Origin: an uncultured Dechloromonas sp.
Lineage (GTDB): Bacteria > Pseudomonadota > Gammaproteobacteria > Burkholderiales > Rhodocyclaceae
Direction: 5' to 3'
DNA: 64,000 bases
Assembly: GCF_945957265.1 (NCBI RefSeq)
Contig: NZ_CAMFKO010000001.1
Location: forward strand, 1-64,000
The notes beneath the pieces were generated by a model. It saw only the letters and a program-made list of their open reading frames with translations, was not told the origin of the DNA and ran no database searches. The position numbers and the translations under genes are program-made. Position 1 is the stretch's first letter; each line of letters starts with the position of its first letter. Below are positions 1 through 64,000 of this stretch, in pieces.

Positions 1-260
1 ATTTACTTGAGTGCCGCCAGCCGTGTTCACGGGGCGGTATTTCAGCAGCCTGTTAGGGGTCTAAGTCAGACTGGGTTCACAGCCGCGAAATCACAGCTTT
101 CGCCCGTCTCAATGGGCATTGCTGTGATGCGTTAGGGCATGCCCCTAAGCCAACACTATGAGAAATCATGGGGTGCCAAGTGAGCTATACCTCTCTATTG
201 CATCACTTCAAAACCCATACATTCAACTTCAATAAATAACTGAAATTTCTCAGCGAAAAA
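1..260. other. Left-edge intergenic region with nested hairpins
   Basis: No coding frame is supported here. The stretch holds two inverted repeats. The first is a nested stem, ATCACAGC at 90-97 with GCTGTGAT at 121-128, enclosing GCCC (102-105) with GGGC (114-117). The second is the near-palindrome TTAGGGCATGCCCCTAA at 132-148. It lies directly upstream of the integrase, so it may hold the integrase promoter or an element end. No copy of the tRNA-Pro 3' end is present, so I cannot call it an attachment site. Confidence 0.4.
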
Positions 261-1511
261 ATGTTCCCTGTAACCTACGAATTTTCGGAGATTGCGCACC
301 AATTAAACATTGTCATGGCAGAACCGGGCGTTAATCGAAACGCCGGGACCTGTTTAATTGACGCCATCACCGACCTAGATGCCACCAAGGAATACCTTGC
401 TCGTTTCAGAAATAAAACAAAAACTTATAGGTCCTACGAAAAGGAAATATCGCGATTTCTGATTTGGTGTACATGTTGCCGACAAGTCGCTCTCTCGGGT
501 GTTCTCAAGAACGACTGCGAAGCGTACAAAGACTTTCTTGCCTCGATACCGCCAAGCTGGATTGGCCATCCGGTAAAACGTGGTTCACCTAAATGGCGAC
601 CATTTGCTGGCCAACTATCACCAGACTCTCAAAAATATGCCGTCCAAACATTACGCCATTTTTTTCAATGGCTTGTTGACGCTCGCTATTTACACGGCAA
701 TCCGTGGAATATGGTGCTTGACCCGAATACTGAACAATCGGATGAGCCTCTAATGGTCGAAAAGGCTATTCCGTCTGAGCTCTGGGAAAAACTCGTCAAG
801 CGCGATGGAATTCTTCACAAGATATGTCACTCAGACTTAAAGCTCGCTGCCGGCCAAATTGTCCGTCCACGAAGCACCTTAGCAAAACCAATACAGTATC
901 GGATAGCGAGAGCAGCTATTTTGTTAATGGGCTTTGCTGGACTTAGGCGAGAAGAGGCATGCGGTGCGTCAAGAACACACCTGAAACCCGTGATTGAAAC
1001 TCACGGGGAACTTTGGGAGCTTCGAGTTTTAGGGAAACGTAGCAAATGGCGTACCGTTTACCTACCGAGCATGGTGATTGAGGCCTTGAAATCACACTGG
1101 GAAGATAGAGGCTTGGATTTTTTTGACGTGCCAAATCACCCTCTACTCTCCCCCGTCGTTGTACCCAATACGCCGGCTGCAGTTGAAAAACATCTGATTG
1201 AAAACGGCTCGGCGCACAATCTAGCACAACGGCCATTTACCCCAGATGGACTATATCAGGTTGTCAAAGCGGCCCTTCACCGCATGGCATCCGACAAGAA
1301 CCTTGACCTGAGCCAAGCGGAGAGAGAACTGCTGCGTTTGGCGGCACCGCATGCGCTCCGACACACTTTCGCTACTCAGGCGGCAGCACTCGGCATGCCA
1401 ATCGACGTTTTGCAACGTCTCTTAGGACACGTTTCACAAGCGACCACATCCCTATACGTAAAGGCTGAACGCTCAAGAAGCATTCAGGAGGTTCAGAAAA
1501 TATATGCCTGA
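261..1511 (+). CDS. Tyrosine-type site-specific recombinase (integrase)
   Basis: A 416-residue tyrosine recombinase that would cut and rejoin DNA during integration or excision of a mobile element. The catalytic set is visible: Arg229 in GFAGLRREE, a probable Lys in LGKRSKWR near 259, His364-x-x-Arg367 in HALRHTFAT, His390 in RLLGH and the nucleophile Tyr399 in TTSLYVKAE. The N-terminal half (about 35-150) is the core-binding SAM-like domain, including a FFQWLVDARYLHGNPW segment typical of the family. Length is normal and the frame intact, so the enzyme may be active. Codon use is more AT-rich than in the core genes to the right. It is the left-most gene of the island that ends at tRNA-Pro. 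Whether it serves that tRNA site cannot be told from this window. Confidence 0.93.
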   Translation: MFPVTYEFSEIAHQLNIVMAEPGVNRNAGTCLIDAITDLDATKEYLARFRNKTKTYRSYEKEISRFLIWCTCCRQVALSGVLKNDCEAYKDFLASIPPSWIGHPVKRGSPKWRPFAGQLSPDSQKYAVQTLRHFFQWLVDARYLHGNPWNMVLDPNTEQSDEPLMVEKAIPSELWEKLVKRDGILHKICHSDLKLAAGQIVRPRSTLAKPIQYRIARAAILLMGFAGLRREEACGASRTHLKPVIETHGELWELRVLGKRSKWRTVYLPSMVIEALKSHWEDRGLDFFDVPNHPLLSPVVVPNTPAAVEKHLIENGSAHNLAQRPFTPDGLYQVVKAALHRMASDKNLDLSQAERELLRLAAPHALRHTFATQAAALGMPIDVLQRLLGHVSQATTSLYVKAERSRSIQEVQKIYA

Positions 1512-1679
1512 TAGCGATAAGTTTCCCAACCCGCGTTTATTCCAATTAAATTAACTCTGATAATAGCAGTTATTAGGTTAAACATGTATTTGTCATTTTC
1601 CGGAAAGTATGTGACGCAACAAGCTATTAACTGATTGAGGCAGCATTCCTAATAGAAAGCTTCAGCAACACTGAAAATA

Positions 1680-1708
1680 AACACCCCCGCATGGCGGGGG
1701 TGTTGAGA
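1680..1708. terminator. Hairpin between convergent integrase and XRE gene
   Basis: A strong stem, CACCCCCGC-ATG-GCGGGGGTG, lies between two convergent genes. It is about 170 bp beyond the integrase stop and just after the XRE gene stop on the minus strand. The flanking A/T tracts are short, so termination strength is uncertain. Confidence 0.6.
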
Positions 1709-1712
1709 GACG

Positions 1713-2213
1713 CTAGTTAGACCTCGGTTGCGTTTTGAGTGAGCCAAGCAGCGATTCCGTCATCCAAGGCCAGCGCTTTTTTCCTGTGATGTAGTGGCGT
1801 CCTGAAACTTGGCCAAAAAGGACGGCTACAAGGTGCTGGACCGGCACAGGCATCGCCAGAAGGTCATTCCAGTCAACAGCCAATTCCAGCGCTTCTGGCG
1901 AATTTGCTAGGTCGCGCATCGCCACAGCGAGTTCATCCTGAAAGCTGACCGTAGGCTCGACAAAGTCTTCATGCCTGAGCTTTCCGGTCAGCAAAAAGCA
2001 AATGACCGCCGGCAACTCGAGAACTTTCGCAGCCGCCCGAACAACCTCGTCGCTTGCCACTGAAAAACGCTTGTCCCCAACAAGCAGTTGCGACATGTAG
2101 CTTGTGCTAATGCCTAGCATCCCTGCCAACGTCGAAACCGCCACGCCCTCTACATCTCTTCGCACCGCCAGCATAGTGGCGAGCGCATCCCTATTGCTCT
2201 TTTCACATTTCAT
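1713..2213 (-). CDS. XRE-family DNA-binding regulator (hypothetical)
   Basis: About 166 residues. Residues 15-60 read like a Cro/CI helix-turn-helix (VSTLAGMLGISTSYMSQLLVG), followed by an alpha-helical tail with no recognised domain. The start at 2213 is chosen over an upstream ATG because AAGAGGTCAAG sits just before it as a good Shine-Dalgarno sequence. A gene of this type in an integrase/endonuclease island is most likely a local repressor, but its targets are not visible. DNA binding is well supported; the role is inference. Confidence 0.75.
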   Translation of the reverse strand: MKCEKSNRDALATMLAVRRDVEGVAVSTLAGMLGISTSYMSQLLVGDKRFSVASDEVVRAAAKVLELPAVICFLLTGKLRHEDFVEPTVSFQDELAVAMRDLANSPEALELAVDWNDLLAMPVPVQHLVAVLFGQVSGRHYITGKKRWPWMTESLLGSLKTQPRSN

Positions 2214-2393
2214 CTTGACCTCTTGAGTGCGGGCACATGCCCACAGTCGTATAGCCAAGCTTCACAAACAGCTCGCACGCCCTATGCCACTGGCAGCGAA
2301 AGCCATTCACCACCGGCGAAAAAGTTTCCGCACTAATAGAGCGAATTTAAATTCCAGGAGTTATCAACTGCTTCTCGCAACGAGATTGCTCAT

Positions 2394-2801
2394 ATGAGAC
2401 ATCGAAACCTGTTTCGCGGCCTTGTCTACGATGGCGACTGGCATACCCGATTGTGTAGCGCCTTGGCGCTTGCCAGGAAAGGTGTCGAGTCGGCTGAAAT
2501 AATGGAAGCAATTGTCCGACTTGAAGACCTCCTGGCCCAGCGAGATGAATGTGTTCATAAAGTTTCTGTTAGCCTGGATGTTCCCGACGAGCTCGACCCC
2601 GCACACACCCACCGACAGCTCTTCGAAGAGTTAGCTGCAGAACAAGGCGAACTAAAATTGCTTGTGCCAAGAACGCTGGAACTGACCATTACATTGCGAG
2701 GCAGTCGGTCTCGCGCAGAAGCGGAAGCCCGAGGCATGCTTAGGCGCGCCCTGACGCGGCATCTCGCCGGCATTGCCTTCAAACGGAAATTGGGCGACTA
2801 G
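2394..2801 (+). CDS. Hypothetical protein, island gene
   Basis: A 135-residue frame I do not recognise. It is charged, mostly alpha-helical in character, has no signal peptide and is rich in Arg and Leu towards the C-terminus. It runs divergently from the XRE regulator and convergently into the HNH endonuclease, overlapping its last four bases. This tight end-to-end packing is the main reason to believe it over the shorter opposite-strand frame at 2364-2612. The ribosome-binding site before the ATG is weak, so the start is uncertain. Confidence 0.5.
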   Translation: MRHRNLFRGLVYDGDWHTRLCSALALARKGVESAEIMEAIVRLEDLLAQRDECVHKVSVSLDVPDELDPAHTHRQLFEELAAEQGELKLLVPRTLELTITLRGSRSRAEAEARGMLRRALTRHLAGIAFKRKLGD

Positions 2802-3964
2802 GTCTTACGGAAGCAGTTTTCTCGATGCCACGCCAGATAGGGCAAATGGTTTTCAGCCAAACCCAAAACCTGCTCTGAGCCAGATATTCCAGCCATTGTG
2901 CGTTGATGTATGGTGAGCGCCGTCGAGACTTGGATTTTCCCCGAGTCGTAGAAAGTAACCCACCCGCCATCAAAGAGAGCATCTAAGTGAGGCGCCAACA
3001 ATAAACCATTGAAGACATCCAGTCGTTCACTGTCGGTATCGCACTTCGCCCACGGCTTGATGTGCGAGGCACGTAGCAGTTCGACCACATCCAGACCTGT
3101 GATGGCGCATCGCCCTCCCCAATACCCTATGAGCTCTCGGCGGAAGATGTCCTGCCCCACTCGCTGAGTAACCAGGCGCTGAACCTCCGTTGAATCCGGA
3201 ACTTGTTTAGCCCTACTCTGGAACTCCTTCAGAGGATTACCACTGACCGCTTGAGCAATTTCTGCTCCCCGCTGAAGCGCACGGTGCAATTCATGGTAGC
3301 CGGCAATACCATTCAATCGAACAGCCCACGGCAAAGGATTAGATACAATCGGAACCCCTAGGTCGCCAGAGAGCCGCCGGCCAACAGATTCGATTGACAC
3401 GCCAATATCATAACCATCGGTACGCGACTGAACCCCAAGCTGAACTGGAGATGAAGTCGATTTGAATACCAGCCAGGCATCACGTAACTCAGGCGTCAGG
3501 TCGAAACCTGCGTCAATAGCCGCCTTCTCGATACGAGTGCGCTCAAGGGACGTCGAAGTGCTGGCCTTCGCGGTCAAGGGCGATGCGTACCAACGAAGAA
3601 GTGCCTGCAATGTTTCTCCGTCAGACACTACACACGAGGTCTGATTCGGGGCTGCAAGCCTTGAGTCTTGGTTACTTTTGATTCGAGAACCTTCGTACGG
3701 TGAGTCTGAAGGCTCAATGCCCGCGATTACCGGTAATTCACATTTTTCAAGAATGACCCGGGTTTGCTGGGCCGGATGGAATCCGGTAGTCACATCAGTG
3801 TTGCCCAGCACAATCGCAAACTGTCGCCCCAAGGTGCCGCCGACAGCAAAAAGCTGCGCCTTGGTACGAGAAACATCGTCGAACCGATGAATGCCCAGTT
3901 CCTTGGCCAACGGGCCATCAACTACCTGTAAAGCCTCTCTGGCTGGGTACTTTGATACGGTCAT
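2798..3964 (-). CDS. HNH endonuclease (HNH_2 type), restriction-like
   Basis: A 388-residue protein whose last third carries an HNH nuclease of the HNH_2 type. Visible elements are YWGGRCAITGL, LLRASHIKPW (the central His) and VFNGLLLAPHLDALFDGGW (the Asn/His end). Such nucleases are common as the cutting domain of restriction enzymes, with a variable N-terminal target-recognition region. Here the first ~270 residues match no fold I know and could do that job. No methyltransferase is nearby, so it may be a modification-dependent (type IV-like) or solitary nuclease. GGAAAG precedes the ATG, and the gene starts only 19 bp after the chimeric helicase/ATPase frame on the same strand, so the two were probably one operon. 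Confidence 0.85.
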   Translation of the reverse strand: MTVSKYPAREALQVVDGPLAKELGIHRFDDVSRTKAQLFAVGGTLGRQFAIVLGNTDVTTGFHPAQQTRVILEKCELPVIAGIEPSDSPYEGSRIKSNQDSRLAAPNQTSCVVSDGETLQALLRWYASPLTAKASTSTSLERTRIEKAAIDAGFDLTPELRDAWLVFKSTSSPVQLGVQSRTDGYDIGVSIESVGRRLSGDLGVPIVSNPLPWAVRLNGIAGYHELHRALQRGAEIAQAVSGNPLKEFQSRAKQVPDSTEVQRLVTQRVGQDIFRRELIGYWGGRCAITGLDVVELLRASHIKPWAKCDTDSERLDVFNGLLLAPHLDALFDGGWVTFYDSGKIQVSTALTIHQRTMAGISGSEQVLGLAENHLPYLAWHRENCFRKT

Positions 3965-3983
3965 TCGTTACTTTCCATGGCTG

Positions 3984-5627
3984 CTAAAAACCCGGCAGGC
4001 GGTTGTCGAGGCGCTTCTTGAACAGGGAATCCTGCTCATCGCCGGGTTTCAGTTCCAGAACCAAGTAAGGGGCTTGGCACAGAGATGCGGGCGGCGGTGA
4101 CGTTGTAGTTACGATGTATTGAAATGGAACTGAATTTCCCTGCTGCAGTTGGCCTTCAGCCTCGCGGACAAGGGACAAGTAATCTCGATAGAGTCGCTCG
4201 CTCATGTCGGCCTCTCGGGGACAATCGTGAACGATGAGTCCGGGGTGAAGGCTGAGCTCAGATACGGCTGAGTCCAGCAATGTCGTGATGTCGCCGAGTA
4301 GAACCTCCAGAACTTGGTAGGCCTCACCACCAACACCCAGTTCAAAAGGTCGAAGGTCGGACTCCGGATTGAATACCCCAAAGCCATCGGCGCCGAGCAT
4401 CTTGTTTGCTACTTGCTTGGTCAATGCTTTAAGGGTTTCACTGCGGGATGAGGTTTCCCGCCAGGTACTGGGTCGCTTGAACTCCTTACCTAGCTTGGAG
4501 CGAGAACTGCCAGAGACCAGATATTCGACGTTGCGACGGTCCTCATCACGAGGTTTACCAGTCGTGATGAACCAGTTGGCCGCCACCGGGTTCTCATCTT
4601 CCGTCAGGCCCCAGGGCTCTCGCAGGTTGGCAAAGCTGGACGTCTTCAGCTTGTCGAGTTCTGTACGGTCGAGATACCGCGAAGCCAGGCAGAGACCTTG
4701 GCGCATGGCATCGAAGAGCTTTACCAGCAGGCGCTTGCGGACTACGGGGGATGCTGCTTGGAGTGCCAAGGGCGCATCGGACCATTCGGATGCATCCCCG
4801 ACCAAGTCATCCAGGTCCTGGTACTCGATGTGCACCAGCCCCAACTGCTCAAGGTTCGGATTGTTGAAGCGCCAGCCACGCCTCAGGTCGAAGTACACGC
4901 GGTACCCAAGAATCGCCCGCATGATGTCCTGAACTTGCCGGCGAGCATTGCCCTTGATGTCAGGTTCTTGCATGTACTCTGCCCGAACCCCAGGGTCGTC
5001 ACGGTCAAAGCCTAGGGACCTAAACACAGCGTCTGACACTTCGGACTCGGTTAGGCTTCCACCGGCCTTCTGAACGGCTGCCAACAGAGCGGCGCGCTGG
5101 AGCATGACCTGGAGAAAGTCGTTGAAGTGGCCAACCTGAAGCGCGGCATCCTGCCGGTTGTCAGTGAAACCCAAGACCTTCTTGGCCACCTCTTGCAGCT
5201 GGTCGTCTTCTTCGTAGAGGTAGCGCAGGGCCGACAGAGTCAGCATGGTGGTGGCAGAGCTTCGCCCTTCACCAGACAAGCCCGTCAGGCGGAGCGACTC
5301 CTTGCCAGCAAACGGATGAACAACGCCACAGCGGAGGCAGAATCCGAAACTCCCTGGAATGAACCATCCCGGCGTGCCATCGGCCGTATGGTACCCCTCA
5401 GTATTCACGCGTACATGAACCGGCTGACGTTTCTTGTAGGTGGACTTGAGTTTCAGGTCGCCATCGACCTTCTGCTCCAGCCAGGTTTCGGGGTAAGCGC
5501 GCATATATACGCATAAGAACACCGTGAAATAGAAGCTGTTTTCGTTATTACAAAACCAGTGCCCGATGTCGGCGTCAAGTAAAGGCGATGCAGGCGTCGA
5601 GCAAAAACGATGCGGGCGCCAAGTCAA
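3984..5627 (-). pseudogene. Chimeric remnant: helicase middle fused to tail of SMC-like ATPase
   Basis: An open frame of 547 codons that reads as two unrelated gene pieces joined in frame. Residues ~44-380 look like the C-terminal half of a large SF2 DEAD/DEAH helicase of the kind found in phage-defence loci, with KVLGFTDNRQDAALQVGHFND at ~148-168 and LVSGSSRSKLGKEFK at ~375. No Walker A or DEAD motif is present, so the N-terminal motor half is missing. Residues ~430-547 look like the end of an SMC/RecN-type ATPase: a signature-like FELGVGGEAYQVLEVLL, a Walker B-like GLIVHDCPREADMSE and PFQYIVTTTSPPP. A deletion between two neighbouring genes would explain this. The first ~38 codons are translated from 22-bp repeats and are not native protein. 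Function is very likely lost; the domain assignment is from memory of the families. Confidence 0.7.
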
Positions 5628-5651
5628 TGCGATGTGGACGTCAAGTTGTCA
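5564..5651. repeat. Four tandem 22-bp direct repeats
   Basis: Four copies in exact 22-bp register: 5564-5585, 5586-5607, 5608-5629 and 5630-5651. Each begins CGATG and carries a GGCGTCAAG-like core, with about 5-8 mismatches between copies. They cover the apparent 5' end of the helicase remnant. Multiple ~20-bp repeats are typical of the ends of IS21-family insertion sequences and of iterons. Here a decayed IS end seems the better fit, but no transposase is present in the window. Confidence 0.8.
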
Positions 5652-5786
5652 GAGTCGGCCATAAAAATTTAATGCCAACTATTCTCAGGTAGTTTTTCCG
5701 AAAAACTGCTTTCAGCGCTCCTGGCCCGGAAATCATGGTGGTTGATTGTGCGTATACACACTCACCCAGACCACCGTATATCCATC

Positions 5787-5990
5787 ATGACCAAGAAAAC
5801 AAGCTCGCGGCACTCACCTTCCACCCTTCAACTTTCTGTCCGAGTCCCTCGTACGCTTCATCAGCAGTTTTACGAAGAGTGTGCCCTTCGAGGGATAACT
5901 GGTTCCGACATGTTACGGAGCATGATGGCCCAGTTTGTCGAGCTAGCTGGGCAGAATGCCACCAAGGCGAAGGAGGAGCAGCATGGTTAA
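5787..5990 (+). CDS. Small ribbon-helix-helix-like DNA-binding protein
   Basis: 67 residues from the ATG at 5787; a TTG at 5742 would add 15. Residues 12-50 (LQLSVRVPRTLHQQFYEEC then GITGSDMLRSMMAQFV) fit a short beta strand followed by two helices, as in CopG/Arc-type regulators. Such proteins commonly regulate plasmid or island genes or act as antitoxins. It overlaps a downstream ATG at 5983, preceded by AAGGAGGAG, so translation of the next gene is probably coupled. Fold assignment is by pattern only. Confidence 0.7.
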   Translation: MTKKTSSRHSPSTLQLSVRVPRTLHQQFYEECALRGITGSDMLRSMMAQFVELAGQNATKAKEEQHG

Positions 5991-6001
5991 GCTTTGCCCA
6001 G

Positions 6002-6451
6002 ATGCGGATGCGGTACAACCGATGGAACCTCGAAATACCGAAGCTTCTCTCCGTCAGCTTTGAAGATGGTGAGCCTTCAGGGGATTTCAAAGGGAGCGAT
6101 ATCCTACTGCTGAAGGTTTCCGTTTCACTAGCCGAGCTGTTTGGTCCTGGCGAATGGACCGCAATCGACAAAAGAGCCGTGGGCTATGATGGCCTGCAGG
6201 GCTGGCTTTCGAACTTCTACGCGGGACACGCACGAGGCAGGTGGGTAGATGTCGCTTGGCTACAGAAATTAAGCGGCTACAAATCCCACATTCGGAACTT
6301 CAGGGCGGGCCTAGTCACAGCGCTAGACAAGCTCAAGTCGGAGCAAGTACCGGAAGGATGCAGAGTAAAGGATTACCACTTCTCCAAAGACGGAGAAAAA
6401 TTGCTAGTTCTTCGACCTGGCTGGACCAAGCCATCGGAAGCCTCAGTGTGA
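6002..6451 (+). CDS. Hypothetical protein, possibly winged-helix
   Basis: 149 residues from ATG 6002. Not recognised with confidence. The text WLQKLSGYKSHIRNFRAGLV followed by a charged segment and DYHFSKDGEKLLVLRP suggests a helix-turn-helix with a beta wing, as in some plasmid replication initiators. It follows the ribbon-helix-helix gene. The strong ribosome-binding site AAGGAGGAG actually serves an ATG at 5983 in another frame, which stops after 26 codons. Either the real start is 6002 with a weak site, or a frameshift has separated the start from the body. Confidence 0.6.
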   Translation: MRMRYNRWNLEIPKLLSVSFEDGEPSGDFKGSDILLLKVSVSLAELFGPGEWTAIDKRAVGYDGLQGWLSNFYAGHARGRWVDVAWLQKLSGYKSHIRNFRAGLVTALDKLKSEQVPEGCRVKDYHFSKDGEKLLVLRPGWTKPSEASV

Positions 6452-6635
6452 CAACCTCTCATAAAGAAACTTTGGTATTTCAACCGATAGGCAAATAATA
6501 AATACCCATTTATTTTGAATTCTGACAGGTATTTATTCGCCGTTTTATATAAGAAAAACCGAATTATTGATTCAAGTAAAACATTTTCGATTTATATACC
6601 CAAGCACAAGAAAGCATATTTCGAACGTTTCACTA

Positions 6636-6922
6636 TTGGCCCCCAGATTTTCTACCGTGAAGTTTTTGGGGGCCAATTGGAGTATCAAACCCGGGGAAAA
6701 GCACCTGACCATGTATTCCCGTTCCATCAAGGGTTCATCATCGCAATTTCAGGAAGCCCTCTACAGAGTAAAGCCTGATAGCGCCGCTGTCCCAGCACCA
6801 GCAACGAAAACAACCTTGTTTGGAGGTGGTTTTTGTTAGTCGATTTTCTGTGAATCGACGCGGGACAAGGACTTGGAAGTTGGGGCCAAGCAAATGCCTG
6901 CTGGCCCCCAAACTGGCCCCCA
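6636..6922. repeat. Five TGGCCCCCA-type repeats beside tRNA-Pro, candidate integrase arm sites
   Basis: TTGGCCCCCA at 6636-6645 and its reverse complement at 6667-6676 form one inverted pair. A variant, TTGGGGCCAA, is at 6880-6889. Direct copies of CTGGCCCCCA are at 6901-6910 and 6913-6922. Clusters of this kind lie next to attachment sites of elements integrated at tRNA 3' ends, where the integrase binds them as arm sites. That reading is inference from position. Confidence 0.55.
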
Positions 6923-6947
6923 AAACGCGAAATAAAGAAACATAAAG

Positions 6948-6973
6948 CAAAAAGGCCAATCCGAAGATTGGCC
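6948..6973 (-). terminator. Rho-independent terminator of tRNA-Pro
   Basis: Read on the minus strand, the stem GGCCAATC with a TTCG loop and GATTGGCC is followed by a run of five T. It lies about 29 bp past the tRNA-Pro 3' end. Confidence 0.85.
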
Positions 6974-7001
6974 TAACTGCTTGTTTTTACCGCTTTATTT
7001 C

Positions 7002-7079
<78 letters not shown>

Positions 7080-7115
7080 CACGAGCCCTGCATTATATCT
7101 GAACTGCGGCCATTT

Positions 7116-7496
7116 TCACAGCTGCAACATATCAATTATGGATTTCAATTCGCCGCGCAGGCCGCCCGGCATTTTGACGCCCTCCGGAACCTCGGCCGCA
7201 AGCACGTCGACGGCACCGCCCTCGTCCAGCCGGTTGCGGGCGCCACTTATCGTAAACCCCTGATTATAAAGAAGCTCACGAATGCGGCGTACCAGCAGGA
7301 CTTCATGATGCTGGTAATAGCGACGGTTGCCCCGCCGCTTCACTGGCTTCAACTGATTGAATTCCTGCTCCCAGTAGCGCAGCACATGGGGTTTGACGCC
7401 GCACAGCTCGCTGACCTCACCGATGGTGAAGTAGCGCTTGGCGGGGATCGGCGGCAACTCATCGCCGCCTGCAGTCTTATGCCGTGGTTCCATCAA
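7116..7496 (-). CDS. MerR-family transcriptional regulator
   Basis: 126 residues. Residues ~22-90 form a MerR winged helix-turn-helix: [25 protein letters not shown], then the wing RRGNRRYY and the helix [12 protein letters not shown]. No metal-binding cysteine cluster or large effector domain follows, so the ligand is unknown. It overlaps the end of ihfA by about 20 bp and closes the thrS-pheT-ihfA operon, its usual place in beta- and gammaproteobacteria. Confidence 0.9.
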
Positions 7497-7779
7497 AGGC
7501 TAGTTCAACATCCGACTTGAGTTTCTGGCTGGCATGGAAGGTCACGACACGACGTGCCGTAATGGGGATTTCCTGGCCGGTCTTGGGGTTGCGCCCCGGG
7601 CGCTGCGGCTTGTCGCGCAACTGAAAATTGCCGAAACCGGACAGCTTGACGCCATCCCCGGTTTCGAGGGCATTACGGATTTCTTCGAAGAAGGCCTCGA
7701 CCATGTCCTTGGCCTCACGCTTGTTGAGGCCTACTTTTTCAAACAACAGGTCGGCGAGTTCGGCTTTTGTCAGCGTCAT
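7477..7779 (-). CDS. ihfA: Integration host factor subunit alpha
   Basis: 100 residues from [23 protein letters not shown]-alpha pairs with IHF-beta and bends DNA sharply at specific sites, acting in recombination, replication and sigma-54 transcription. The HU/IHF signature is clear ([20 protein letters not shown]), including the Pro that intercalates at the bend. The start at 7779 gives the standard family length; the longer frame upstream would run into pheT. It begins 13 bp after the pheT stop, so the two are co-transcribed. Confidence 0.96.
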
Positions 7780-7792
7780 CGTTATTGTTCCG

Positions 7793-10177
7793 TCAGGCAC
7801 GCAGTTGAGCACCGAATGCCTGTTCGAAACAGGACACCAGTTGCTGCATTGCAGCATCAACTTCCGAATCTTGCAAAGTGCGTTGAGTATCTTGCATAAC
7901 TATACGGAAAGCAAGACTTTTTTTGTTTTCCGGGACCCCCTTGCCGACGTACACATCGAACAATTGGATGTCCTGAACAAGGTCGGAAACCTGCCCTTTC
8001 AATCCGTCGATCAGGGTCTGCAAGGCGACATCTTGATCGACCACGATGGCGAGGTCGCGAACCACCGGCGGGAACTTCGAGACTTCGGCATAGGCCGGTA
8101 CCCTGACCGCCTTGACTGCCGCGAAGTCGAGCTCGAAGAGCACCGGCGCCTGCGGCAGATCGTACTTCTGCGCCCATTCCGGATGCAGTTCGCCGATGCA
8201 GCCGATTTCCTGACCGTCGAGCAGGATGCGAGCCGCGCGGCCCGGATGCAGCGCCGGATGGGCCAGCTTTTCGAAACGCAGCGCGGCCGGCGCCAGAAGC
8301 GCTTCGATATCGCCCTTGACGTCGTAGAAATCCACCTTGCGCGATCCAGCCCCCCAGCCTTCCGGCAAGGCGCCGCCAAAAGCCAGACCGGCCAGCCTCC
8401 AGGGCTGGTGGAAACCGGCCACCGGCTGCGCCGACGCATCGCGATGGAAGGTGCGCCCGACTTCGAACAGGCGGACACGGCTTTGCTTGCGCTTCAGGTT
8501 GGTGACCAGGTTGGAAATCAGGCCGCCAAACAGGTTGGAACGCATGACGGCCATCTGGCTGGCAATCGGATTAGCCAAGCGAATCAGGTCGGCTTCGGCG
8601 GTTTTCGCCCCGAAATCGGCCTCCCAGGCCTCCTCGACGAAGGCGTAGTTCACCACTTCCTGATAGCCGCGATCGGCCAGCATCTGGCGGATGCGATAGG
8701 CCGGGCGCTGTGCCTCGGGCTGCAGCATCATTTCCATGCGACCACGCGGTGCCGGCGACGAAATATTGTCGTAACCGTACAGACGGGCGATTTCCTCGAT
8801 CAGGTCTTCCTCGATTTCCATGTCGAAGCGCCAGGACGGCGGCGTCACCAGGAAATCGTCGCCCTGCTGCACGAAGGACAGGGCCAGGCCCTTGAACAGG
8901 CCGGCGATGCGCTCGGCACCCAGTGCCAGGCCAAGGACCTTCTCGGCACGGGCGGTGCGCAGGCGAACCGGCGTCCGGGCCGGCAGTTCGGCCTTGGCTT
9001 CGGTCACCGGACCGGCCTGGCCGCCGCAGATTTCCAGGATCAGCTGCGTCGCGCGCTCGATGGCGGCACGTGTGCCGCCGAAATCGACGCCCCGTTCGAA
9101 ACGGTGCGAGGCATCCGACGCAAAACCGTAGCGACGGGCGCGGCCGGCAATCGCTTTCGGCGCAAAGAAGGCCGACTCCAGGAAAAGCTCGGTCGTCTCG
9201 AGAGTGATACCGCTCTCCTCGCCGCCCATGATGCCGGCCATGGCCAGGGGTTTTGCATCGTCGGCAATCATCAGCACGTCGCCATCGACGGCGATGATCT
9301 GCTCGTTGAGCAGCAACAGCTTTTCTTCCGGCTTGGCCATGCGGGCATGCACGGCGCCCTCCAGCCGGGTATTGTCGAAAGCGTGCAGCGGCTGGCCGAG
9401 TTCGAGCATGACGTAATTGGTGATGTCGACCAGCGCGGAAATGGCGCGAATGCCGCTGCGCTCGAGGCGGCGCTTCATCCACTCAGGCGTCGGCGCCTTG
9501 GCGTCCACATTCTTGACGATGCGTCCGTAGTACAGCGGGCAGGCGGCCGGCGCATCGAGCACGACGGCACGAGTATCGGCAATGCTGGCCGGCACCGCGG
9601 CGACTTGCGGCAGCGATGCGGCAGCGCCGGTAATGGCGCCGACTTCGCGGGCGATCCCTTGCAGCGACAGACAGTCGGCACGGTTCGGCGTCAGCTTGAT
9701 TTCGAAAACGTTGTCGTCGAGTTCCAGGTACTGGCGGATCGACTGGCCGACCGGCGCATCGGCCGGCAGGATCAGCAGGCCGGACGCCTCTTCGGCAATA
9801 CCCAGCTCCTTGGCCGAGCACAGCATGCCGGAGGATTCGATACCGCGCACCTTGGCGATCTTGATGGTGAAATCGCCGGGCAACTGGGCACCGGGGAGCG
9901 CGCACGGCACCTTGAGGCCGACAGCGACGTTCGGCGCACCGCAGACGATGGTCGTCGGACTGCCGCTGCCGGTATCGACCTGGCAGACATTCAGGCGGTC
10001 GGCGTCGGGATGCTTGACGACTTCCAGCACATGGGCGACGACGACGCTGTCGAAGGCGGGAGCAACCTGGTCGAGTTCCTCGACTTCGAGGCCGGCCATG
10101 GTCAGCAGATGGGAGAGTTCCTCGCTCGTCAGCTTCGGATCGACAAGGGTACGCAACCAGGATTCGGAGAATTTCAT
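7793..10177 (-). CDS. pheT: Phenylalanine--tRNA ligase beta subunit
   Basis: 794 residues, normal length. With PheS it forms the alpha2beta2 enzyme that charges tRNA-Phe. An OB-fold tRNA-binding domain is at about 40-150 ([20 protein letters not shown]). B3/B4 editing follows at ~210-360, B5 at ~400-470 and a core-like region beyond it. An anticodon-binding FDX-ACB domain closes the protein ([17 protein letters not shown] at ~705). It follows pheS after about 20 bp on the same strand. Confidence 0.97.
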
Positions 10178-10198
10178 TGGCGTGTCTCGAAAATGGGA

Positions 10199-11263
<1,065 letters not shown>

Positions 11264-11285
11264 CTACCGACAGCAAAACGGATAA

Positions 11286-11318
11286 ACAAAAAAGGAGGCT
11301 TGCGCCTCCTTTTTTTTC
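11286..11318 (-). terminator. Terminator/attenuator between rplT and pheS
   Basis: On the minus strand GGAGGC-GCAA-GCCTCC is followed by a T run. It lies 13 bp after the rplT stop and 41 bp before pheS. In enteric bacteria pheST is controlled by attenuation at this place. I see no room here for a Phe-rich leader peptide between rplT and the stem. Confidence 0.8.
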
Positions 11319-11330
11319 AAGAGCTTAAGC

Positions 11331-11690
11331 TCAGGCGCCGAGCTTGGCCTTGGCCTGTGCGGCCAGTGCGGCAAATGCCGGCTGATCGAAGACGGCCAGG
11401 TCGGCCAGGACCTTGCGGTCGACTTCGATGTTGGCCTTCTTCAGGCCGTTCATGAAGGTGCTGTACTTCATGCCCAGCTCGCGAGCGGCGGCATTGATAC
11501 GGGCGATCCACAGCGAACGGAACTGGCGCTTGCGCTGACGACGGTCACGGTACTGGTACTGACCGGCCTTCATCACCGCCTGCTTGGCGATGCGGTATAC
11601 ATTCTTGCGACGACCGCGGTAACCCTTGGCCTGAACGAGAACCTTCTTGTGACGGGCGCGAGCCGTTACACCACGTTTAACTCGGGACAT
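11331..11690 (-). CDS. rplT: 50S ribosomal protein L20
   Basis: 119 residues, standard L20: [20 protein letters not shown], then [19 protein letters not shown]. It binds 23S rRNA early in 50S assembly and in many bacteria represses its own operon. GGAGATAGAAC precedes the ATG as a good ribosome-binding site. It lies 11 bp after rpmI. Confidence 0.98.
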
Positions 11691-11701
11691 GTTCTATCTC
11701 C

Positions 11702-11899
11702 TTACGCGTAGGGCATCATGGCGCGGACGGATGCTGCGTCGCGCTCGTGAACAGCAGTAGCACCGCGCAGGTGACGCTTCACTTTGGTGGTCTTCTTGGT
11801 CAGGATGTGACGCTTGAAGGCTTGGCCACGCTTGATGGAACCACCAGCGCGGACCGAAAAGCGCTTCTTGGCGCTGCTCTTGGTCTTCATCTTGGGCAT
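11702..11899 (-). CDS. rpmI: 50S ribosomal protein L35
   Basis: 65 residues starting [20 protein letters not shown], the canonical L35 start. The start at 11899 is preferred to an upstream in-frame ATG because AAGGAGC is placed 6 bp before it. It is part of the infC-rpmI-rplT unit. Very basic, as expected for an rRNA-binding protein. Confidence 0.97.
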
Positions 11900-12000
11900 T
11901 TGGATGCTCCTTAATGTCATGCCGTCAGGTGGTTCCCGGCGGGAACGCTTCGAAACCCGAAAGCACTTGTTTTACCGCGGCGAACCGCGGGTACTGCTTG

Positions 12001-12522
12001 TTACTTCTTCTTTGCCGGCCCGATGATCATGATCATCTGACGGCCTTCCATCTTCGGCATCTGCTCGACGGCGCCAACGGCCTCGAGGTCTGCCTTGATA
12101 CGTTCCAGCTGGCGCATGCCGAATTCCTGGTGCGCCATTTCGCGGCCCCGGAAGCGCAGGGTCACCTTGACCTTGTCGCCTTCTTCCAGGAAGCGCGTCA
12201 TGTTCCGAAGCTTGATCTGATAGTCGTTCTCGTCGGTACCCGGGCGCAGCTTGACTTCCTTGACCTGCACCTGCTTCTGCTTCAGCTTCGCTTCGTGAGC
12301 GCGCTTCTGCTCCTGGTACTTGAACTTGCCGTAATCCATGATGCGGCAGACAGGCGGCTTTGCCGTCGGCGCGATCTCGACCAGGTCAACCCCGGCTTCC
12401 TCGGCCATCTGCAACGCAGCGCGGATATTCACAATCCCCAGCTGCTCACCTTCAACACCCTGGAGACGAATCTCCGGCACCGTGATCTCATCGTTTAAAC
12501 GATGGGCCTTGTTCTGAGCGAT
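12001..12522 (-). CDS. infC: Translation initiation factor IF-3 (AUC start codon)
   Basis: 173 residues when read from an ATC codon at 12522-12520, which restores the conserved N-terminus (M)[23 protein letters not shown] at 12480 would cut off these 14 residues. IF-3 binds the 30S subunit and rejects non-standard start codons. Its own AUU/AUC start is a known autoregulatory device in enteric bacteria and is expected to work the same way here. N-terminal domain ~1-80, C-terminal domain from ~90 ([17 protein letters not shown]). It follows thrS on the same strand. Confidence 0.95.
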
Positions 12523-12548
12523 GGTAAAACCCCCGAAATATCAAATAA

Positions 12549-14465
12549 TTAAGCCGTGCCACTACGCGCGGCGACTTCCCCTTGGAGTCGCCCGATCAGC
12601 GCCTCGACAGTCATCTGCCCGAGGTCCTGACCACCGCGTGTACGCACGGCCACTAGTCCGTCCGCCTTTTCCTTGTCGCCCACAACGAGCTGGTAAGGCA
12701 GCCGGTTCAAGCTATGTTCGCGAATTTTATAGGTAATTTTCTCGTTACGCAAATCCGCCTCGGCCCTGAAGCCTGCCTGATGCAGCTTTTGCGCAACATC
12801 GGCCGCGTAATCGGCCTGTTTTTCGGAAATATTCAGCACCACCGCCTGCACCGGCGCCAGCCACAAGGGCAGCGCCCCGGCGAAGTTTTCGATCAGGATG
12901 CCGATGAAGCGTTCCAGCGAGCCGAGGATGGCGCGGTGCAGCATGACCGGCACCTTGCGCTCGTCGTTGCCGGCCACATACTCGGCGCCGAGGCGGCCCG
13001 GCATCGAGAAGTCGACCTGGATCGTGCCGCATTGCCAGGTACGGCCGATGGCGTCCTTGATGTGGAATTCGATCTTCGGGCCGTAGAAAGCACCCTCGCC
13101 CGGTAGTTCCGTCCACTCCAGGCCGGAAGCGCGCAGACCGGAGCGCAAGGCATCCTCGGCCTTGTCCCAGACCTCGTCGGAACCGACGCGGCTGTCCGGA
13201 CGCAGCGCCAGCTTGACGGCGACGTCGTTGAAGCCGAAATCGGCATAGACCTTCTTGACCAGCGCATTGAAGGCGGTCACTTCGGATTCGATCTGGTCTT
13301 CGGTACAGAAGATGTGGCCGTCGTCCTGGACGAAGCCGCGCACACGCATCAGGCCGTGCAGCGCGCCGGTCGGCTCGTTGCGGTGGCAGGAGCCGAACTC
13401 GCCGTAGCGCAGCGGCAGTTCGCGGTAGGAGCGCAGATCGGAATTGAAGACCTGGACATGGCCCGGGCAGTTCATCGGCTTGACCGCGTAGTCGCGGTTT
13501 TCCGACGAGGTCGTGAACATGTTGTCCTTGTAGTGCTCCCAGTGGCCGGACTTTTCCCACAGCGACTTGTCGAGGATCTGCGGGCAGCGCACTTCCTGGT
13601 AGCCGTTGTTGCGATAGACGGCGCGCATGTATTGCTCGATTTCCTGCCACACCGCCCAGCCCTTGGGGTGCCAGAAAACCAGCCCCGGCGCCTCTTCCTG
13701 CATGTGGAACAGGTCGTATTGCTTGCCCAGGCGGCGGTGATCGCGCTTCTCGGCCTCTTCCAGCATGTGCAGGTAGGCGTCGAGATCCTCCTTCTTGGCC
13801 CAGGCCGTGCCATAGATGCGCTGCAACTGCTCGTTGCGATGGTCGCCGCGCCAGTAGGCGCCGGCCACCTTCATCAGCTTGAAGACCTTGAGCTTGGCCG
13901 TGGTCGGCACGTGCGGACCGCGGCAGAGGTCGATGAAGTCGCCTTCGCGGTACAGCGAGACCTGCTCGCCAGCCGGAATGGCGCCGATCAGTTCAGCCTT
14001 GTATTTCTCGCCCTGATCGAGAAAGAACTTGACCGCGTCGTCGCGCGCCCAGACTTCGCGGCTGACCGGAATATCCTTCTTGGCCAGTTCGGCCATGCGC
14101 TTTTCGATGGCGACCAGGTCTTCCGGGGTGAACGGGCGCTTGTAGGCGAAGTCGTAATAGAAGCCGTTTTCGATGACCGGACCGATGGTGACCTGGGCTT
14201 CCGGGAACAGCTCCTTGACGGCATAGGCCAGCAGGTGGGCGGTCGAGTGGCGGATCACCTCGACACCCTCGGCATCGCGCTCGGTGATAATGGCCAGATC
14301 GACATTCTTGTCGATCAGATAGGAGGTATCGACCAGAACGCCATCGACCTTGCCGGCCAGCGCGGCGCGGGCCAGGCCGGCGCCGATGCTGGCGGCGACC
14401 TCGGCAACGGTGACGGCTTGCTCGTAGGAGCGGACGGAACCATCAGGCAGTTTGATATCAGGCAT
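12549..14465 (-). CDS. thrS: Threonine--tRNA ligase
   Basis: 638 residues. A TGS domain (1-61) is followed by an editing domain with the zinc-type [18 protein letters not shown] motif (~73-90) and a class II core. Core motifs include [23 protein letters not shown] and [13 protein letters not shown], which together hold the catalytic zinc ligands. The anticodon-binding domain is C-terminal ([20 protein letters not shown]). It charges tRNA-Thr and edits Ser. It is the first gene of the minus-strand operon and lies about 137 bp downstream of tRNA-Val. Confidence 0.98.
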
Positions 14466-14493
14466 GGCGGATTCTCTGGAAAAATCTGGACGA

Positions 14494-14524
14494 AAAAAAA
14501 GTGCGGGGCGAGCCGCACTTTTTT
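14494..14524 (-). terminator. Hairpin between tRNA-Val and thrS
   Basis: GTGCGG at 14501-14506 pairs with CCGCAC at 14513-14518. It is flanked by A and T runs, so it could terminate on either strand. On the minus strand it would end the tRNA-Val transcript or act in the thrS leader. Confidence 0.75.
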
Positions 14525-14602
14525 GTTAACGAAGCTGACTCGATTACGGTTTCTGAACTTCGGTGCGAGTTCGGAACAGCATTATCAGCCTCATCAGGTA
14601 TT

Positions 14603-14679
14603 TGGTAGGCGGTATTGGAATCGAACCAACGACCTCCACGATGTCAACGTGGCGCTCTAACCAACTGAGCTAACCGCCT
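14603..14679 (-). tRNA. tRNA-Val (anticodon GAC)
   Basis: 77 nt with CCA. The acceptor AGGCGGT pairs with ACCGCCT and the discriminator is A. The anticodon arm CCACG-TTGACAT-CGTGG gives GAC. The T arm reads GGTTCGATTCC. Confidence 0.96.
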
Positions 14680-14778
14680 GAAGAAGGCCGCATTATAGAC
14701 CGTTCTTCGCCCTTGTCAACAGCCTTTCGCGATTTTTTTGAAGCGCAGTACACTTCGCCTCGATCACACCGGAGAGAA

Positions 14779-14919
14779 ATGATGAGCAACGCCTGGATTG
14801 TCCTCGGCATTTGCGTCGTTGTCGTACTGGGCGCCGCCCTGCCCCTGGTTCGACAACGCGACCAAACGCCCCCGCCGCCCCCCAAGGAAACCCTGCGCGA
14901 CTGGCGCAACGACAAATAA
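14779..14919 (+). CDS. Small single-pass membrane protein
   Basis: 46 residues starting MMSNAWIVLGICVVVVLGAA. One transmembrane helix (~5-22) is followed by a short proline run and a charged tail (ETLRDWRNDK). GGAGAG lies just before the first ATG. It sits 9 bp before slyX, suggesting co-transcription. Function unknown. Confidence 0.75.
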   Translation: MMSNAWIVLGICVVVVLGAALPLVRQRDQTPPPPPKETLRDWRNDK

Positions 14920-14928
14920 GGAAGAGAT

Positions 14929-15129
14929 GTGGAATCACGCATCACCGAACTGGAAATCAAGATCAGCTATACCGAGGATCTGGTCGAGGAACTGAACCGC
15001 ACGGTTTTTCGCCAACAACAGCAGATCGACCTGCTGGCCAAGGAGTTGCGCGGCCTGCGCGACCAGGTCCAGAGCAGCCAGCCCCAGGAGTTCCGCAGCC
15101 TGCGGGACGACATCCCGCCGCACTATTGA
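14929..15129 (+). CDS. slyX: SlyX family protein
   Basis: 66 residues from a GTG start with AAGGAAGAG before it. The sequence is a coiled coil, (M)ESRITELEIKISYTEDLVEE followed by a Gln-rich stretch and a conserved PPHY C-terminus, all typical of SlyX. The family is widespread in proteobacteria with no proven molecular role. It ends 2 bp before the DHH gene. Confidence 0.92.
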   Translation: MESRITELEIKISYTEDLVEELNRTVFRQQQQIDLLAKELRGLRDQVQSSQPQEFRSLRDDIPPHY

Positions 15130-15131
15130 GC

Positions 15132-16118
15132 ATGGGACACCCCGTCGCCGTTCTTTACCACGCCGACTGCCTGGATGGCTTCGGCGCGGCCTACGCCGCC
15201 TGGCGGCGCCATGGGAATGCCGCCACCTATCGTCCGATGCACCATGGCGAGCCCTGGAACATGAACGAGGTGGCCGGGCACGACGTGTTCATTCTCGACT
15301 TTTCGTTTCCGCCAGCATTGCTGGAAAGCATGGCCGGAATCGCCCGCTCGGTGACCCAGATCGACCACCACGCATCGGCGCTGAAGGAATGGGCCGGCCT
15401 CGCCCGGCAGGATGGCGAGGCATTTCGCTACCGCCACCCGACGCTGCCACTCAACATCCACTTCAACCTGGACAAGTCGGGCGCCCGCCTGGCATGGGAG
15501 CACTTTCACCCCGACGCTCCGCCGCCGCTGGCGATTCGCCACATCGAAGACCAGGACATGTGGCGCTTTGCACTGCCCGACACGCGCCCGTTCTGCCGGG
15601 CGCTGCGATTGATGCCGTTCGACCTGGAGACCTGGCACGCCCTGATTATCGCGACCGGCGACGAATCGACAGCGCGCTACGTGGAGACGGTGAAATCGGG
15701 AACGGCCATCGAGACCTTTTTCCAGCGCGAAGTCGACAGACTGGGCCAAGGCAGCCTGTGCCGGCCGGCGCGCCTGCGCGGCGAACCGGTCGATGCCCTG
15801 CAGGCTGTCCGCCACGGGCAGGCCATCGTCACCTCGGGCGGGCAGAGCTGGCTGGCCGTCAACGGCCTGGCAGTGAATGCCAATGCACTGTTTGCGTCGG
15901 AGCTGGGCAACCTGCTGGCCGAAAGAGGAGCGAGTTTCGGCCTCGTCTGGCAGCTGTCCGGCGACGGCGAGATCAAGGCATCGCTGCGCGCGAAGGGAAG
16001 CGCGCCGGACGTATCGGTGATCGCGGCGCGTTACGGCGGCGGCGGACACCCCAATGCGGCCGGCTTCCGCTTGCCGGCCGGCCAGTTTTTCAGCGAAGTC
16101 CTGAACATCGAAAGTTAG
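15132..16118 (+). CDS. DHH-family phosphoesterase
   Basis: 328 residues. The DHH motif set is present: HADCLDG (~10), DFSFPP (~53), the name motif IDHHAS (~81), and a C-terminal DHHA1 substrate domain with YGGGGHPNAAGFRLP. The family uses two Mn ions to cleave phosphodiester bonds, in nanoRNA, cyclic dinucleotides or single-strand DNA. This form resembles the uncharacterised DHH proteins found as single genes, not RecJ or NrnA, so the substrate is open. It may be co-transcribed with slyX. Confidence 0.85.
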   Translation: MGHPVAVLYHADCLDGFGAAYAAWRRHGNAATYRPMHHGEPWNMNEVAGHDVFILDFSFPPALLESMAGIARSVTQIDHHASALKEWAGLARQDGEAFRYRHPTLPLNIHFNLDKSGARLAWEHFHPDAPPPLAIRHIEDQDMWRFALPDTRPFCRALRLMPFDLETWHALIIATGDESTARYVETVKSGTAIETFFQREVDRLGQGSLCRPARLRGEPVDALQAVRHGQAIVTSGGQSWLAVNGLAVNANALFASELGNLLAERGASFGLVWQLSGDGEIKASLRAKGSAPDVSVIAARYGGGGHPNAAGFRLPAGQFFSEVLNIES

Positions 16119-16127
16119 ACCATGTAA

Positions 16128-16193
16128 TTAATGGACGCTTTTAAATCCATAGTGTATAAATCAGTAATCATTGGATTTTTAAGCATCCATTAA
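16128..16193. promoter_or_regulatory. hipBA promoter with two inverted operator copies
   Basis: Left arm 16128-16149 and right arm 16172-16193 are inverted copies of a 22-bp sequence, TTAATGGAYGCTTWWAAATCCA, with 2-3 mismatches. Each arm is itself a dyad, GGAY-N8-ATCC (16133-16148 and 16173-16188). That resembles the E. coli HipB operator TATCC-N8-GGATA in its 8-bp spacing. TATAAA at 16155-16160, between the arms, is a candidate -10 box. The right arm ends exactly at the hipB ATG. Confidence 0.75.
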
Positions 16194-16505
16194 ATGGACA
16201 CACTGAAGCAAACAGAAGACTGGGAAGCCGACCTGGGAGAGCAGGTCCGCCAGCTTCGTCTGCGCGCCAATCTCGACCAGCAGTCGCTGGCCAGCCGAGC
16301 CGGGATTGGCCTGAGCGCCCTGAAGAATCTCGAATCCGGCAAGGGAACGACGCTAAAGACCCTGATCAAGGCCCTGCGTGCGCTTGACCGCACCGCCTGG
16401 CTGGAGACCCTGGCCCCCAGCGTCTCGATCAGCCCCTTGCAGATGCTCAGGACGCAGCCGGTACGCCAGCGCGCTTCGCGTCCGCGCAAGCCGAGGAGCG
16501 AGTAA
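16194..16505 (+). CDS. hipB: HipB-type antitoxin, XRE-family regulator
   Basis: 103 residues. Helix-turn-helix at ~17-70 (LGEQVRQLRLRANLDQQSLA, then SALKNLESGK). As in other HipB proteins it should bind the paired operators that abut its start codon and neutralise HipA. The basic tail (RQRASRPRKPRSE) is longer than in E. coli HipB. There is no Shine-Dalgarno sequence before the ATG, because the operator arm occupies that place. Translation may therefore be leaderless or weak. hipA starts 2 bp after its stop. Confidence 0.88.
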   Translation: MDTLKQTEDWEADLGEQVRQLRLRANLDQQSLASRAGIGLSALKNLESGKGTTLKTLIKALRALDRTAWLETLAPSVSISPLQMLRTQPVRQRASRPRKPRSE

Positions 16506-16507
16506 GC

Positions 16508-17791
16508 ATGCACCGGCCGGTTCACGCCATCGAGGTGCGCATCTGGGGGCAGACCGTCGGCGCGGTCGCGCTGGACCCCAGGCTGGGCTACTACGCCTTC
16601 GAATTCGATCCGCGCTTCGTCGCCTCGGGCATCGATCTCGCACCGCTCGCCATGCCGCTGGCGAAGTCCCGCGAGCCCTTCGTCTTCACCGACCTGCCGG
16701 AAGCCAGTTTCAAGCGCCTGCCGGCCTTGCTGGCGGATGCGCTGCCCGACGATTTCGGCAACAGCCTGATCGACGCCTGGATGGCCGGCAAGGGTGTGGC
16801 GAAGTCGGCGATTACGCCGCTGGATCGTCTGGCCTACATGGGCAAGCGCGGCATGGGCGCCCTCGAATTCCGTCCGACGCGCGGCCCGAACGTGGCCAGC
16901 CAGACCGCGATCAAGCTCTCGAGGCTGGTCGACAGCGCCCGCCAGGCGGTACACGGCGAAATCGACACCGACACGCACGCCAAGGCGGCCCTTGCCCAGA
17001 TCATCCAGGTCGGCACCTCGGCCGGCGGCGCACGGGCCAAGGCGGCGATTGCGTGGAATCCGGCCACCGACGAAATCCGTGCCGGCCAGTTCGACGTCGA
17101 GGACGGCTTCGAACACTGGCTGCTCAAGTTCGACGGCATGGGCAAGGACAACGAACTGGGGGCCTCGCAGGACTACGGGCGGATCGAATACGCCTACTCC
17201 CTGATGGCCGGTGCGGCCGGCATGACCATGATGCCCTGCCGCCTGCTCGAGGAGAACGGCCGTGCCCATTTCATGACGCGCCGCTTCGACCGCGACGGCA
17301 ATCGCAAGCATCACATGCAGACGCTGTGCGCCATGGCTCATCTCGACTACAAGCAGAAGGCGACGCACGACTACAGCCAGCTGTTCCTGACCATCGCGCA
17401 ACTGGGCATCGGCCACGACGCGCTCAGCGACGCCTTTCGCCGAATGGTCTTCAACATCGTCGCCGCCAACTGCGACGACCACAGCAAGAATTTTTCCTTC
17501 CTGCTCCGCCAGGGCAGCCGCTGGGAACTGGCGCCGGCCTACGACGTGACCCATGCCTACAACCCGCAAGGAGAATGGACCTTCCAGCACCTGACGGGGG
17601 TCGGCGGTCGTTTTTCCGGGATTACGCAAGCCGACTGCCTGGCGCTGGCCGACCGCTTCGGCATCGGCCCGGCCAGGCAGGTCATCCGTGAAGTCAATGT
17701 CGCCATTGCGCGCTGGCCGGAATTTGCCGCGCAGGCTGGCGTCAATGGCGACGAAATCGAGCGAATCGGGCGACAATTCAGCCCGCTTTGA
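16508..17791 (+). CDS. hipA: HipA-type serine/threonine kinase toxin
   Basis: 427 residues, full length for the family. HipA toxins phosphorylate glutamyl-tRNA synthetase (E. coli) or other synthetases and so slow growth. An N-terminal subdomain (~8-110) precedes the kinase core. The mobile loop is VGTSAGGARAKA (~177). Catalytic residues are in AANCDDHSKNFSF (~318-330, Asp and Asn), followed by the metal-binding Asp in APAYDVT (~344). The frame is intact, so the toxin appears functional. Paired with hipB in an autoregulated operon. Confidence 0.93.
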   Translation: MHRPVHAIEVRIWGQTVGAVALDPRLGYYAFEFDPRFVASGIDLAPLAMPLAKSREPFVFTDLPEASFKRLPALLADALPDDFGNSLIDAWMAGKGVAKSAITPLDRLAYMGKRGMGALEFRPTRGPNVASQTAIKLSRLVDSARQAVHGEIDTDTHAKAALAQIIQVGTSAGGARAKAAIAWNPATDEIRAGQFDVEDGFEHWLLKFDGMGKDNELGASQDYGRIEYAYSLMAGAAGMTMMPCRLLEENGRAHFMTRRFDRDGNRKHHMQTLCAMAHLDYKQKATHDYSQLFLTIAQLGIGHDALSDAFRRMVFNIVAANCDDHSKNFSFLLRQGSRWELAPAYDVTHAYNPQGEWTFQHLTGVGGRFSGITQADCLALADRFGIGPARQVIREVNVAIARWPEFAAQAGVNGDEIERIGRQFSPL

Positions 17792-17800
17792 TACCGGCAA

Positions 17801-17824
17801 CAAAAAACCCGCACGTAGCGGGTT
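17801..17824 (-). terminator. Terminator of tRNA-Leu
   Basis: On the minus strand AACCCGC-TACGT-GCGGGTT is followed by a T run. It lies 33 bp beyond the tRNA-Leu 3' end. It may also stop hipA transcription. Confidence 0.88.
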
Positions 17825-17856
17825 CCATGGACAACGAACGATGAACAACAGCTTGA

Positions 17857-17941
17857 TGGTGCCCAGGAAGGGACTCGAACCCCCACACCTTGCGGCGCCA
17901 GAACCTAAATCTGGTGCGTCTACCAATTTCGCCACCTGGGC
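17857..17941 (-). tRNA. tRNA-Leu (anticodon TAG)
   Basis: 85 nt with CCA and a class II variable arm. The acceptor GCCCAGG pairs with CCTGGGC. The anticodon arm CCAGA-TTTAGGT-TCTGG gives TAG, and the T arm contains GGTTCGAGTCC. Confidence 0.96.
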
Positions 17942-17980
17942 AAGCGGCCCGCATTTTAGCACCGACTGAGGTCGAAACCC

Positions 17981-18790
17981 ATGCCAGTCGATCACTACGA
18001 GAATTTCCCCGTCGCCTCCCTGCTCGTGCCGCCCCGCCTGCGCAAGCCGATCGAGGCGATCTACCGCTTCGCCCGCAGCGCCGACGACATCGCCGATGAA
18101 GGCGACGCCACGCCGGAAGAGCGACTCGCCGGGCTGGCCGCCTATCGTGCCGAGCTGGACCGCATCGCGGCCGGCGCCGAGCCTCAGACGCCCCTGTTTG
18201 CGGCGCTCGCCGAGGTCATTACCGCCCACGCGCTGCCCATCCAGCTTTTCCGCGACCTGCTCGACGCTTTCGCCCAGGACGTGGTCAAGAAGCGCTACGC
18301 CGACTACCCGGAGCTCCTCGACTACTGCCGGCGCTCGGCCAACCCGGTCGGCCGGCTGGTGCTGCACCTGTTCGGACGTACCGAGGATATCCACCTGATG
18401 CAGTCCGACTGCATCTGCACCGCCTTGCAACTGATCAATTTCTGGCAGGATGTGGCGATCGACTGGCAAAAGGATCGCGTCTACATCCCGCAGACCGATT
18501 TCCCGCACTTCCACGTCAGCGAGGCCGACATCGCCGCCAGCCGCTGGTCGCCCAACTGGGCGGCCCTGATGGATTTCGAGATCGACCGCGCGACGACGCT
18601 GATGCAGCGCGGCGCCCCGCTCGTCCATGCCCTGCCCGGCCGCCTCGGCTGGGAAATCCGCCTGACCGTCCAGGGCGGCCTGCGCATTCTTGAACGCCTG
18701 CGCCGGGTGCGCGGCGACATGTTCACCCGCCGCCCGACGCTCGGCAAACGGGATTGGCTGGTTCTGGCCGGTCGTTCCCTTACAATGTAG
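17981..18790 (+). CDS. hpnC: Hydroxysqualene synthase HpnC
   Basis: 269 residues of the squalene/phytoene synthase fold. In the HpnCDE route HpnC turns presqualene diphosphate into hydroxysqualene. The two aspartate-rich motifs are SADDIADEGDA (~33) and NFWQDVAIDWQKDRVYIP (~149). It is the first of three adjacent genes in order of hpnC, D, E, with a 4-bp gap to hpnD, which supports this assignment over a generic synthase. Confidence 0.93.
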   Translation: MPVDHYENFPVASLLVPPRLRKPIEAIYRFARSADDIADEGDATPEERLAGLAAYRAELDRIAAGAEPQTPLFAALAEVITAHALPIQLFRDLLDAFAQDVVKKRYADYPELLDYCRRSANPVGRLVLHLFGRTEDIHLMQSDCICTALQLINFWQDVAIDWQKDRVYIPQTDFPHFHVSEADIAASRWSPNWAALMDFEIDRATTLMQRGAPLVHALPGRLGWEIRLTVQGGLRILERLRRVRGDMFTRRPTLGKRDWLVLAGRSLTM

Positions 18791-18794
18791 CCCC

Positions 18795-19628
18795 ATGAAT
18801 CCCGACCAATACTGCCAGGAGAAGTGCGCCGCCAGCGGCTCCTCCTTCTATTACAGCTTCCTGTTCCTGCCCCCGGAGCGCCGCCAGGCCATCATGGCGC
18901 TCTATGCCTTCTGCCGCGAAGTCGATGACGTGGTCGACGAATGCAACGACGTGTCGATCGCGTCGACCAAGCTCACCTGGTGGCGCCAGGAGGTGCAGCG
19001 CATTGCCGAGGGCAACCCGCAGCACCCGGTCGGCCTGGCCCTGAAGAAAGTCGCCCCCGGCATCAGCCTGCCCACCGAGCAGCTGCTGGAAATCATCGAC
19101 GGCATGGAGATGGACCTCCAGCAGTCGCGCTACCTCGACTTCAAGGGCCTGTCGCTGTATTGCTACCGCGTCGCCAGCGTGGTCGGCCTGCTCGCCGCCG
19201 AGATCTTCGGCTACCGGGACCGCCAGACGCAAAAGTACGCCCACGACCTGGGCATGGCTTTCCAGCTCACCAACATCATCCGCGACATCGGCGAAGACGC
19301 CCGGCGCGGCCGCATCTACATCCCGATGGACGAGCTCAGGCAGTTCAACGTGCCGGCCGCCGACATCCTGAACGGCAAGTATTCGGACAACTTCACCGCC
19401 CTGATGCAGTTCCAGTACGAGCGCGCCGAGAAGTACTACGAGCAGGCCTTCGCCCAGTTGCCGGCCGTCGACCGCAAGAGCCAGCGCCCCGGCCTGATCA
19501 TGGCGGCGATCTACCGCACCGTGCTCGACGAGATCAAGCGCGAGAATTTCCAGGTGCTGCACCAGCGCATTTCGCTGCCGCCGACGCGCAAGCTGTGGCT
19601 GGCCGCCAAGACCTGGATCAAGGGCTGA
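18795..19628 (+). CDS. hpnD: Presqualene diphosphate synthase HpnD
   Basis: 277 residues. HpnD condenses two farnesyl diphosphates to presqualene diphosphate, the first step to squalene. Motifs are YAFCREVDDVVDE (~34) and TNIIRDIGEDARRGRIYIP (~155), with a trans-isoprenyl synthase layout throughout. The start at 18795 lies 4 bp after hpnC, and hpnE begins 4 bp after its stop. The unit is a tight operon for hopanoid precursors. Confidence 0.95.
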   Translation: MNPDQYCQEKCAASGSSFYYSFLFLPPERRQAIMALYAFCREVDDVVDECNDVSIASTKLTWWRQEVQRIAEGNPQHPVGLALKKVAPGISLPTEQLLEIIDGMEMDLQQSRYLDFKGLSLYCYRVASVVGLLAAEIFGYRDRQTQKYAHDLGMAFQLTNIIRDIGEDARRGRIYIPMDELRQFNVPAADILNGKYSDNFTALMQFQYERAEKYYEQAFAQLPAVDRKSQRPGLIMAAIYRTVLDEIKRENFQVLHQRISLPPTRKLWLAAKTWIKG

Positions 19629-19632
19629 GCCG

Positions 19633-20853
19633 TTGAAAATCGCCGTCATCGGCGGCGGCTGGGCGGGCATCGCGGCCGCCGTCGAACTGACCGCCGCCGG
19701 CGTCGACACCACCCTGTTCGAAGCCGGCCGCGTCCTCGGTGGCCGGGCGCGCAGCATCAAGCTCGACGGCCGCGAGCTCGACAACGGCCAGCACATCCTG
19801 CTCGGCGCCTATCGCGACACGCTGGACCTGATGCGCCAGGTCGGCGCCGACCCGGATGCCCTGTTTGACAGACGCCCCCTGCGGGTCGTCGACAACGCCG
19901 GCTTCCGCCTGAGCCTGCCCCGGCTGCGGGCACCACTCAACGTCGCCTGGGGCCTGCTCGCCGCCCGCGGGGTCGGGATTGGCGAAAAGCTGACTACCGC
20001 CGTGTGGATGGATGGCATCAAGCGCCGGGGTTTCCGTCTCGGCACCGACACGACGGTTGCCCAATGGCTGGACAGCGCCGGACAGACCGGCACGCTGCGC
20101 CGCCACCTGTGGGAACCGCTCTGCCTCGCCGCGCTGAACACGCCGGTCGAATATGCTTCGGCGCAGTTGTTCGCCAACGTGTTGCGCGACAGCCTGGGCA
20201 GTCCGCGCCGCGAGGATACCGACCTGCTGCTGCCGCGCGTCCCCCTCGGCCAACTCCTGCCCGAACCGGCCGCCGACTGGCTGCAGGCGCACGGCGCAGC
20301 ACTGCGGCTGGGCCAGCGGGTACGCAGCCTGACGGTCGACGACGCGCAAACGCTTGTCGATGGCGAAGCGTTTACGGCCGCCATTCTCGCCACCGCGCCG
20401 CAACACCGGGCCGCCCTGTGGCCGGAAGACGCCGCCCCCGTCGATGTCGAGCCCATCGCCACGGTTTACCTGCAATTCCCGGCCGGCTTCGCGCTGCCTT
20501 TTCCGCTGCTCAACTTGCCCGATGGCCGCGGGCAATGGGTTGTCGATCGCGGCCGGGGCCTGCTCGGCTGCGTGCTGAGCGGCCACGGCGCCTGGGAAAC
20601 GCTGAGCGACGACGCGCTGGCCGAAGCGCTGCAAGCCGAACTCGGGCAGCCGGCCGGCGCCGTCTGGCACAAGGTAGTCCGCGAAAAACGCGCCACCTTC
20701 GCCGCCCGCCCCGGGCTGCTCCGCCCGGCTTGGCGTACCCCTCATCCCCGCCTGCTGCTGGCCGGCGATCACACCTGGGCCGACTATCCGGCCACCTTGG
20801 AAGGTGCCGTCCGCAGCGGTCGGCGCGCGGCCCGCAGCCTGCTCGCCGGCTAG
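19633..20853 (+). CDS. hpnE: Hydroxysqualene dehydroxylase HpnE
   Basis: 406 residues. An FAD enzyme of the amine-oxidase/phytoene-desaturase type that reduces hydroxysqualene to squalene. The dinucleotide motif IGGGWAGIAAAVELTAAG is at 6-23, then EAGRVLGGRARS at ~35. The C-terminal FAD contact is LLLAGDHTWADYPATLEGAV. Last gene of the hpnCDE set. No squalene-hopene cyclase lies in this window. Confidence 0.94.
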   Translation: MKIAVIGGGWAGIAAAVELTAAGVDTTLFEAGRVLGGRARSIKLDGRELDNGQHILLGAYRDTLDLMRQVGADPDALFDRRPLRVVDNAGFRLSLPRLRAPLNVAWGLLAARGVGIGEKLTTAVWMDGIKRRGFRLGTDTTVAQWLDSAGQTGTLRRHLWEPLCLAALNTPVEYASAQLFANVLRDSLGSPRREDTDLLLPRVPLGQLLPEPAADWLQAHGAALRLGQRVRSLTVDDAQTLVDGEAFTAAILATAPQHRAALWPEDAAPVDVEPIATVYLQFPAGFALPFPLLNLPDGRGQWVVDRGRGLLGCVLSGHGAWETLSDDALAEALQAELGQPAGAVWHKVVREKRATFAARPGLLRPAWRTPHPRLLLAGDHTWADYPATLEGAVRSGRRAARSLLAG

Positions 20854-20860
20854 CCTCTCC

Positions 20861-20881
20861 GCCTCATGAAATTCATGAGGC
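20861..20881. promoter_or_regulatory. Perfect 10-bp-arm palindrome upstream of pqqA
   Basis: GCCTCATGAA and TTCATGAGGC flank a single A, giving a perfect 21-bp dyad. It is 7 bp after the hpnE stop and 130 bp before pqqA. There is no T run after it, so an operator is more likely than a terminator. The binding protein is unknown. Confidence 0.55.
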
Positions 20882-21010
20882 TCGATTCATGGATTTCCCG
20901 CTGCGCCGAAAACACGACGGCGCGATAGTGCTCCCCAGTCCGACATTTTCGATGTAGGACAAAACCGGTGGCAGATGCCCCGGCACATCAACCGACAAAG
21001 GAGACTTTCG

Positions 21011-21085
21011 ATGAAATGGGAAACCCCGACCGCCTGTGACTTCCGCTTCGGCTTCGAAATCACGATGTACATCGCCGCCCGCTAA
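21011..21085 (+). CDS. pqqA: PQQ precursor peptide PqqA
   Basis: A 24-residue peptide ending GFEITMYIAAR. Glu16 and Tyr20, the two residues cross-linked to make pyrroloquinoline quinone, are in the standard E-x3-Y spacing. AAAGGAG lies 10 bp before the ATG. PqqE with PqqD joins the two side chains, and later enzymes release and oxidise the product. pqqB begins 46 bp downstream. Confidence 0.95.
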   Translation: MKWETPTACDFRFGFEITMYIAAR

Positions 21086-21131
21086 GCGGCTTGCCGCCAG
21101 CCCTCGGGATGGCGGCTCTTGAGCAACCTCC

Positions 21132-22052
21132 ATGAAACTGATCATTCTCGGCGCCGCGGCCGGCGGCGGCTTCCCGCAGTGGAACTGCAACTGCCGCAAC
21201 TGCGCCGGCGTCCGTGACGGCAGCGTCCCGGCCAGGCCGCGCACCCAGTCGTCGATCTGCGTCGCCGCCGACGACAACGCCGACTGGGCGCTGCTCAACG
21301 CCTCGCCCGACATCCTGCAGCAGATCAAGGCCACGCCCGAACTGACGCCCAACCGCGCCCTGCGCGATACCGGCATCGGCGGCATCCTCCTTGTCGACGG
21401 TCAGATCGACCACGCCACCGGCCTCTTCATGCTGCGCGAGCAGAAGTCGCGCATGCCGCTGTGGTGCGCCGACCCGGTTTACGAAGACCTGACCACCGGC
21501 AACCCGGTGCTCAAGGTCCTCGCCCACTACTGCGGCGTCGACCGCCAGGCCGTGCCGCTCGACGGCACGCCCTTCGCCATGCCCAAGGTGCCGGGTATCG
21601 AATTCTCCGTACTGCCGCTGGCCAGCAAGGCGGCGCCCTATTCGCCGCACCGCGAGGCCTCGGTCGACGGCGACAACATCGGCGTCACCATCACCGACCA
21701 AGCGAGTGGCCGCAAACTATTCTACGCCCCGGGCCTCGGCGCCCGCACGCCGGAAGTCTTTGCCCGCATGGCCGAAGCCGATTGCGTGATGGTCGACGGC
21801 ACCTTCTGGACCGACGACGAGATGATCGCCGCCGGCCTGTCCACCAAGACCGCCCGCGACATCGGCCACCTGCCGCAATCCGGCGCCGGCGGCATGATGG
21901 ACTGGCTGGACGAACTGCCCCGCCACGTGCGCAAGATCCTCATCCACATCAACAACACCAATCCCATCCTCGACGAAGCCTCGCCGCAGCGCGCCGAACT
22001 GACCCGGCGCGGCATCGAGGTCGCCGAGGACGGCGCCCGCATCACCATCTGA
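21132..22052 (+). CDS. pqqB: PQQ biosynthesis protein PqqB
   Basis: 306 residues, a metallo-beta-lactamase-fold protein. It begins MKLIILGAAAGGGFPQWNC and has NCRNC at ~22-26, a zinc-holding cysteine feature of PqqB. HINNTNPILDE (~270) is also conserved. PqqB is thought to hydroxylate the cross-linked Glu-Tyr intermediate. It lies between pqqA and pqqC in the usual order. Confidence 0.95.
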   Translation: MKLIILGAAAGGGFPQWNCNCRNCAGVRDGSVPARPRTQSSICVAADDNADWALLNASPDILQQIKATPELTPNRALRDTGIGGILLVDGQIDHATGLFMLREQKSRMPLWCADPVYEDLTTGNPVLKVLAHYCGVDRQAVPLDGTPFAMPKVPGIEFSVLPLASKAAPYSPHREASVDGDNIGVTITDQASGRKLFYAPGLGARTPEVFARMAEADCVMVDGTFWTDDEMIAAGLSTKTARDIGHLPQSGAGGMMDWLDELPRHVRKILIHINNTNPILDEASPQRAELTRRGIEVAEDGARITI

Positions 22053-22072
22053 GCCACCTCTGAGAGACCGCC

Positions 22073-22876
22073 ATGATCCGAGCCGACATCCTTGCCGAAT
22101 CCCTTGACGCCGACGACGGCCGCCCGGCCTGGAGCCGCGAGGAATTCGAGGCGCAGCTGCGCGAGAACGGCAAGTCGTACCACATCCACCACCCGTTCAA
22201 CGTCATGCTCAACACCGGCCGCGCCACGCCGGAACAGATCCGCGGCTGGGTCGCCAACCGCTACTACTACCAGATCGCCATCCCGGTGAAGGACGCGGCG
22301 ATCATGGCTAACTGCCCGGACCGCGAAGTGCGCCGCGGCTGGGTGCAGCGCATCCTCGACCACGACGGTTTCGAATACGGCCTGCCCAACGGCGAGAAAT
22401 TCGTCGACGCCGGCGGCATCGAAGCCTGGATACGCCTCGGCGAGTCGGTCGGTCTGAGCCGCGAGGAAATCGTCGACCTGCGCCACGTGCTGCCCGGCGT
22501 GCGCTTCGCCGTCGACGCCTACATCAACTTCGCCCGCCGCGCCCCGTGGCAGGAGGCCGTCTGCTCGTCGCTGACCGAACTGTTCGCCCCGCTCATCCAC
22601 CGCCAGCGCCTGGCCACCTGGCCGGAACACTACCCGTGGATCGAGTCGGAAGGCCTGCAGTACTTCCGCAACCGCACCAGCCAGGCGCCGCGCGATGTCG
22701 AGCAGGGCCTGCAGGTCACCCTCGAGCATTTCCGCACCCGTCCGATGCAGGAACGCGCCGTGCAGATCCTCAAGTTCAAGCTCGACATCCTGTGGGCTAT
22801 GAACGATGTGATGGGCCAGCATTACGGCACCAACGGCGTGACCGGCACGCCGGAAGCCGAACGCAAGGCGGCGTGA
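22073..22876 (+). CDS. pqqC: Pyrroloquinoline-quinone synthase PqqC
   Basis: 267 residues. PqqC performs the last step, a cofactor-free eight-electron oxidation and ring closure. The heme-oxygenase-like helical fold is evident: [34 protein letters not shown], then [12 protein letters not shown]. Its stop overlaps the pqqD start (TGATG), which implies translational coupling. Confidence 0.96.
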
Positions 22877-23148
22877 TGGACGGCATCCCCCGCCTCGGCC
22901 ACGGCTTCCGCTTCCAGTGGGAGCCGGCGCAGAACTGCCATGTGCTGCTCTACCCGGAGGGGATGATCAAGCTCAACCAGAGCGCCGGGGAAATCCTGGC
23001 CCGCTGCAACGGCCAGCGCGACATCGCCGCCATCGTCGCCGACCTGGAAGCCGCTTTCGCCGCCAGCGGCCTGCGCGCCGATGTCGAAGCCTTCGTCGCC
23101 ATGGCCATCGACAAACGCTGGCTGCGCCTCGATACTGCTCCAGCATGA
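22876..23148 (+). CDS. pqqD: PQQ peptide chaperone PqqD
   Basis: 90 residues. PqqD is the small winged-helix carrier that binds PqqA and presents it to PqqE. Typical text is VLLYPEGMIKLNQSAGEIL then VADLEAAF. The start overlaps the pqqC stop and the end overlaps the pqqE start (ATGA). Confidence 0.95.
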   Translation: MDGIPRLGHGFRFQWEPAQNCHVLLYPEGMIKLNQSAGEILARCNGQRDIAAIVADLEAAFAASGLRADVEAFVAMAIDKRWLRLDTAPA

Positions 23149-24284
23149 ACACCACCATCGCTCCCAGCAGCCAGATCGGCCCGCCGATGTGGCTGCTCGC
23201 CGAAGTCACCTACCGCTGCCCGCTGCATTGCGTGTTCTGCTACAACCCGGTCGACTTCGCCCGGCACGAGCAGGAACTGAGCACCGACGACTGGCTGCGC
23301 GTGCTGCGCGAAGGGCGCGAACTGGGGGCCGTGCAGTGCGGCTTTTCCGGCGGCGAGCCGCTGCTCCGCGACGATCTGGAAATCCTCATCGACGAAGCCC
23401 GCAAACTGGGCTACTACACCAACCTGATCACCTCCGGCATCGGCCTCACCGAAGCCCGGCTCGACGCCTTCAAGGCGGCCGGCCTCGACCACATCCAGCT
23501 CTCCTTCCAGGATTCGTCCAAGGAGATCAACGATTTCCTGACCCATACCCGGACCTTCGACCTTAAGCAGAAGGTCGGCGACATGCTCAAGGCGCGCGGC
23601 TGGCCGATGGTCATGAACGTCGTCATCCACCGCCTGAACATCGAACACATCGGCCGCATCATCGAAATGGCCGACGAACTGGGCGCCGAATACCTGGAAC
23701 TGGCCAATGCCCAGTACTACTCGTGGGCGCTGCTCAACCGCGACCAGCTGATGCCGACGCGCGAGCAATTGAAACGCGCCGAGGAAGTCACCAACGAATG
23801 GAAGGCCAGACTGGCCGACCGCATGCGCATCCTCTTCGTCGTGCCCGACTACCACGAGGGCAAGCCGAAGAAATGCATGAACGGCTGGGGCAATATCTTC
23901 CTGACCGTGACGCCGGACGGCACCGCCCTGCCCTGCCACACCGCCCGCATGCTGCCCGGCCTCAGCTTCCCGAACGTGCGCGAGCACAGCCTGCGCCACG
24001 TCTGGTTCGAGTCGGAAGGCTTCAACCACTACCGCGGCACCGGCTGGATGAAGGAACCCTGCCAGAGCTGCGACAACAAGGAAAAGGACTACGGCGGCTG
24101 CCGCTGCCAGGCCTACCTGCTGGCCGGCGACCCGGATGCCGCCGACCCGGTCTGCCCGAAGAGCCCGCACCACGACCAGGTGACGAGCGCGCTGGAAAAC
24201 GCCGGGAATCCGGCCCGCCGGACGCAGCCGTTGATTTTCCGCGACCCCAAGGAAAGCCGCCGCCTGAGCGCCGACACGCCCTGA
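23145..24284 (+). CDS. pqqE: PqqA peptide cyclase PqqE (radical SAM)
   Basis: 379 residues. It uses S-adenosylmethionine and iron-sulfur clusters to link PqqA Glu16 to Tyr20. The radical SAM motif C-x3-C-x2-C is in YRCPLHCVFCYNP (~22-34). The C-terminal SPASM region holds LPCHTARMLPGL and CQSCDNKEKDYGGCRCQA, ligands for auxiliary clusters. Last gene of pqqABCDE; no pqqF protease and no quinoprotein dehydrogenase follow. Confidence 0.97.
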   Translation: MNTTIAPSSQIGPPMWLLAEVTYRCPLHCVFCYNPVDFARHEQELSTDDWLRVLREGRELGAVQCGFSGGEPLLRDDLEILIDEARKLGYYTNLITSGIGLTEARLDAFKAAGLDHIQLSFQDSSKEINDFLTHTRTFDLKQKVGDMLKARGWPMVMNVVIHRLNIEHIGRIIEMADELGAEYLELANAQYYSWALLNRDQLMPTREQLKRAEEVTNEWKARLADRMRILFVVPDYHEGKPKKCMNGWGNIFLTVTPDGTALPCHTARMLPGLSFPNVREHSLRHVWFESEGFNHYRGTGWMKEPCQSCDNKEKDYGGCRCQAYLLAGDPDAADPVCPKSPHHDQVTSALENAGNPARRTQPLIFRDPKESRRLSADTP

Positions 24285-24336
24285 CCGGAAGCCCTCGCCG
24301 CCAACTGAATTGCCCGCTCGGCGACGGATTTACCGC

Positions 24337-26967
24337 TCAGGCCTGCGCGCTCTCGCCGCTCCGCCACAGCCATTCGAGCAGGGTTTCATACAGTTTCTGC
24401 GGATCGACCGGCTTGGCGATGTGATCGTTCATGCCGCCCTTGAGGCAGTGCCGGCGGTCGTCATCGAAAGCATTCGCCGTCATGGCCAGAATCGGCGTCG
24501 TCCGGTTCAGCGAATCGGCGCGGATGGCGCCGGCGGCGTCGATGCCGTTCATCACCGGCATCTGCATGTCCATCAGGATAAGGGCGTAGGCGTTGAGCCT
24601 GGCCAGTTCCAGCGCCTGCTGGCCGTTTTCGGCGATATCCACCGACAGGCTCACGTCCTCCAGCAAAGCGCGCGCAACCTCCTGTGTGATGGGCTCGTCT
24701 TCCACCAGCAAAATGCGCAAACCGGCGTATTGGCTGCGCAGACGCTGTTCGACGGGGAGGCCGGGACGCGGCGCTTCGGTCGGCAGCACACCCGGCTCCC
24801 GCTTTTTCAGGGGAATGACGAACCAGAAGGTGCTCCCCTTGCCGGGTACGCTGTCCACGCCGATTTCGCCCCCCATCAGCTGGACCAGCGATTTGCAGAT
24901 CGCCAATCCGAGCCCGGTGCCGCCGTAGCGTCGGGTCATGCTGTTGTCGGCCTGCTCGAAGGACTGGAACAGGCGCCCTCTCGCTTCGTCCTCGATCCCG
25001 AAGCCGGTGTCGCTGACTGCGAAACGCACCTGCAGCGCCTCGCGGCTTTCGCCGACCGCACGGACCTTCAGGGTGACGCCCCCCTGCTCGGTGAACTTGA
25101 TCGCATTGCCGACCAGGTTGAGCAGTATCTGCCCCAGGCGCAGCGAATCGCCCTTGAGCGGGGTAACGGCGACATCCGCCGGCAAGTCGATCTGCAGGCT
25201 CAGGTCTTTCCCGGCCGCCTCGTGGCCGAGGGTTCCCACCACGCCATCGACGCTGTCGCGCAGCTGCAGCGGCGCCTCCTCGAGCACCATGCGCTCAGCC
25301 TCGATCTTGGAGAGGTCGAGAATGTCGTTGAGCACGCAGAGCAGGCGCTCGGCGGCGTGCTTGGCCTTGCCGAGCTGGTCGACGCCGCGGGGATCGAGCA
25401 TGCGCCGCCTGGCCAGCTCGATCATGCCCATGACACCGTTCATCGGCGTCCGCAGTTCGTGGCTCATGTTGGCGAGAAAGGCGCTCTTGGCGCGATTCGC
25501 GGCTTCGGCCGCATCCTTGGCGACGACCAGGTCCCGGGTCTGGGCTTCGACCAGATCCTGCAGGTGATGGCGATGCCGGAGCAGTTCGAATTCGTCCTGT
25601 TTGCGCTCCGTGATGTCGGTATGGGTGCCGCACATCCGCATCGGCTTCCCCTCCGGATCGCGCTGCATCACGCTGGCCTGATCGAGAACCCAGCGCACGC
25701 TGCCGTCCTTGTGAAGCATCCGGTATTCCAGCCGGTGGATGGCCGAACCGCCATCAAGCACGGCATTGATCGAATTCCACGCCCGTTCGCGGTCATCCGG
25801 ATGAATGAAGTCCGTCCACTGCTGCGTCGTGTGCTTGATCTCCTCGTGGGTATAGCCGAGCATCTCGGCCCACTGCTCGTTGCGATCCACGGTACCGGCA
25901 GCGATGTCCCAGTCCCAGAAACCCAGCGCCGATCCGGCCAGCACGAAACGCAGCTGTTTCTCGCTGCGCTCCAGCGCCAGGCTGGATATCTTCCGCTCCG
26001 AGATATCCTCGACCATTGCCACCACGTAATCGACGCTGCCATCCGTCTTGCGCACATGGCTGACGGCCAGGCGCGTATAGACCACGTGACCATCCCGATG
26101 CACGAAACGCTTGTCCATGGCATAGCTGTCGATCTCGCCGGCCAGCATGCGGTTGAACTGCACCAGATCGGGCGCCAGGTCGTCCGGATAGGTCAGTTCC
26201 GTCCAGGTCATGTGCGTCAGCTCGGCTCGCGAATAGCCGAGCGTGGCGCACAGCGCATCGTTGACTTCAAGCCAGCCTTTTTCCAGGCTGGTGATGGCGA
26301 GCCCGACGATGGAATGGTCGAAATAGGCGTGGAAACGCTGCATGCTGGCGCGCTCCTCCGCGGTCACCGCCGCCTGGGCGCTTTGCAATGCCTGGCGGTC
26401 GATCTGCTGCTGGGCATGATGCTGGAAAAACAGGCACAAGAACAGGAAGGCCAGCGGGTAGAACAGCAGCAGCACCCACCAGGCCTGCTCGATGAAGGCA
26501 TAACCGGCGCGATTGGGAATCAAGGCGAAAGCCCCCAGCTGCGCCAGCTGCACCGCCACGCCCAGCGCCACGTAGTGCACCGCCTTGGGATGACCGTCGC
26601 GTCGCGAGAACCATCGCCGCGCCAGCACGCCCAGCAAGGCCGACTGAAGGATGACCAGGACACCCACCGGCGCGCCGATGCCGCCCAGCTGGTAGCGATA
26701 CACGGCGGCCATGCCCGCGGCGATGGCGGCCACCACGCCGCCGCCGACCAGGCCGGCCAGCGACAGCACGATCGAACGGCCGTCGAAGATCAGGCCCGGC
26801 GCGAAATTGACCGGGTTGACCATGCCGAGCAGGGTCACGCAGCCGAAGAGCCCGCCGAGCAGCAGCTGGCGCCCTGGCGAATTCCGCCGGGAACGCGAGA
26901 TGACGAGCTGCCCGACCGCGACCAGGGCGACCAGGAAGGCAATATTGTTGATCAGATTGATGAACAT
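24337..26967 (-). CDS. Hybrid sensor histidine kinase with 5TMR-LYT sensor
   Basis: 876 residues. The N-terminus (1-~185) has about six membrane helices. The NPVNFAPGLIFDGRSIVLSL segment is typical of LytS/YhcK-type 5TM receptors. Two or three PAS domains follow (~210-480; VNDALCATLGYSRAELTHM is one). The HisKA phosphoacceptor is in FLANMSHELRTPMNGVMG (~513), and the ATPase core has GGTGLGLAICKSLVQLMGG. A receiver domain ends the protein, with the phospho-acceptor Asp in ALILMDMQMPVMNG (~815). The gene converges with pqqE. No HPt or output partner is adjacent, and the signal is unknown. Confidence 0.93.
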   Translation of the reverse strand: MFINLINNIAFLVALVAVGQLVISRSRRNSPGRQLLLGGLFGCVTLLGMVNPVNFAPGLIFDGRSIVLSLAGLVGGGVVAAIAAGMAAVYRYQLGGIGAPVGVLVILQSALLGVLARRWFSRRDGHPKAVHYVALGVAVQLAQLGAFALIPNRAGYAFIEQAWWVLLLFYPLAFLFLCLFFQHHAQQQIDRQALQSAQAAVTAEERASMQRFHAYFDHSIVGLAITSLEKGWLEVNDALCATLGYSRAELTHMTWTELTYPDDLAPDLVQFNRMLAGEIDSYAMDKRFVHRDGHVVYTRLAVSHVRKTDGSVDYVVAMVEDISERKISSLALERSEKQLRFVLAGSALGFWDWDIAAGTVDRNEQWAEMLGYTHEEIKHTTQQWTDFIHPDDRERAWNSINAVLDGGSAIHRLEYRMLHKDGSVRWVLDQASVMQRDPEGKPMRMCGTHTDITERKQDEFELLRHRHHLQDLVEAQTRDLVVAKDAAEAANRAKSAFLANMSHELRTPMNGVMGMIELARRRMLDPRGVDQLGKAKHAAERLLCVLNDILDLSKIEAERMVLEEAPLQLRDSVDGVVGTLGHEAAGKDLSLQIDLPADVAVTPLKGDSLRLGQILLNLVGNAIKFTEQGGVTLKVRAVGESREALQVRFAVSDTGFGIEDEARGRLFQSFEQADNSMTRRYGGTGLGLAICKSLVQLMGGEIGVDSVPGKGSTFWFVIPLKKREPGVLPTEAPRPGLPVEQRLRSQYAGLRILLVEDEPITQEVARALLEDVSLSVDIAENGQQALELARLNAYALILMDMQMPVMNGIDAAGAIRADSLNRTTPILAMTANAFDDDRRHCLKGGMNDHIAKPVDPQKLYETLLEWLWRSGESAQA

Positions 26968-27241
26968 GCTTCAGAACAAACCGGGATAGTCTCAGCCGTC
27001 ATGCTACGCCAAGCGCATGACATTTTGCCGCCGAACACGCCGGAAAGCGCGCAAGAAAGGCTGAAAAATGCGCCCCGAGGCACCCGAAAGCCTTCCGCCA
27101 TGGGCAAAACCGGCCGCAAACCGAAAAAACGGCGACCGGCGGCGCAAAGAGGCCGACTGCGGGTTTTCCCGCTTAGTGACAACCCCAATTCCCTTGTCGC
27201 CCTCCGCTGACTAGGCTTCCCTGCCACTCTGGAGGGGACCC
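26968..27241. other. Divergent intergenic region, 274 bp
   Basis: Lies between the hybrid kinase (minus) and the substrate-binding protein (plus). GGAGGGG at 27231-27237 serves the downstream gene. I see no further repeat or RNA structure that stands out. Confidence 0.5.
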
Positions 27242-28459
27242 ATGAATCGACTGACCGCCGCAATCACCGGCATCGCGCTGTGCATCGCCACACCCGCGGC
27301 GCTGGCCGACGAACCGATCCGCATCGCCGTGACCGGGCCTTACTCCGGCCCCTCGTCGCCCATGGGCCAATCGATGCTGGCCGGGGTCCGGCTGGCGATC
27401 GGCGAGATGAACCTGGGCGGCGGACTGCTCGGACGGCAACTGGTGCTGGTCGAAAAGGACGACAAGGGAGACCCGGCGACCGGCAGGCAGGTGGTTGAGG
27501 AAGCGATCCGCCAGGACAAGGTGGTGGCCGGCTTGGGATTCGTCAATACCGGCGTCGCGCTGGCCTCGCTGAAGGCCTACCAGGAGGCCCGGGTACCGGT
27601 GATCGTCAACGTCTCGACCGGCAGCACCGTGGCCCGGCAGTTTCTCCCGCCCGCCGTGCCTGACAGCTACGCTTTCCGCAACTCGGCCAGCGACGACATC
27701 CAGGCGGCGATGATCGTCCGCGAAGCGGTCAAGCGCGGCCGCTATGCCAAACTGGCCATTTTCCACGACAGCACGCCCTACGGCGAGCAGGGACGCGACC
27801 AGCTGGGCAAGGAACTGGCCGCGCTCGACATCGTGCCGGTGGCCATCGAAAGCTTCGCGCCGGGCGTCAAGGATCTTTCCGCCGCCCTGCAGCGCGCCCG
27901 TGCGGCCGGCGCCGAGGCCATCCTGACCTATGCCATCGGGCCGGAATTGGCGGTCATCGCCAACGGCCGCGCCCGCCTCGGCTGGAAAGCGCCGATGATC
28001 GGCAGCTGGCCGCTGTCGCTGCCCAACTTCATCGAAGCCGCCGGCAAGAACGCCGACGGCGCCCGCATGCCGCAGACCTTCATCGAGGCCTCCAACAACT
28101 ACCGGCGCACCGCCTTCATCAGCGCCTACCACCAGGCCAACGGCAGCAAGCGGATTCCGTCCGCCGTATCGGCCGCCCAGGGCTACGACTCGGCCTTGCT
28201 GCTGATGGCGGCCATCGCCCAGGCCGGCAGCACCGAGGGACCGAAAATCCGCGGCGCGCTGGAAAACCTGCAGAAGCCGGTCTACGGCGTGATCACCACC
28301 TACTCGCCGCCGTTCACCAAGGACGACCACGAGGCGCTGAGCGACAACATGGTCTTGATGGGCGAGGTGAAGCAGGGCCGGGTCGGCTTTGCCAACGCCG
28401 AGGACGAAAGGCGCAGCCTGCTGGTGCACCGCAAGCCGAAGGCTCAGCCGGTCAACTGA
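27242..28459 (+). CDS. Branched-chain amino acid-type ABC substrate-binding protein
   Basis: 405 residues with a signal peptide (MNRLTAAITGIALCIATPAA, cleavage near ALADE). The mature part is a type I periplasmic binding protein like LivK: IRIAVTGPYSGPSSPMGQSM, a KDDKGDPATGRQVVE loop, and AVSAAQGYDSALLLMAA. Ligands of the family include branched-chain amino acids, amides and aromatic acids; which applies here cannot be read. No permease or ATPase genes accompany it. It converges with the ybbA-type ATPase, overlapping by 16 bp. Confidence 0.88.
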   Translation: MNRLTAAITGIALCIATPAALADEPIRIAVTGPYSGPSSPMGQSMLAGVRLAIGEMNLGGGLLGRQLVLVEKDDKGDPATGRQVVEEAIRQDKVVAGLGFVNTGVALASLKAYQEARVPVIVNVSTGSTVARQFLPPAVPDSYAFRNSASDDIQAAMIVREAVKRGRYAKLAIFHDSTPYGEQGRDQLGKELAALDIVPVAIESFAPGVKDLSAALQRARAAGAEAILTYAIGPELAVIANGRARLGWKAPMIGSWPLSLPNFIEAAGKNADGARMPQTFIEASNNYRRTAFISAYHQANGSKRIPSAVSAAQGYDSALLLMAAIAQAGSTEGPKIRGALENLQKPVYGVITTYSPPFTKDDHEALSDNMVLMGEVKQGRVGFANAEDERRSLLVHRKPKAQPVN

Positions 28460-29127
28460 CCCGACTGGATGCGCAGGGTTCGTCCGCAACGGGCGGCGAT
28501 CGCCTCGTCGTGGGTGACGAGCAGCAAGGTCGTTCCCTGGCGGGCGTTGAGGTCGAACATCAGTTCGATGATCTGGCTGCCGGTTGCCGCATCGAGATTG
28601 CCGGTCGGCTCGTCGGCGAGGATCAGGCCGGGGTTCGGCGCAAAGGCGCGGGCCAGCGCGACGCGCTGCTGCTCGCCGCCGGAGAGGTGCTTGGGATAGT
28701 GCTTCAGGCGGTGACCGAGGCCGACACGCTCCAGCCATCCGCGCGCCGTCTCCGCCGCGCCGGCCGCTCCCGCCAGCTCGAGCGGCAGCATCACGTTCTC
28801 CAGCGCCGTCAGCGACGGCAGCAGCTGGAAGGACTGGAAGACAAAGCCGAGCAAGCGGCCGCGCAGCCTGGCCAGCCGGTCTTCGTCCAGCGCATTCAGG
28901 GACACGCCGTCGAGCCGGACCTCGCCCGCACTCGGCGCATCCAGGCCGGCGAGCAGGCCGAGCAGGGTGGACTTGCCGGACCCCGAGGCGCCGACGATGG
29001 CCACCGTTTCGCCCGGCATGACCGAAAAGGAAATATCCTGCAGAATCGTCAGCGGCGCGCCGCCGTTATCGACGGTCTTGCCCAATCCCGAGACGTTCAC
29101 CACCGGTTTATCTGCCATGCGGCCCAT
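28444..29127 (-). CDS. ybbA: ABC transporter ATP-binding protein, YbbA/LolD type
   Basis: 227 residues from the ATG at 29127, chosen for the AAGGACAGG just upstream; ATG 29118 is an alternative. It has Walker A GASGSGKSTLL, signature LSGGEQQRVALARAF, Walker B LILADEPTGNLD and the switch His in LLVTHDEA. LolD-type ATPases pair with FtsX-like permeases in lipoprotein sorting or envelope stress. The next-door tesA in divergent orientation matches the enteric ybbA/tesA pair, but no permease gene (ybbP) follows here. Confidence 0.88.
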   Translation of the reverse strand: MGRMADKPVVNVSGLGKTVDNGGAPLTILQDISFSVMPGETVAIVGASGSGKSTLLGLLAGLDAPSAGEVRLDGVSLNALDEDRLARLRGRLLGFVFQSFQLLPSLTALENVMLPLELAGAAGAAETARGWLERVGLGHRLKHYPKHLSGGEQQRVALARAFAPNPGLILADEPTGNLDAATGSQIIELMFDLNARQGTTLLLVTHDEAIAARCGRTLRIQSGQLTG

Positions 29128-29731
29128 CCTGTCCTTCTGCCTGTTCGTGTTTGCCCTGCTCTGCCTGCCGCTGCCGGCCCAGGCAGCGGGGACCATCCTG
29201 ATCGTCGGCGACTCGCTCTCCGCCGGCTACGGCATCCGCCCCGAGCAGGCCTGGCCTGCCCTGCTCGGCAAGCGATTGTCCGAAAAACGACTCGATTATA
29301 GCGTCGCCAACCTGTCGATCTCCGGCGAGACCACCGCCGGCGGCCGCTCCCGCCTCGCCGCCGCGCTCAAGGCCCACCGGCCGGCGCTCGTCGTCATCGC
29401 CCTCGGCGCCAACGACGGCCTGCGCGGCCTGCCGCTGGGCCAGATGCGCGACAACCTGAATGCCATGATCGATGCCTCGCGCGCCAGCGGCGCCAGGGTG
29501 GCGCTGGCCGGCATGCGCCTGCCGCCCAACTACGGCCCTTACGCCGACGACTTCCGGCGCAGCTTTGCCGAGATCGCCAAGGCGAAGAAGACGCCGCTGG
29601 TCGACTTCCTGCTCGAGCCGGTGGCCGCCCAGGCCCGCTATTTCCAGCCGGATAACCTGCACCCGGTGGCCGAGGCGCAGCCCCTGATCCTCGACCACGT
29701 CTGGCCGACCCTGCTCCCCTTGCTAAAATAG
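29117..29731 (+). CDS. tesA: Arylesterase / multifunctional thioesterase TesA
   Basis: 204 residues with a signal peptide (MRPILSFCLFVFALLCLPLP, cleavage after AQA). SGNH hydrolase blocks are complete: GDSLSAGYG (Ser), SGETTAGG, GANDGLRG (Asn) and DNLHPVAEAQ (Asp and His). It acts in the periplasm on acyl esters, thioesters or lysophospholipids. Its start overlaps the first 11 bp of the divergent ybbA. mnmH begins 4 bp after its stop. Confidence 0.93.
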   Translation: MRPILSFCLFVFALLCLPLPAQAAGTILIVGDSLSAGYGIRPEQAWPALLGKRLSEKRLDYSVANLSISGETTAGGRSRLAAALKAHRPALVVIALGANDGLRGLPLGQMRDNLNAMIDASRASGARVALAGMRLPPNYGPYADDFRRSFAEIAKAKKTPLVDFLLEPVAAQARYFQPDNLHPVAEAQPLILDHVWPTLLPLLK

Positions 29732-29735
29732 CGGG

Positions 29736-30797
29736 ATGAAACGCTCCAACCCCACCGTGGCCGACCTCGCGGCCTACGACGAGATCATCGACGTCCGCTC
29801 CCCGGCCGAATTCGCCGAAGACCATATTCCGGGGGCGATCAATTGCCCGGTGCTGGACAACGACCAGCGCGCCCAGGTCGGCACGCTGTACAAGCAGGTT
29901 TCGCCCTTCGAGGCCAAGAAGCTCGGCGCCGCGCTGGTTTCCGAAAACATCGCCCGCCACCTGAAGGAACGCTTCCTGGATCGGCCGAAAAGCTGGAAAC
30001 CCCTGATCTGCTGCTGGCGCGGCGGCGACCGCAGCGGCTCGATGACCACCGTCTTCCGCGCCATCGGCTGGGCGGCCGGGCAACTGGACGGCGGCTACAA
30101 GTCCTGGCGCGGCCACGTCATCGCGCAACTCGCCGCCTTGCCGGCGCAATACCGCTTCATCGTCCTCTGCGGCGCCACCGGCAATGCCAAGACGCGCATC
30201 CTGCAGGCGCTGGGCGAGCGGGGAGCGCAGATTCTCGACCTGGAAACGCTGGCCAGCCACAAGGGTTCGGTACTCGGCATCCTGCCCGACCAGCCGCAGC
30301 CTTCGCAAAAGGCCTTCGAAACGGCGCTGCTGGCGTCGCTGTCGGGACTTGACCCGCAACGCCCGGTGTTCGTCGAGGCGGAAAGCCGCAAGATCGGCAA
30401 CCTGCACGTTCCGGAAGCCCTGATCGAGCGTATCCGGCATGGCGACTGCGTGACGGTCGACGCCACGCTCGACGCCCGCGTCGATTTCCTGCTCAAGGAT
30501 TACGACTACTTTCTCGGCCGCCCGGAACTGCTGGTTTCACGGCTCGACGTCCTGCGCTCGCAGCACAGCCGGGAAACCATCGCGCACTGGCATGAACAGG
30601 TCAGCAGCGGCGACTGGCCAGCGCTGGTGCACGAACTGCTCGAACTGCACTACGACCCCTTGTACCACCGCTCGCAACACAACAACTTCACCGGCATGCA
30701 GGATCCGGAGGCCTTTGCCACCGACGACCTGTCGCCCGCCGGCATCGCCCGGCTGGCCGACGCCATCGCTCAGTCGCGCACGGCGCAGACGGCCTGA
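29736..30797 (+). CDS. mnmH: tRNA 2-selenouridine/geranyl-2-thiouridine synthase
   Basis: 353 residues. MnmH replaces sulfur with selenium at the wobble uridine of tRNA-Lys, -Glu and -Gln through a geranylated intermediate. The N-terminal rhodanese domain (1-~130) has the catalytic Cys in CCWRGGDRSGSM (~93). A P-loop, LCGATGNAKTRIL, is at ~146-158. The C-terminal domain ends with HYDPLYHRSQ. The selenium donor enzyme SelD is not encoded in this window. It converges with the methyltransferase gene, with a 28-bp overlap. Confidence 0.94.
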   Translation: MKRSNPTVADLAAYDEIIDVRSPAEFAEDHIPGAINCPVLDNDQRAQVGTLYKQVSPFEAKKLGAALVSENIARHLKERFLDRPKSWKPLICCWRGGDRSGSMTTVFRAIGWAAGQLDGGYKSWRGHVIAQLAALPAQYRFIVLCGATGNAKTRILQALGERGAQILDLETLASHKGSVLGILPDQPQPSQKAFETALLASLSGLDPQRPVFVEAESRKIGNLHVPEALIERIRHGDCVTVDATLDARVDFLLKDYDYFLGRPELLVSRLDVLRSQHSRETIAHWHEQVSSGDWPALVHELLELHYDPLYHRSQHNNFTGMQDPEAFATDDLSPAGIARLADAIAQSRTAQTA

Positions 30798-31282
30798 CGC
30801 ATGGCCGGCTTCGGGCTGTCGACGTAGCCTTCCTCGAAGGCCACCTCCCGCAAGCCGGCAGCCGCGGCGATCTCCCGCAATTCGCCGGGGCGGAGCAGGA
30901 ATTCCGGATTCGACGGCTTGCCGTAGGCCGCGTTGCCGAGCATGAAGGTCTCGTAGATCAACACGCCGCCGGGCGCCAGCAAGGCCAGCAGGTCGGGCAG
31001 GCGCGGCCGCCACAGGTAGTTGGTGACGACGATGCCGGCGTAGCGGCGGCCGGCCAGGGGCCATGCCCCGCCTTCCAGGTCGAGCCGGCCGGCTTCGATG
31101 CCGGCACAGCCGTCCAGGCCGGCGATGGCCGCCGCATCGCGGTCGACGGCATGCACCGCATACCCCCTGGCGGCCAGCCAGCGGGCGTGGCGGCCGCTGC
31201 CGCAGGCCAGGTCGAGGACAGCACCGGCTGCCGGAATCCGCTCGCCATGCCGCAACACCCAGGGGGAAGGCGGTATGATCAT
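30770..31282 (-). CDS. Class I SAM-dependent methyltransferase
   Basis: About 170 residues from ATG 31282; starts at 31309 or 31318 are possible and none has a clear ribosome-binding site. Motif I is VLDLACGSGRHARWLAARG, followed by the acidic post-I VDRD and the motif IV-like GIVVTNYLWRP. It resembles small TehB/UbiE-like methyltransferases of unknown substrate. Confidence 0.8.
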   Translation of the reverse strand: MIIPPSPWVLRHGERIPAAGAVLDLACGSGRHARWLAARGYAVHAVDRDAAAIAGLDGCAGIEAGRLDLEGGAWPLAGRRYAGIVVTNYLWRPRLPDLLALLAPGGVLIYETFMLGNAAYGKPSNPEFLLRPGELREIAAAAGLREVAFEEGYVDSPKPAMRQAVCAVRD

Positions 31283-31558
31283 CGGGTTTTCATTCGTGGG
31301 GATGGGCATGTCGGGCATCGTGGTCGTGGCGGAAAACGGAATGGGAAGATACCAGCAAGCGGTCAGCGCAGGCCAGCGTCGGGCCGGGTGCCAACCCCCC
31401 GATCGCGCCATGCCCTACGGACGGATCTGCGGCAGTCGCCGATCCTCGCTTGCAGCCTGGAAAATTAGCCAATAACCCTATCTGGATCAATGACAATGCA
31501 GGGCGCCTGTGAGAAAATGACGCACTGCACAATAACAGCCTAACACGAGGGGCTTGCC

Positions 31559-34276
31559 ATGCTGGAACAGCACTATCTCACCGCGCTTTTCGAACCGAAA
31601 TCGGTCGCCGTGATCGGCGCCTCGGACCGTGAAAACTCGGTCGGCAACATCATCTTCAAGAACATCCTCAGCTCGGGCTACAAGGGCCGGCTCTACGCCA
31701 TCAATCCCAAGCACGAGACCATCCAGGGCCAGCAGGCCTACAAGTCGATCGAGGAAATCGGCGCCCGCGTCGAGCTGGCGGTCATCGCCACCCGCGCCCA
31801 GACCGTGCCCCACCTGATCGAGCAGTGCGGCCGCAGCGGCGTGCGCAACGTCATCGTGATCACCGCCGGCTTCTCCGAATCCGGCCACGTCGGCGCCGCC
31901 ATCGAGCGCAAGATGCTCGAGATCGCCCGCTCCTACAACGTCCGCATCCTCGGCCCGAACTGCCTGGGCATCATCCGCCCCGAACTCGGCCTCAACGCCA
32001 CCTTCGCCAAGATCACCGCCAAGGCCGGCAACCTGGCCCTCGTCTCGCAATCCGGCGCCATGTGCTCGGCGGTGCTCGACTGGGCCAAGGCCAACGACGT
32101 CGGCTTCTCGTCGGTGATCTCCATCGGCATGACCGCCGACGTCGATTTCGGCGAAATCCTCGACTACCTGATCTACGACAGCCGCACCCACTACATCCTG
32201 ATGTACGTGGAAGGCATCCGCAACGCCCGCCGCTTCATGAGCGCGCTGCGTTCCGCCGCCCGCATCAAGCCGATCATCCTGCTCAAGGCCGGCCGCCACG
32301 AGGCCGGCGCCATGGCCACCGCCACCCACTCCGGCATGGCCGCCGTGTCCGACACCGTGTTCGACGCCGCCGTGCGCCGCGCCGGCGTCGTCCGCGTGCA
32401 GAACGTCGGCCAGCTGTTCTACGCCGCCAAGGCACTGGCTTCCAAGTTCCGCCCGCAGGGCAACCGCCTGGCCATCATCACCAACGGGGGCGGTCCGGGC
32501 GCCATGGCCGCCGACCGTGCCGGCGACCTCGGCATCCCGCTGGCCGAACTGACCAACGAGACGATGGCCGTGCTCAACAAGGCCATGCCGACCAACTGGT
32601 CGCACGCCAACCCCATCGACATCGGCGGCGATGCGACGCCCGAGCGTTACCGCGACGCCATCATGGCCGTCACCCACGACGCCAACGTGGATAGCACCTT
32701 GGTCATGCTGTCGCCGCAGGCGATGACCGACCCGCTCGGCGTTGCCAAGGCGATCATCGAAGTGGCCGACAAGCTGAACCGCTCGCTGATCTGCTGCTGG
32801 ATGGGCGAGGACCAGGTGCGCGAGGGCCGCAAGCTGCTCGAGGAGAACGGCATCCCGGCCTTCCGCATGCCGGAGACGGCGATCGAGCTGTTCCACCACA
32901 TCTCCAAGTACTACCGCAACCAGAAGCTGCTGCTGCAGACGCCGGAACCGACCCGCCAGCACGGCCGCCCCGAGGCCGAAGGCGCCAAGATGCTGATCGA
33001 GGCCCTGCTCGCCGAGCGGCGCAAGGTGCTGTCCGAGATGGAATCGAAGGCCATCCTGCGCGCCTTCAAGGTGCCGGTGGCGCAGACCATGGTCGCCCGC
33101 ACCGCCACCGAGGCGCTGCTGCTGGCCGAGCAGATCGGCTTCCCGATCGCCATGAAGGTCGATTCGCCGGACCTGCCGCACAAGTCGGACGCCGGCGGCG
33201 TGCGCCTCAACATCGGCAACGCGCCGGCCGTGCGCAACGCCTACCACGACATCATCGACACGGTGCACAAGCGCCGGCCGGACGCCAAGATCAACGGCGT
33301 CTCGATCGAGCCCTTCCTGTCGCGCCCGAACGGCCGCGAGCTGATGATCGGCGTCTTCCGCGACCCGATCTTCGGGCCGGTGATCACCTTCGGCGCCGGC
33401 GGCTTCGACGTCGAGATCTTCTCCGACCGCTCGGTCGCCCTGCCGCCGCTCAACCGCTTCCTGGCCAAGGACCTCATCGACTCGACGCGCGCCGCCAAGA
33501 TTCTCGACCAGTTCCACAACATGCCGCCGGCCGACCGCGAGGCGATCAAGGAAGTGCTGCTCTGCATCTCCGAAATGGTCTGCGAACTGCCGTGGATCCA
33601 GGAACTCGACCTCAACCCGCTGATCGTCGACGAAAACGGCGCCATCGCCGCCGATGCCCGCATCGTCATCGACCATGCCGCCAGCGCCACCGGCGACCGC
33701 TACGCACACATGTCGATCTACCCCTACCCCGTCCATCTCGTCCAGGAATGGCAGATGAACGACGGCCAGGTCGTCACCATCCGCCCGATCCGTCCGGAAG
33801 ACGCCGACATGGAGCAGGAGTTCGTCAAGGCCATGTCCGACGAATCGCGCTACTACCGCTTCATGGACACCCTGCGCGAACTGACGCAGACCATGCTGGT
33901 GCGCTTCACGCAGATCGACTACGACCGCGAAATGGCCCTGGTCGCCACCGTCGCCCTGGAAGTCGAGGACAACGTGGATGGCATCGAACCGCCGGAAAAG
34001 CAGATCGGCGTCGCCCGCTACGTGGTCAATCCGGATGGTGAGTCGGTCGAGTTCGCGCTCGCCGTCGGCGACGACTGGCAGAAGTGCGGCGTCGGCCGCA
34101 AGCTGATGACGGCGCTGATCGAATGCGCCCGCATGAAGGGCTACCGCGCCGTGGTCGGCGACGTGCTGTCGACCAACGCCAAGATGTTCCGCCTGATGAC
34201 CAGCCTCGGCTTCACCATCCACCCGCATCCGGACGACACCGCCGTCAAGCGCGTGGTCAAGCCGCTGACGGGCTGA
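31559..34276 (+). CDS. Pat-type protein lysine acetyltransferase (ACS-like plus GNAT)
   Basis: 905 residues, a three-part protein. First comes a CoA-binding/NDP-forming acyl-CoA synthetase-like region (~8-460; KSVAVIGASDRENSVGN, RILGPNCLGI). Next is an ATP-grasp-like region (~475-700; IAMKVDSPDLPHKSDAGGVR). Last is a GNAT domain (~735-900; QKCGVGRKLMTALIECARMK). This is the architecture of PatZ/Pat enzymes that acetylate acetyl-CoA synthetase and other proteins. The synthetase part has usually lost its original activity. A strong terminator follows. Confidence 0.92.
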   Translation: MLEQHYLTALFEPKSVAVIGASDRENSVGNIIFKNILSSGYKGRLYAINPKHETIQGQQAYKSIEEIGARVELAVIATRAQTVPHLIEQCGRSGVRNVIVITAGFSESGHVGAAIERKMLEIARSYNVRILGPNCLGIIRPELGLNATFAKITAKAGNLALVSQSGAMCSAVLDWAKANDVGFSSVISIGMTADVDFGEILDYLIYDSRTHYILMYVEGIRNARRFMSALRSAARIKPIILLKAGRHEAGAMATATHSGMAAVSDTVFDAAVRRAGVVRVQNVGQLFYAAKALASKFRPQGNRLAIITNGGGPGAMAADRAGDLGIPLAELTNETMAVLNKAMPTNWSHANPIDIGGDATPERYRDAIMAVTHDANVDSTLVMLSPQAMTDPLGVAKAIIEVADKLNRSLICCWMGEDQVREGRKLLEENGIPAFRMPETAIELFHHISKYYRNQKLLLQTPEPTRQHGRPEAEGAKMLIEALLAERRKVLSEMESKAILRAFKVPVAQTMVARTATEALLLAEQIGFPIAMKVDSPDLPHKSDAGGVRLNIGNAPAVRNAYHDIIDTVHKRRPDAKINGVSIEPFLSRPNGRELMIGVFRDPIFGPVITFGAGGFDVEIFSDRSVALPPLNRFLAKDLIDSTRAAKILDQFHNMPPADREAIKEVLLCISEMVCELPWIQELDLNPLIVDENGAIAADARIVIDHAASATGDRYAHMSIYPYPVHLVQEWQMNDGQVVTIRPIRPEDADMEQEFVKAMSDESRYYRFMDTLRELTQTMLVRFTQIDYDREMALVATVALEVEDNVDGIEPPEKQIGVARYVVNPDGESVEFALAVGDDWQKCGVGRKLMTALIECARMKGYRAVVGDVLSTNAKMFRLMTSLGFTIHPHPDDTAVKRVVKPLTG

Positions 34277-34284
34277 CCGTGGAT

Positions 34285-34306
34285 CGCTCCGGATGCGTCC
34301 GGAGCG
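34285..34306. repeat. GC-rich hairpin after the acetyltransferase gene
   Basis: CGCTCCGG and CCGGAGCG flank a 6-nt loop. It sits 9 bp past the gene stop and directly before the main terminator. It may protect the mRNA end. Confidence 0.5.
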
Positions 34307-34310
34307 CCGC

Positions 34311-34347
34311 AAAGCAAAAAGCCGGTCGATGACCGGCTTTTTGCTTT
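34311..34347. terminator. Bidirectional terminator
   Basis: A 17-bp perfect stem (34311-34327 with 34331-34347) and a 3-nt loop contain an A run on one side and a T run on the other. It serves both the acetyltransferase gene and the convergent DUF3460 gene. Confidence 0.93.
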
Positions 34348-34372
34348 GGTTCTGCCTTGAAAATCGCGGCGC

Positions 34373-34582
34373 TTATTCGCCGAAGAAATTCACGTCGTAC
34401 GGGTAGGACTTCTGCGGCACCTTGGAGGCGGCATTGCGCGCCGAGGTATCGACATCCTGCTTCTTGTCCCACCACAGGGCGCGGCCGGCCTTCTGGTCGT
34501 CGACCCACTCCGGATTCTTGGCAAGCATTTCGTTCATCCAATCCTGATGATCGGACGTGTACGTGGTATTGACGTCACCCAT
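34373..34582 (-). CDS. DUF3460 family protein
   Basis: 69 residues, no signal peptide or membrane helix. The pattern FLxxxLxxHPE-like (MNEMLAKNPEWVDDQKAGRA), then LWWDKKQD and VPQKSYPYDV, fits DUF3460. This is a small family found almost only in betaproteobacteria. Function unknown. It shares the strong terminator with the convergent acetyltransferase gene. Confidence 0.88.
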   Translation of the reverse strand: MGDVNTTYTSDHQDWMNEMLAKNPEWVDDQKAGRALWWDKKQDVDTSARNAASKVPQKSYPYDVNFFGE

Positions 34583-34643
34583 TTCGCGACATTCCTCAAG
34601 CTAAACAAGACAATTCCGCGATTCTAGCATGCCGCATCGGCGC

Positions 34644-35927
34644 TCAGGGGTACAAACCGCGGGTCGCCCGCGCCGCCAGCACGCGGCTGCAACCGATGAC
34701 GAATGCCGCCGTGCGCAGCGACAGGCCGCGCTCCCCGGCCAGCTGCCAGATGGCGTCGAAGGCCTCGGTCATGATCCGGTCGAGGCGGGCGTTGATTTCC
34801 TCCTCGCTCCAGAAAAAGCTGGAGAAATCCTGCACCCACTCGAAATAGCTCACGGTCACCCCGCCGGCGTTGGCCAGCACATCGGGAACGACCATCACCC
34901 CCCGTTCGGCGAGGATGGCCTCGGCTTCCGGCGTGGTCGGGCCGTTGGCGCCTTCGACGACGATGCGCGCCGTGACCTGCTCGGCGTTGTAGCGGTTGAT
35001 CTGCGACTCGAGCGCAGCCGGGACCAGGAATTCGCAAGGCAGCGCCCAGAAATCGGTGCTCGGCAGCATTTCCGCGCCCGGCGCGCCGAGCAGCGTGCCG
35101 TTGGCCGCATGAAAAGCCTTCAGGGCCGCCACATCCAGCCCGGCCGGGTTGTAGATCGTGCCGCTGACATCCTGGATGGCGACGATAATCGCCCCGGCCT
35201 GGGCGAACATCCGGGCGCTCGCCTCGCCGACGTTGCCGAAGCCCTGGACGATCACCCGCGCCCCCTCGATCGGCAGGTTCATGCGCCGTGCCGCCTCGCG
35301 CGCCGTGACGAAGACGCCGCGCCCGGTCGCATCCTGCCGCCCGAGCGAACCGCCCAGCGCCAGCGGCTTGCCGGTCACCACCCCGGTCACCGTGCGCCCC
35401 TCGCCCATCGAGTAGGTATCCATCATCCAGGCCATGGTCTGGGCATTGGTGTTCATGTCCGGCGCCGGGATGTCCTTGTCCGGGCCGATCATCGAACTGA
35501 TCTCGCTGGTGTAGCGGCGGGTCAGGCGTTCCAGCTCGGAGGCGTTGAGCTGGCGCGGATCGACCCGGATGCCGCCCTTGGCACCGCCGAAAGGCACGTT
35601 GACCACGGCGTTCTTGATGGTCATCCAGCCGGACAGCGCCATGACCTCGGACAGCGTCACGTCCTGGTGATAGCGGATGCCGCCCTTGCCCGGTCCGCGC
35701 GAGGTGTTGTGATGCACGCGGTAGCCCTCATAGTGGGCGATTTCGCCGCTGTCGAGGCGGATCGGCACATCGACGATCAGCGAGCGCTTGGGCCGGCGCA
35801 GCGTCTCCACCCAGGGCTGCAGCGCCGGTTCGAGCAAGGGCGCCACCTGTTCGACCTGATGCAGGAATATGCGCCAGGGGCCGATGTTCTCGGCGGAAAT
35901 ATACGAAGGCAACTGGGTCTGGGTCAT
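34644..35927 (-). CDS. gdhA: Glutamate dehydrogenase (Glu/Leu/Phe/Val family)
   Basis: 427 residues from [15 protein letters not shown] lies 8 bp before this ATG, so the five-residue longer start is rejected. It interconverts glutamate and 2-oxoglutarate with ammonia. The substrate-binding domain has [10 protein letters not shown] and the catalytic Lys in [14 protein letters not shown] (~110). The nucleotide-binding fold has [15 protein letters not shown] (~225). The size fits the hexameric NAD-type class; cofactor choice is not certain. Confidence 0.93.
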
Positions 35928-36229
35928 GGCTACACCTTTCATACACCAAGCGTCATCGGGGTGGCATTGCCGCCGGCCGCCATCGCAGCGGCGCTGACTA
36001 CGCGCTCGACGACCATGCGATACAAAGGATAACCGCCCGCAGGCGACATGAAAACCGGCACCAGCGCGGCAGCCGCCGCCGAATGCCCAGTCGGCATGCG
36101 CCCGGCGACGAACGACTGCTTGTTTCCCGCCTCATACGGAACGCCCCTCTTTTGCCTCGGCAACTGGCGCAGCCACCTGCCCAGAGGTTATGCTTTGCCA
36201 CTTCATCCCATAACCGGAGAGAGACAAAC
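35928..36229. other. Divergent intergenic region, 302 bp
   Basis: Separates gdhA (minus) and the aminotransferase gene (plus). A TTATGCT at 36188-36194 could be a -10 element for the plus-strand gene, and GGAGAGAG at 36216-36223 is its ribosome-binding site. No other structure is evident. Confidence 0.45.
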
Positions 36230-37360
36230 GTGAGCGCCCTGCTGCCCCACCCCGATCCCGATGGCCTGCTTGAATACTCGGTGGTCTATACCGACCGCGC
36301 CCTGAATCACATGTCGCAACGCTTCCAGGGGGTGATGAGAGACATCTCGCGCCTGCTGAAAAAGGTCTACAACGCACATGCGGCTGTCGTCGTCCCCGGT
36401 AGCGGCACGTTCGGCATGGAAGCCGTCGCCCGCCAGTTCGCCAACGACCGGAAAGTGCTGGTCATCCGCAATGGCTGGTTCAGCTTCCGCTGGACGCAGA
36501 TTCTCGAGATGGGAAAGATTCCCGCCGAAAGCATCGTGATGAAGGCGCGCCAGGTCGGCAGCGGCGCCCAGGCGCCCTTCGCCCCGGCCCCCATCGAGGA
36601 GGTCGTGGCGGCCATTCGCCAGCACCGGCCGGCCGTCGTCTTCGCGCCGCATGTCGAAACGGCATCCGGCATGATCCTGCCCGACAGCTACATCAAGGCA
36701 GTCGGCGCTGCGGTACGCGAGGTCGGCGGCCTGTTCGTGCTCGACTGCATCGCCTCGGGCACGGTCTGGGTCGACATCGCGGCGAGCAACGTCGACGTCC
36801 TGATCAGCGCCCCGCAGAAGGGCTGGAGCGCCTCGCCCTGCTGCGCCCTGATCGCCCTCGGCGAACGCGCCCGTGCCCGCATCGACGAGACGACGAGCAG
36901 CAGCTTCGCCTGCGATCTGAAAAAGTGGCTGCAGATCATGGAAGCCTTCGAAAACGGCGGCCACGCCTACCATGCGACGATGCCCACCGACGCCCTGGCG
37001 GCGGTGCGCGACGTCATGCTGGAAACCGAAGCCTACGGTTTCGACAAGGTCTGCCGGGAACAACACGAACTCGGCCGTCAGGTCCGCGAGCTGCTCGAAT
37101 CCCGCGGCTTCCCCAGCGTTGCGGCCGAGGGCTTCAAGGCGCCCGGCGTCGTCGTCAGCTACACCGCCGACCCGGACATCCAGTCGGGCAGGAAATTCAT
37201 CGCCCAGGGTTTCCAGACGGCGGCCGGCGTTCCGCTGCAATGCGACGAACCGCCCGAGTTCCGCACCTTCCGGGTCGGCCTTTTCGGCCTGGACAAGCTG
37301 CACCATCCGGAACGCACCGTCGCCCATCTCGCCCGGGCGCTGGATTCGCTCGCGGGCTGA
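36230..37360 (+). CDS. Class V aminotransferase (alanine-glyoxylate type)
   Basis: 376 residues from a GTG start preceded by CCGGAGAGAG. It is a PLP enzyme of fold type I. VVPGSGTFGMEAVARQF is the phosphate-binding segment, VLDCIASGTVWVDI holds the PLP-ring Asp, and the Schiff-base Lys is in LISAPQKGWSASPCC (~198). Relatives are alanine-, serine- or 2-aminoethylphosphonate transaminases using glyoxylate or pyruvate; the exact substrate is not readable. Divergent from gdhA. Confidence 0.87.
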   Translation: MSALLPHPDPDGLLEYSVVYTDRALNHMSQRFQGVMRDISRLLKKVYNAHAAVVVPGSGTFGMEAVARQFANDRKVLVIRNGWFSFRWTQILEMGKIPAESIVMKARQVGSGAQAPFAPAPIEEVVAAIRQHRPAVVFAPHVETASGMILPDSYIKAVGAAVREVGGLFVLDCIASGTVWVDIAASNVDVLISAPQKGWSASPCCALIALGERARARIDETTSSSFACDLKKWLQIMEAFENGGHAYHATMPTDALAAVRDVMLETEAYGFDKVCREQHELGRQVRELLESRGFPSVAAEGFKAPGVVVSYTADPDIQSGRKFIAQGFQTAAGVPLQCDEPPEFRTFRVGLFGLDKLHHPERTVAHLARALDSLAG

Positions 37361-37389
37361 AAAAAAGACAGCGCGGTTCGCGCCGCGCT
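37361..37389 (-). terminator. Terminator of the DUF1684 gene
   Basis: AGCGCGG (37370-37376) pairs with CCGCGCT (37383-37389). On the minus strand it is followed shortly by a run of T. It lies between convergent genes. Confidence 0.75.
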
Positions 37390-37405
37390 TCCTCCACCCC
37401 GGAGA

Positions 37406-38185
37406 TCAGGCTTTTCCGGCGTATTTCTTCTCGCCGGCCGGCAGCTCGAACGGCAACCAGTTTTCCGGTGGCGGCAAGGGACAGGTGGCAAACGGCGTAA
37501 ACGCGCAGGGCGGATTGTAGGCACGATTGAAATCCAGCCGGATGCGCCCGTCTTCCGGCAGCGGCACCTTCAGGAAGCGCCCGGCGCCGTAGCTTTCCTT
37601 GCCGCTGGTCCGGTCGCGAAAGACGAAGAAAACCTCGCGCTCGCCGACCGACATCGGCAGCAGGGCCACCGCCTGGCCGGCATGCTCGAATACGGCGCGG
37701 TGCGCAACGCTGACCGTCTTCAGGTCGCCGCTGACGTTGGGCACCTCCATGACCAGCGGCGGATCGATGTTCTCCCAGGCGGCGTCGACCACCCAGGCGG
37801 CGTCGAACGGAAAGTACGCCAGCCCGGCGAAGGGTGCGCGACGCGCCCATTCGCGATCGCGCAAGCGTACCGCCAGCTGTCCTTCGCGATCGACGACAAA
37901 AAAGGAAAGATGGCCCACATCGACCACCGTCGGCGCCCCGTCGAGGTCCGTCCGGAGGACCTGCTCCGGCCCGTCTGCCGGCTGCCAGCGCAGCTCTTCC
38001 GCCTCCCAGACGATTGCCCCCTGCTCGGGAAGCCCCGCCGGCAGGACGACTTCGGCATCCTCGGCGGAACCGACGCGATTGATGCCCGGCTGCAGCCAGA
38101 ACAGGCCGATCAGCCCCAGCCAGCTCGATGGGGCGGCCAGTTCGGCCTGGCGCTCGCGCTGCCAGATTTCGAGATCATTTACCAT
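37406..38185 (-). CDS. DUF1684 family protein
   Basis: 259 residues, no signal peptide. The diagnostic C-terminal text is LDFNRAYNPPCAFTPFATCP followed by PPPENWLP and AGEKKY. An N-terminal WLGLIGLFWLQPG block is also typical. The family is widespread in bacteria with no known activity. A beta-rich fold is likely. Confidence 0.88.
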   Translation of the reverse strand: MVNDLEIWQRERQAELAAPSSWLGLIGLFWLQPGINRVGSAEDAEVVLPAGLPEQGAIVWEAEELRWQPADGPEQVLRTDLDGAPTVVDVGHLSFFVVDREGQLAVRLRDREWARRAPFAGLAYFPFDAAWVVDAAWENIDPPLVMEVPNVSGDLKTVSVAHRAVFEHAGQAVALLPMSVGEREVFFVFRDRTSGKESYGAGRFLKVPLPEDGRIRLDFNRAYNPPCAFTPFATCPLPPPENWLPFELPAGEKKYAGKA

Positions 38186-38268
38186 TGATTACAATTCCCT
38201 TGTTTTCCGTATCCGCTTCGATCCGTTATTCGCTTAACCTGAGCACTTTCACGACAAGGAGCACCTTC

Positions 38269-38571
38269 ATGAAAAAAATCATTCTGGCGGTACTGATCGG
38301 CGGCGCATCCCTGTGCGCCCAAGCCGTCGACGTCAACGTCAATCTCGGCAACGTCCGCGTGCAAGGCCCGGGCGGTGTGACCGTCACCTTCGGCAGCCGC
38401 GATACGCGCGGCTACTACTGGGACGGCTACGAATACCGCGACCCGGATTACTGGCGCCGGCACGACGGTCCGCGCGGCGAGAAATACTATACCGGCCGCG
38501 GCAACAATGGCGTACCGCACCAGGACGGCGGCCACTGCCCGCCGGGCCAGGCCAAGAAGGGCCGCTGCTGA
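38269..38571 (+). CDS. Small secreted DUF2502-like protein
   Basis: 100 residues with a signal peptide (MKKIILAVLIGGASLCAQA, cleavage before VDVNV). The mature part is rich in Gly, Tyr, Asp and Arg, with RDTRGYYWDGYEYRDPDYWR resembling DUF2502/YpeC periplasmic proteins. AAGGAG precedes the ATG. Two Cys near the end (HCPPGQAKKGRC) could form a disulfide. Function unknown. Confidence 0.8.
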   Translation: MKKIILAVLIGGASLCAQAVDVNVNLGNVRVQGPGGVTVTFGSRDTRGYYWDGYEYRDPDYWRRHDGPRGEKYYTGRGNNGVPHQDGGHCPPGQAKKGRC

Positions 38572-38591
38572 TTCGTCGCGCCGCAGGAACC

Positions 38592-38619
38592 AAGGGCGAT
38601 GCCGCCAGGCATCGCCCTT
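38592..38619. terminator. Bidirectional terminator between DUF2502-like gene and clpB
   Basis: A perfect 12-bp stem, AAGGGCGATGCC with GGCATCGCCCTT, has a GCCA loop and is followed by TGTCGTTTT on the plus strand. It sits between two convergent genes. Confidence 0.85.
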
Positions 38620-38640
38620 GTCGTTTTCGAGCCCGGGAAA

Positions 38641-41223
<2,583 letters not shown>

Positions 41224-41376
41224 GAACAATCTCCCATAGCGGAATTTCCAATACCGGACAGATAGGGACAGCCCCCGGCAATTTCAAGCCGCCGACGACA
41301 ATCCGGCGCTTATTTGATATTTCGGGATTCTTTGTGACTTGGCTTGTGCTAAATTGGCAACATAAAAGTATTATTT

Positions 41377-41392
41377 TTGGCACTTATGCCAA
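41377..41392. promoter_or_regulatory. 16-bp palindrome before chemoreceptor gene
   Basis: TTGGCA-CTTA-TGCCAA is a perfect dyad 30 bp before the ATG. It could be an operator. A further TTGGCA is at 41354-41359. No matching regulator is identified. Confidence 0.4.
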
Positions 41393-41421
41393 CTCACTTC
41401 ACCATCCAAGAGGAGAGCGAC

Positions 41422-43056
41422 ATGTCGAGCAAGGGACTGACGCTACGCACCAAACTGCTCGCCATGACGGCAGTTACCATTGCCGCCCTGGGCGTGCTGT
41501 TCTTTGTGCTGCTGGTCAACGAGAAGAGCCAGATGCTCGAAGATCGACAAGCAAAAGTACGAAATCTGGTCGAAGTGGCCCATGCAACGGCCGCACACTT
41601 CGAAAAATCGGCGCGGGACGGCCAGATATCGATGGATGAAGCCAAGCAGCGCGCGGCCGCGGCAATCCGCAACATGCGCTACGACAAGGTCGAGTATTTC
41701 TGGATCAACGACCTGCAGGACCTGATGGTCATGCATCCGATCAAGCCCGAGCTCGAGGGCAAAAAGCTGGACCAGCTGAAAGACAAGAACGGCAAGTTGC
41801 TGTTCCTCGAGTTCAACAAGGTGGTCAACGCCAAAGGCGCCGGCTTCGTCGATTACCTGTGGCCGAAGCCGGGCTCCGACGAGGGGGTTCCCAAGATATC
41901 CTATGTCATGGGCTTCGCTCCCTGGGGCTGGGTCATCGGTTCCGGCATCTATGTTGACGACGTGGACGCCAAGTTCCGCGCCGATGCTGTCAAGCTGGGC
42001 ATCTGGGGCTTGCTGATCGGCGGCTTCATCGCCGTCTCGCTGCTCATCCTCTCGCGCAACATCATCCGCACGCTGGGCGGCGACCCGTCGCTTGCCTCGG
42101 CCATCACGCAGCGCATCGCCAGCGGCGACCTGGCGACCCCGGTCGACTGCGATGCCAACGACAAAACCAGCTTGCTGGCCAACATCCGGACCATGCAGGA
42201 AACCCTGCGCAACATGATCGCCAGTATCGTCAGCAATGCCGAACAGGTTGCCAGCGCCGCCGATCAGCTGCTCCACGCCTCCGAAGCCGTTGCCGACCGC
42301 GCCAGCCAGCAGAGCGATGCGGCTTCGTCGATGGCCGCCTCGGTGGAGGAAATGGCCGTGAGCATCGACCAGGTCAGGGAAAATGCCGCGGAAGCCCATG
42401 GCATCTCGCAAACGGCGGGTTCGCTGTCGCAGGAGGGCGCCTCCGTCATCCACCATGCCGCCAGCGAAATGCGCAAGATTTCCGAAGCGGTCCAGTCCTC
42501 GTCGCAGATCGTCGAGGAGCTGGGGCGGCAATCAGACCAGATCACATCCATCGTCAATACCATCAAGGAAATTGCCGACCAGACCAACCTGCTCGCCCTC
42601 AATGCCGCCATCGAAGCGGCGCGCGCCGGCGAACAGGGGCGCGGCTTCGCCGTCGTCGCCGACGAGGTGCGCAAGCTGGCCGAGCGCACCAGCCTGTCGA
42701 CCACCGAGATCGCCGGCATGGTTTCCAAGATACAGACCGGCACGCGCAACGCGGTCGACAGCATGCAGGCCGGGGTGGAACAAGTGACCAACGGCGTCGC
42801 GCTGGCCAACCAGGCCGGGGAATCGATCAACCAGATCCGCGACGGTGCCTCGCGCGTCACCGACGTGGTGAACGGCATTTCCGAGTCGATTGCCGAACAG
42901 AGCATGGCCGGCAACGAAATCGCCCAGAAGCTGGAAACCATCGCCCAGATGTCCGAGGAAAGCGCCCTCGCCGTCCGCCAGACCTCCGATGCCGCGCGCC
43001 ACCTGCAATCGCTGTCCGCATCGCTCCACCAGACGGTCGCCCGCTTCCGGACCTGA
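41422..43056 (+). CDS. Methyl-accepting chemotaxis protein with sCache sensor
   Basis: 544 residues from MSSKGLTLR, with AAGAGGAGAG before it. A first membrane helix (~10-30) is followed by a periplasmic sCache_2-type domain (~35-185; [32 protein letters not shown]). A second helix (~195-215), a HAMP linker and a long coiled coil come next. The tip that contacts CheA/CheW reads [20 protein letters not shown]. sCache_2 domains often bind small carboxylates; the ligand here is unknown. Confidence 0.94.
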
Positions 43057-43088
43057 ACGCGGGCAGGGTCCCGGCTTGTCCCGGGGCC

Positions 43089-43964
43089 CTACTCGATGAA
43101 GCGCTCGGCGCGCTTCATGACTTGCCGAACGCGATCGAAATCCGCATCGCTGGCAGCAACCAGCCCATCGCGACTGAGCAGCTCGAGTTCCGCCGCCGAC
43201 AAACCCAGCAAGGCCCGAACCAGGATATCGGCCGCCGCCGTGGGGAAATCGGCCCTCGCCACCCAGGCATGCGCCGGGCTCTTCATGGTGTGGATCAGGC
43301 GGAACTTCTTCTCCACCCCGTATTTGTTGAAGGTCACTTCATTCGAGGCGCCGGCATCGAAACCGCCTTCACCGACTCCCTTGAAGACCTTGTCGTGGCG
43401 CTGCAGGTAGCGAAAGCCGGCCAGGTCGCTGGCATGTATCCCCACCTCGAGAAGGGCGGCCTGCGGGTAATAGCGGCCGGTGGTCGAGTTGGGCGAGCCG
43501 AAGGCGAAGGTCTTTCCCCGCAGATCCCTGAGCGTGCGAACGTCGGAGCTGGCCGGCACGAAAATATAGCCGGTCAGCAAACGCGAGCCATTCTGCGTCT
43601 CCATGGCCAGCAACCTCAAGGACGGCTTCTGCTCCTTGGCCAGGACGTAATTCACCGGCCCCATGCGCGCGAAATCGACCCTCCCGGCGACAAGCTCCTG
43701 AATCGCCTCTTCATAGCTCTGGAGAATGCGGATCTCGATATCCACCCGGTAACCGGCCGCCGAGAGGCGCTTTTCGAGGCCGGCCCGTATGGGTTTGATC
43801 TTTTCCAGCTCCTCGCTGGGCAACTCGGAAGGATAGGTGCCAAGGACCAGCCGCCGCGGCATCGTCGACGCCGAATCCGAGGCCAGCGCGAGGCTGTGCG
43901 CCACGACCAGGAAAAGCACGGCCGCACGGCCAAGCACGGAGCGCCACCACATCGCCAGGCCCAT
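43089..43964 (-). CDS. PhnD-like periplasmic binding protein
   Basis: 291 residues from MGLAMWW, giving a good signal peptide (VLGRAAVLFLVVAHSLALAS). The rest fits the phosphate/phosphite/phosphonate-binding PhnD family: VLGTYPSELPSEELEKIKPI, VAGRVDFARMGPVNYVLA, LRGKTFAFGSPNSTTGRYYP. No ABC permease or ATPase is adjacent. Such orphans often feed signalling proteins. It starts 11 bp after moaE, on the same strand, so the two may share a transcript. Confidence 0.83.
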   Translation of the reverse strand: MGLAMWWRSVLGRAAVLFLVVAHSLALASDSASTMPRRLVLGTYPSELPSEELEKIKPIRAGLEKRLSAAGYRVDIEIRILQSYEEAIQELVAGRVDFARMGPVNYVLAKEQKPSLRLLAMETQNGSRLLTGYIFVPASSDVRTLRDLRGKTFAFGSPNSTTGRYYPQAALLEVGIHASDLAGFRYLQRHDKVFKGVGEGGFDAGASNEVTFNKYGVEKKFRLIHTMKSPAHAWVARADFPTAAADILVRALLGLSAAELELLSRDGLVAASDADFDRVRQVMKRAERFIE

Positions 43965-43975
43965 CGTGCCGCGCC

Positions 43976-44428
43976 TCAGGTATTCCAGCGCTCGGCGGCG
44001 CTGTCGTCCGCTTCGCGGGCGTCCACCCAGCGCCCGCCATCCGGGGTCGCTTCCTTCTTCCAGAACGGCGCGCGCGTCTTCAGGTAATCCATGACGAACT
44101 CGCAGGCGGCGAAGGCCTCGCCGCGATGCGCGCTGGTCACCGCGACCAGCACGATCTGGTCGCACGGCTTCAACGGCCCGACGCGATGGATGACCAGCAC
44201 ATCGTAGAGTTCCCAGCGGCCCCTGGCTTCGGCGACGATTTCCTCGAGCGCCTTCTCGGTCATGCCGGGATAATGCTCCAGCGTCATTTCCGACACCGAC
44301 GCGCCGTCGTTGAGGTCGCGCACCAGGCCGAGAAAACTGGCCAGCGCCCCGACCCGGGCGTCGCCGGCCCGCAGCGCGGCCAGTTCCGCACCAACATCGA
44401 AATCCGCTTCCTGCACCCGAACCGTCAT
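43976..44428 (-). CDS. moaE: Molybdopterin synthase catalytic subunit MoaE
   Basis: 150 residues from MTVRVQEADF, with GGAGGGCGGG before it. MoaE with thiocarboxylated MoaD adds the dithiolene sulfurs of molybdopterin. Family blocks are SFLGLVRDLNDG, LEHYPGMTEKALEEI, IHRVGPLKPCDQIVLVAVTS and the active-site DYLKTRAPFWKKE. moaD is not adjacent. Confidence 0.95.
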   Translation of the reverse strand: MTVRVQEADFDVGAELAALRAGDARVGALASFLGLVRDLNDGASVSEMTLEHYPGMTEKALEEIVAEARGRWELYDVLVIHRVGPLKPCDQIVLVAVTSAHRGEAFAACEFVMDYLKTRAPFWKKEATPDGGRWVDAREADDSAAERWNT

Positions 44429-44481
44429 CCCGCCCTCCACCTGTTTGTCTGGTTTGCCAACAACTAGCAACTAAGACTGCT

Positions 44482-46068
<1,587 letters not shown>

Positions 46069-46121
46069 GGCGGACGGTTGAATGCGGAAAACCGCGCATT
46101 ATACCCCGTCCGGCAAGCACC

Positions 46122-46850
46122 TCAGCCCGGCAGCGCGGCCCGGTACAGCGCCCGGCTGGTGTAGGCCAGCCACGGCAGGGTCAGCAACAGTAGCGGCAGG
46201 GCCAGAATGCTGCCGATCACCGTCGCCGACAGCAGCACGGCCCACACCATGGTCGTCGGGAAATTGCCGAAGACGACGCGGACGCTGGTCACCACCGCCT
46301 CGACCAGCCCGGCCCGGCGCTCGCACAGCAGCGGCACGGCAAAGGCCGATATGGCGAAGAGCAGGAAGGCGACCACCGCTCCGGAGACCGAAGACCACAG
46401 CACGAAACGCGAGACATTGGCCGAGGCCGGCAGCAACTCGCCCAGCCAGACCGGCACGTCGCCGATCATGTAGGCGTAGAGAATCGCCGCATCGGTCACG
46501 AAGATCATGAACAGCAGGCCGCAAACCAGCGCCAGCGCCCAGATGGCGCGGCTGGCGCCGGAAAATCCGGCCGCCACCGACGACCAGGCCGCGCCCTTTC
46601 CCGCCTGGTGATCGCGGGCGATGCCGAAGAAGCCGGCGAGGATGGCCGGCCCGACCAGCATGAAGGCGCCCGCCGCCGCGATGACGAAGGGCGTCCAGCC
46701 GCGGGCCAGCAGACCGCCGATGATGCCGGCGCCGGCGAGCACGAAAATCGCGGTGTAGGCGATGCTGGTTCCCCGCGTCTCGCCGGCCAGTCGCCAACCT
46801 TCGGCCAGGGCATCGAACAGGGTGTCGAGATTGAGCGGTTGGGCGGTCAT
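46122..46850 (-). CDS. DUF2189 family membrane protein
   Basis: 242 residues with about six membrane helices, starting near 28 (AYTAIFVLAGAGIIGGLLA). GPAILAGFFGIARDHQAGKG and the closing YTSRALYRA are typical of DUF2189. GGAGACGCC precedes the ATG. Function unknown. Confidence 0.85.
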   Translation of the reverse strand: MTAQPLNLDTLFDALAEGWRLAGETRGTSIAYTAIFVLAGAGIIGGLLARGWTPFVIAAAGAFMLVGPAILAGFFGIARDHQAGKGAAWSSVAAGFSGASRAIWALALVCGLLFMIFVTDAAILYAYMIGDVPVWLGELLPASANVSRFVLWSSVSGAVVAFLLFAISAFAVPLLCERRAGLVEAVVTSVRVVFGNFPTTMVWAVLLSATVIGSILALPLLLLTLPWLAYTSRALYRAALPG

Positions 46851-46949
46851 GGCGTCTCCGGTGTCGTCGCGCCCAACGGGCGCAATCCCGTACGAGACTA
46901 GCGGAGCCGGCCGCCCGGCTCTCTAATGCAGATCAAATTTGCCGGCCGC

Positions 46950-47795
46950 TCAGACGGCGACCAGCGTTTGCCGGCCATACCATTCGTCGCCGGCCGCCAC
47001 GACCACCGGCTGCTCGGCCGCGGCTTCGACGCACAGCATATGCCGCCAGCCGTCGGCCGGCATGTCGGCCATCGCCGCGCATTTATCGACCCACGGGTTC
47101 CATACCACCACGTCCGGGAAACCCTGGCTCTGCGTCGCCAGGCTGAGGTTGCCGGCCTGCAGCAATTGCGGCCGCTTCACCCGGCGATAGACGCGATCCA
47201 TCTCGGCGTCGACGGCGATGTGGGTGCCGCTGTCGCGAATCACCGCGTCGCCGTTGGCGGCATCGCGATAGTCATGGCCGTACAGGCCTTCCAGCGTCAC
47301 GTCCTCGACCTGGACCACGCGCAGGTAGGTATGCAGGGCGCCGGTGAAGGCGAATTCGGCGCCGCCGGTATTGGTCACGCTCAACTCGAGGTCGAGGCGG
47401 TCGGCCTCGAGCATCACCGTCAATTCGAGGCGGAAGGCGTGCGGCCACAGGGCGCGGGTCGCCTCGTCATCGGCCAGCTCCAGCGTGGCCAGCGCATAGT
47501 CGTCGCCGCTGCGCTGCGCACCGGCCTGCCAGATGCGGGTCCGCACGAAGCCGTGCTTGGGCAGGTCGCCCAGGCCGGAAAACTGCGGCCAGCAGACCGG
47601 AATGCCGCCCCGGATGGCGACGCTGCCGTCGAAAACGGCCTTGTCGGACAGGAACAGGCGCTCGCGACCGTCCGGCGTGATCCAGGAGAGCACCTGGGCG
47701 CCCAGTTTGCTGACCACGGCGCTGGCGCCGCGCGGCCCTTGCAGACGCAGGGCCGGGATGCCGTGGAATTCGATTTCTTCAATGCAGGGTTTCAT
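46950..47795 (-). CDS. D-hexose-6-phosphate mutarotase (aldose 1-epimerase family)
   Basis: 281 residues from MKPCIEEIEFHGIP; a start 12 codons upstream is possible. It is a galactose-mutarotase-like beta sandwich of the YeaD type. Motifs: FLSDKAVFDGSVAIRGGIPV, CWPQFSGLGDLPKHGFVR, and the base-like residues in TGALHTYLRV and VVWNPWVDKC. It likely interconverts alpha and beta forms of glucose 6-phosphate. The start overlaps the end of the DUF3301 gene by 17 bp, so they form an operon. Confidence 0.88.
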   Translation of the reverse strand: MKPCIEEIEFHGIPALRLQGPRGASAVVSKLGAQVLSWITPDGRERLFLSDKAVFDGSVAIRGGIPVCWPQFSGLGDLPKHGFVRTRIWQAGAQRSGDDYALATLELADDEATRALWPHAFRLELTVMLEADRLDLELSVTNTGGAEFAFTGALHTYLRVVQVEDVTLEGLYGHDYRDAANGDAVIRDSGTHIAVDAEMDRVYRRVKRPQLLQAGNLSLATQSQGFPDVVVWNPWVDKCAAMADMPADGWRHMLCVEAAAEQPVVVAAGDEWYGRQTLVAV

Positions 47796-48120
47796 GTGTA
47801 TTCGGAACGACGTAGAGGTGGGGGCGGACATGCAGCATGTCGACGTGATGGCCGGTCATGGTGACGCTGCCAAAACAGCGATTATTGCCCGTATCGCTGT
47901 ATTCGAAGGCAAAAATACGCTGCAGCCGCAACACGCCCTCGTCATCCCGCTGCCATTTCACGGAACGTCCGACCACGGTTTCGTCGAGAAACTGCAAGCC
48001 CTCCTCCCGGCAGGCATTGCGTGCCGCCAGAACCCCGATCTCGCGCGCCTTCAGGCTGTCGAGCCAAAACCATATGGCGCCGGCGAGCGCACACAGAAGC
48101 AACAATTCATACCAGTTCAT
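47779..48120 (-). CDS. DUF3301 family protein
   Basis: 113 residues from MNWYELLLL. One N-terminal membrane helix (ELLLLCALAGAIWFWLDSLK) is followed by a small soluble domain (ARNACREEGLQFLDETVVGR, then LQRIFAFEYSDTG), which is the DUF3301 pattern. Function unknown. It overlaps the mutarotase gene and is divergent from the gene at 48209. Confidence 0.85.
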   Translation of the reverse strand: MNWYELLLLCALAGAIWFWLDSLKAREIGVLAARNACREEGLQFLDETVVGRSVKWQRDDEGVLRLQRIFAFEYSDTGNNRCFGSVTMTGHHVDMLHVRPHLYVVPNTHETLH

Positions 48121-48162
48121 GGCATTAGTATACGAAAAGCGGAAATTCTCCACAGAAAATCG

Positions 48163-48178
48163 ATCAGATTTATCTGAT
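48163..48178. promoter_or_regulatory. Palindrome in divergent promoter region
   Basis: ATCAGA-TTTA-TCTGAT is a perfect 16-bp dyad in the 88-bp gap between the DUF3301 gene (minus) and the 48209 gene (plus). It is a candidate operator; the regulator is unknown. Confidence 0.4.
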
Positions 48179-48208
48179 AATTCGCACGTCGAATTTCATC
48201 CCCAGACC

Positions 48209-49738
48209 ATGGACTCCCCGCTGCAATTATTTCGCGAATTGCTCCCGTTCGGCCCGTCAAGCGCCGAACAGAAGAGCGTTGCGGCAGTCCGCGGCCTGCT
48301 GGATACCCTGATCGGCCTGTCGCCGCAGGAAACGGTGGCCAAACTGGCCTCCTCGGTCCTGCCGACGGTGAATCGCCAGCCCAACCTCCACATGCGCTTC
48401 AAGCTGCTCGAGGACATCCGGCACGAAACCGAGCAGGCGCTGCCGACGCTCGAGCAGGAAATCAGCCAGGCCGTCCTGCCGCTGCCGCTCGTCACGACGA
48501 CCGCCGCGCTCCATGTCGACAACCTGCTCAAGGGCCTGTCGCTGGCCTACGCCAGCATCGCGCGGGGCATCAACAAGGGGCAGCTCGAAAGCGGCATGAG
48601 CCATCTCTTCCACCGCAGCGTCCAGCGCGCGATGGCCATGGTTTCCCGTCGCCAGCTGCTGGCCTACCGGGCCTACGCCGCGCCCTCCGCGTCGTCCTGG
48701 CAGACCCTGCACGATCTCTACCAGATGGTGCGCGGGCCGCTCTCCATGCCGCTGAACGGCGAAACGGCGCCCATCGAGCACGAATACCTCGGCGCGCTGC
48801 TGTTCGCCTACCTGGAGCCGAGCAAGCTGCCGCGCTCCGAACTCGAGATGATCAACATCTGCTCGCGCCAGCTGGCGGCCTATGCCGGCATCGGCGACGC
48901 GCTGGCCGACCCCGCCGGCGTCAAGCATCCCGACTCCTGCTTCATGGTGCGCCCCGACGAAGGCAATCCCGGCCACCCGCTGTCGCGCCTACCGGCATCC
49001 ACCTCCACCTTCGGCAGCCTGCTGGTCGATTGCTCGCAGGTGCTGGCGGCGCTCGACCGCAACATCACCCGCCGCCCCGGCAAAACCGTCGAGCCGGACC
49101 TCAACGCGCCGCCCGCCGTGCTGCAGTCGCTGCGCGTGGCGATTGGCGGCAAGAGCTCGCGACGCTTCAGCCGGACCCACTTCCGCCCGCGCGGCGACCT
49201 GGTTTCCGGATTCAATTCCGTCGTCACCTTTCTCGACGGCAATGCCTTTTCGCGACGCTCGGTCGATGCGGCCCATCGTTACAACGGGCGCGAGTTCACC
49301 TCCAGCGAATGGGCGCTGGTCGACGAAAGCCCGGACGGATTCCGCCTCCGCTTCATCAAGGGCGAAAAGAAAACGCTCGGGGCCGGCGACATCGTCGCCC
49401 TGCAGCCCCGCGAATCGAGCAAGATCCACGTCTGCTTCGTCCGCCGCATCTCGTCGTCGCAGGTCCGCCTGGAAATCGGGCTCCAGCTCATGTCGCCGCA
49501 GGTCAGCGTGGTCGATGTCACCATCGAGGACGTGGCGGAGGATTGCCGGGCCATCTTCCTGCACAGCCTGCCGGCTTACGGCAAGTTTTCCGGCCTGATC
49601 ATCCCGCCGGGTAGCTATCGTTCCGGCCAGAAGGTCCTGGTCAAGCTGCCCGGACGCTCCCTGCTCCGCCAGCTCGGCACCTGCATGGAAGCCAACGATG
49701 GCCTGGCCTTCTTCGCCCTGGAGCAGCTCCCCGACTAG
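48209..49738 (+). CDS. Conserved hypothetical protein, possible PilZ-like C-terminus
   Basis: 509 residues, soluble. The first ~330 residues are alpha-helical with no domain I recognise. The C-terminal ~170 residues look like a beta barrel: EWALVDESPDGFRLRF, LGAGDIVALQPRES, VCFVRRISSSQVRLEIGLQL. This pattern of an Asn/Asp-Glu-Ser turn followed by VGD- and VRW-like blocks recalls divergent PilZ domains in Rhodocyclales. A clear RxxxR-D/NxSxxG c-di-GMP motif is not obvious, so binding is unproven. Confidence 0.65.
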   Translation: MDSPLQLFRELLPFGPSSAEQKSVAAVRGLLDTLIGLSPQETVAKLASSVLPTVNRQPNLHMRFKLLEDIRHETEQALPTLEQEISQAVLPLPLVTTTAALHVDNLLKGLSLAYASIARGINKGQLESGMSHLFHRSVQRAMAMVSRRQLLAYRAYAAPSASSWQTLHDLYQMVRGPLSMPLNGETAPIEHEYLGALLFAYLEPSKLPRSELEMINICSRQLAAYAGIGDALADPAGVKHPDSCFMVRPDEGNPGHPLSRLPASTSTFGSLLVDCSQVLAALDRNITRRPGKTVEPDLNAPPAVLQSLRVAIGGKSSRRFSRTHFRPRGDLVSGFNSVVTFLDGNAFSRRSVDAAHRYNGREFTSSEWALVDESPDGFRLRFIKGEKKTLGAGDIVALQPRESSKIHVCFVRRISSSQVRLEIGLQLMSPQVSVVDVTIEDVAEDCRAIFLHSLPAYGKFSGLIIPPGSYRSGQKVLVKLPGRSLLRQLGTCMEANDGLAFFALEQLPD

Positions 49739-49847
49739 GGAGCGCTCGCCGCCCGCCCCGGCGCTTGCCTGCCGCAGCGACTACGCGGCACAATCCCGGC
49801 CTTGTCCGGCACCGGACATCCCCCACCCGAAACAGGCCCCCTTCCCG

Positions 49848-50693
49848 ATGCTCAGCTACCGCCACGCCTTTCACGCCGGCAACCACGCCGACGTACTGAA
49901 ACACCTCATCCTCGTCCAGATCGCTGAATACATGGGCGAAAAGCCGGCACCGTTCTGGATCGTCGACACCCACGCGGGGGCCGGGCGCTATTCGCTGGAG
50001 TCGCCGCACGCCACCAAACTGGGCGAATACAAGGACGGCATCGGCCGCCTGTGGGACGCCAAGGGCCTGCCGCCGGCGGTCACCGACTATGTCGATCTCG
50101 TCCGCCAACTGAATCCCGACGACAAGCTGAAGCACTATCCCGGCTCGCCGTGGCTGGCCCGCCAGCTGTTGCGCGACAGCGACCGGCTGCGCGTCTTCGA
50201 AATGCACAGCACCGACATCAAGCTGCTGCAGGAATGCTTCAAGGGCAGCGGCCGCGCCGTCACGGTTTCCGAAGGCGACGGCTTCGCCGGGCTGAAGGCG
50301 CTGCTGCCGCCCCCGCCGCGGCGCGCCCTGGTGCTGATCGACCCCTCCTACGAAACCCGGAACGACTACGCCGCCGTGGTCAAGGCCTTGCAGGAAGCCC
50401 TGAAACGCTTCCCGACCGGCACCTATGCGGTGTGGTACCCGATGCTCGCCAAGCTCGAATCCCGCCAGCTGCCGGAACGCCTGAAAGGCCTGGGTGCCAA
50501 GAACTGGCTGCACGCCACGCTGGAAGTAAAGGCGCCGGCCAAGGACGGTTTCGGCATGAACGGCAGCGGCATGTTCATCATCAATCCGCCATGGACGCTG
50601 GAAAGGAAGCTGCACGAGACCCTGCCCCGGGTAAGCGAACTGCTGGCCCAGGGCGACGGTGCGAAATACGTGCTGGAGAGCGAATCAACCTAG
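49848..50693 (+). CDS. rlmJ: 23S rRNA (adenine-2030-N6)-methyltransferase RlmJ
   Basis: 281 residues, starting MLSYRHAFHAGNHADVLKH, a strong RlmJ mark. SAM-binding text is WIVDTHAGAGRYSL (~37). The catalytic motif, usually DPPY, reads LIDPSYETRNDY (~163); this Pro-to-Ser change is common enough that activity is still expected. FIINPPWTLE is also typical. It methylates A2030 of 23S rRNA. Confidence 0.94.
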   Translation: MLSYRHAFHAGNHADVLKHLILVQIAEYMGEKPAPFWIVDTHAGAGRYSLESPHATKLGEYKDGIGRLWDAKGLPPAVTDYVDLVRQLNPDDKLKHYPGSPWLARQLLRDSDRLRVFEMHSTDIKLLQECFKGSGRAVTVSEGDGFAGLKALLPPPPRRALVLIDPSYETRNDYAAVVKALQEALKRFPTGTYAVWYPMLAKLESRQLPERLKGLGAKNWLHATLEVKAPAKDGFGMNGSGMFIINPPWTLERKLHETLPRVSELLAQGDGAKYVLESEST

Positions 50694-50772
50694 TTGTTAG
50701 TTGCTGGTCTTTAGCAAATACGAGGACGCCGTGGCGCCCTCCCCAACTTCGCCAACATCTGGCAACTGACAG

Positions 50773-51129
50773 CTAAAGAAGCTCGGTGTACTTGGCCCGC
50801 GAACCGTAGGCCTTGGCGACCGGGTACTTGTCTTCGTTCTTGCGCAGCTTGGCGTAGGCCGCCGCGGCGAGGTCGATGCCGGCCTTGTCGGCGACCAGCA
50901 GCAGGAGCAGCAGGATGTCGGCGCATTCGTCGCGCAGGGCCTCGGCCGACCGGGCATCGTCCGGCATCGCGTCGATCTCGGCATCGCTCTTCCATTGCGT
51001 CAGTTCGAGCAGTTCGGCCGCCTCGAGATTGAGCGACACGATCAGGTTGCGCAGCGAATGGAACTGGCGCCAGTCGCGCGCATCGCGAAAGGCCTGTATG
51101 GCGGCGGTGAGTGCGGCAAGTTCGCTCAT
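50773..51129 (-). CDS. MazG-like nucleotide pyrophosphohydrolase
   Basis: 118 residues, all-alpha. It has the MazG metal-binding pattern: SLNLEAAELLELTQW (ExxE) and ALRDECADILLLLLLVAD (ExxD). It is close to small dCTP/NTP pyrophosphatases of the RS21-C6 type that clear odd nucleotides. Convergent with rlmJ and divergent from the dicarboxylate symporter. Confidence 0.88.
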   Translation of the reverse strand: MSELAALTAAIQAFRDARDWRQFHSLRNLIVSLNLEAAELLELTQWKSDAEIDAMPDDARSAEALRDECADILLLLLLVADKAGIDLAAAAYAKLRKNEDKYPVAKAYGSRAKYTELL

Positions 51130-51197
51130 GTCCCGGGTCCTCGATTCGAAGCGGCGATGATGCCAGTCGCCGGCCCTGCCGACAACGTCGGTGGTCA

Positions 51198-51342
51198 GCT
51201 TCGCAATTTACGAAACATGAAAGCTGGTCTTTGCCCCCTGGCGTTGTTGCTCATCCTCGCGATAGCTTCGGCTATCGCTGCGGTTCGCGCCTAGCCAGGA
51301 ACGCAAATCCGGCGCCTTCATTTGTTCCGCCAATTACGAAGC
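51198..51342. repeat. 145-bp imperfect inverted repeat
   Basis: The left arm starting GCTTCGCAATTTACGAAACA (51198) and the reverse complement of the right arm, starting GCTTCGTAATTGGCGGAACA (from 51342), agree at many positions along ~70 bp. The centre is a perfect hairpin, CGATAGC-TTCG-GCTATCG at 51260-51277. It lies in the leader of the symporter gene. It resembles a REP- or MITE-like mobile repeat. Confidence 0.6.
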
Positions 51343-51384
51343 AGACCACTAAAATGTCGGCATTTCCGCCCCCCGCAACGCTCC

Positions 51385-52626
51385 ATGAAACTTCCGTCGC
51401 TGAACACGCAAATCCTGATCGGCTGCCTGCTCGGCCTGGCGGGCGGCGCCTGGCTGTCGTCGCCGGGGGCCGCGCCGGTCGTGCCGGAAGTGCTGTACGG
51501 CGCCAGGATGGTCGGCAACCTCTTCCTCGACCTGCTGCGCATGGTCCTGGTGCCGCTGGTTTTCGCCTCCATCGTCACCGGCGTCGCCAACCTGCGCGCC
51601 CACGACCAGATGCACCGGGTGTGGACGACGACGCTGGCGTTCTTTTTCCTGACCATGGGCGTAGCCATCGTCATCGGTTTCGGCGCCGCCCATCTTTTCC
51701 GCCCCGGCGACGGGCTGCAGCTGGAGATGTTCGCCGAGGCGACGCGCAATTACCAGGCGCGGCAGATGCCCCTACCCGACTACATCGCGCAATTCATGCG
51801 CGGGCTGTTCCAGAACCCGTTCAAGGCGCTGGCCCAGGGCGACATCCTCGCCGTGGTGATCGTGGCGCTGTTCCTCGGCATCGCGCTGGTCGTCGGCGGC
51901 GAGCGCTACCGCAACATCGGCAGGCTGATGAGCGAACTCCAGGAGCTGTGCCTGATGGTCGTCGGCTGGATCATGCGCCTCGCCCCGCTCGGCCTGGCCG
52001 CCCTGCTGCTGCAACTGGTCGCCACGCAAAACCACGCCATGCTGCTCAGCCTCGGCCACTTCATCGCCGTCGTCATCGGGTCGACCCTGTTCCACGGCCT
52101 TGTCGTCCTGCCGCTCATCCTCTGGCTGGTCACCCGCCACTCGCCGTGGCAATTCCTCAAGGGCTCGCGCGAAGCGCTGCTCACCGCCTTCGTCACCAGC
52201 TCCAGCGCGGCGACGCTGCCCGTCACCCTGCGCTGCACCGAACAGCACCTGCACGTCAGGAAGGACATCGCCAGCTTCGTCGTGCCGCTCGGCGCCACGG
52301 TCAACATGGACGGCACCGCCCTCTACGAAGCGGCGGCGGCCCTGTTCATCGCCCGCCTGGCCGGCATCGAGCTCGATATCGCCAGCCAGCTCATCGTCTT
52401 CTTCGTCGCCATGCTCGGCGCCATCGGGGCGCCGGGGATTCCCAGCGTCGGCATGCTGTCGATGGTGCTCGTGCTCGAATCGGTCGGCCTGCCCACCGAA
52501 GCCATCGCCATCCTGCTGCCCATCGACCGCATCCTCGACACCGTCCGCACCGCCGTCAATGTCGAAGGCGACATGATCGGCAGCCTGGTCGTGCAAAAAC
52601 TGGCGGGCGACGCCCGGGAAACCTGA
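51385..52626 (+). CDS. Dicarboxylate/amino acid:cation symporter (DAACS family)
   Basis: 413 residues from MKLPSLNTQ, an integral membrane transporter with about eight helices and two re-entrant loops. Signature segments are VTSSSAATLPVTLRC (HP1, serine-rich), VPLGATVNMDGTALYEA (TM7 NMDGT) and GAIGAPGIPSVGML (HP2), followed by DRILDTVRTAVNVEGD. It imports C4-dicarboxylates or glutamate/aspartate with Na+ or H+. A large inverted repeat sits in its leader. Confidence 0.93.
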   Translation: MKLPSLNTQILIGCLLGLAGGAWLSSPGAAPVVPEVLYGARMVGNLFLDLLRMVLVPLVFASIVTGVANLRAHDQMHRVWTTTLAFFFLTMGVAIVIGFGAAHLFRPGDGLQLEMFAEATRNYQARQMPLPDYIAQFMRGLFQNPFKALAQGDILAVVIVALFLGIALVVGGERYRNIGRLMSELQELCLMVVGWIMRLAPLGLAALLLQLVATQNHAMLLSLGHFIAVVIGSTLFHGLVVLPLILWLVTRHSPWQFLKGSREALLTAFVTSSSAATLPVTLRCTEQHLHVRKDIASFVVPLGATVNMDGTALYEAAAALFIARLAGIELDIASQLIVFFVAMLGAIGAPGIPSVGMLSMVLVLESVGLPTEAIAILLPIDRILDTVRTAVNVEGDMIGSLVVQKLAGDARET

Positions 52627-52629
52627 CGC

Positions 52630-53064
52630 TCAGCGCCCGGGCACCTCGATGCCCTGGCGCTGCAGCCATGCGCTGTCGAGCTCCCAGCGCACCTCCCTGA
52701 TGCCCGGTTGGGCCAGGACGATACCCCTGGCTTCGTCCTGCACCTGCCCGAGCAGGCGCTCGACGGCGATGAAGGCCGGGTTGTTGGCGTCCTTGACGTT
52801 GATATCCGGGTAGAGCACGCCGAGCATGCGGAAGGCCGGCACATCGAAATTGCGCGGCGTGGACATCACGGCCGTTTCGCCTTCCACCCGCAGCACCCGG
52901 AACCGGTAGGGATAATCCTTCAATTTCTGGCTGGCATCGCGCTCCAGTACCCGGTTCACTTCCCGGGTCCGCGGGTCGGGCCGCTGGATGGCCCAATCGA
53001 GGGCGACCAGCAAGGCCAGCGCGATGACGATCCACTGCCACGACTTGATGGCACGAAAATTCAT
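52630..53064 (-). CDS. Membrane-anchored conserved hypothetical protein
   Basis: 144 residues. One N-terminal helix (WQWIVIALALLVALDWAI) acts as an anchor or uncleaved signal. The rest is a soluble domain facing the periplasm (YPYRFRVLRVEGETAVMSTP, FRMLGVLYPDINVKDANNPA). I do not recognise the family. The gene ends 4 bp from the symporter stop, and GGAGTC precedes the ATG. Confidence 0.75.
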   Translation of the reverse strand: MNFRAIKSWQWIVIALALLVALDWAIQRPDPRTREVNRVLERDASQKLKDYPYRFRVLRVEGETAVMSTPRNFDVPAFRMLGVLYPDINVKDANNPAFIAVERLLGQVQDEARGIVLAQPGIREVRWELDSAWLQRQGIEVPGR

Positions 53065-53167
53065 ATCGACTCCTTGAAAATGCCCCGCCGGCAGGACTCA
53101 GCGTAACATGTGCGGGTTTGCCGCGGTCGCCCGATGCCGACCGCGACCGATAGCCAAAGGAGAAACC

Positions 53168-53689
53168 ATGCCCCTGTTCAAACTCGGCGACAAGACGCCG
53201 CAACTCGGCGACAACGCCTGGGTCGCCCCCAATGCCACGGTGATCGGCGACGTCCGCCTGGGCAAGAACGCCTCGATCTGGTGGAACGCCACCCTGCGCG
53301 GCGACAACGACCCCATCCACATCGGCGACAACACCAATATCCAGGACGGATCGGTGCTCCACACCGACGAAGGCGTGCCCATGCACATCGGCAACGACGT
53401 CACCGTCGGCCACCTGGTCATGCTGCACGGCTGCACGGTGGGCGACGGCAGCCTGATCGGCATCGGCTCGGTCGTCCTCAACCGCGCCGTGATCGGCAAG
53501 GGCTGCATCGTCGGCGCCAATACGCTGATCCCCGAAGGCAAGGTATTCCCCGACCGCTCGCTGATCGTCGGCTCCCCCGGCAAGGTGGTGCGCGAACTGA
53601 GCGATGCGGACGTCGCCAACCTGAAAAAGTCGGCGGAGCACTACGTCGACAACGCCGCCCGCTACCGCGACAAGCTTCAGGAAATCTAA
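53168..53689 (+). CDS. Gamma-class carbonic anhydrase-like protein
   Basis: 173 residues of left-handed beta-helix (hexapeptide repeats at ~15-140). The three zinc His are seen in VLHTDEGVPMHIG and VGHLVMLHGC. The protein is of the YrdA/PaaY type. Some members hydrate CO2, others have no shown activity. AAAGGAG precedes the ATG. A secreted protein gene begins 5 bp later. Confidence 0.92.
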   Translation: MPLFKLGDKTPQLGDNAWVAPNATVIGDVRLGKNASIWWNATLRGDNDPIHIGDNTNIQDGSVLHTDEGVPMHIGNDVTVGHLVMLHGCTVGDGSLIGIGSVVLNRAVIGKGCIVGANTLIPEGKVFPDRSLIVGSPGKVVRELSDADVANLKKSAEHYVDNAARYRDKLQEI

Positions 53690-53694
53690 GGCGC

Positions 53695-54363
53695 ATGCGC
53701 CTCCCGGTCGCCCTCGCGCTGCTGGCCCTGGCCCTGCCGGCCCGGGCGGCCGACCCGTGCGAGGAACTCCCGAAGCCCTCGGTGACCGTCAAGCGGCTGG
53801 AAACGCCGCTGGCGCTCAACACGACCTACAGCTACCGGTCGCTGACCAACCTCGGCGCGGCCCGGGCCCGCCCCGGCCAGCAGGTGCTCGGCCTGACCCG
53901 CGGAAACGCGACCGCGCGCTTCGCCTCGAACACGCCATCCATCGTCGACGGCGGCAAGCGCTGGGAATGCGCCAGCCCGCAGATCGTCCTGAGCTACGGC
54001 TTCAGTCCGCTGACCGTCTACGTGGCCCGCGAGTTTCCGCCGGGCAGCTGTGCCCATAAGGAAATCCACGAACACGAGATGCGCCATGTGCAGGCCTACC
54101 TCAAGCATCAGGCCGACATCGAGAAAACCGTCGCCGATACGCTCAATGCCCGCTTTGCCACCGGCGCGCCGTGGCGGGGTGCGGCCGGCGAGGTCACGGC
54201 GCGCCTGCAGGACGAGCTGAACGAACGCTGGCTACCCTACGTGCAGCGTGAGCTCCGGAAAGTCGAGGCGGCGCAGGCCGTGATCGACAGCGACGAAGAA
54301 TACGAGCGGGTGGCCAACGCCTGCGCCGGCGAAATCGCCAAACGGCTGCGCGGCAGCAAGTAA
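53695..54363 (+). CDS. Secreted protein with HEHEMRH motif
   Basis: 222 residues with a signal peptide (MRLPVALALLALALPARAAD). Four mature cysteines (CEEL, WECAS, GSCAHK, NACAG) suggest two disulfides. The sequence KEIHEHEMRHVQAYLKHQAD resembles a zinc-metallopeptidase helix, HExxxH-like, but not a strict HExxH. It could be a periplasmic peptidase of the DUF922 kind. Function not established. It follows the carbonic anhydrase gene by 5 bp. Confidence 0.75.
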   Translation: MRLPVALALLALALPARAADPCEELPKPSVTVKRLETPLALNTTYSYRSLTNLGAARARPGQQVLGLTRGNATARFASNTPSIVDGGKRWECASPQIVLSYGFSPLTVYVAREFPPGSCAHKEIHEHEMRHVQAYLKHQADIEKTVADTLNARFATGAPWRGAAGEVTARLQDELNERWLPYVQRELRKVEAAQAVIDSDEEYERVANACAGEIAKRLRGSK

Positions 54364-54375
54364 GCGGGCAGTAAA

Positions 54376-54404
54376 AAGGCCACCGGCGTATCGACGGTGG
54401 CCTT
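54376..54404 (-). terminator. Terminator of fliW
   Basis: AAGGCCACCG and CGGTGGCCTT form a 10-bp stem. On the minus strand it is followed by a short T run. It sits between convergent genes and may act for both. Confidence 0.82.
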
Positions 54405-54428
54405 CCGGCGCAAAGGGAAGCGCGCGGG

Positions 54429-54872
54429 TCAGACGGTGCTTGCCAGGTTCGACAAGGTGATGTTCTGGCTCATCTGCTCCATGACCTTCTGCAGGCCGAC
54501 GCGGGCCTTGGTGTTGATCACCAGCGGCGCGCGCAGGCTCGGGATGATCGCCGCCTTGCCGCCCTCTTCCTGCTTGAACAGGACCTGCATCACGGCAACG
54601 TCTTCGGCGGCCGGCGATTGCAGGATGGCCGTCTCGGCATCGGACAGCGCCAGCTCGTAGTTGAAGCCGAGCGTCACCGGATCGACGATCTGCAGGGCCA
54701 GCGCCGGGTCGTCCAGCGACTGCAGCGTGTAGCTGCTCGGCTGGGCATTGCCTTCCTCGTGCACCAGCATGAAACGCTTGTTCTGCTCGAACCCGACCAG
54801 GCCGTTCGGGAACGCGATGACCTTTTCCGGACTCACCTCGACCGCACCGAACAAATAAGTTTCTACTTTCAT
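54429..54872 (-). CDS. fliW: Flagellar assembly factor FliW
   Basis: 147 residues from [30 protein letters not shown] precedes the ATG. FliW binds flagellin and the regulator CsrA, linking filament assembly to translation of flagellin mRNA. Family marks are [35 protein letters not shown] and [19 protein letters not shown]. csrA and fliC are not in the window. Confidence 0.93.
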
Positions 54873-54996
54873 ACCCCCTCCTCCTCGATTTAATTGGAAT
54901 ATCGATCCCGACCATCCTACACCAACTGCGCGTGGTTGTATTTTCCGGCCGGATTGCGCATAGTTCACCCCCCTTTTTTGCTGCACTGCCGCACCC

Positions 54997-57336
<2,340 letters not shown>

Positions 57337-57371
57337 ATGCGATGAGCGACCGAAAGCATCGGTAAAAATCG

Positions 57372-57400
57372 AAAAAGCGGCTGCAAAGCCGCTTTTTTTT
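57372..57400 (+). terminator. Terminator after tex
   Basis: AGCGGCT-GCAA-AGCCGCT is followed by eight T and preceded by A residues. It lies 36 bp after the tex stop. Confidence 0.92.
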
Positions 57401-57552
57401 CGCCGGAACCCGGGAGCACTCCGCGACGCGCGAACGAGCGATGCGCACCGGTCGCGCCCGGTTGAACAAATGCCGACCGGGCATGTCGACTGCTTACCGC
57501 TGGCACGATCTTCTGTCGCTTTTTCGCTGCGCCAACTCGCGAGGAGAACCCC

Positions 57553-57891
57553 ATGAACAAGACTCCCTTCTACCTGGTTCTGGCGCTGCTCGCCTTGCCC
57601 CTTGGCGCGCAGGCCGATGCCGGCGCGGTTACGATCGTTTCGCCGGCCAATGGCGCCACGCTCGATGCGATGGCCGAGAACAGGATCACCTACGACGTCG
57701 CCCCGGGTCCGCAAGGCGACCATACCCACCTTTATGTCGACGGCAAGGAGATCGCTGTACTGCGTCAATTGAAGGGGAGTTACACATTGGCCTCCCTGGC
57801 GCCGGGCGCTCATGAACTGTGCATCAAGGTGGTCAACAAGAACCACACGCCGATCGGCATCGAAAAATGCGTCAAGGTGAAGGTTCAGTGA
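57553..57891 (+). CDS. Small secreted Ig-like protein
   Basis: 112 residues with a signal peptide (MNKTPFYLVLALLALPLGAQ, cleavage after AQA). The mature part is a single beta-sandwich-like domain: VTIVSPANGATLDAMAENRI, DHTHLYVDGKEIAVLRQL, LAPGAHELCIKVVNKNH. Two Cys may pair. It resembles domains with an HLYVDG motif found in periplasmic proteins. GAGGAG precedes the ATG. Probably in one unit with the next gene, 9 bp later. Confidence 0.78.
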   Translation: MNKTPFYLVLALLALPLGAQADAGAVTIVSPANGATLDAMAENRITYDVAPGPQGDHTHLYVDGKEIAVLRQLKGSYTLASLAPGAHELCIKVVNKNHTPIGIEKCVKVKVQ

Positions 57892-57900
57892 TCGATTGCC

Positions 57901-58314
57901 GTGGATCTGCAGAACCTGGCCTATGCGCTGATTCAAGTTGCGCATAATTTCGGCGCCGCGGCGGTGATCGGTGGGGCCGTTGCTGGCTGGCTGACCCAGC
58001 GCCGCGACGTGGCACCAGCGCCCACACTGGTTTGGCTGATCCTCGCCGGCTGGGCATTGCAGGCGGCCAGCGGTGCGGGATTCGGGCTGGTCAGCCTGGC
58101 CTACTACGGGAAGTTCCCCGATCTTCATGGGGTGGCCGTCGCTGCCCTGGCGATCAAATTGAGTTGTGCGACGGGCGGGTTGATATTGGGCACGCTCCTT
58201 CTCAAACGCTCCGGCACATGGTCGGCGGCGCGCCGCCGTCAGGCCTGGAGCGGACTCGTCGGCCTGGCCGCGACAGCCCTTTCGGCAGCCGCCTTCCTGC
58301 GCTGGTTTGCCTGA
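57901..58314 (+). CDS. Integral membrane protein, copper-resistance CopD-like in outline
   Basis: 137 residues from a GTG start. Four membrane helices (~10-30, 40-65, 75-100, 115-135), with a His in IQVAHNFGAAAVIGG and another in PDLHGV. The layout recalls small CopD-like or cytochrome-like membrane proteins, but no motif is decisive. It follows the secreted protein gene by 9 bp. Confidence 0.7.
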   Translation: MDLQNLAYALIQVAHNFGAAAVIGGAVAGWLTQRRDVAPAPTLVWLILAGWALQAASGAGFGLVSLAYYGKFPDLHGVAVAALAIKLSCATGGLILGTLLLKRSGTWSAARRRQAWSGLVGLAATALSAAAFLRWFA

Positions 58315-58655
58315 GACGGGTGAGCAAATTGCCGGAACTCCTCCCGCCTCCCATAGCCTAATGATTACCAGCAAGCTGAATCGTAATAATCCATGTGCTT
58401 GGCTGAAACACTTTGCGAAGTGGGCGCGTGGACGGTAGTTGGAATTAGCTTCTGGCAAGGCCCCTGGTTTGGCGTACAACCCCAGGGGCCTTCTATTGCC
58501 GCCAATGTTCGGCCGGCACCTGCCTCGGTCGCCGAAATACGCATTCCTATAATTCACCGCCGGGCGCCCATCTGCGTCGGCCTGGCTGAGGCATCGGCGC
58601 AAAAACTGAGATAATTCCGACGTTTTGGCACCCACAGCATCAACGGAGAACGACC
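58315..58655. other. 341-bp intergenic region
   Basis: No convincing gene; a 73-codon plus frame at 58393 lacks protein character. The region holds the structured segment given separately at 58391-58495. CAACGGAG at 58641-58648 is the ribosome-binding site of the following gene. Confidence 0.5.
58391..58495 (+). ncRNA. Candidate structured RNA with terminator-like end
   Basis: CCATGTGC (58391-58398) can pair with GCGCGTGG (58424-58431), allowing G-U pairs. Inside it CACTT-TGCG-AAGTG (58409-58422) forms a perfect hairpin. A second stem, AAGGCCCCTGG (58457-58467) with CCAGGGGCCTT (58482-58492), ends in CTATT. TAATAAT at 58384-58390 could be a -10 box but would start transcription slightly inside the outer stem. 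No known RNA family is recognised. Confidence 0.35.
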
Positions 58656-59006
58656 ATGCCCGCCATTCGCGTCTATGGCATCAAAAATTGCGACACGATG
58701 AAAAAAGCCATGAACTGGCTTTCCGAAAACGGTATTGCCTATGAATTCGTCGATTACAAGAAGGCCGGTGTCGCCGAGGCCGGGCTAGCGGACTGGAACG
58801 CCCGTGCCGGCTGGGAAAAACTGCTCAACACCCGCGGCTTGATGTGGAAGAAACTGAGCGACGACGAACGCGCCAACGTCGACGAGGCCAAGGCCCTGCA
58901 TCTGATGACACAGTATCCCTCGCTGATCAAGCGTCCTGTCCTCGATACCGGCCAGCAGTTGCTGGTCGGTTTTTCCCCGGAGAACTACGCGGAGCAACTC
59001 AAATGA
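58656..59006 (+). CDS. ArsC-family reductase (YffB/Spx-like)
   Basis: 116 residues with a thioredoxin-like fold. IKNCDTMKKAMNWL carries a single catalytic-type Cys, and IKRPVL is the family Arg-Pro motif. The YffB branch is glutathione-linked and has no proven arsenate activity. Its stop overlaps the hslO start (ATGA). Confidence 0.92.
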   Translation: MPAIRVYGIKNCDTMKKAMNWLSENGIAYEFVDYKKAGVAEAGLADWNARAGWEKLLNTRGLMWKKLSDDERANVDEAKALHLMTQYPSLIKRPVLDTGQQLLVGFSPENYAEQLK

Positions 59007-59884
59007 GCGACAGTTTCGTCCGCCGTTTCCTGTTCGAAGGACTGGATATCCGCGGTGCCATCGTGCACCTCGGCGACGCCTGGACAGCCATGCAGCACGA
59101 CCGCGACTACCAGCCCACCGTCGCCCAGCTGCTCGGCGAAACGGCGGCCGTCACCGCGCTGATCGCCGCCCAGTTGAAGCAGCCCGGACGCCTGACCCTG
59201 CAATTGCGCGGCGGCGGCCCGATCCAGCTGCTGGTCATGGACTGCAACGAAAAGCTGCAGATGCGCGGCATGGCGCGCAGCAACCCGGTGGTGCTGCCGG
59301 CGCCGGTGCCCGAGCTGCTCGGCGCGCACCAGGGCGGCCAGTTGCTGATGAGCCTCGACCTGCCGACCGCGCGCCAGCCCTACCAGAGCTACGTGCCCAT
59401 GGTCGGCGACAGCATCGCCGGCATCTTCGAACACTACCTGGAGCAATCCGAGCAGCAGCCCTCCCGCCTGTTCGCCACGGCCAGCCCACGCGCCGCCGTC
59501 TGCCTGTTCCTGCAGAAAATGCCGGATGCCGATGCCCGCGACCCTGACGGCTGGCATCGCGTCACGCAGCTCGCCGCCACGGTGAAGACCGCCGAATTGC
59601 TCGAACTCGACGCCGAAAGCCTGCTTAGCCGCCTTTTCCACGAAGACATCGAGGCGCACGGCATCCGTCTCTACGACCCGCTGCCGGTTGCCTATCACTG
59701 CCCGGAGGACTGGGAAAAGGTGCGCGACATGATCCGCGGCATCGGTCGTGCGGACGCCGAGGCCATCCTCGCCGAGCATGGCGAAATCCTGATCCGGGAC
59801 GACATCTGCAACCGCAGCTATCGCTTTACGCCGGATGACGTGGCGGCGCTGTTTGCGGCCAGCGAAGGACGGGCACTGAATTGA
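59003..59884 (+). CDS. hslO: Hsp33-family chaperone HslO with reduced cysteine set
   Basis: 293 residues. Hsp33 is a holdase switched on by oxidation, through four zinc-binding cysteines (CxC and CxxC). Here the N-terminal domain is typical (RFLFEGLDIRGAIVHLGDAW, GGGPIQLLVMDCNEKLQMRG). The C-terminal switch region, however, reads YHCPEDWEKV and DDICNRSYRF, so only Cys233 and Cys269 remain. Zinc binding by four thiolates is not possible. It lies between an ArsC-like gene and a histidine kinase, with 4-bp overlaps on both sides. Confidence 0.93.
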   Translation: MSDSFVRRFLFEGLDIRGAIVHLGDAWTAMQHDRDYQPTVAQLLGETAAVTALIAAQLKQPGRLTLQLRGGGPIQLLVMDCNEKLQMRGMARSNPVVLPAPVPELLGAHQGGQLLMSLDLPTARQPYQSYVPMVGDSIAGIFEHYLEQSEQQPSRLFATASPRAAVCLFLQKMPDADARDPDGWHRVTQLAATVKTAELLELDAESLLSRLFHEDIEAHGIRLYDPLPVAYHCPEDWEKVRDMIRGIGRADAEAILAEHGEILIRDDICNRSYRFTPDDVAALFAASEGRALN

Positions 59885-61251
59885 CCTCCGGAAACGATCC
59901 CGACGTCCTCGGCCCGCAGGTTGCGCTGCTGTATCGCAACCTGCGCCTGGGACAGATCGTTTCCATTCTCAACACCGGCCTGCTGCTCTGGGTCGGCTCG
60001 GCGCACCTGGCCAAGGAATACCTGATCGCCTGGGGCGGCACCGCCCTGGCCGTCGCCCTGCTGCGCCTGTTCGCCGATCACGGCTACCGACGGCTGGAGG
60101 TCGCCGAACGCAACGCGCAGGCCGCAGGCTGGCGCAAGCGCGCCATTGTCGGCGCCTGCCTCGGCGGCCTGGTCTGGGCCAGCGGCGCCGTCCTCTTCAT
60201 GACGGCAGGCGACCCGGTCCTCAAGCTGTTCACCGCCTTCGTCATGGCCGGCATGGTGGCGGGCGCGGTCCAGGTCGTCGCGGCGGACCTCACCACCTTT
60301 CGCTGCTACGCCTGGCCGATCGTCCTGGCGGTTGCGCTGTGCGGCTTCAGTTTCGACGGCATGGGGATCGCCTTCTCCCTGATGAGCCTGCTTTTCCTTG
60401 TCACCGTCACCCGCAGCGCCCGGTTTTTCAACGAAGCCCTGCACGATGCGATCCGGCTCGAGCGCGAGCAGGCAAAACTGGCCGCCCACCTGGCCCAGGC
60501 CCGGGAGGTCGCCGAACGATCGCTTCGCGCGAAGACCGAGTTCCTGTCGAACATCAGCCACGAACTCCGCACCCCGATGAACGGCATCATCGGCATCACC
60601 GACCTGCTGATACTCGATGCCCAGCCGGAACAGAAGGAACTGCTCAACCACCTTCGCCTGTCGTCCGACCTCCTGATGACGCAGATCAACAATCTGATCA
60701 AGCTGTCCGAACTCGAAGCCGAACAGGTCCATCTGAGCCCCGCCCCCTTCCTGTGCGCCGACCTGCTCACCCGGGCCACCCATCGCCGCCACAAGGATGC
60801 GGCCGCCAAGGGAATCGCCATCCGCCACGCGTCCGCGCCGGACATCCCGAGGAGCCTCGTTGGCGACAGCGACTGCCTCCTCGGCGCACTCGAGCACCTG
60901 ATCGACAACGCGATCAAATTCACCGAAACGGGTGCCGTCAGCGTTTCCGCCCATCTCGCTCAAGGCGGCGCCGACGCGGTCTGGATAGAATTTGCCGTCA
61001 GCGACACCGGTCACGGCATGTCGCCGGATTCGCTCGAGGCCATCGAGGGCTTGCTGATCCAGGCCGACGGCTCGAGCATCCGGCGCCACGGTGGCCTGGG
61101 CGTTGGCCTGGCGATCGTTCGCCGCCTGACCAAACTGATGGGTGGCGAACTGCGCATCGCCAGCACCCCCGGCCAAGGCAGCACCTTCAGCCTTGTCGTC
61201 CCGCTGCAGCTGCCGGCGCCGGAAACGCCCGCCGACAGCGCCTCGGCCTGA
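59881..61251 (+). CDS. Membrane sensor histidine kinase
   Basis: 456 residues from a TTG start that overlaps the hslO stop (TTGA). About six membrane helices (~25-190) have no large extracytoplasmic loop. A coiled coil leads to HisKA with FLSNISHELRTPMNGIIGIT (phospho-His ~225). The ATPase domain has LIDNAIKFTETGAV (N box) and GGLGVGLAIVRRLTKLMGGE (G2). There is no PAS or receiver domain and no response regulator next door. The signal is unknown. Confidence 0.9.
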   Translation: MTSGNDPDVLGPQVALLYRNLRLGQIVSILNTGLLLWVGSAHLAKEYLIAWGGTALAVALLRLFADHGYRRLEVAERNAQAAGWRKRAIVGACLGGLVWASGAVLFMTAGDPVLKLFTAFVMAGMVAGAVQVVAADLTTFRCYAWPIVLAVALCGFSFDGMGIAFSLMSLLFLVTVTRSARFFNEALHDAIRLEREQAKLAAHLAQAREVAERSLRAKTEFLSNISHELRTPMNGIIGITDLLILDAQPEQKELLNHLRLSSDLLMTQINNLIKLSELEAEQVHLSPAPFLCADLLTRATHRRHKDAAAKGIAIRHASAPDIPRSLVGDSDCLLGALEHLIDNAIKFTETGAVSVSAHLAQGGADAVWIEFAVSDTGHGMSPDSLEAIEGLLIQADGSSIRRHGGLGVGLAIVRRLTKLMGGELRIASTPGQGSTFSLVVPLQLPAPETPADSASA

Positions 61252-61266
61252 AGCGCCACCGGGCGC

Positions 61267-62685
61267 TCAGAGCACCTTGCCCGGATTCATCAGGCCGCGC
61301 GGGTCCAGCGCCTGCTTGACCGAGCGCATCATCGCCATTTCCACCGCGCTCTTGTAGCGCAGGATCTCGTCGCGCTTGAGCTGCCCCAGGCCGTGCTCGG
61401 CGGAAATCGAGCCGTTGCAGGCATGGACCAGGTCATGCACGATGCGATTGACCTGCGGCTGGCCGGCGAGAAAGGCCGCGTTGTCCTGGGCGTCGGGTTT
61501 GGACAGGTTGTAGTGCAGGTTGCCGTCCCCGACATGCCCGAAGGCGACGACGCGTATCCCCGGGTAGGCCTTGGCCAGCGCCGCGTCGGCCGCGGCCAGG
61601 AAATCGGCGATGCGCGACACCGGCACCGCCACGTCGTGCTTGATGCTGATGCCCTCGATCTTCTGGGCTTCGGAAATATGCTCGCGCAAGGCCCAGAGCT
61701 TTCCGGCCTGGGCTTCCGAGGCGGCCACCACGCCGTCGCTCACCGCGCCGGATTCCAGGCGCGCCGCCAGCCAACGCTCGACGGCAGCCGCTTCGGCATC
61801 CGAAAACTCGGCCAGCACATACCACGGGCTGGCGACGCCCGGGCGCACGGCCCCCGGGATGTTCTTCAGAACCAGTTGCAGGGCGGTTTCCGAGACCAGC
61901 TCGAAAGCCGTGAGCTGGGCATCGAAAGCCGACTTGGCGGCGTTGAGCAGATCGACCGCCGCCGCCGGCGAGGCGACGTGGAGCCAGCAGGTGATTTGCC
62001 GCTTCGGCAGCGGAAAGAGCTTGAGCACGGCGGCCGTGATAACACCGAGCGTTCCCTCGGCGCCGATGAACAGGTGTTTCAGGTCGTAGCCGGTATTGTC
62101 CTTGCGCAGTCCGCGCAGGCCGTCCCAGACTTCACCGTCGGGCAGCACGACCTCCAGGCCGAGCGTCAGTTCGCGGGTATTGCCGTAGCGCAGCACCTGG
62201 ACGCCGCCGGCGTTGGTCGACAGGTTGCCGCCGATCTGGCACGTTCCCTCGGAAGCGAGCGCCAGCGGAAACAGGCGGTCGGCGGCGCGTGCCGCTTCCT
62301 GCACGGCGGCCAGGGTACACCCGGCTTCGACGGTGATGGTGTTGTTGCCGGTGTCCACCGCCCGCACGCGGTTCAGCCGCCCCAGGCTGAGGACGACCGC
62401 CTGGCCTGCCGCATCCGGCGTCGCCGCGCCGCACAGGCTGGTATTGCCGCCCTGCGGCACGATGGCCGCGCCGGCCGCGGCGCAGGCGCGAACCACGGCC
62501 GCCACTTCGGCGGCGCTGCCCGGGCGGACCACGCATTGCGCCGCGCCGCAGTAACGGCCGCGCCAGTCGGTGACGAAGGGCGCGACATCGGCCGGCCCGG
62601 TCAGCACCTGGGCGGTGCCGACGATGCCGGCCAGGGTGGCGATCAGGTCAGGCGAGCTGGGCGTAGAGGTCGTGGTGGTCGGCAT
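61267..62685 (-). CDS. FAD-binding oxidase of the GlcD/D-2-hydroxyacid dehydrogenase type
   Basis: 472 residues. An FAD-binding PCMH domain (~40-220; [20 protein letters not shown]-like, [20 protein letters not shown]) is followed by an FAD-oxidase C domain ([43 protein letters not shown]). It oxidises D-lactate, glycolate or D-2-hydroxyglutarate; the substrate is not readable. No glcE/glcF partners are visible. The start overlaps the rimO end by 38 bp. Confidence 0.9.
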
Positions 62686-63970
62686 CGATGACCCTGACCT
62701 TCAGGAAATCGCCCGGCTGGGCGTCGAAATGCCCGTCGAGATAGACCAGGCCGTCGATTTCCGGCGCATCGGCCTTGGAACGGGCGATCGTGCCCTCCTC
62801 GTCCACCTCGTCGACCAGCACGTCGATGACGGTGTCGATCTTGGCGGCCAGCTTCTCGGCGGAAATGTCTTCCTGCACCTGCATCAGCCAGCGCCGGCGA
62901 TCCTCGCGCACGTCTTCCGGCAGCAGCAGGCCGAGGTCGTTGGCGACCGCGCCTTCGACCGGCGAGTAGGCGAAGGCGCCGACGCGGTCGAGGCGGGCAT
63001 CCTCGAGGAACTGGATGAGCTGGTCGAAATCCTCCTCGGTTTCGCCGGGGAAGCCGGTGATGAAGGTCGAGCGGATGACGATTTCCGGGCAGATCTCGCG
63101 CCACTTGCGGATGCGCTCCAGCGTGTTCTCGGCCGAGGCCGGGCGCTTCATGGCCTTGAGGATCTTCGGGCTGGCGTGCTGGAAGGGCACGTCGAGGTAA
63201 GGCAGGATCTTGCCCTCGGCCATCAGCGGAATGACGTCGTCGACCGAGGGGTAGGGATAGACGTAGTGCAGGCGGACCCAGATGCCGAACTGCGCCATCG
63301 CCTCGCACAATTCCTTGAGGCGGGTCTTGACCGGCTTGCCGCCCCAGAAGGCGGTGCGGTATTTGACGTCGACGCCGTAGGCCGAGGTGTCCTGCGAGAT
63401 GACCAGCAGTTCCTTGACGCCGGCGCGGGCGAGGTTCTCGGCTTCGGCCAGCACGTCGCCGACCGGGCGCGAGACCAGCGAGCCGCGCAGCGACGGGATG
63501 ATGCAGAAGGTGCAGCTGTGGTTGCAGCCTTCGGAAATCTTCAGGTAGGCGTAGTGGTCCGGCGTCAGGCGCACGCCCTGCGGCGGCACGAGGTCGGTAT
63601 AGGGATCGTGCGGCTTGGGCAGGTGCTGGTGCACGTAGCCCATCACCTCGTCGGCGGCATGCGGGCCGGTGACGGCGAGCACGGACGGGTGCGTGCTCTG
63701 CACGATGTCGCCCTTGGCGCCCAGGCAGCCGGTGACGATGACCTTGCCGTTTTCGTTGAGCGCCTCGCCGATGGCGTCGAGCGACTCTTCCACCGCGGCG
63801 TCGATGAAGCCGCAGGTGTTGACGATGACCAGGTCGGCGTCGTCGTAGTTGGGCGACAGGTTGTAGCCTTCGGCGCGCAACTTGGTGAGGATGCGTTCGG
63901 TGTCGGAACCGGCCTTCGGGCAGCCGAGCGATACGATGCCGACGGTCGGCACTTTGAGTTCAGTAGTCAT
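62648..63970 (-). CDS. rimO: Ribosomal protein S12 methylthiotransferase RimO
   Basis: 440 residues. RimO adds a methylthio group to an Asp of ribosomal protein S12 using two iron-sulfur clusters. The N-terminal MTTase domain has Cys in [20 protein letters not shown] and VTGCLGAKG. The radical SAM motif is [16 protein letters not shown] (~148). A TRAM domain ends the protein. SLGCPKA and [10 protein letters not shown] separate it from MiaB. Near the right edge of the window but complete. Confidence 0.97.
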
Positions 63971-64000
63971 GCGATAAAACCTTGTCCGGCGTCGCCGGCG

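Follow-up and report, generated by a model that had tools for sequence, protein, structure and literature searches.

The window analysed here, a stretch of 64,000 nucleotides from an uncultured Dechloromonas sp., carries near its left end a minus-strand open frame of 547 codons (3984..5627) that is listed with a TTG start and contains no internal stop codons. Within it, codons 45-391 (4455..5495, minus strand) correspond to amino acids 519-865 of an ARMADA-I-type YprA/DruE-like helicase, and codons 393-547 together with the stop codon (3984..4451, minus strand) correspond to the C-terminal lobe of an SMC/RecN-like ATPase, including its signature and a Walker-B-like motif. The change-over between the two parent alignments, which we treat as the 3′ deletion junction, lies at codons 391-393 (4449..4457, minus strand), and the first 44 codons (5496..5627, minus strand) match neither parent gene. 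Located 19 bp after the stop codon of this chimeric frame is the last gene of the operon, an intact HNH_2 nuclease gene (2798..3964, minus strand; PF13391, E = 6e-12).

Both parents of the chimera are found as genes of a single operon in one strain of the same GTDB genus, Azonexus hydrophilus DSM 23864 (G068). Residues 45-391 align without gaps to amino acids 519-865 of its 1771-aa helicase (87% identity over 347 aa), with homology beginning at codon 45 (window position 5495), and residues 390-546 align, also without gaps, to amino acids 502-658 of its 659-aa ATPase (76% over 157 aa). The helicase piece is 77% identical to the helicase of a second genome of the genus (G024) and 84-87% identical to those of loci L016-L020. 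In the G024 helicase the DEAD and Helicase_C domains recognized by Pfam span amino acids 94-273 and 962-1044, respectively, and the piece lacks both because it falls between them. The ATPase part retains the GGEA signature and an HDCPRE Walker-B-like motif, and the Walker A motif (AGHGVGKTS, amino acids 62-70 of a relative) is missing from it. Pfam and NCBIfam models gave no match to the chimera at E ≤ 1 and PADLOC gave DruE alone (E = 0.063), and since the domain libraries are nearly silent, the parent assignment rests on the relatives. An earlier sequence-only reading had described the frame as a piece of an SF2 helicase, with neither Walker A nor DEAD box, joined to the tail of an SMC/RecN-like ATPase, and had proposed that each half be searched separately; the two halves indeed match two different full-length genes, and that description needs refinement for residues 1-44, which belong to neither.

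The gene order in intact relatives is helicase, SNF2 helicase, methylase, SMC-like ATPase and, beyond any inserts, HNH nuclease. In A. hydrophilus the operon genes all lie on one strand, with the helicase at 39871-45186, the SNF2 helicase at 45186-48032, the methylase at 48007-52437, the ATPase at 52447-54426, a GmrSD_N protein and a HEPN/RES protein between ATPase and HNH, and the HNH nuclease at 57532-58677. Helicase codon 866 and ATPase codon 502 are 11,484 bases apart in this strain, and elsewhere the two halves are likewise found on one contig and strand, separated by 11,529 bases in G296, 11,871 in G359 and 12,849 in Zoogloea dura (L020, L042). Across 54 loci, the helicase half was matched in 14, the ATPase half in 40 and both in none, with a few alignments overrunning the junction by at most 45 residues. 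In 36 of the 40 ATPase-side loci the ATPase is preceded by SNF2 and methylase genes, and in 31 of these 36 stretches a helicase piece comes before them; the remaining four contigs start about 1 kb or less from the ATPase. A deletion running from one gene into another of the same operon, leaving the HNH gene as the surviving last member, had been proposed from the window alone, and the intact relatives support it. The accompanying assumption that the helicase and ATPase genes sit side by side does not hold, as two large genes intervene and at least 11.5 kb has been lost.

A further locus of the same genus, in G024 (L004 1-4541, L013), deserves mention in its own right. By eye, its methylase is cut short (1255 aa) next to a transposase-like frame. 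Full-length helicase and SNF2 frames are present, and an HNH relative (53%) is located beyond; no ATPase relative was found in this genome when the C-terminal piece was searched against 76 genus genomes. It is perhaps another damaged copy.

The two-part arrangement itself appears to be confined to the window's genome (G000). When the whole chimera was searched against 60 relatives, three matched and both halves were covered only in G000, and a search of 399 order-level genomes (at most three candidates scored among the matches listed) gave 16 matching genomes at E ≤ 1e-20, of which again only G000 covered both halves. Alignments in the other 15, among the matches listed, end by residue 422 or start at residue 373 or later. 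The C-terminal piece found, besides G000, only G068 and G074 among the 76 genus genomes, in frames of 662 and 673 aa. Viral contigs held no relative of the chimera and no exact copy of the junction, neither was found in phage records, and although 71 plasmid records match the chimera, none aligns over 80% or more of the query at any one place, with the alignments ending by residue 416 in the best 20 of the 71. It might be argued that the chimera belongs to a genuine two-domain family, part helicase and part SMC, in which no deletion is involved. In its favor are the open frame and a gapped alignment (37%) of the G074 ATPase to chimera residues 304-539, which crosses the junction, but we take the latter to be a probable chance extension because the G074 frame is that of an ordinary ATPase of 664 aa. 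The two parts sit in separate frames in the 399-genome search, of 1673-1831 aa for the helicase and 661-663 aa for the ATPase, and the same architecture in many genomes, the finding that the sequence-only reading had named as speaking against a deletion, was sought and seen neither in the 54 loci nor in the other 15 genomes with matches among the 399. We therefore consider such a family hardly credible.

A misassembly that joined two pieces of one operon is another potential explanation, given that the genome is a draft of 71 contigs (91.5% complete) and that the window starts at a contig end. The window locus lacks complete copies of the helicase, SNF2 helicase and methylase genes, retaining only helicase amino acids 519-865, and in the case of a misjoin the missing genes might be expected on other contigs, where they were not found. 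A full-length helicase (84% identical) searched against the window's genome recovered the window fragment and no other helicase part, the SNF2 query gave only distant matches (28 and 24% identity), and the methylase query, run without a positive control, gave nothing. Moreover, no repeat of at least 14 nt spans 4449-4457 among the matches listed, and the order, strand and frame of both pieces are those of the operon. An artefact of this kind is accordingly improbable, and we return to a deletion as the origin of the junction, where the parents, as judged through relatives, would have shared at most a few bases.

A single deletion accounts for the 3′ junction as originally proposed, and there is an additional break on the 5′ side that it does not cover. 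The listed TTG is not credible as a native gene start, judging from the sequence, because helicase homology starts only at codon 45 and the frame extends into four direct repeats with an exact 22-bp period (GATGNNGGCGTCAAGT-like; 5565..5652, plus strand) directly upstream of the helicase piece. An ATG is present within codons 1-44 (5502-5504), and no ribosome-binding site was seen there by eye. With up to two mismatches, the repeat pattern has five matches in the window, four of them at 5565-5652, and none of 100 shuffles reaches five. The repeats are candidates for iteron-like elements or for the end of an insertion element; an IS21-type end was considered and support for it was not found. 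Within the 76 genus genomes the pattern occurs in the window's genome only, its six matches among 97 loci are all copies of the window stretch, viral contigs gave no match, and plasmids gave three weak matches (E ≥ 0.9), with none for a longer stretch. Comparison of the two parent alignments with the operon of the relatives demonstrates both breaks, the identity of the two pieces and the integrity of the HNH gene at the level of sequence.

Between the remnant and tRNA-Pro the window also contains a 238-aa open frame (5735-6451, plus strand), which has no Pfam, PADLOC, NCBIfam or PHROG match, and 149 of its residues found no match in plasmids. A genus-wide DNA search with 5500-7000 returned mostly the stretch beside tRNA-Pro (~6940-6986) and not the putative mobile DNA. 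The region 1-7078, which starts at the contig end and comprises a tyrosine integrase (261-1511), an HTH-like regulator (1713-2258), the remnant of the ARMADA operon and tRNA-Pro (7002-7078), resembles the end of an integrated island; no attachment-site repeat for the 3′ end of tRNA-Pro was evident among the repeats of 1-7100. By eye, small HTH-like regulators whose sequences start alike are found close to the ARMADA locus both in the window (1713-2258, minus strand) and in A. hydrophilus (G068:C7:61478-61975).

The age of the event can be approached through the state of the frame. For the helicase part compared with A. hydrophilus, pN is 0.084 and pS is 0.78 (Nei-Gojobori), a ratio that was set mostly before the deletion, and selection after the deletion is not measurable because synonymous sites are near or at saturation relative to the relatives; relaxed selection on the fusion, evaluated by the same method, consequently gave no verdict. 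At helicase columns that are invariant in six other helicases, the window departs in 9 of 246 cases and A. hydrophilus in 5 of 242; L016 and L018-L020, a mutually closest group of four, depart in 1-3 of 238-240 and G024 in 29 of 266. In the ATPase part the window departs in 3 of 73 cases; three relatives show 0 of 70 and another three show 5-9 of 75-79, so that on these sequence counts no clear decay of the chimera is apparent. The ATPase part keeps all 34 columns that are invariant in 30 relatives and the window HNH keeps all 37 that are invariant in 15, both counts being based on complete frames chosen as a subset of the relatives. If the frame is neutral, the lack of stops caps later substitutions at ~79 in 503 codons (95%). 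That the frame is open had been taken to mean either a recent event or a product that is kept; zero stops, no gap and intact invariant columns point to a recent event, and the two possibilities are not separable on this basis.

A kept product would be a truncated, partly folding adaptor that controls or partners the HNH nuclease, perhaps through translational coupling. Consistent with this are the frame open across both parts, the intact HNH gene 19 bp downstream and a promoter-like site on the minus strand (6590-6563, ~0.9 kb upstream of the chimera), given which the chimera may be expressed. Such sites are, however, no commoner than chance (2 found versus 3.7 expected), an in-frame join is expected in one third of deletions, neither half contains a complete ATP-binding site, the native start region is gone, and the fusion occurs in a single genome when the 54 loci and the 399 order-level genomes are considered. 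Retention of the fusion for a function is therefore unlikely.

We propose that the chimera is very probably a deletion scar, that is, a non-functional remnant of a broken ARMADA Type I-like anti-phage operon. A deletion of ~11.5 kb, taking the size from the closest relative, would have fused helicase codon ~865 in frame with ATPase codon ~502, removing the 3′ part of the helicase gene, the whole of the SNF2 and methylase genes and most of the ATPase gene. At the second break, unrelated, perhaps mobile, DNA would have taken the place of helicase codons 1-518 and of all upstream sequence. With no repeat of note at the junction the deletion was presumably illegitimate, and the frame would be open by chance (1 in 3) and owing to the recency of the event. 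The product, if made at all, would lack a complete ATP-binding site and hence would have no role in defense, leaving the operon dead, and the leftover HNH gene may be unexpressed or may function by itself. Reading the chimera as a dead remnant is economical because the fusion occurs in one genome and lacks both a complete ATP-binding site and a native start. The chimera itself is of minor importance: it documents the decay of a defense operon by internal deletion and cautions that an open frame with homology to defense genes is not necessarily a gene.

The more useful by-product of this analysis is the association of an SMC-like ATPase family and an HNH nuclease with an ARMADA Type I core. The operon tail was surveyed in the 15 other genomes from the 399-genome search, using one helicase match each (a second helicase match in G361 was left out); 13 of these were matched by the helicase half only, and G296 and G359, which were matched by the ATPase half too, are probably already within the 54-locus set. 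Profiles built from those 54 loci (39 ATPases, 33 HNH) were applied with a cut of E = 1e-5, at which remote members can be missed. SNF2 and methylase genes are present in all 15 (one methylase is cut by the contig end), the SMC-like ATPase comes after the core in 5 of the 14 loci that could be read (the G361 contig stops within the methylase), and an HNH gene comes after it in 11 of 13 (G361 and G359 stop too early). HNH is missing from G034 and G275, whose helicases are the most divergent (34-35%), and the G275 locus ends ~3.7 kb after the methylase. On the ATPase side an HNH relative is located downstream in 34 of the 40 loci, within 200 bp of the ATPase in 12 of the 34, and one of the six contigs lacking it ends 664 bp after the ATPase. 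The window HNH is 51% identical to that of A. hydrophilus over 300 aa. Ten annotated plasmid regions, drawn from the best 20 of the 71 matching records, show the same kind of picture. By annotation, ATPase and HNH occur together in Mesorhizobium sp. AR02 and Agrobacterium deltaense, HNH with no ATPase in A. caldus and Sphingobium, an ATP-binding protein with HNH in Croceicoccus, and an AAA and McrC pair in Nocardioides; no HNH is annotated in Roseomonas and Nostoc, the helicase of M. huakuii has no adjoining other core genes, and the Hydrogenimonas region is cut by the record start.

The ATPase belongs to a conserved family of ~660 aa (L009 8448-10427 and relatives), with rows of its alignment (A3) 31-82% identical to the first. 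The parent family has an N-terminal Walker A and a C-terminal signature and Walker B, seen in the alignment as a nearly invariant AGHGVGKTS (62-70) and invariant GGEA (545-548) and HDCPREAD (579-586), and its relatives in Mesorhizobium and Agrobacterium are named 'chromosome segregation protein SMC' by NCBI. These motifs and the annotation of the relatives are what suggest an SMC/RecN-like ATPase; Pfam matched neither the G068 nor the G074 protein. Kinship to solved structures was also considered, but the eight PDB profile matches at E ≤ 0.1, among them one Smc fragment (E = 0.023), are mostly to long-helix or coiled-coil proteins and were rejected as evidence.

A tail of this type is not mentioned in the main text of the preprint that describes ARMADA, the disARM-related Antiviral Defense Array (PMC12458937, 2025), where 'SMC' does not appear and the one instance of 'HNH' is in a reference. 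ARMADA is also named in PMC13192584, where HNH, among the matches listed (12 of 15 places), is that of ZorE, and in PMC12904381, which states that it restricts by unknown mechanisms and where SMC refers to Wadjet and Lamassu; the relevant passages of these two papers do not describe an SMC-like ATPase or HNH tail. We tentatively suggest, as a possibility that falls somewhat short of even, that ARMADA Type I in Pseudomonadota comprises more than three genes and has a dedicated effector tail, usually HNH and often the SMC-like ATPase, that ATPase and HNH act as a sensor-nuclease pair of the Lamassu or Septu type, that other tails such as AAA-McrC are swapped in elsewhere, and that the window represents the loss of all but HNH. 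Since the experiments described in the relevant passages of PMC12458937 were on Type II, the tail survey provides a testable list of extra parts for Type I.

How do these operons compare with known systems? Druantia is suggested by DruE being the best PADLOC match of the G024 helicase (E = 2e-90). The SNF2 and methylase genes, by contrast, match DISARM- and Dpd-type models best. The PADLOC matches listed (up to 25 per list) for the neighbours scanned include no Dru partner genes, the partners being SNF2, methylase, ATPase and HNH. The ATPase family resembles Lamassu and other SMC-like defense ATPases in its Walker A, GGEA and HDCPRE motifs, and the G068 protein is a weak match to LmuB (E = 2e-9, residues 65-496, largely coiled coil), but the G074 ATPase has no PADLOC match and there is no LmuA or LmuC among the matches listed for the G068 neighbours scanned. 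As regards ARMADA Type I, the C-terminus of the G024 helicase contains DUF559 (PF04480, amino acids 1698-1748, E = 7e-6), which may be akin to a Vsr nuclease. A Vsr nuclease at the C-terminus of the Type I helicase is named in PMC12458937, which also places the ARMADA YprA proteins nearest to Druantia. The core order of YprA-like helicase, BrxHII-like helicase and PglX-like methylase is found in the G068, G074 and G024 operons; the relatives carry, in this order, a YprA/DruE-like helicase, a DpdE/DrmD/BrxHII-like SNF2 protein and a DrmMI-like methylase (in G068, PADLOC matches the SNF2 protein to DpdE, 6e-213, and to DrmD, and the methylase to DrmMI). In Nostoc, by annotation, SNF2 and methylase precede the helicase, just as PMC12458937 states for cyanobacteria. 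The differences are that the window copy holds only the middle piece of the helicase and that the relatives often have a tail (SMC-like ATPase and/or HNH, GmrSD, RES) absent from the main text of that preprint. By analogy with DISARM and ARMADA Type II, the intact relatives presumably restrict unmodified phage DNA while the methylase marks self, and their gene content and order, on which the assignment is based, fit ARMADA Type I.
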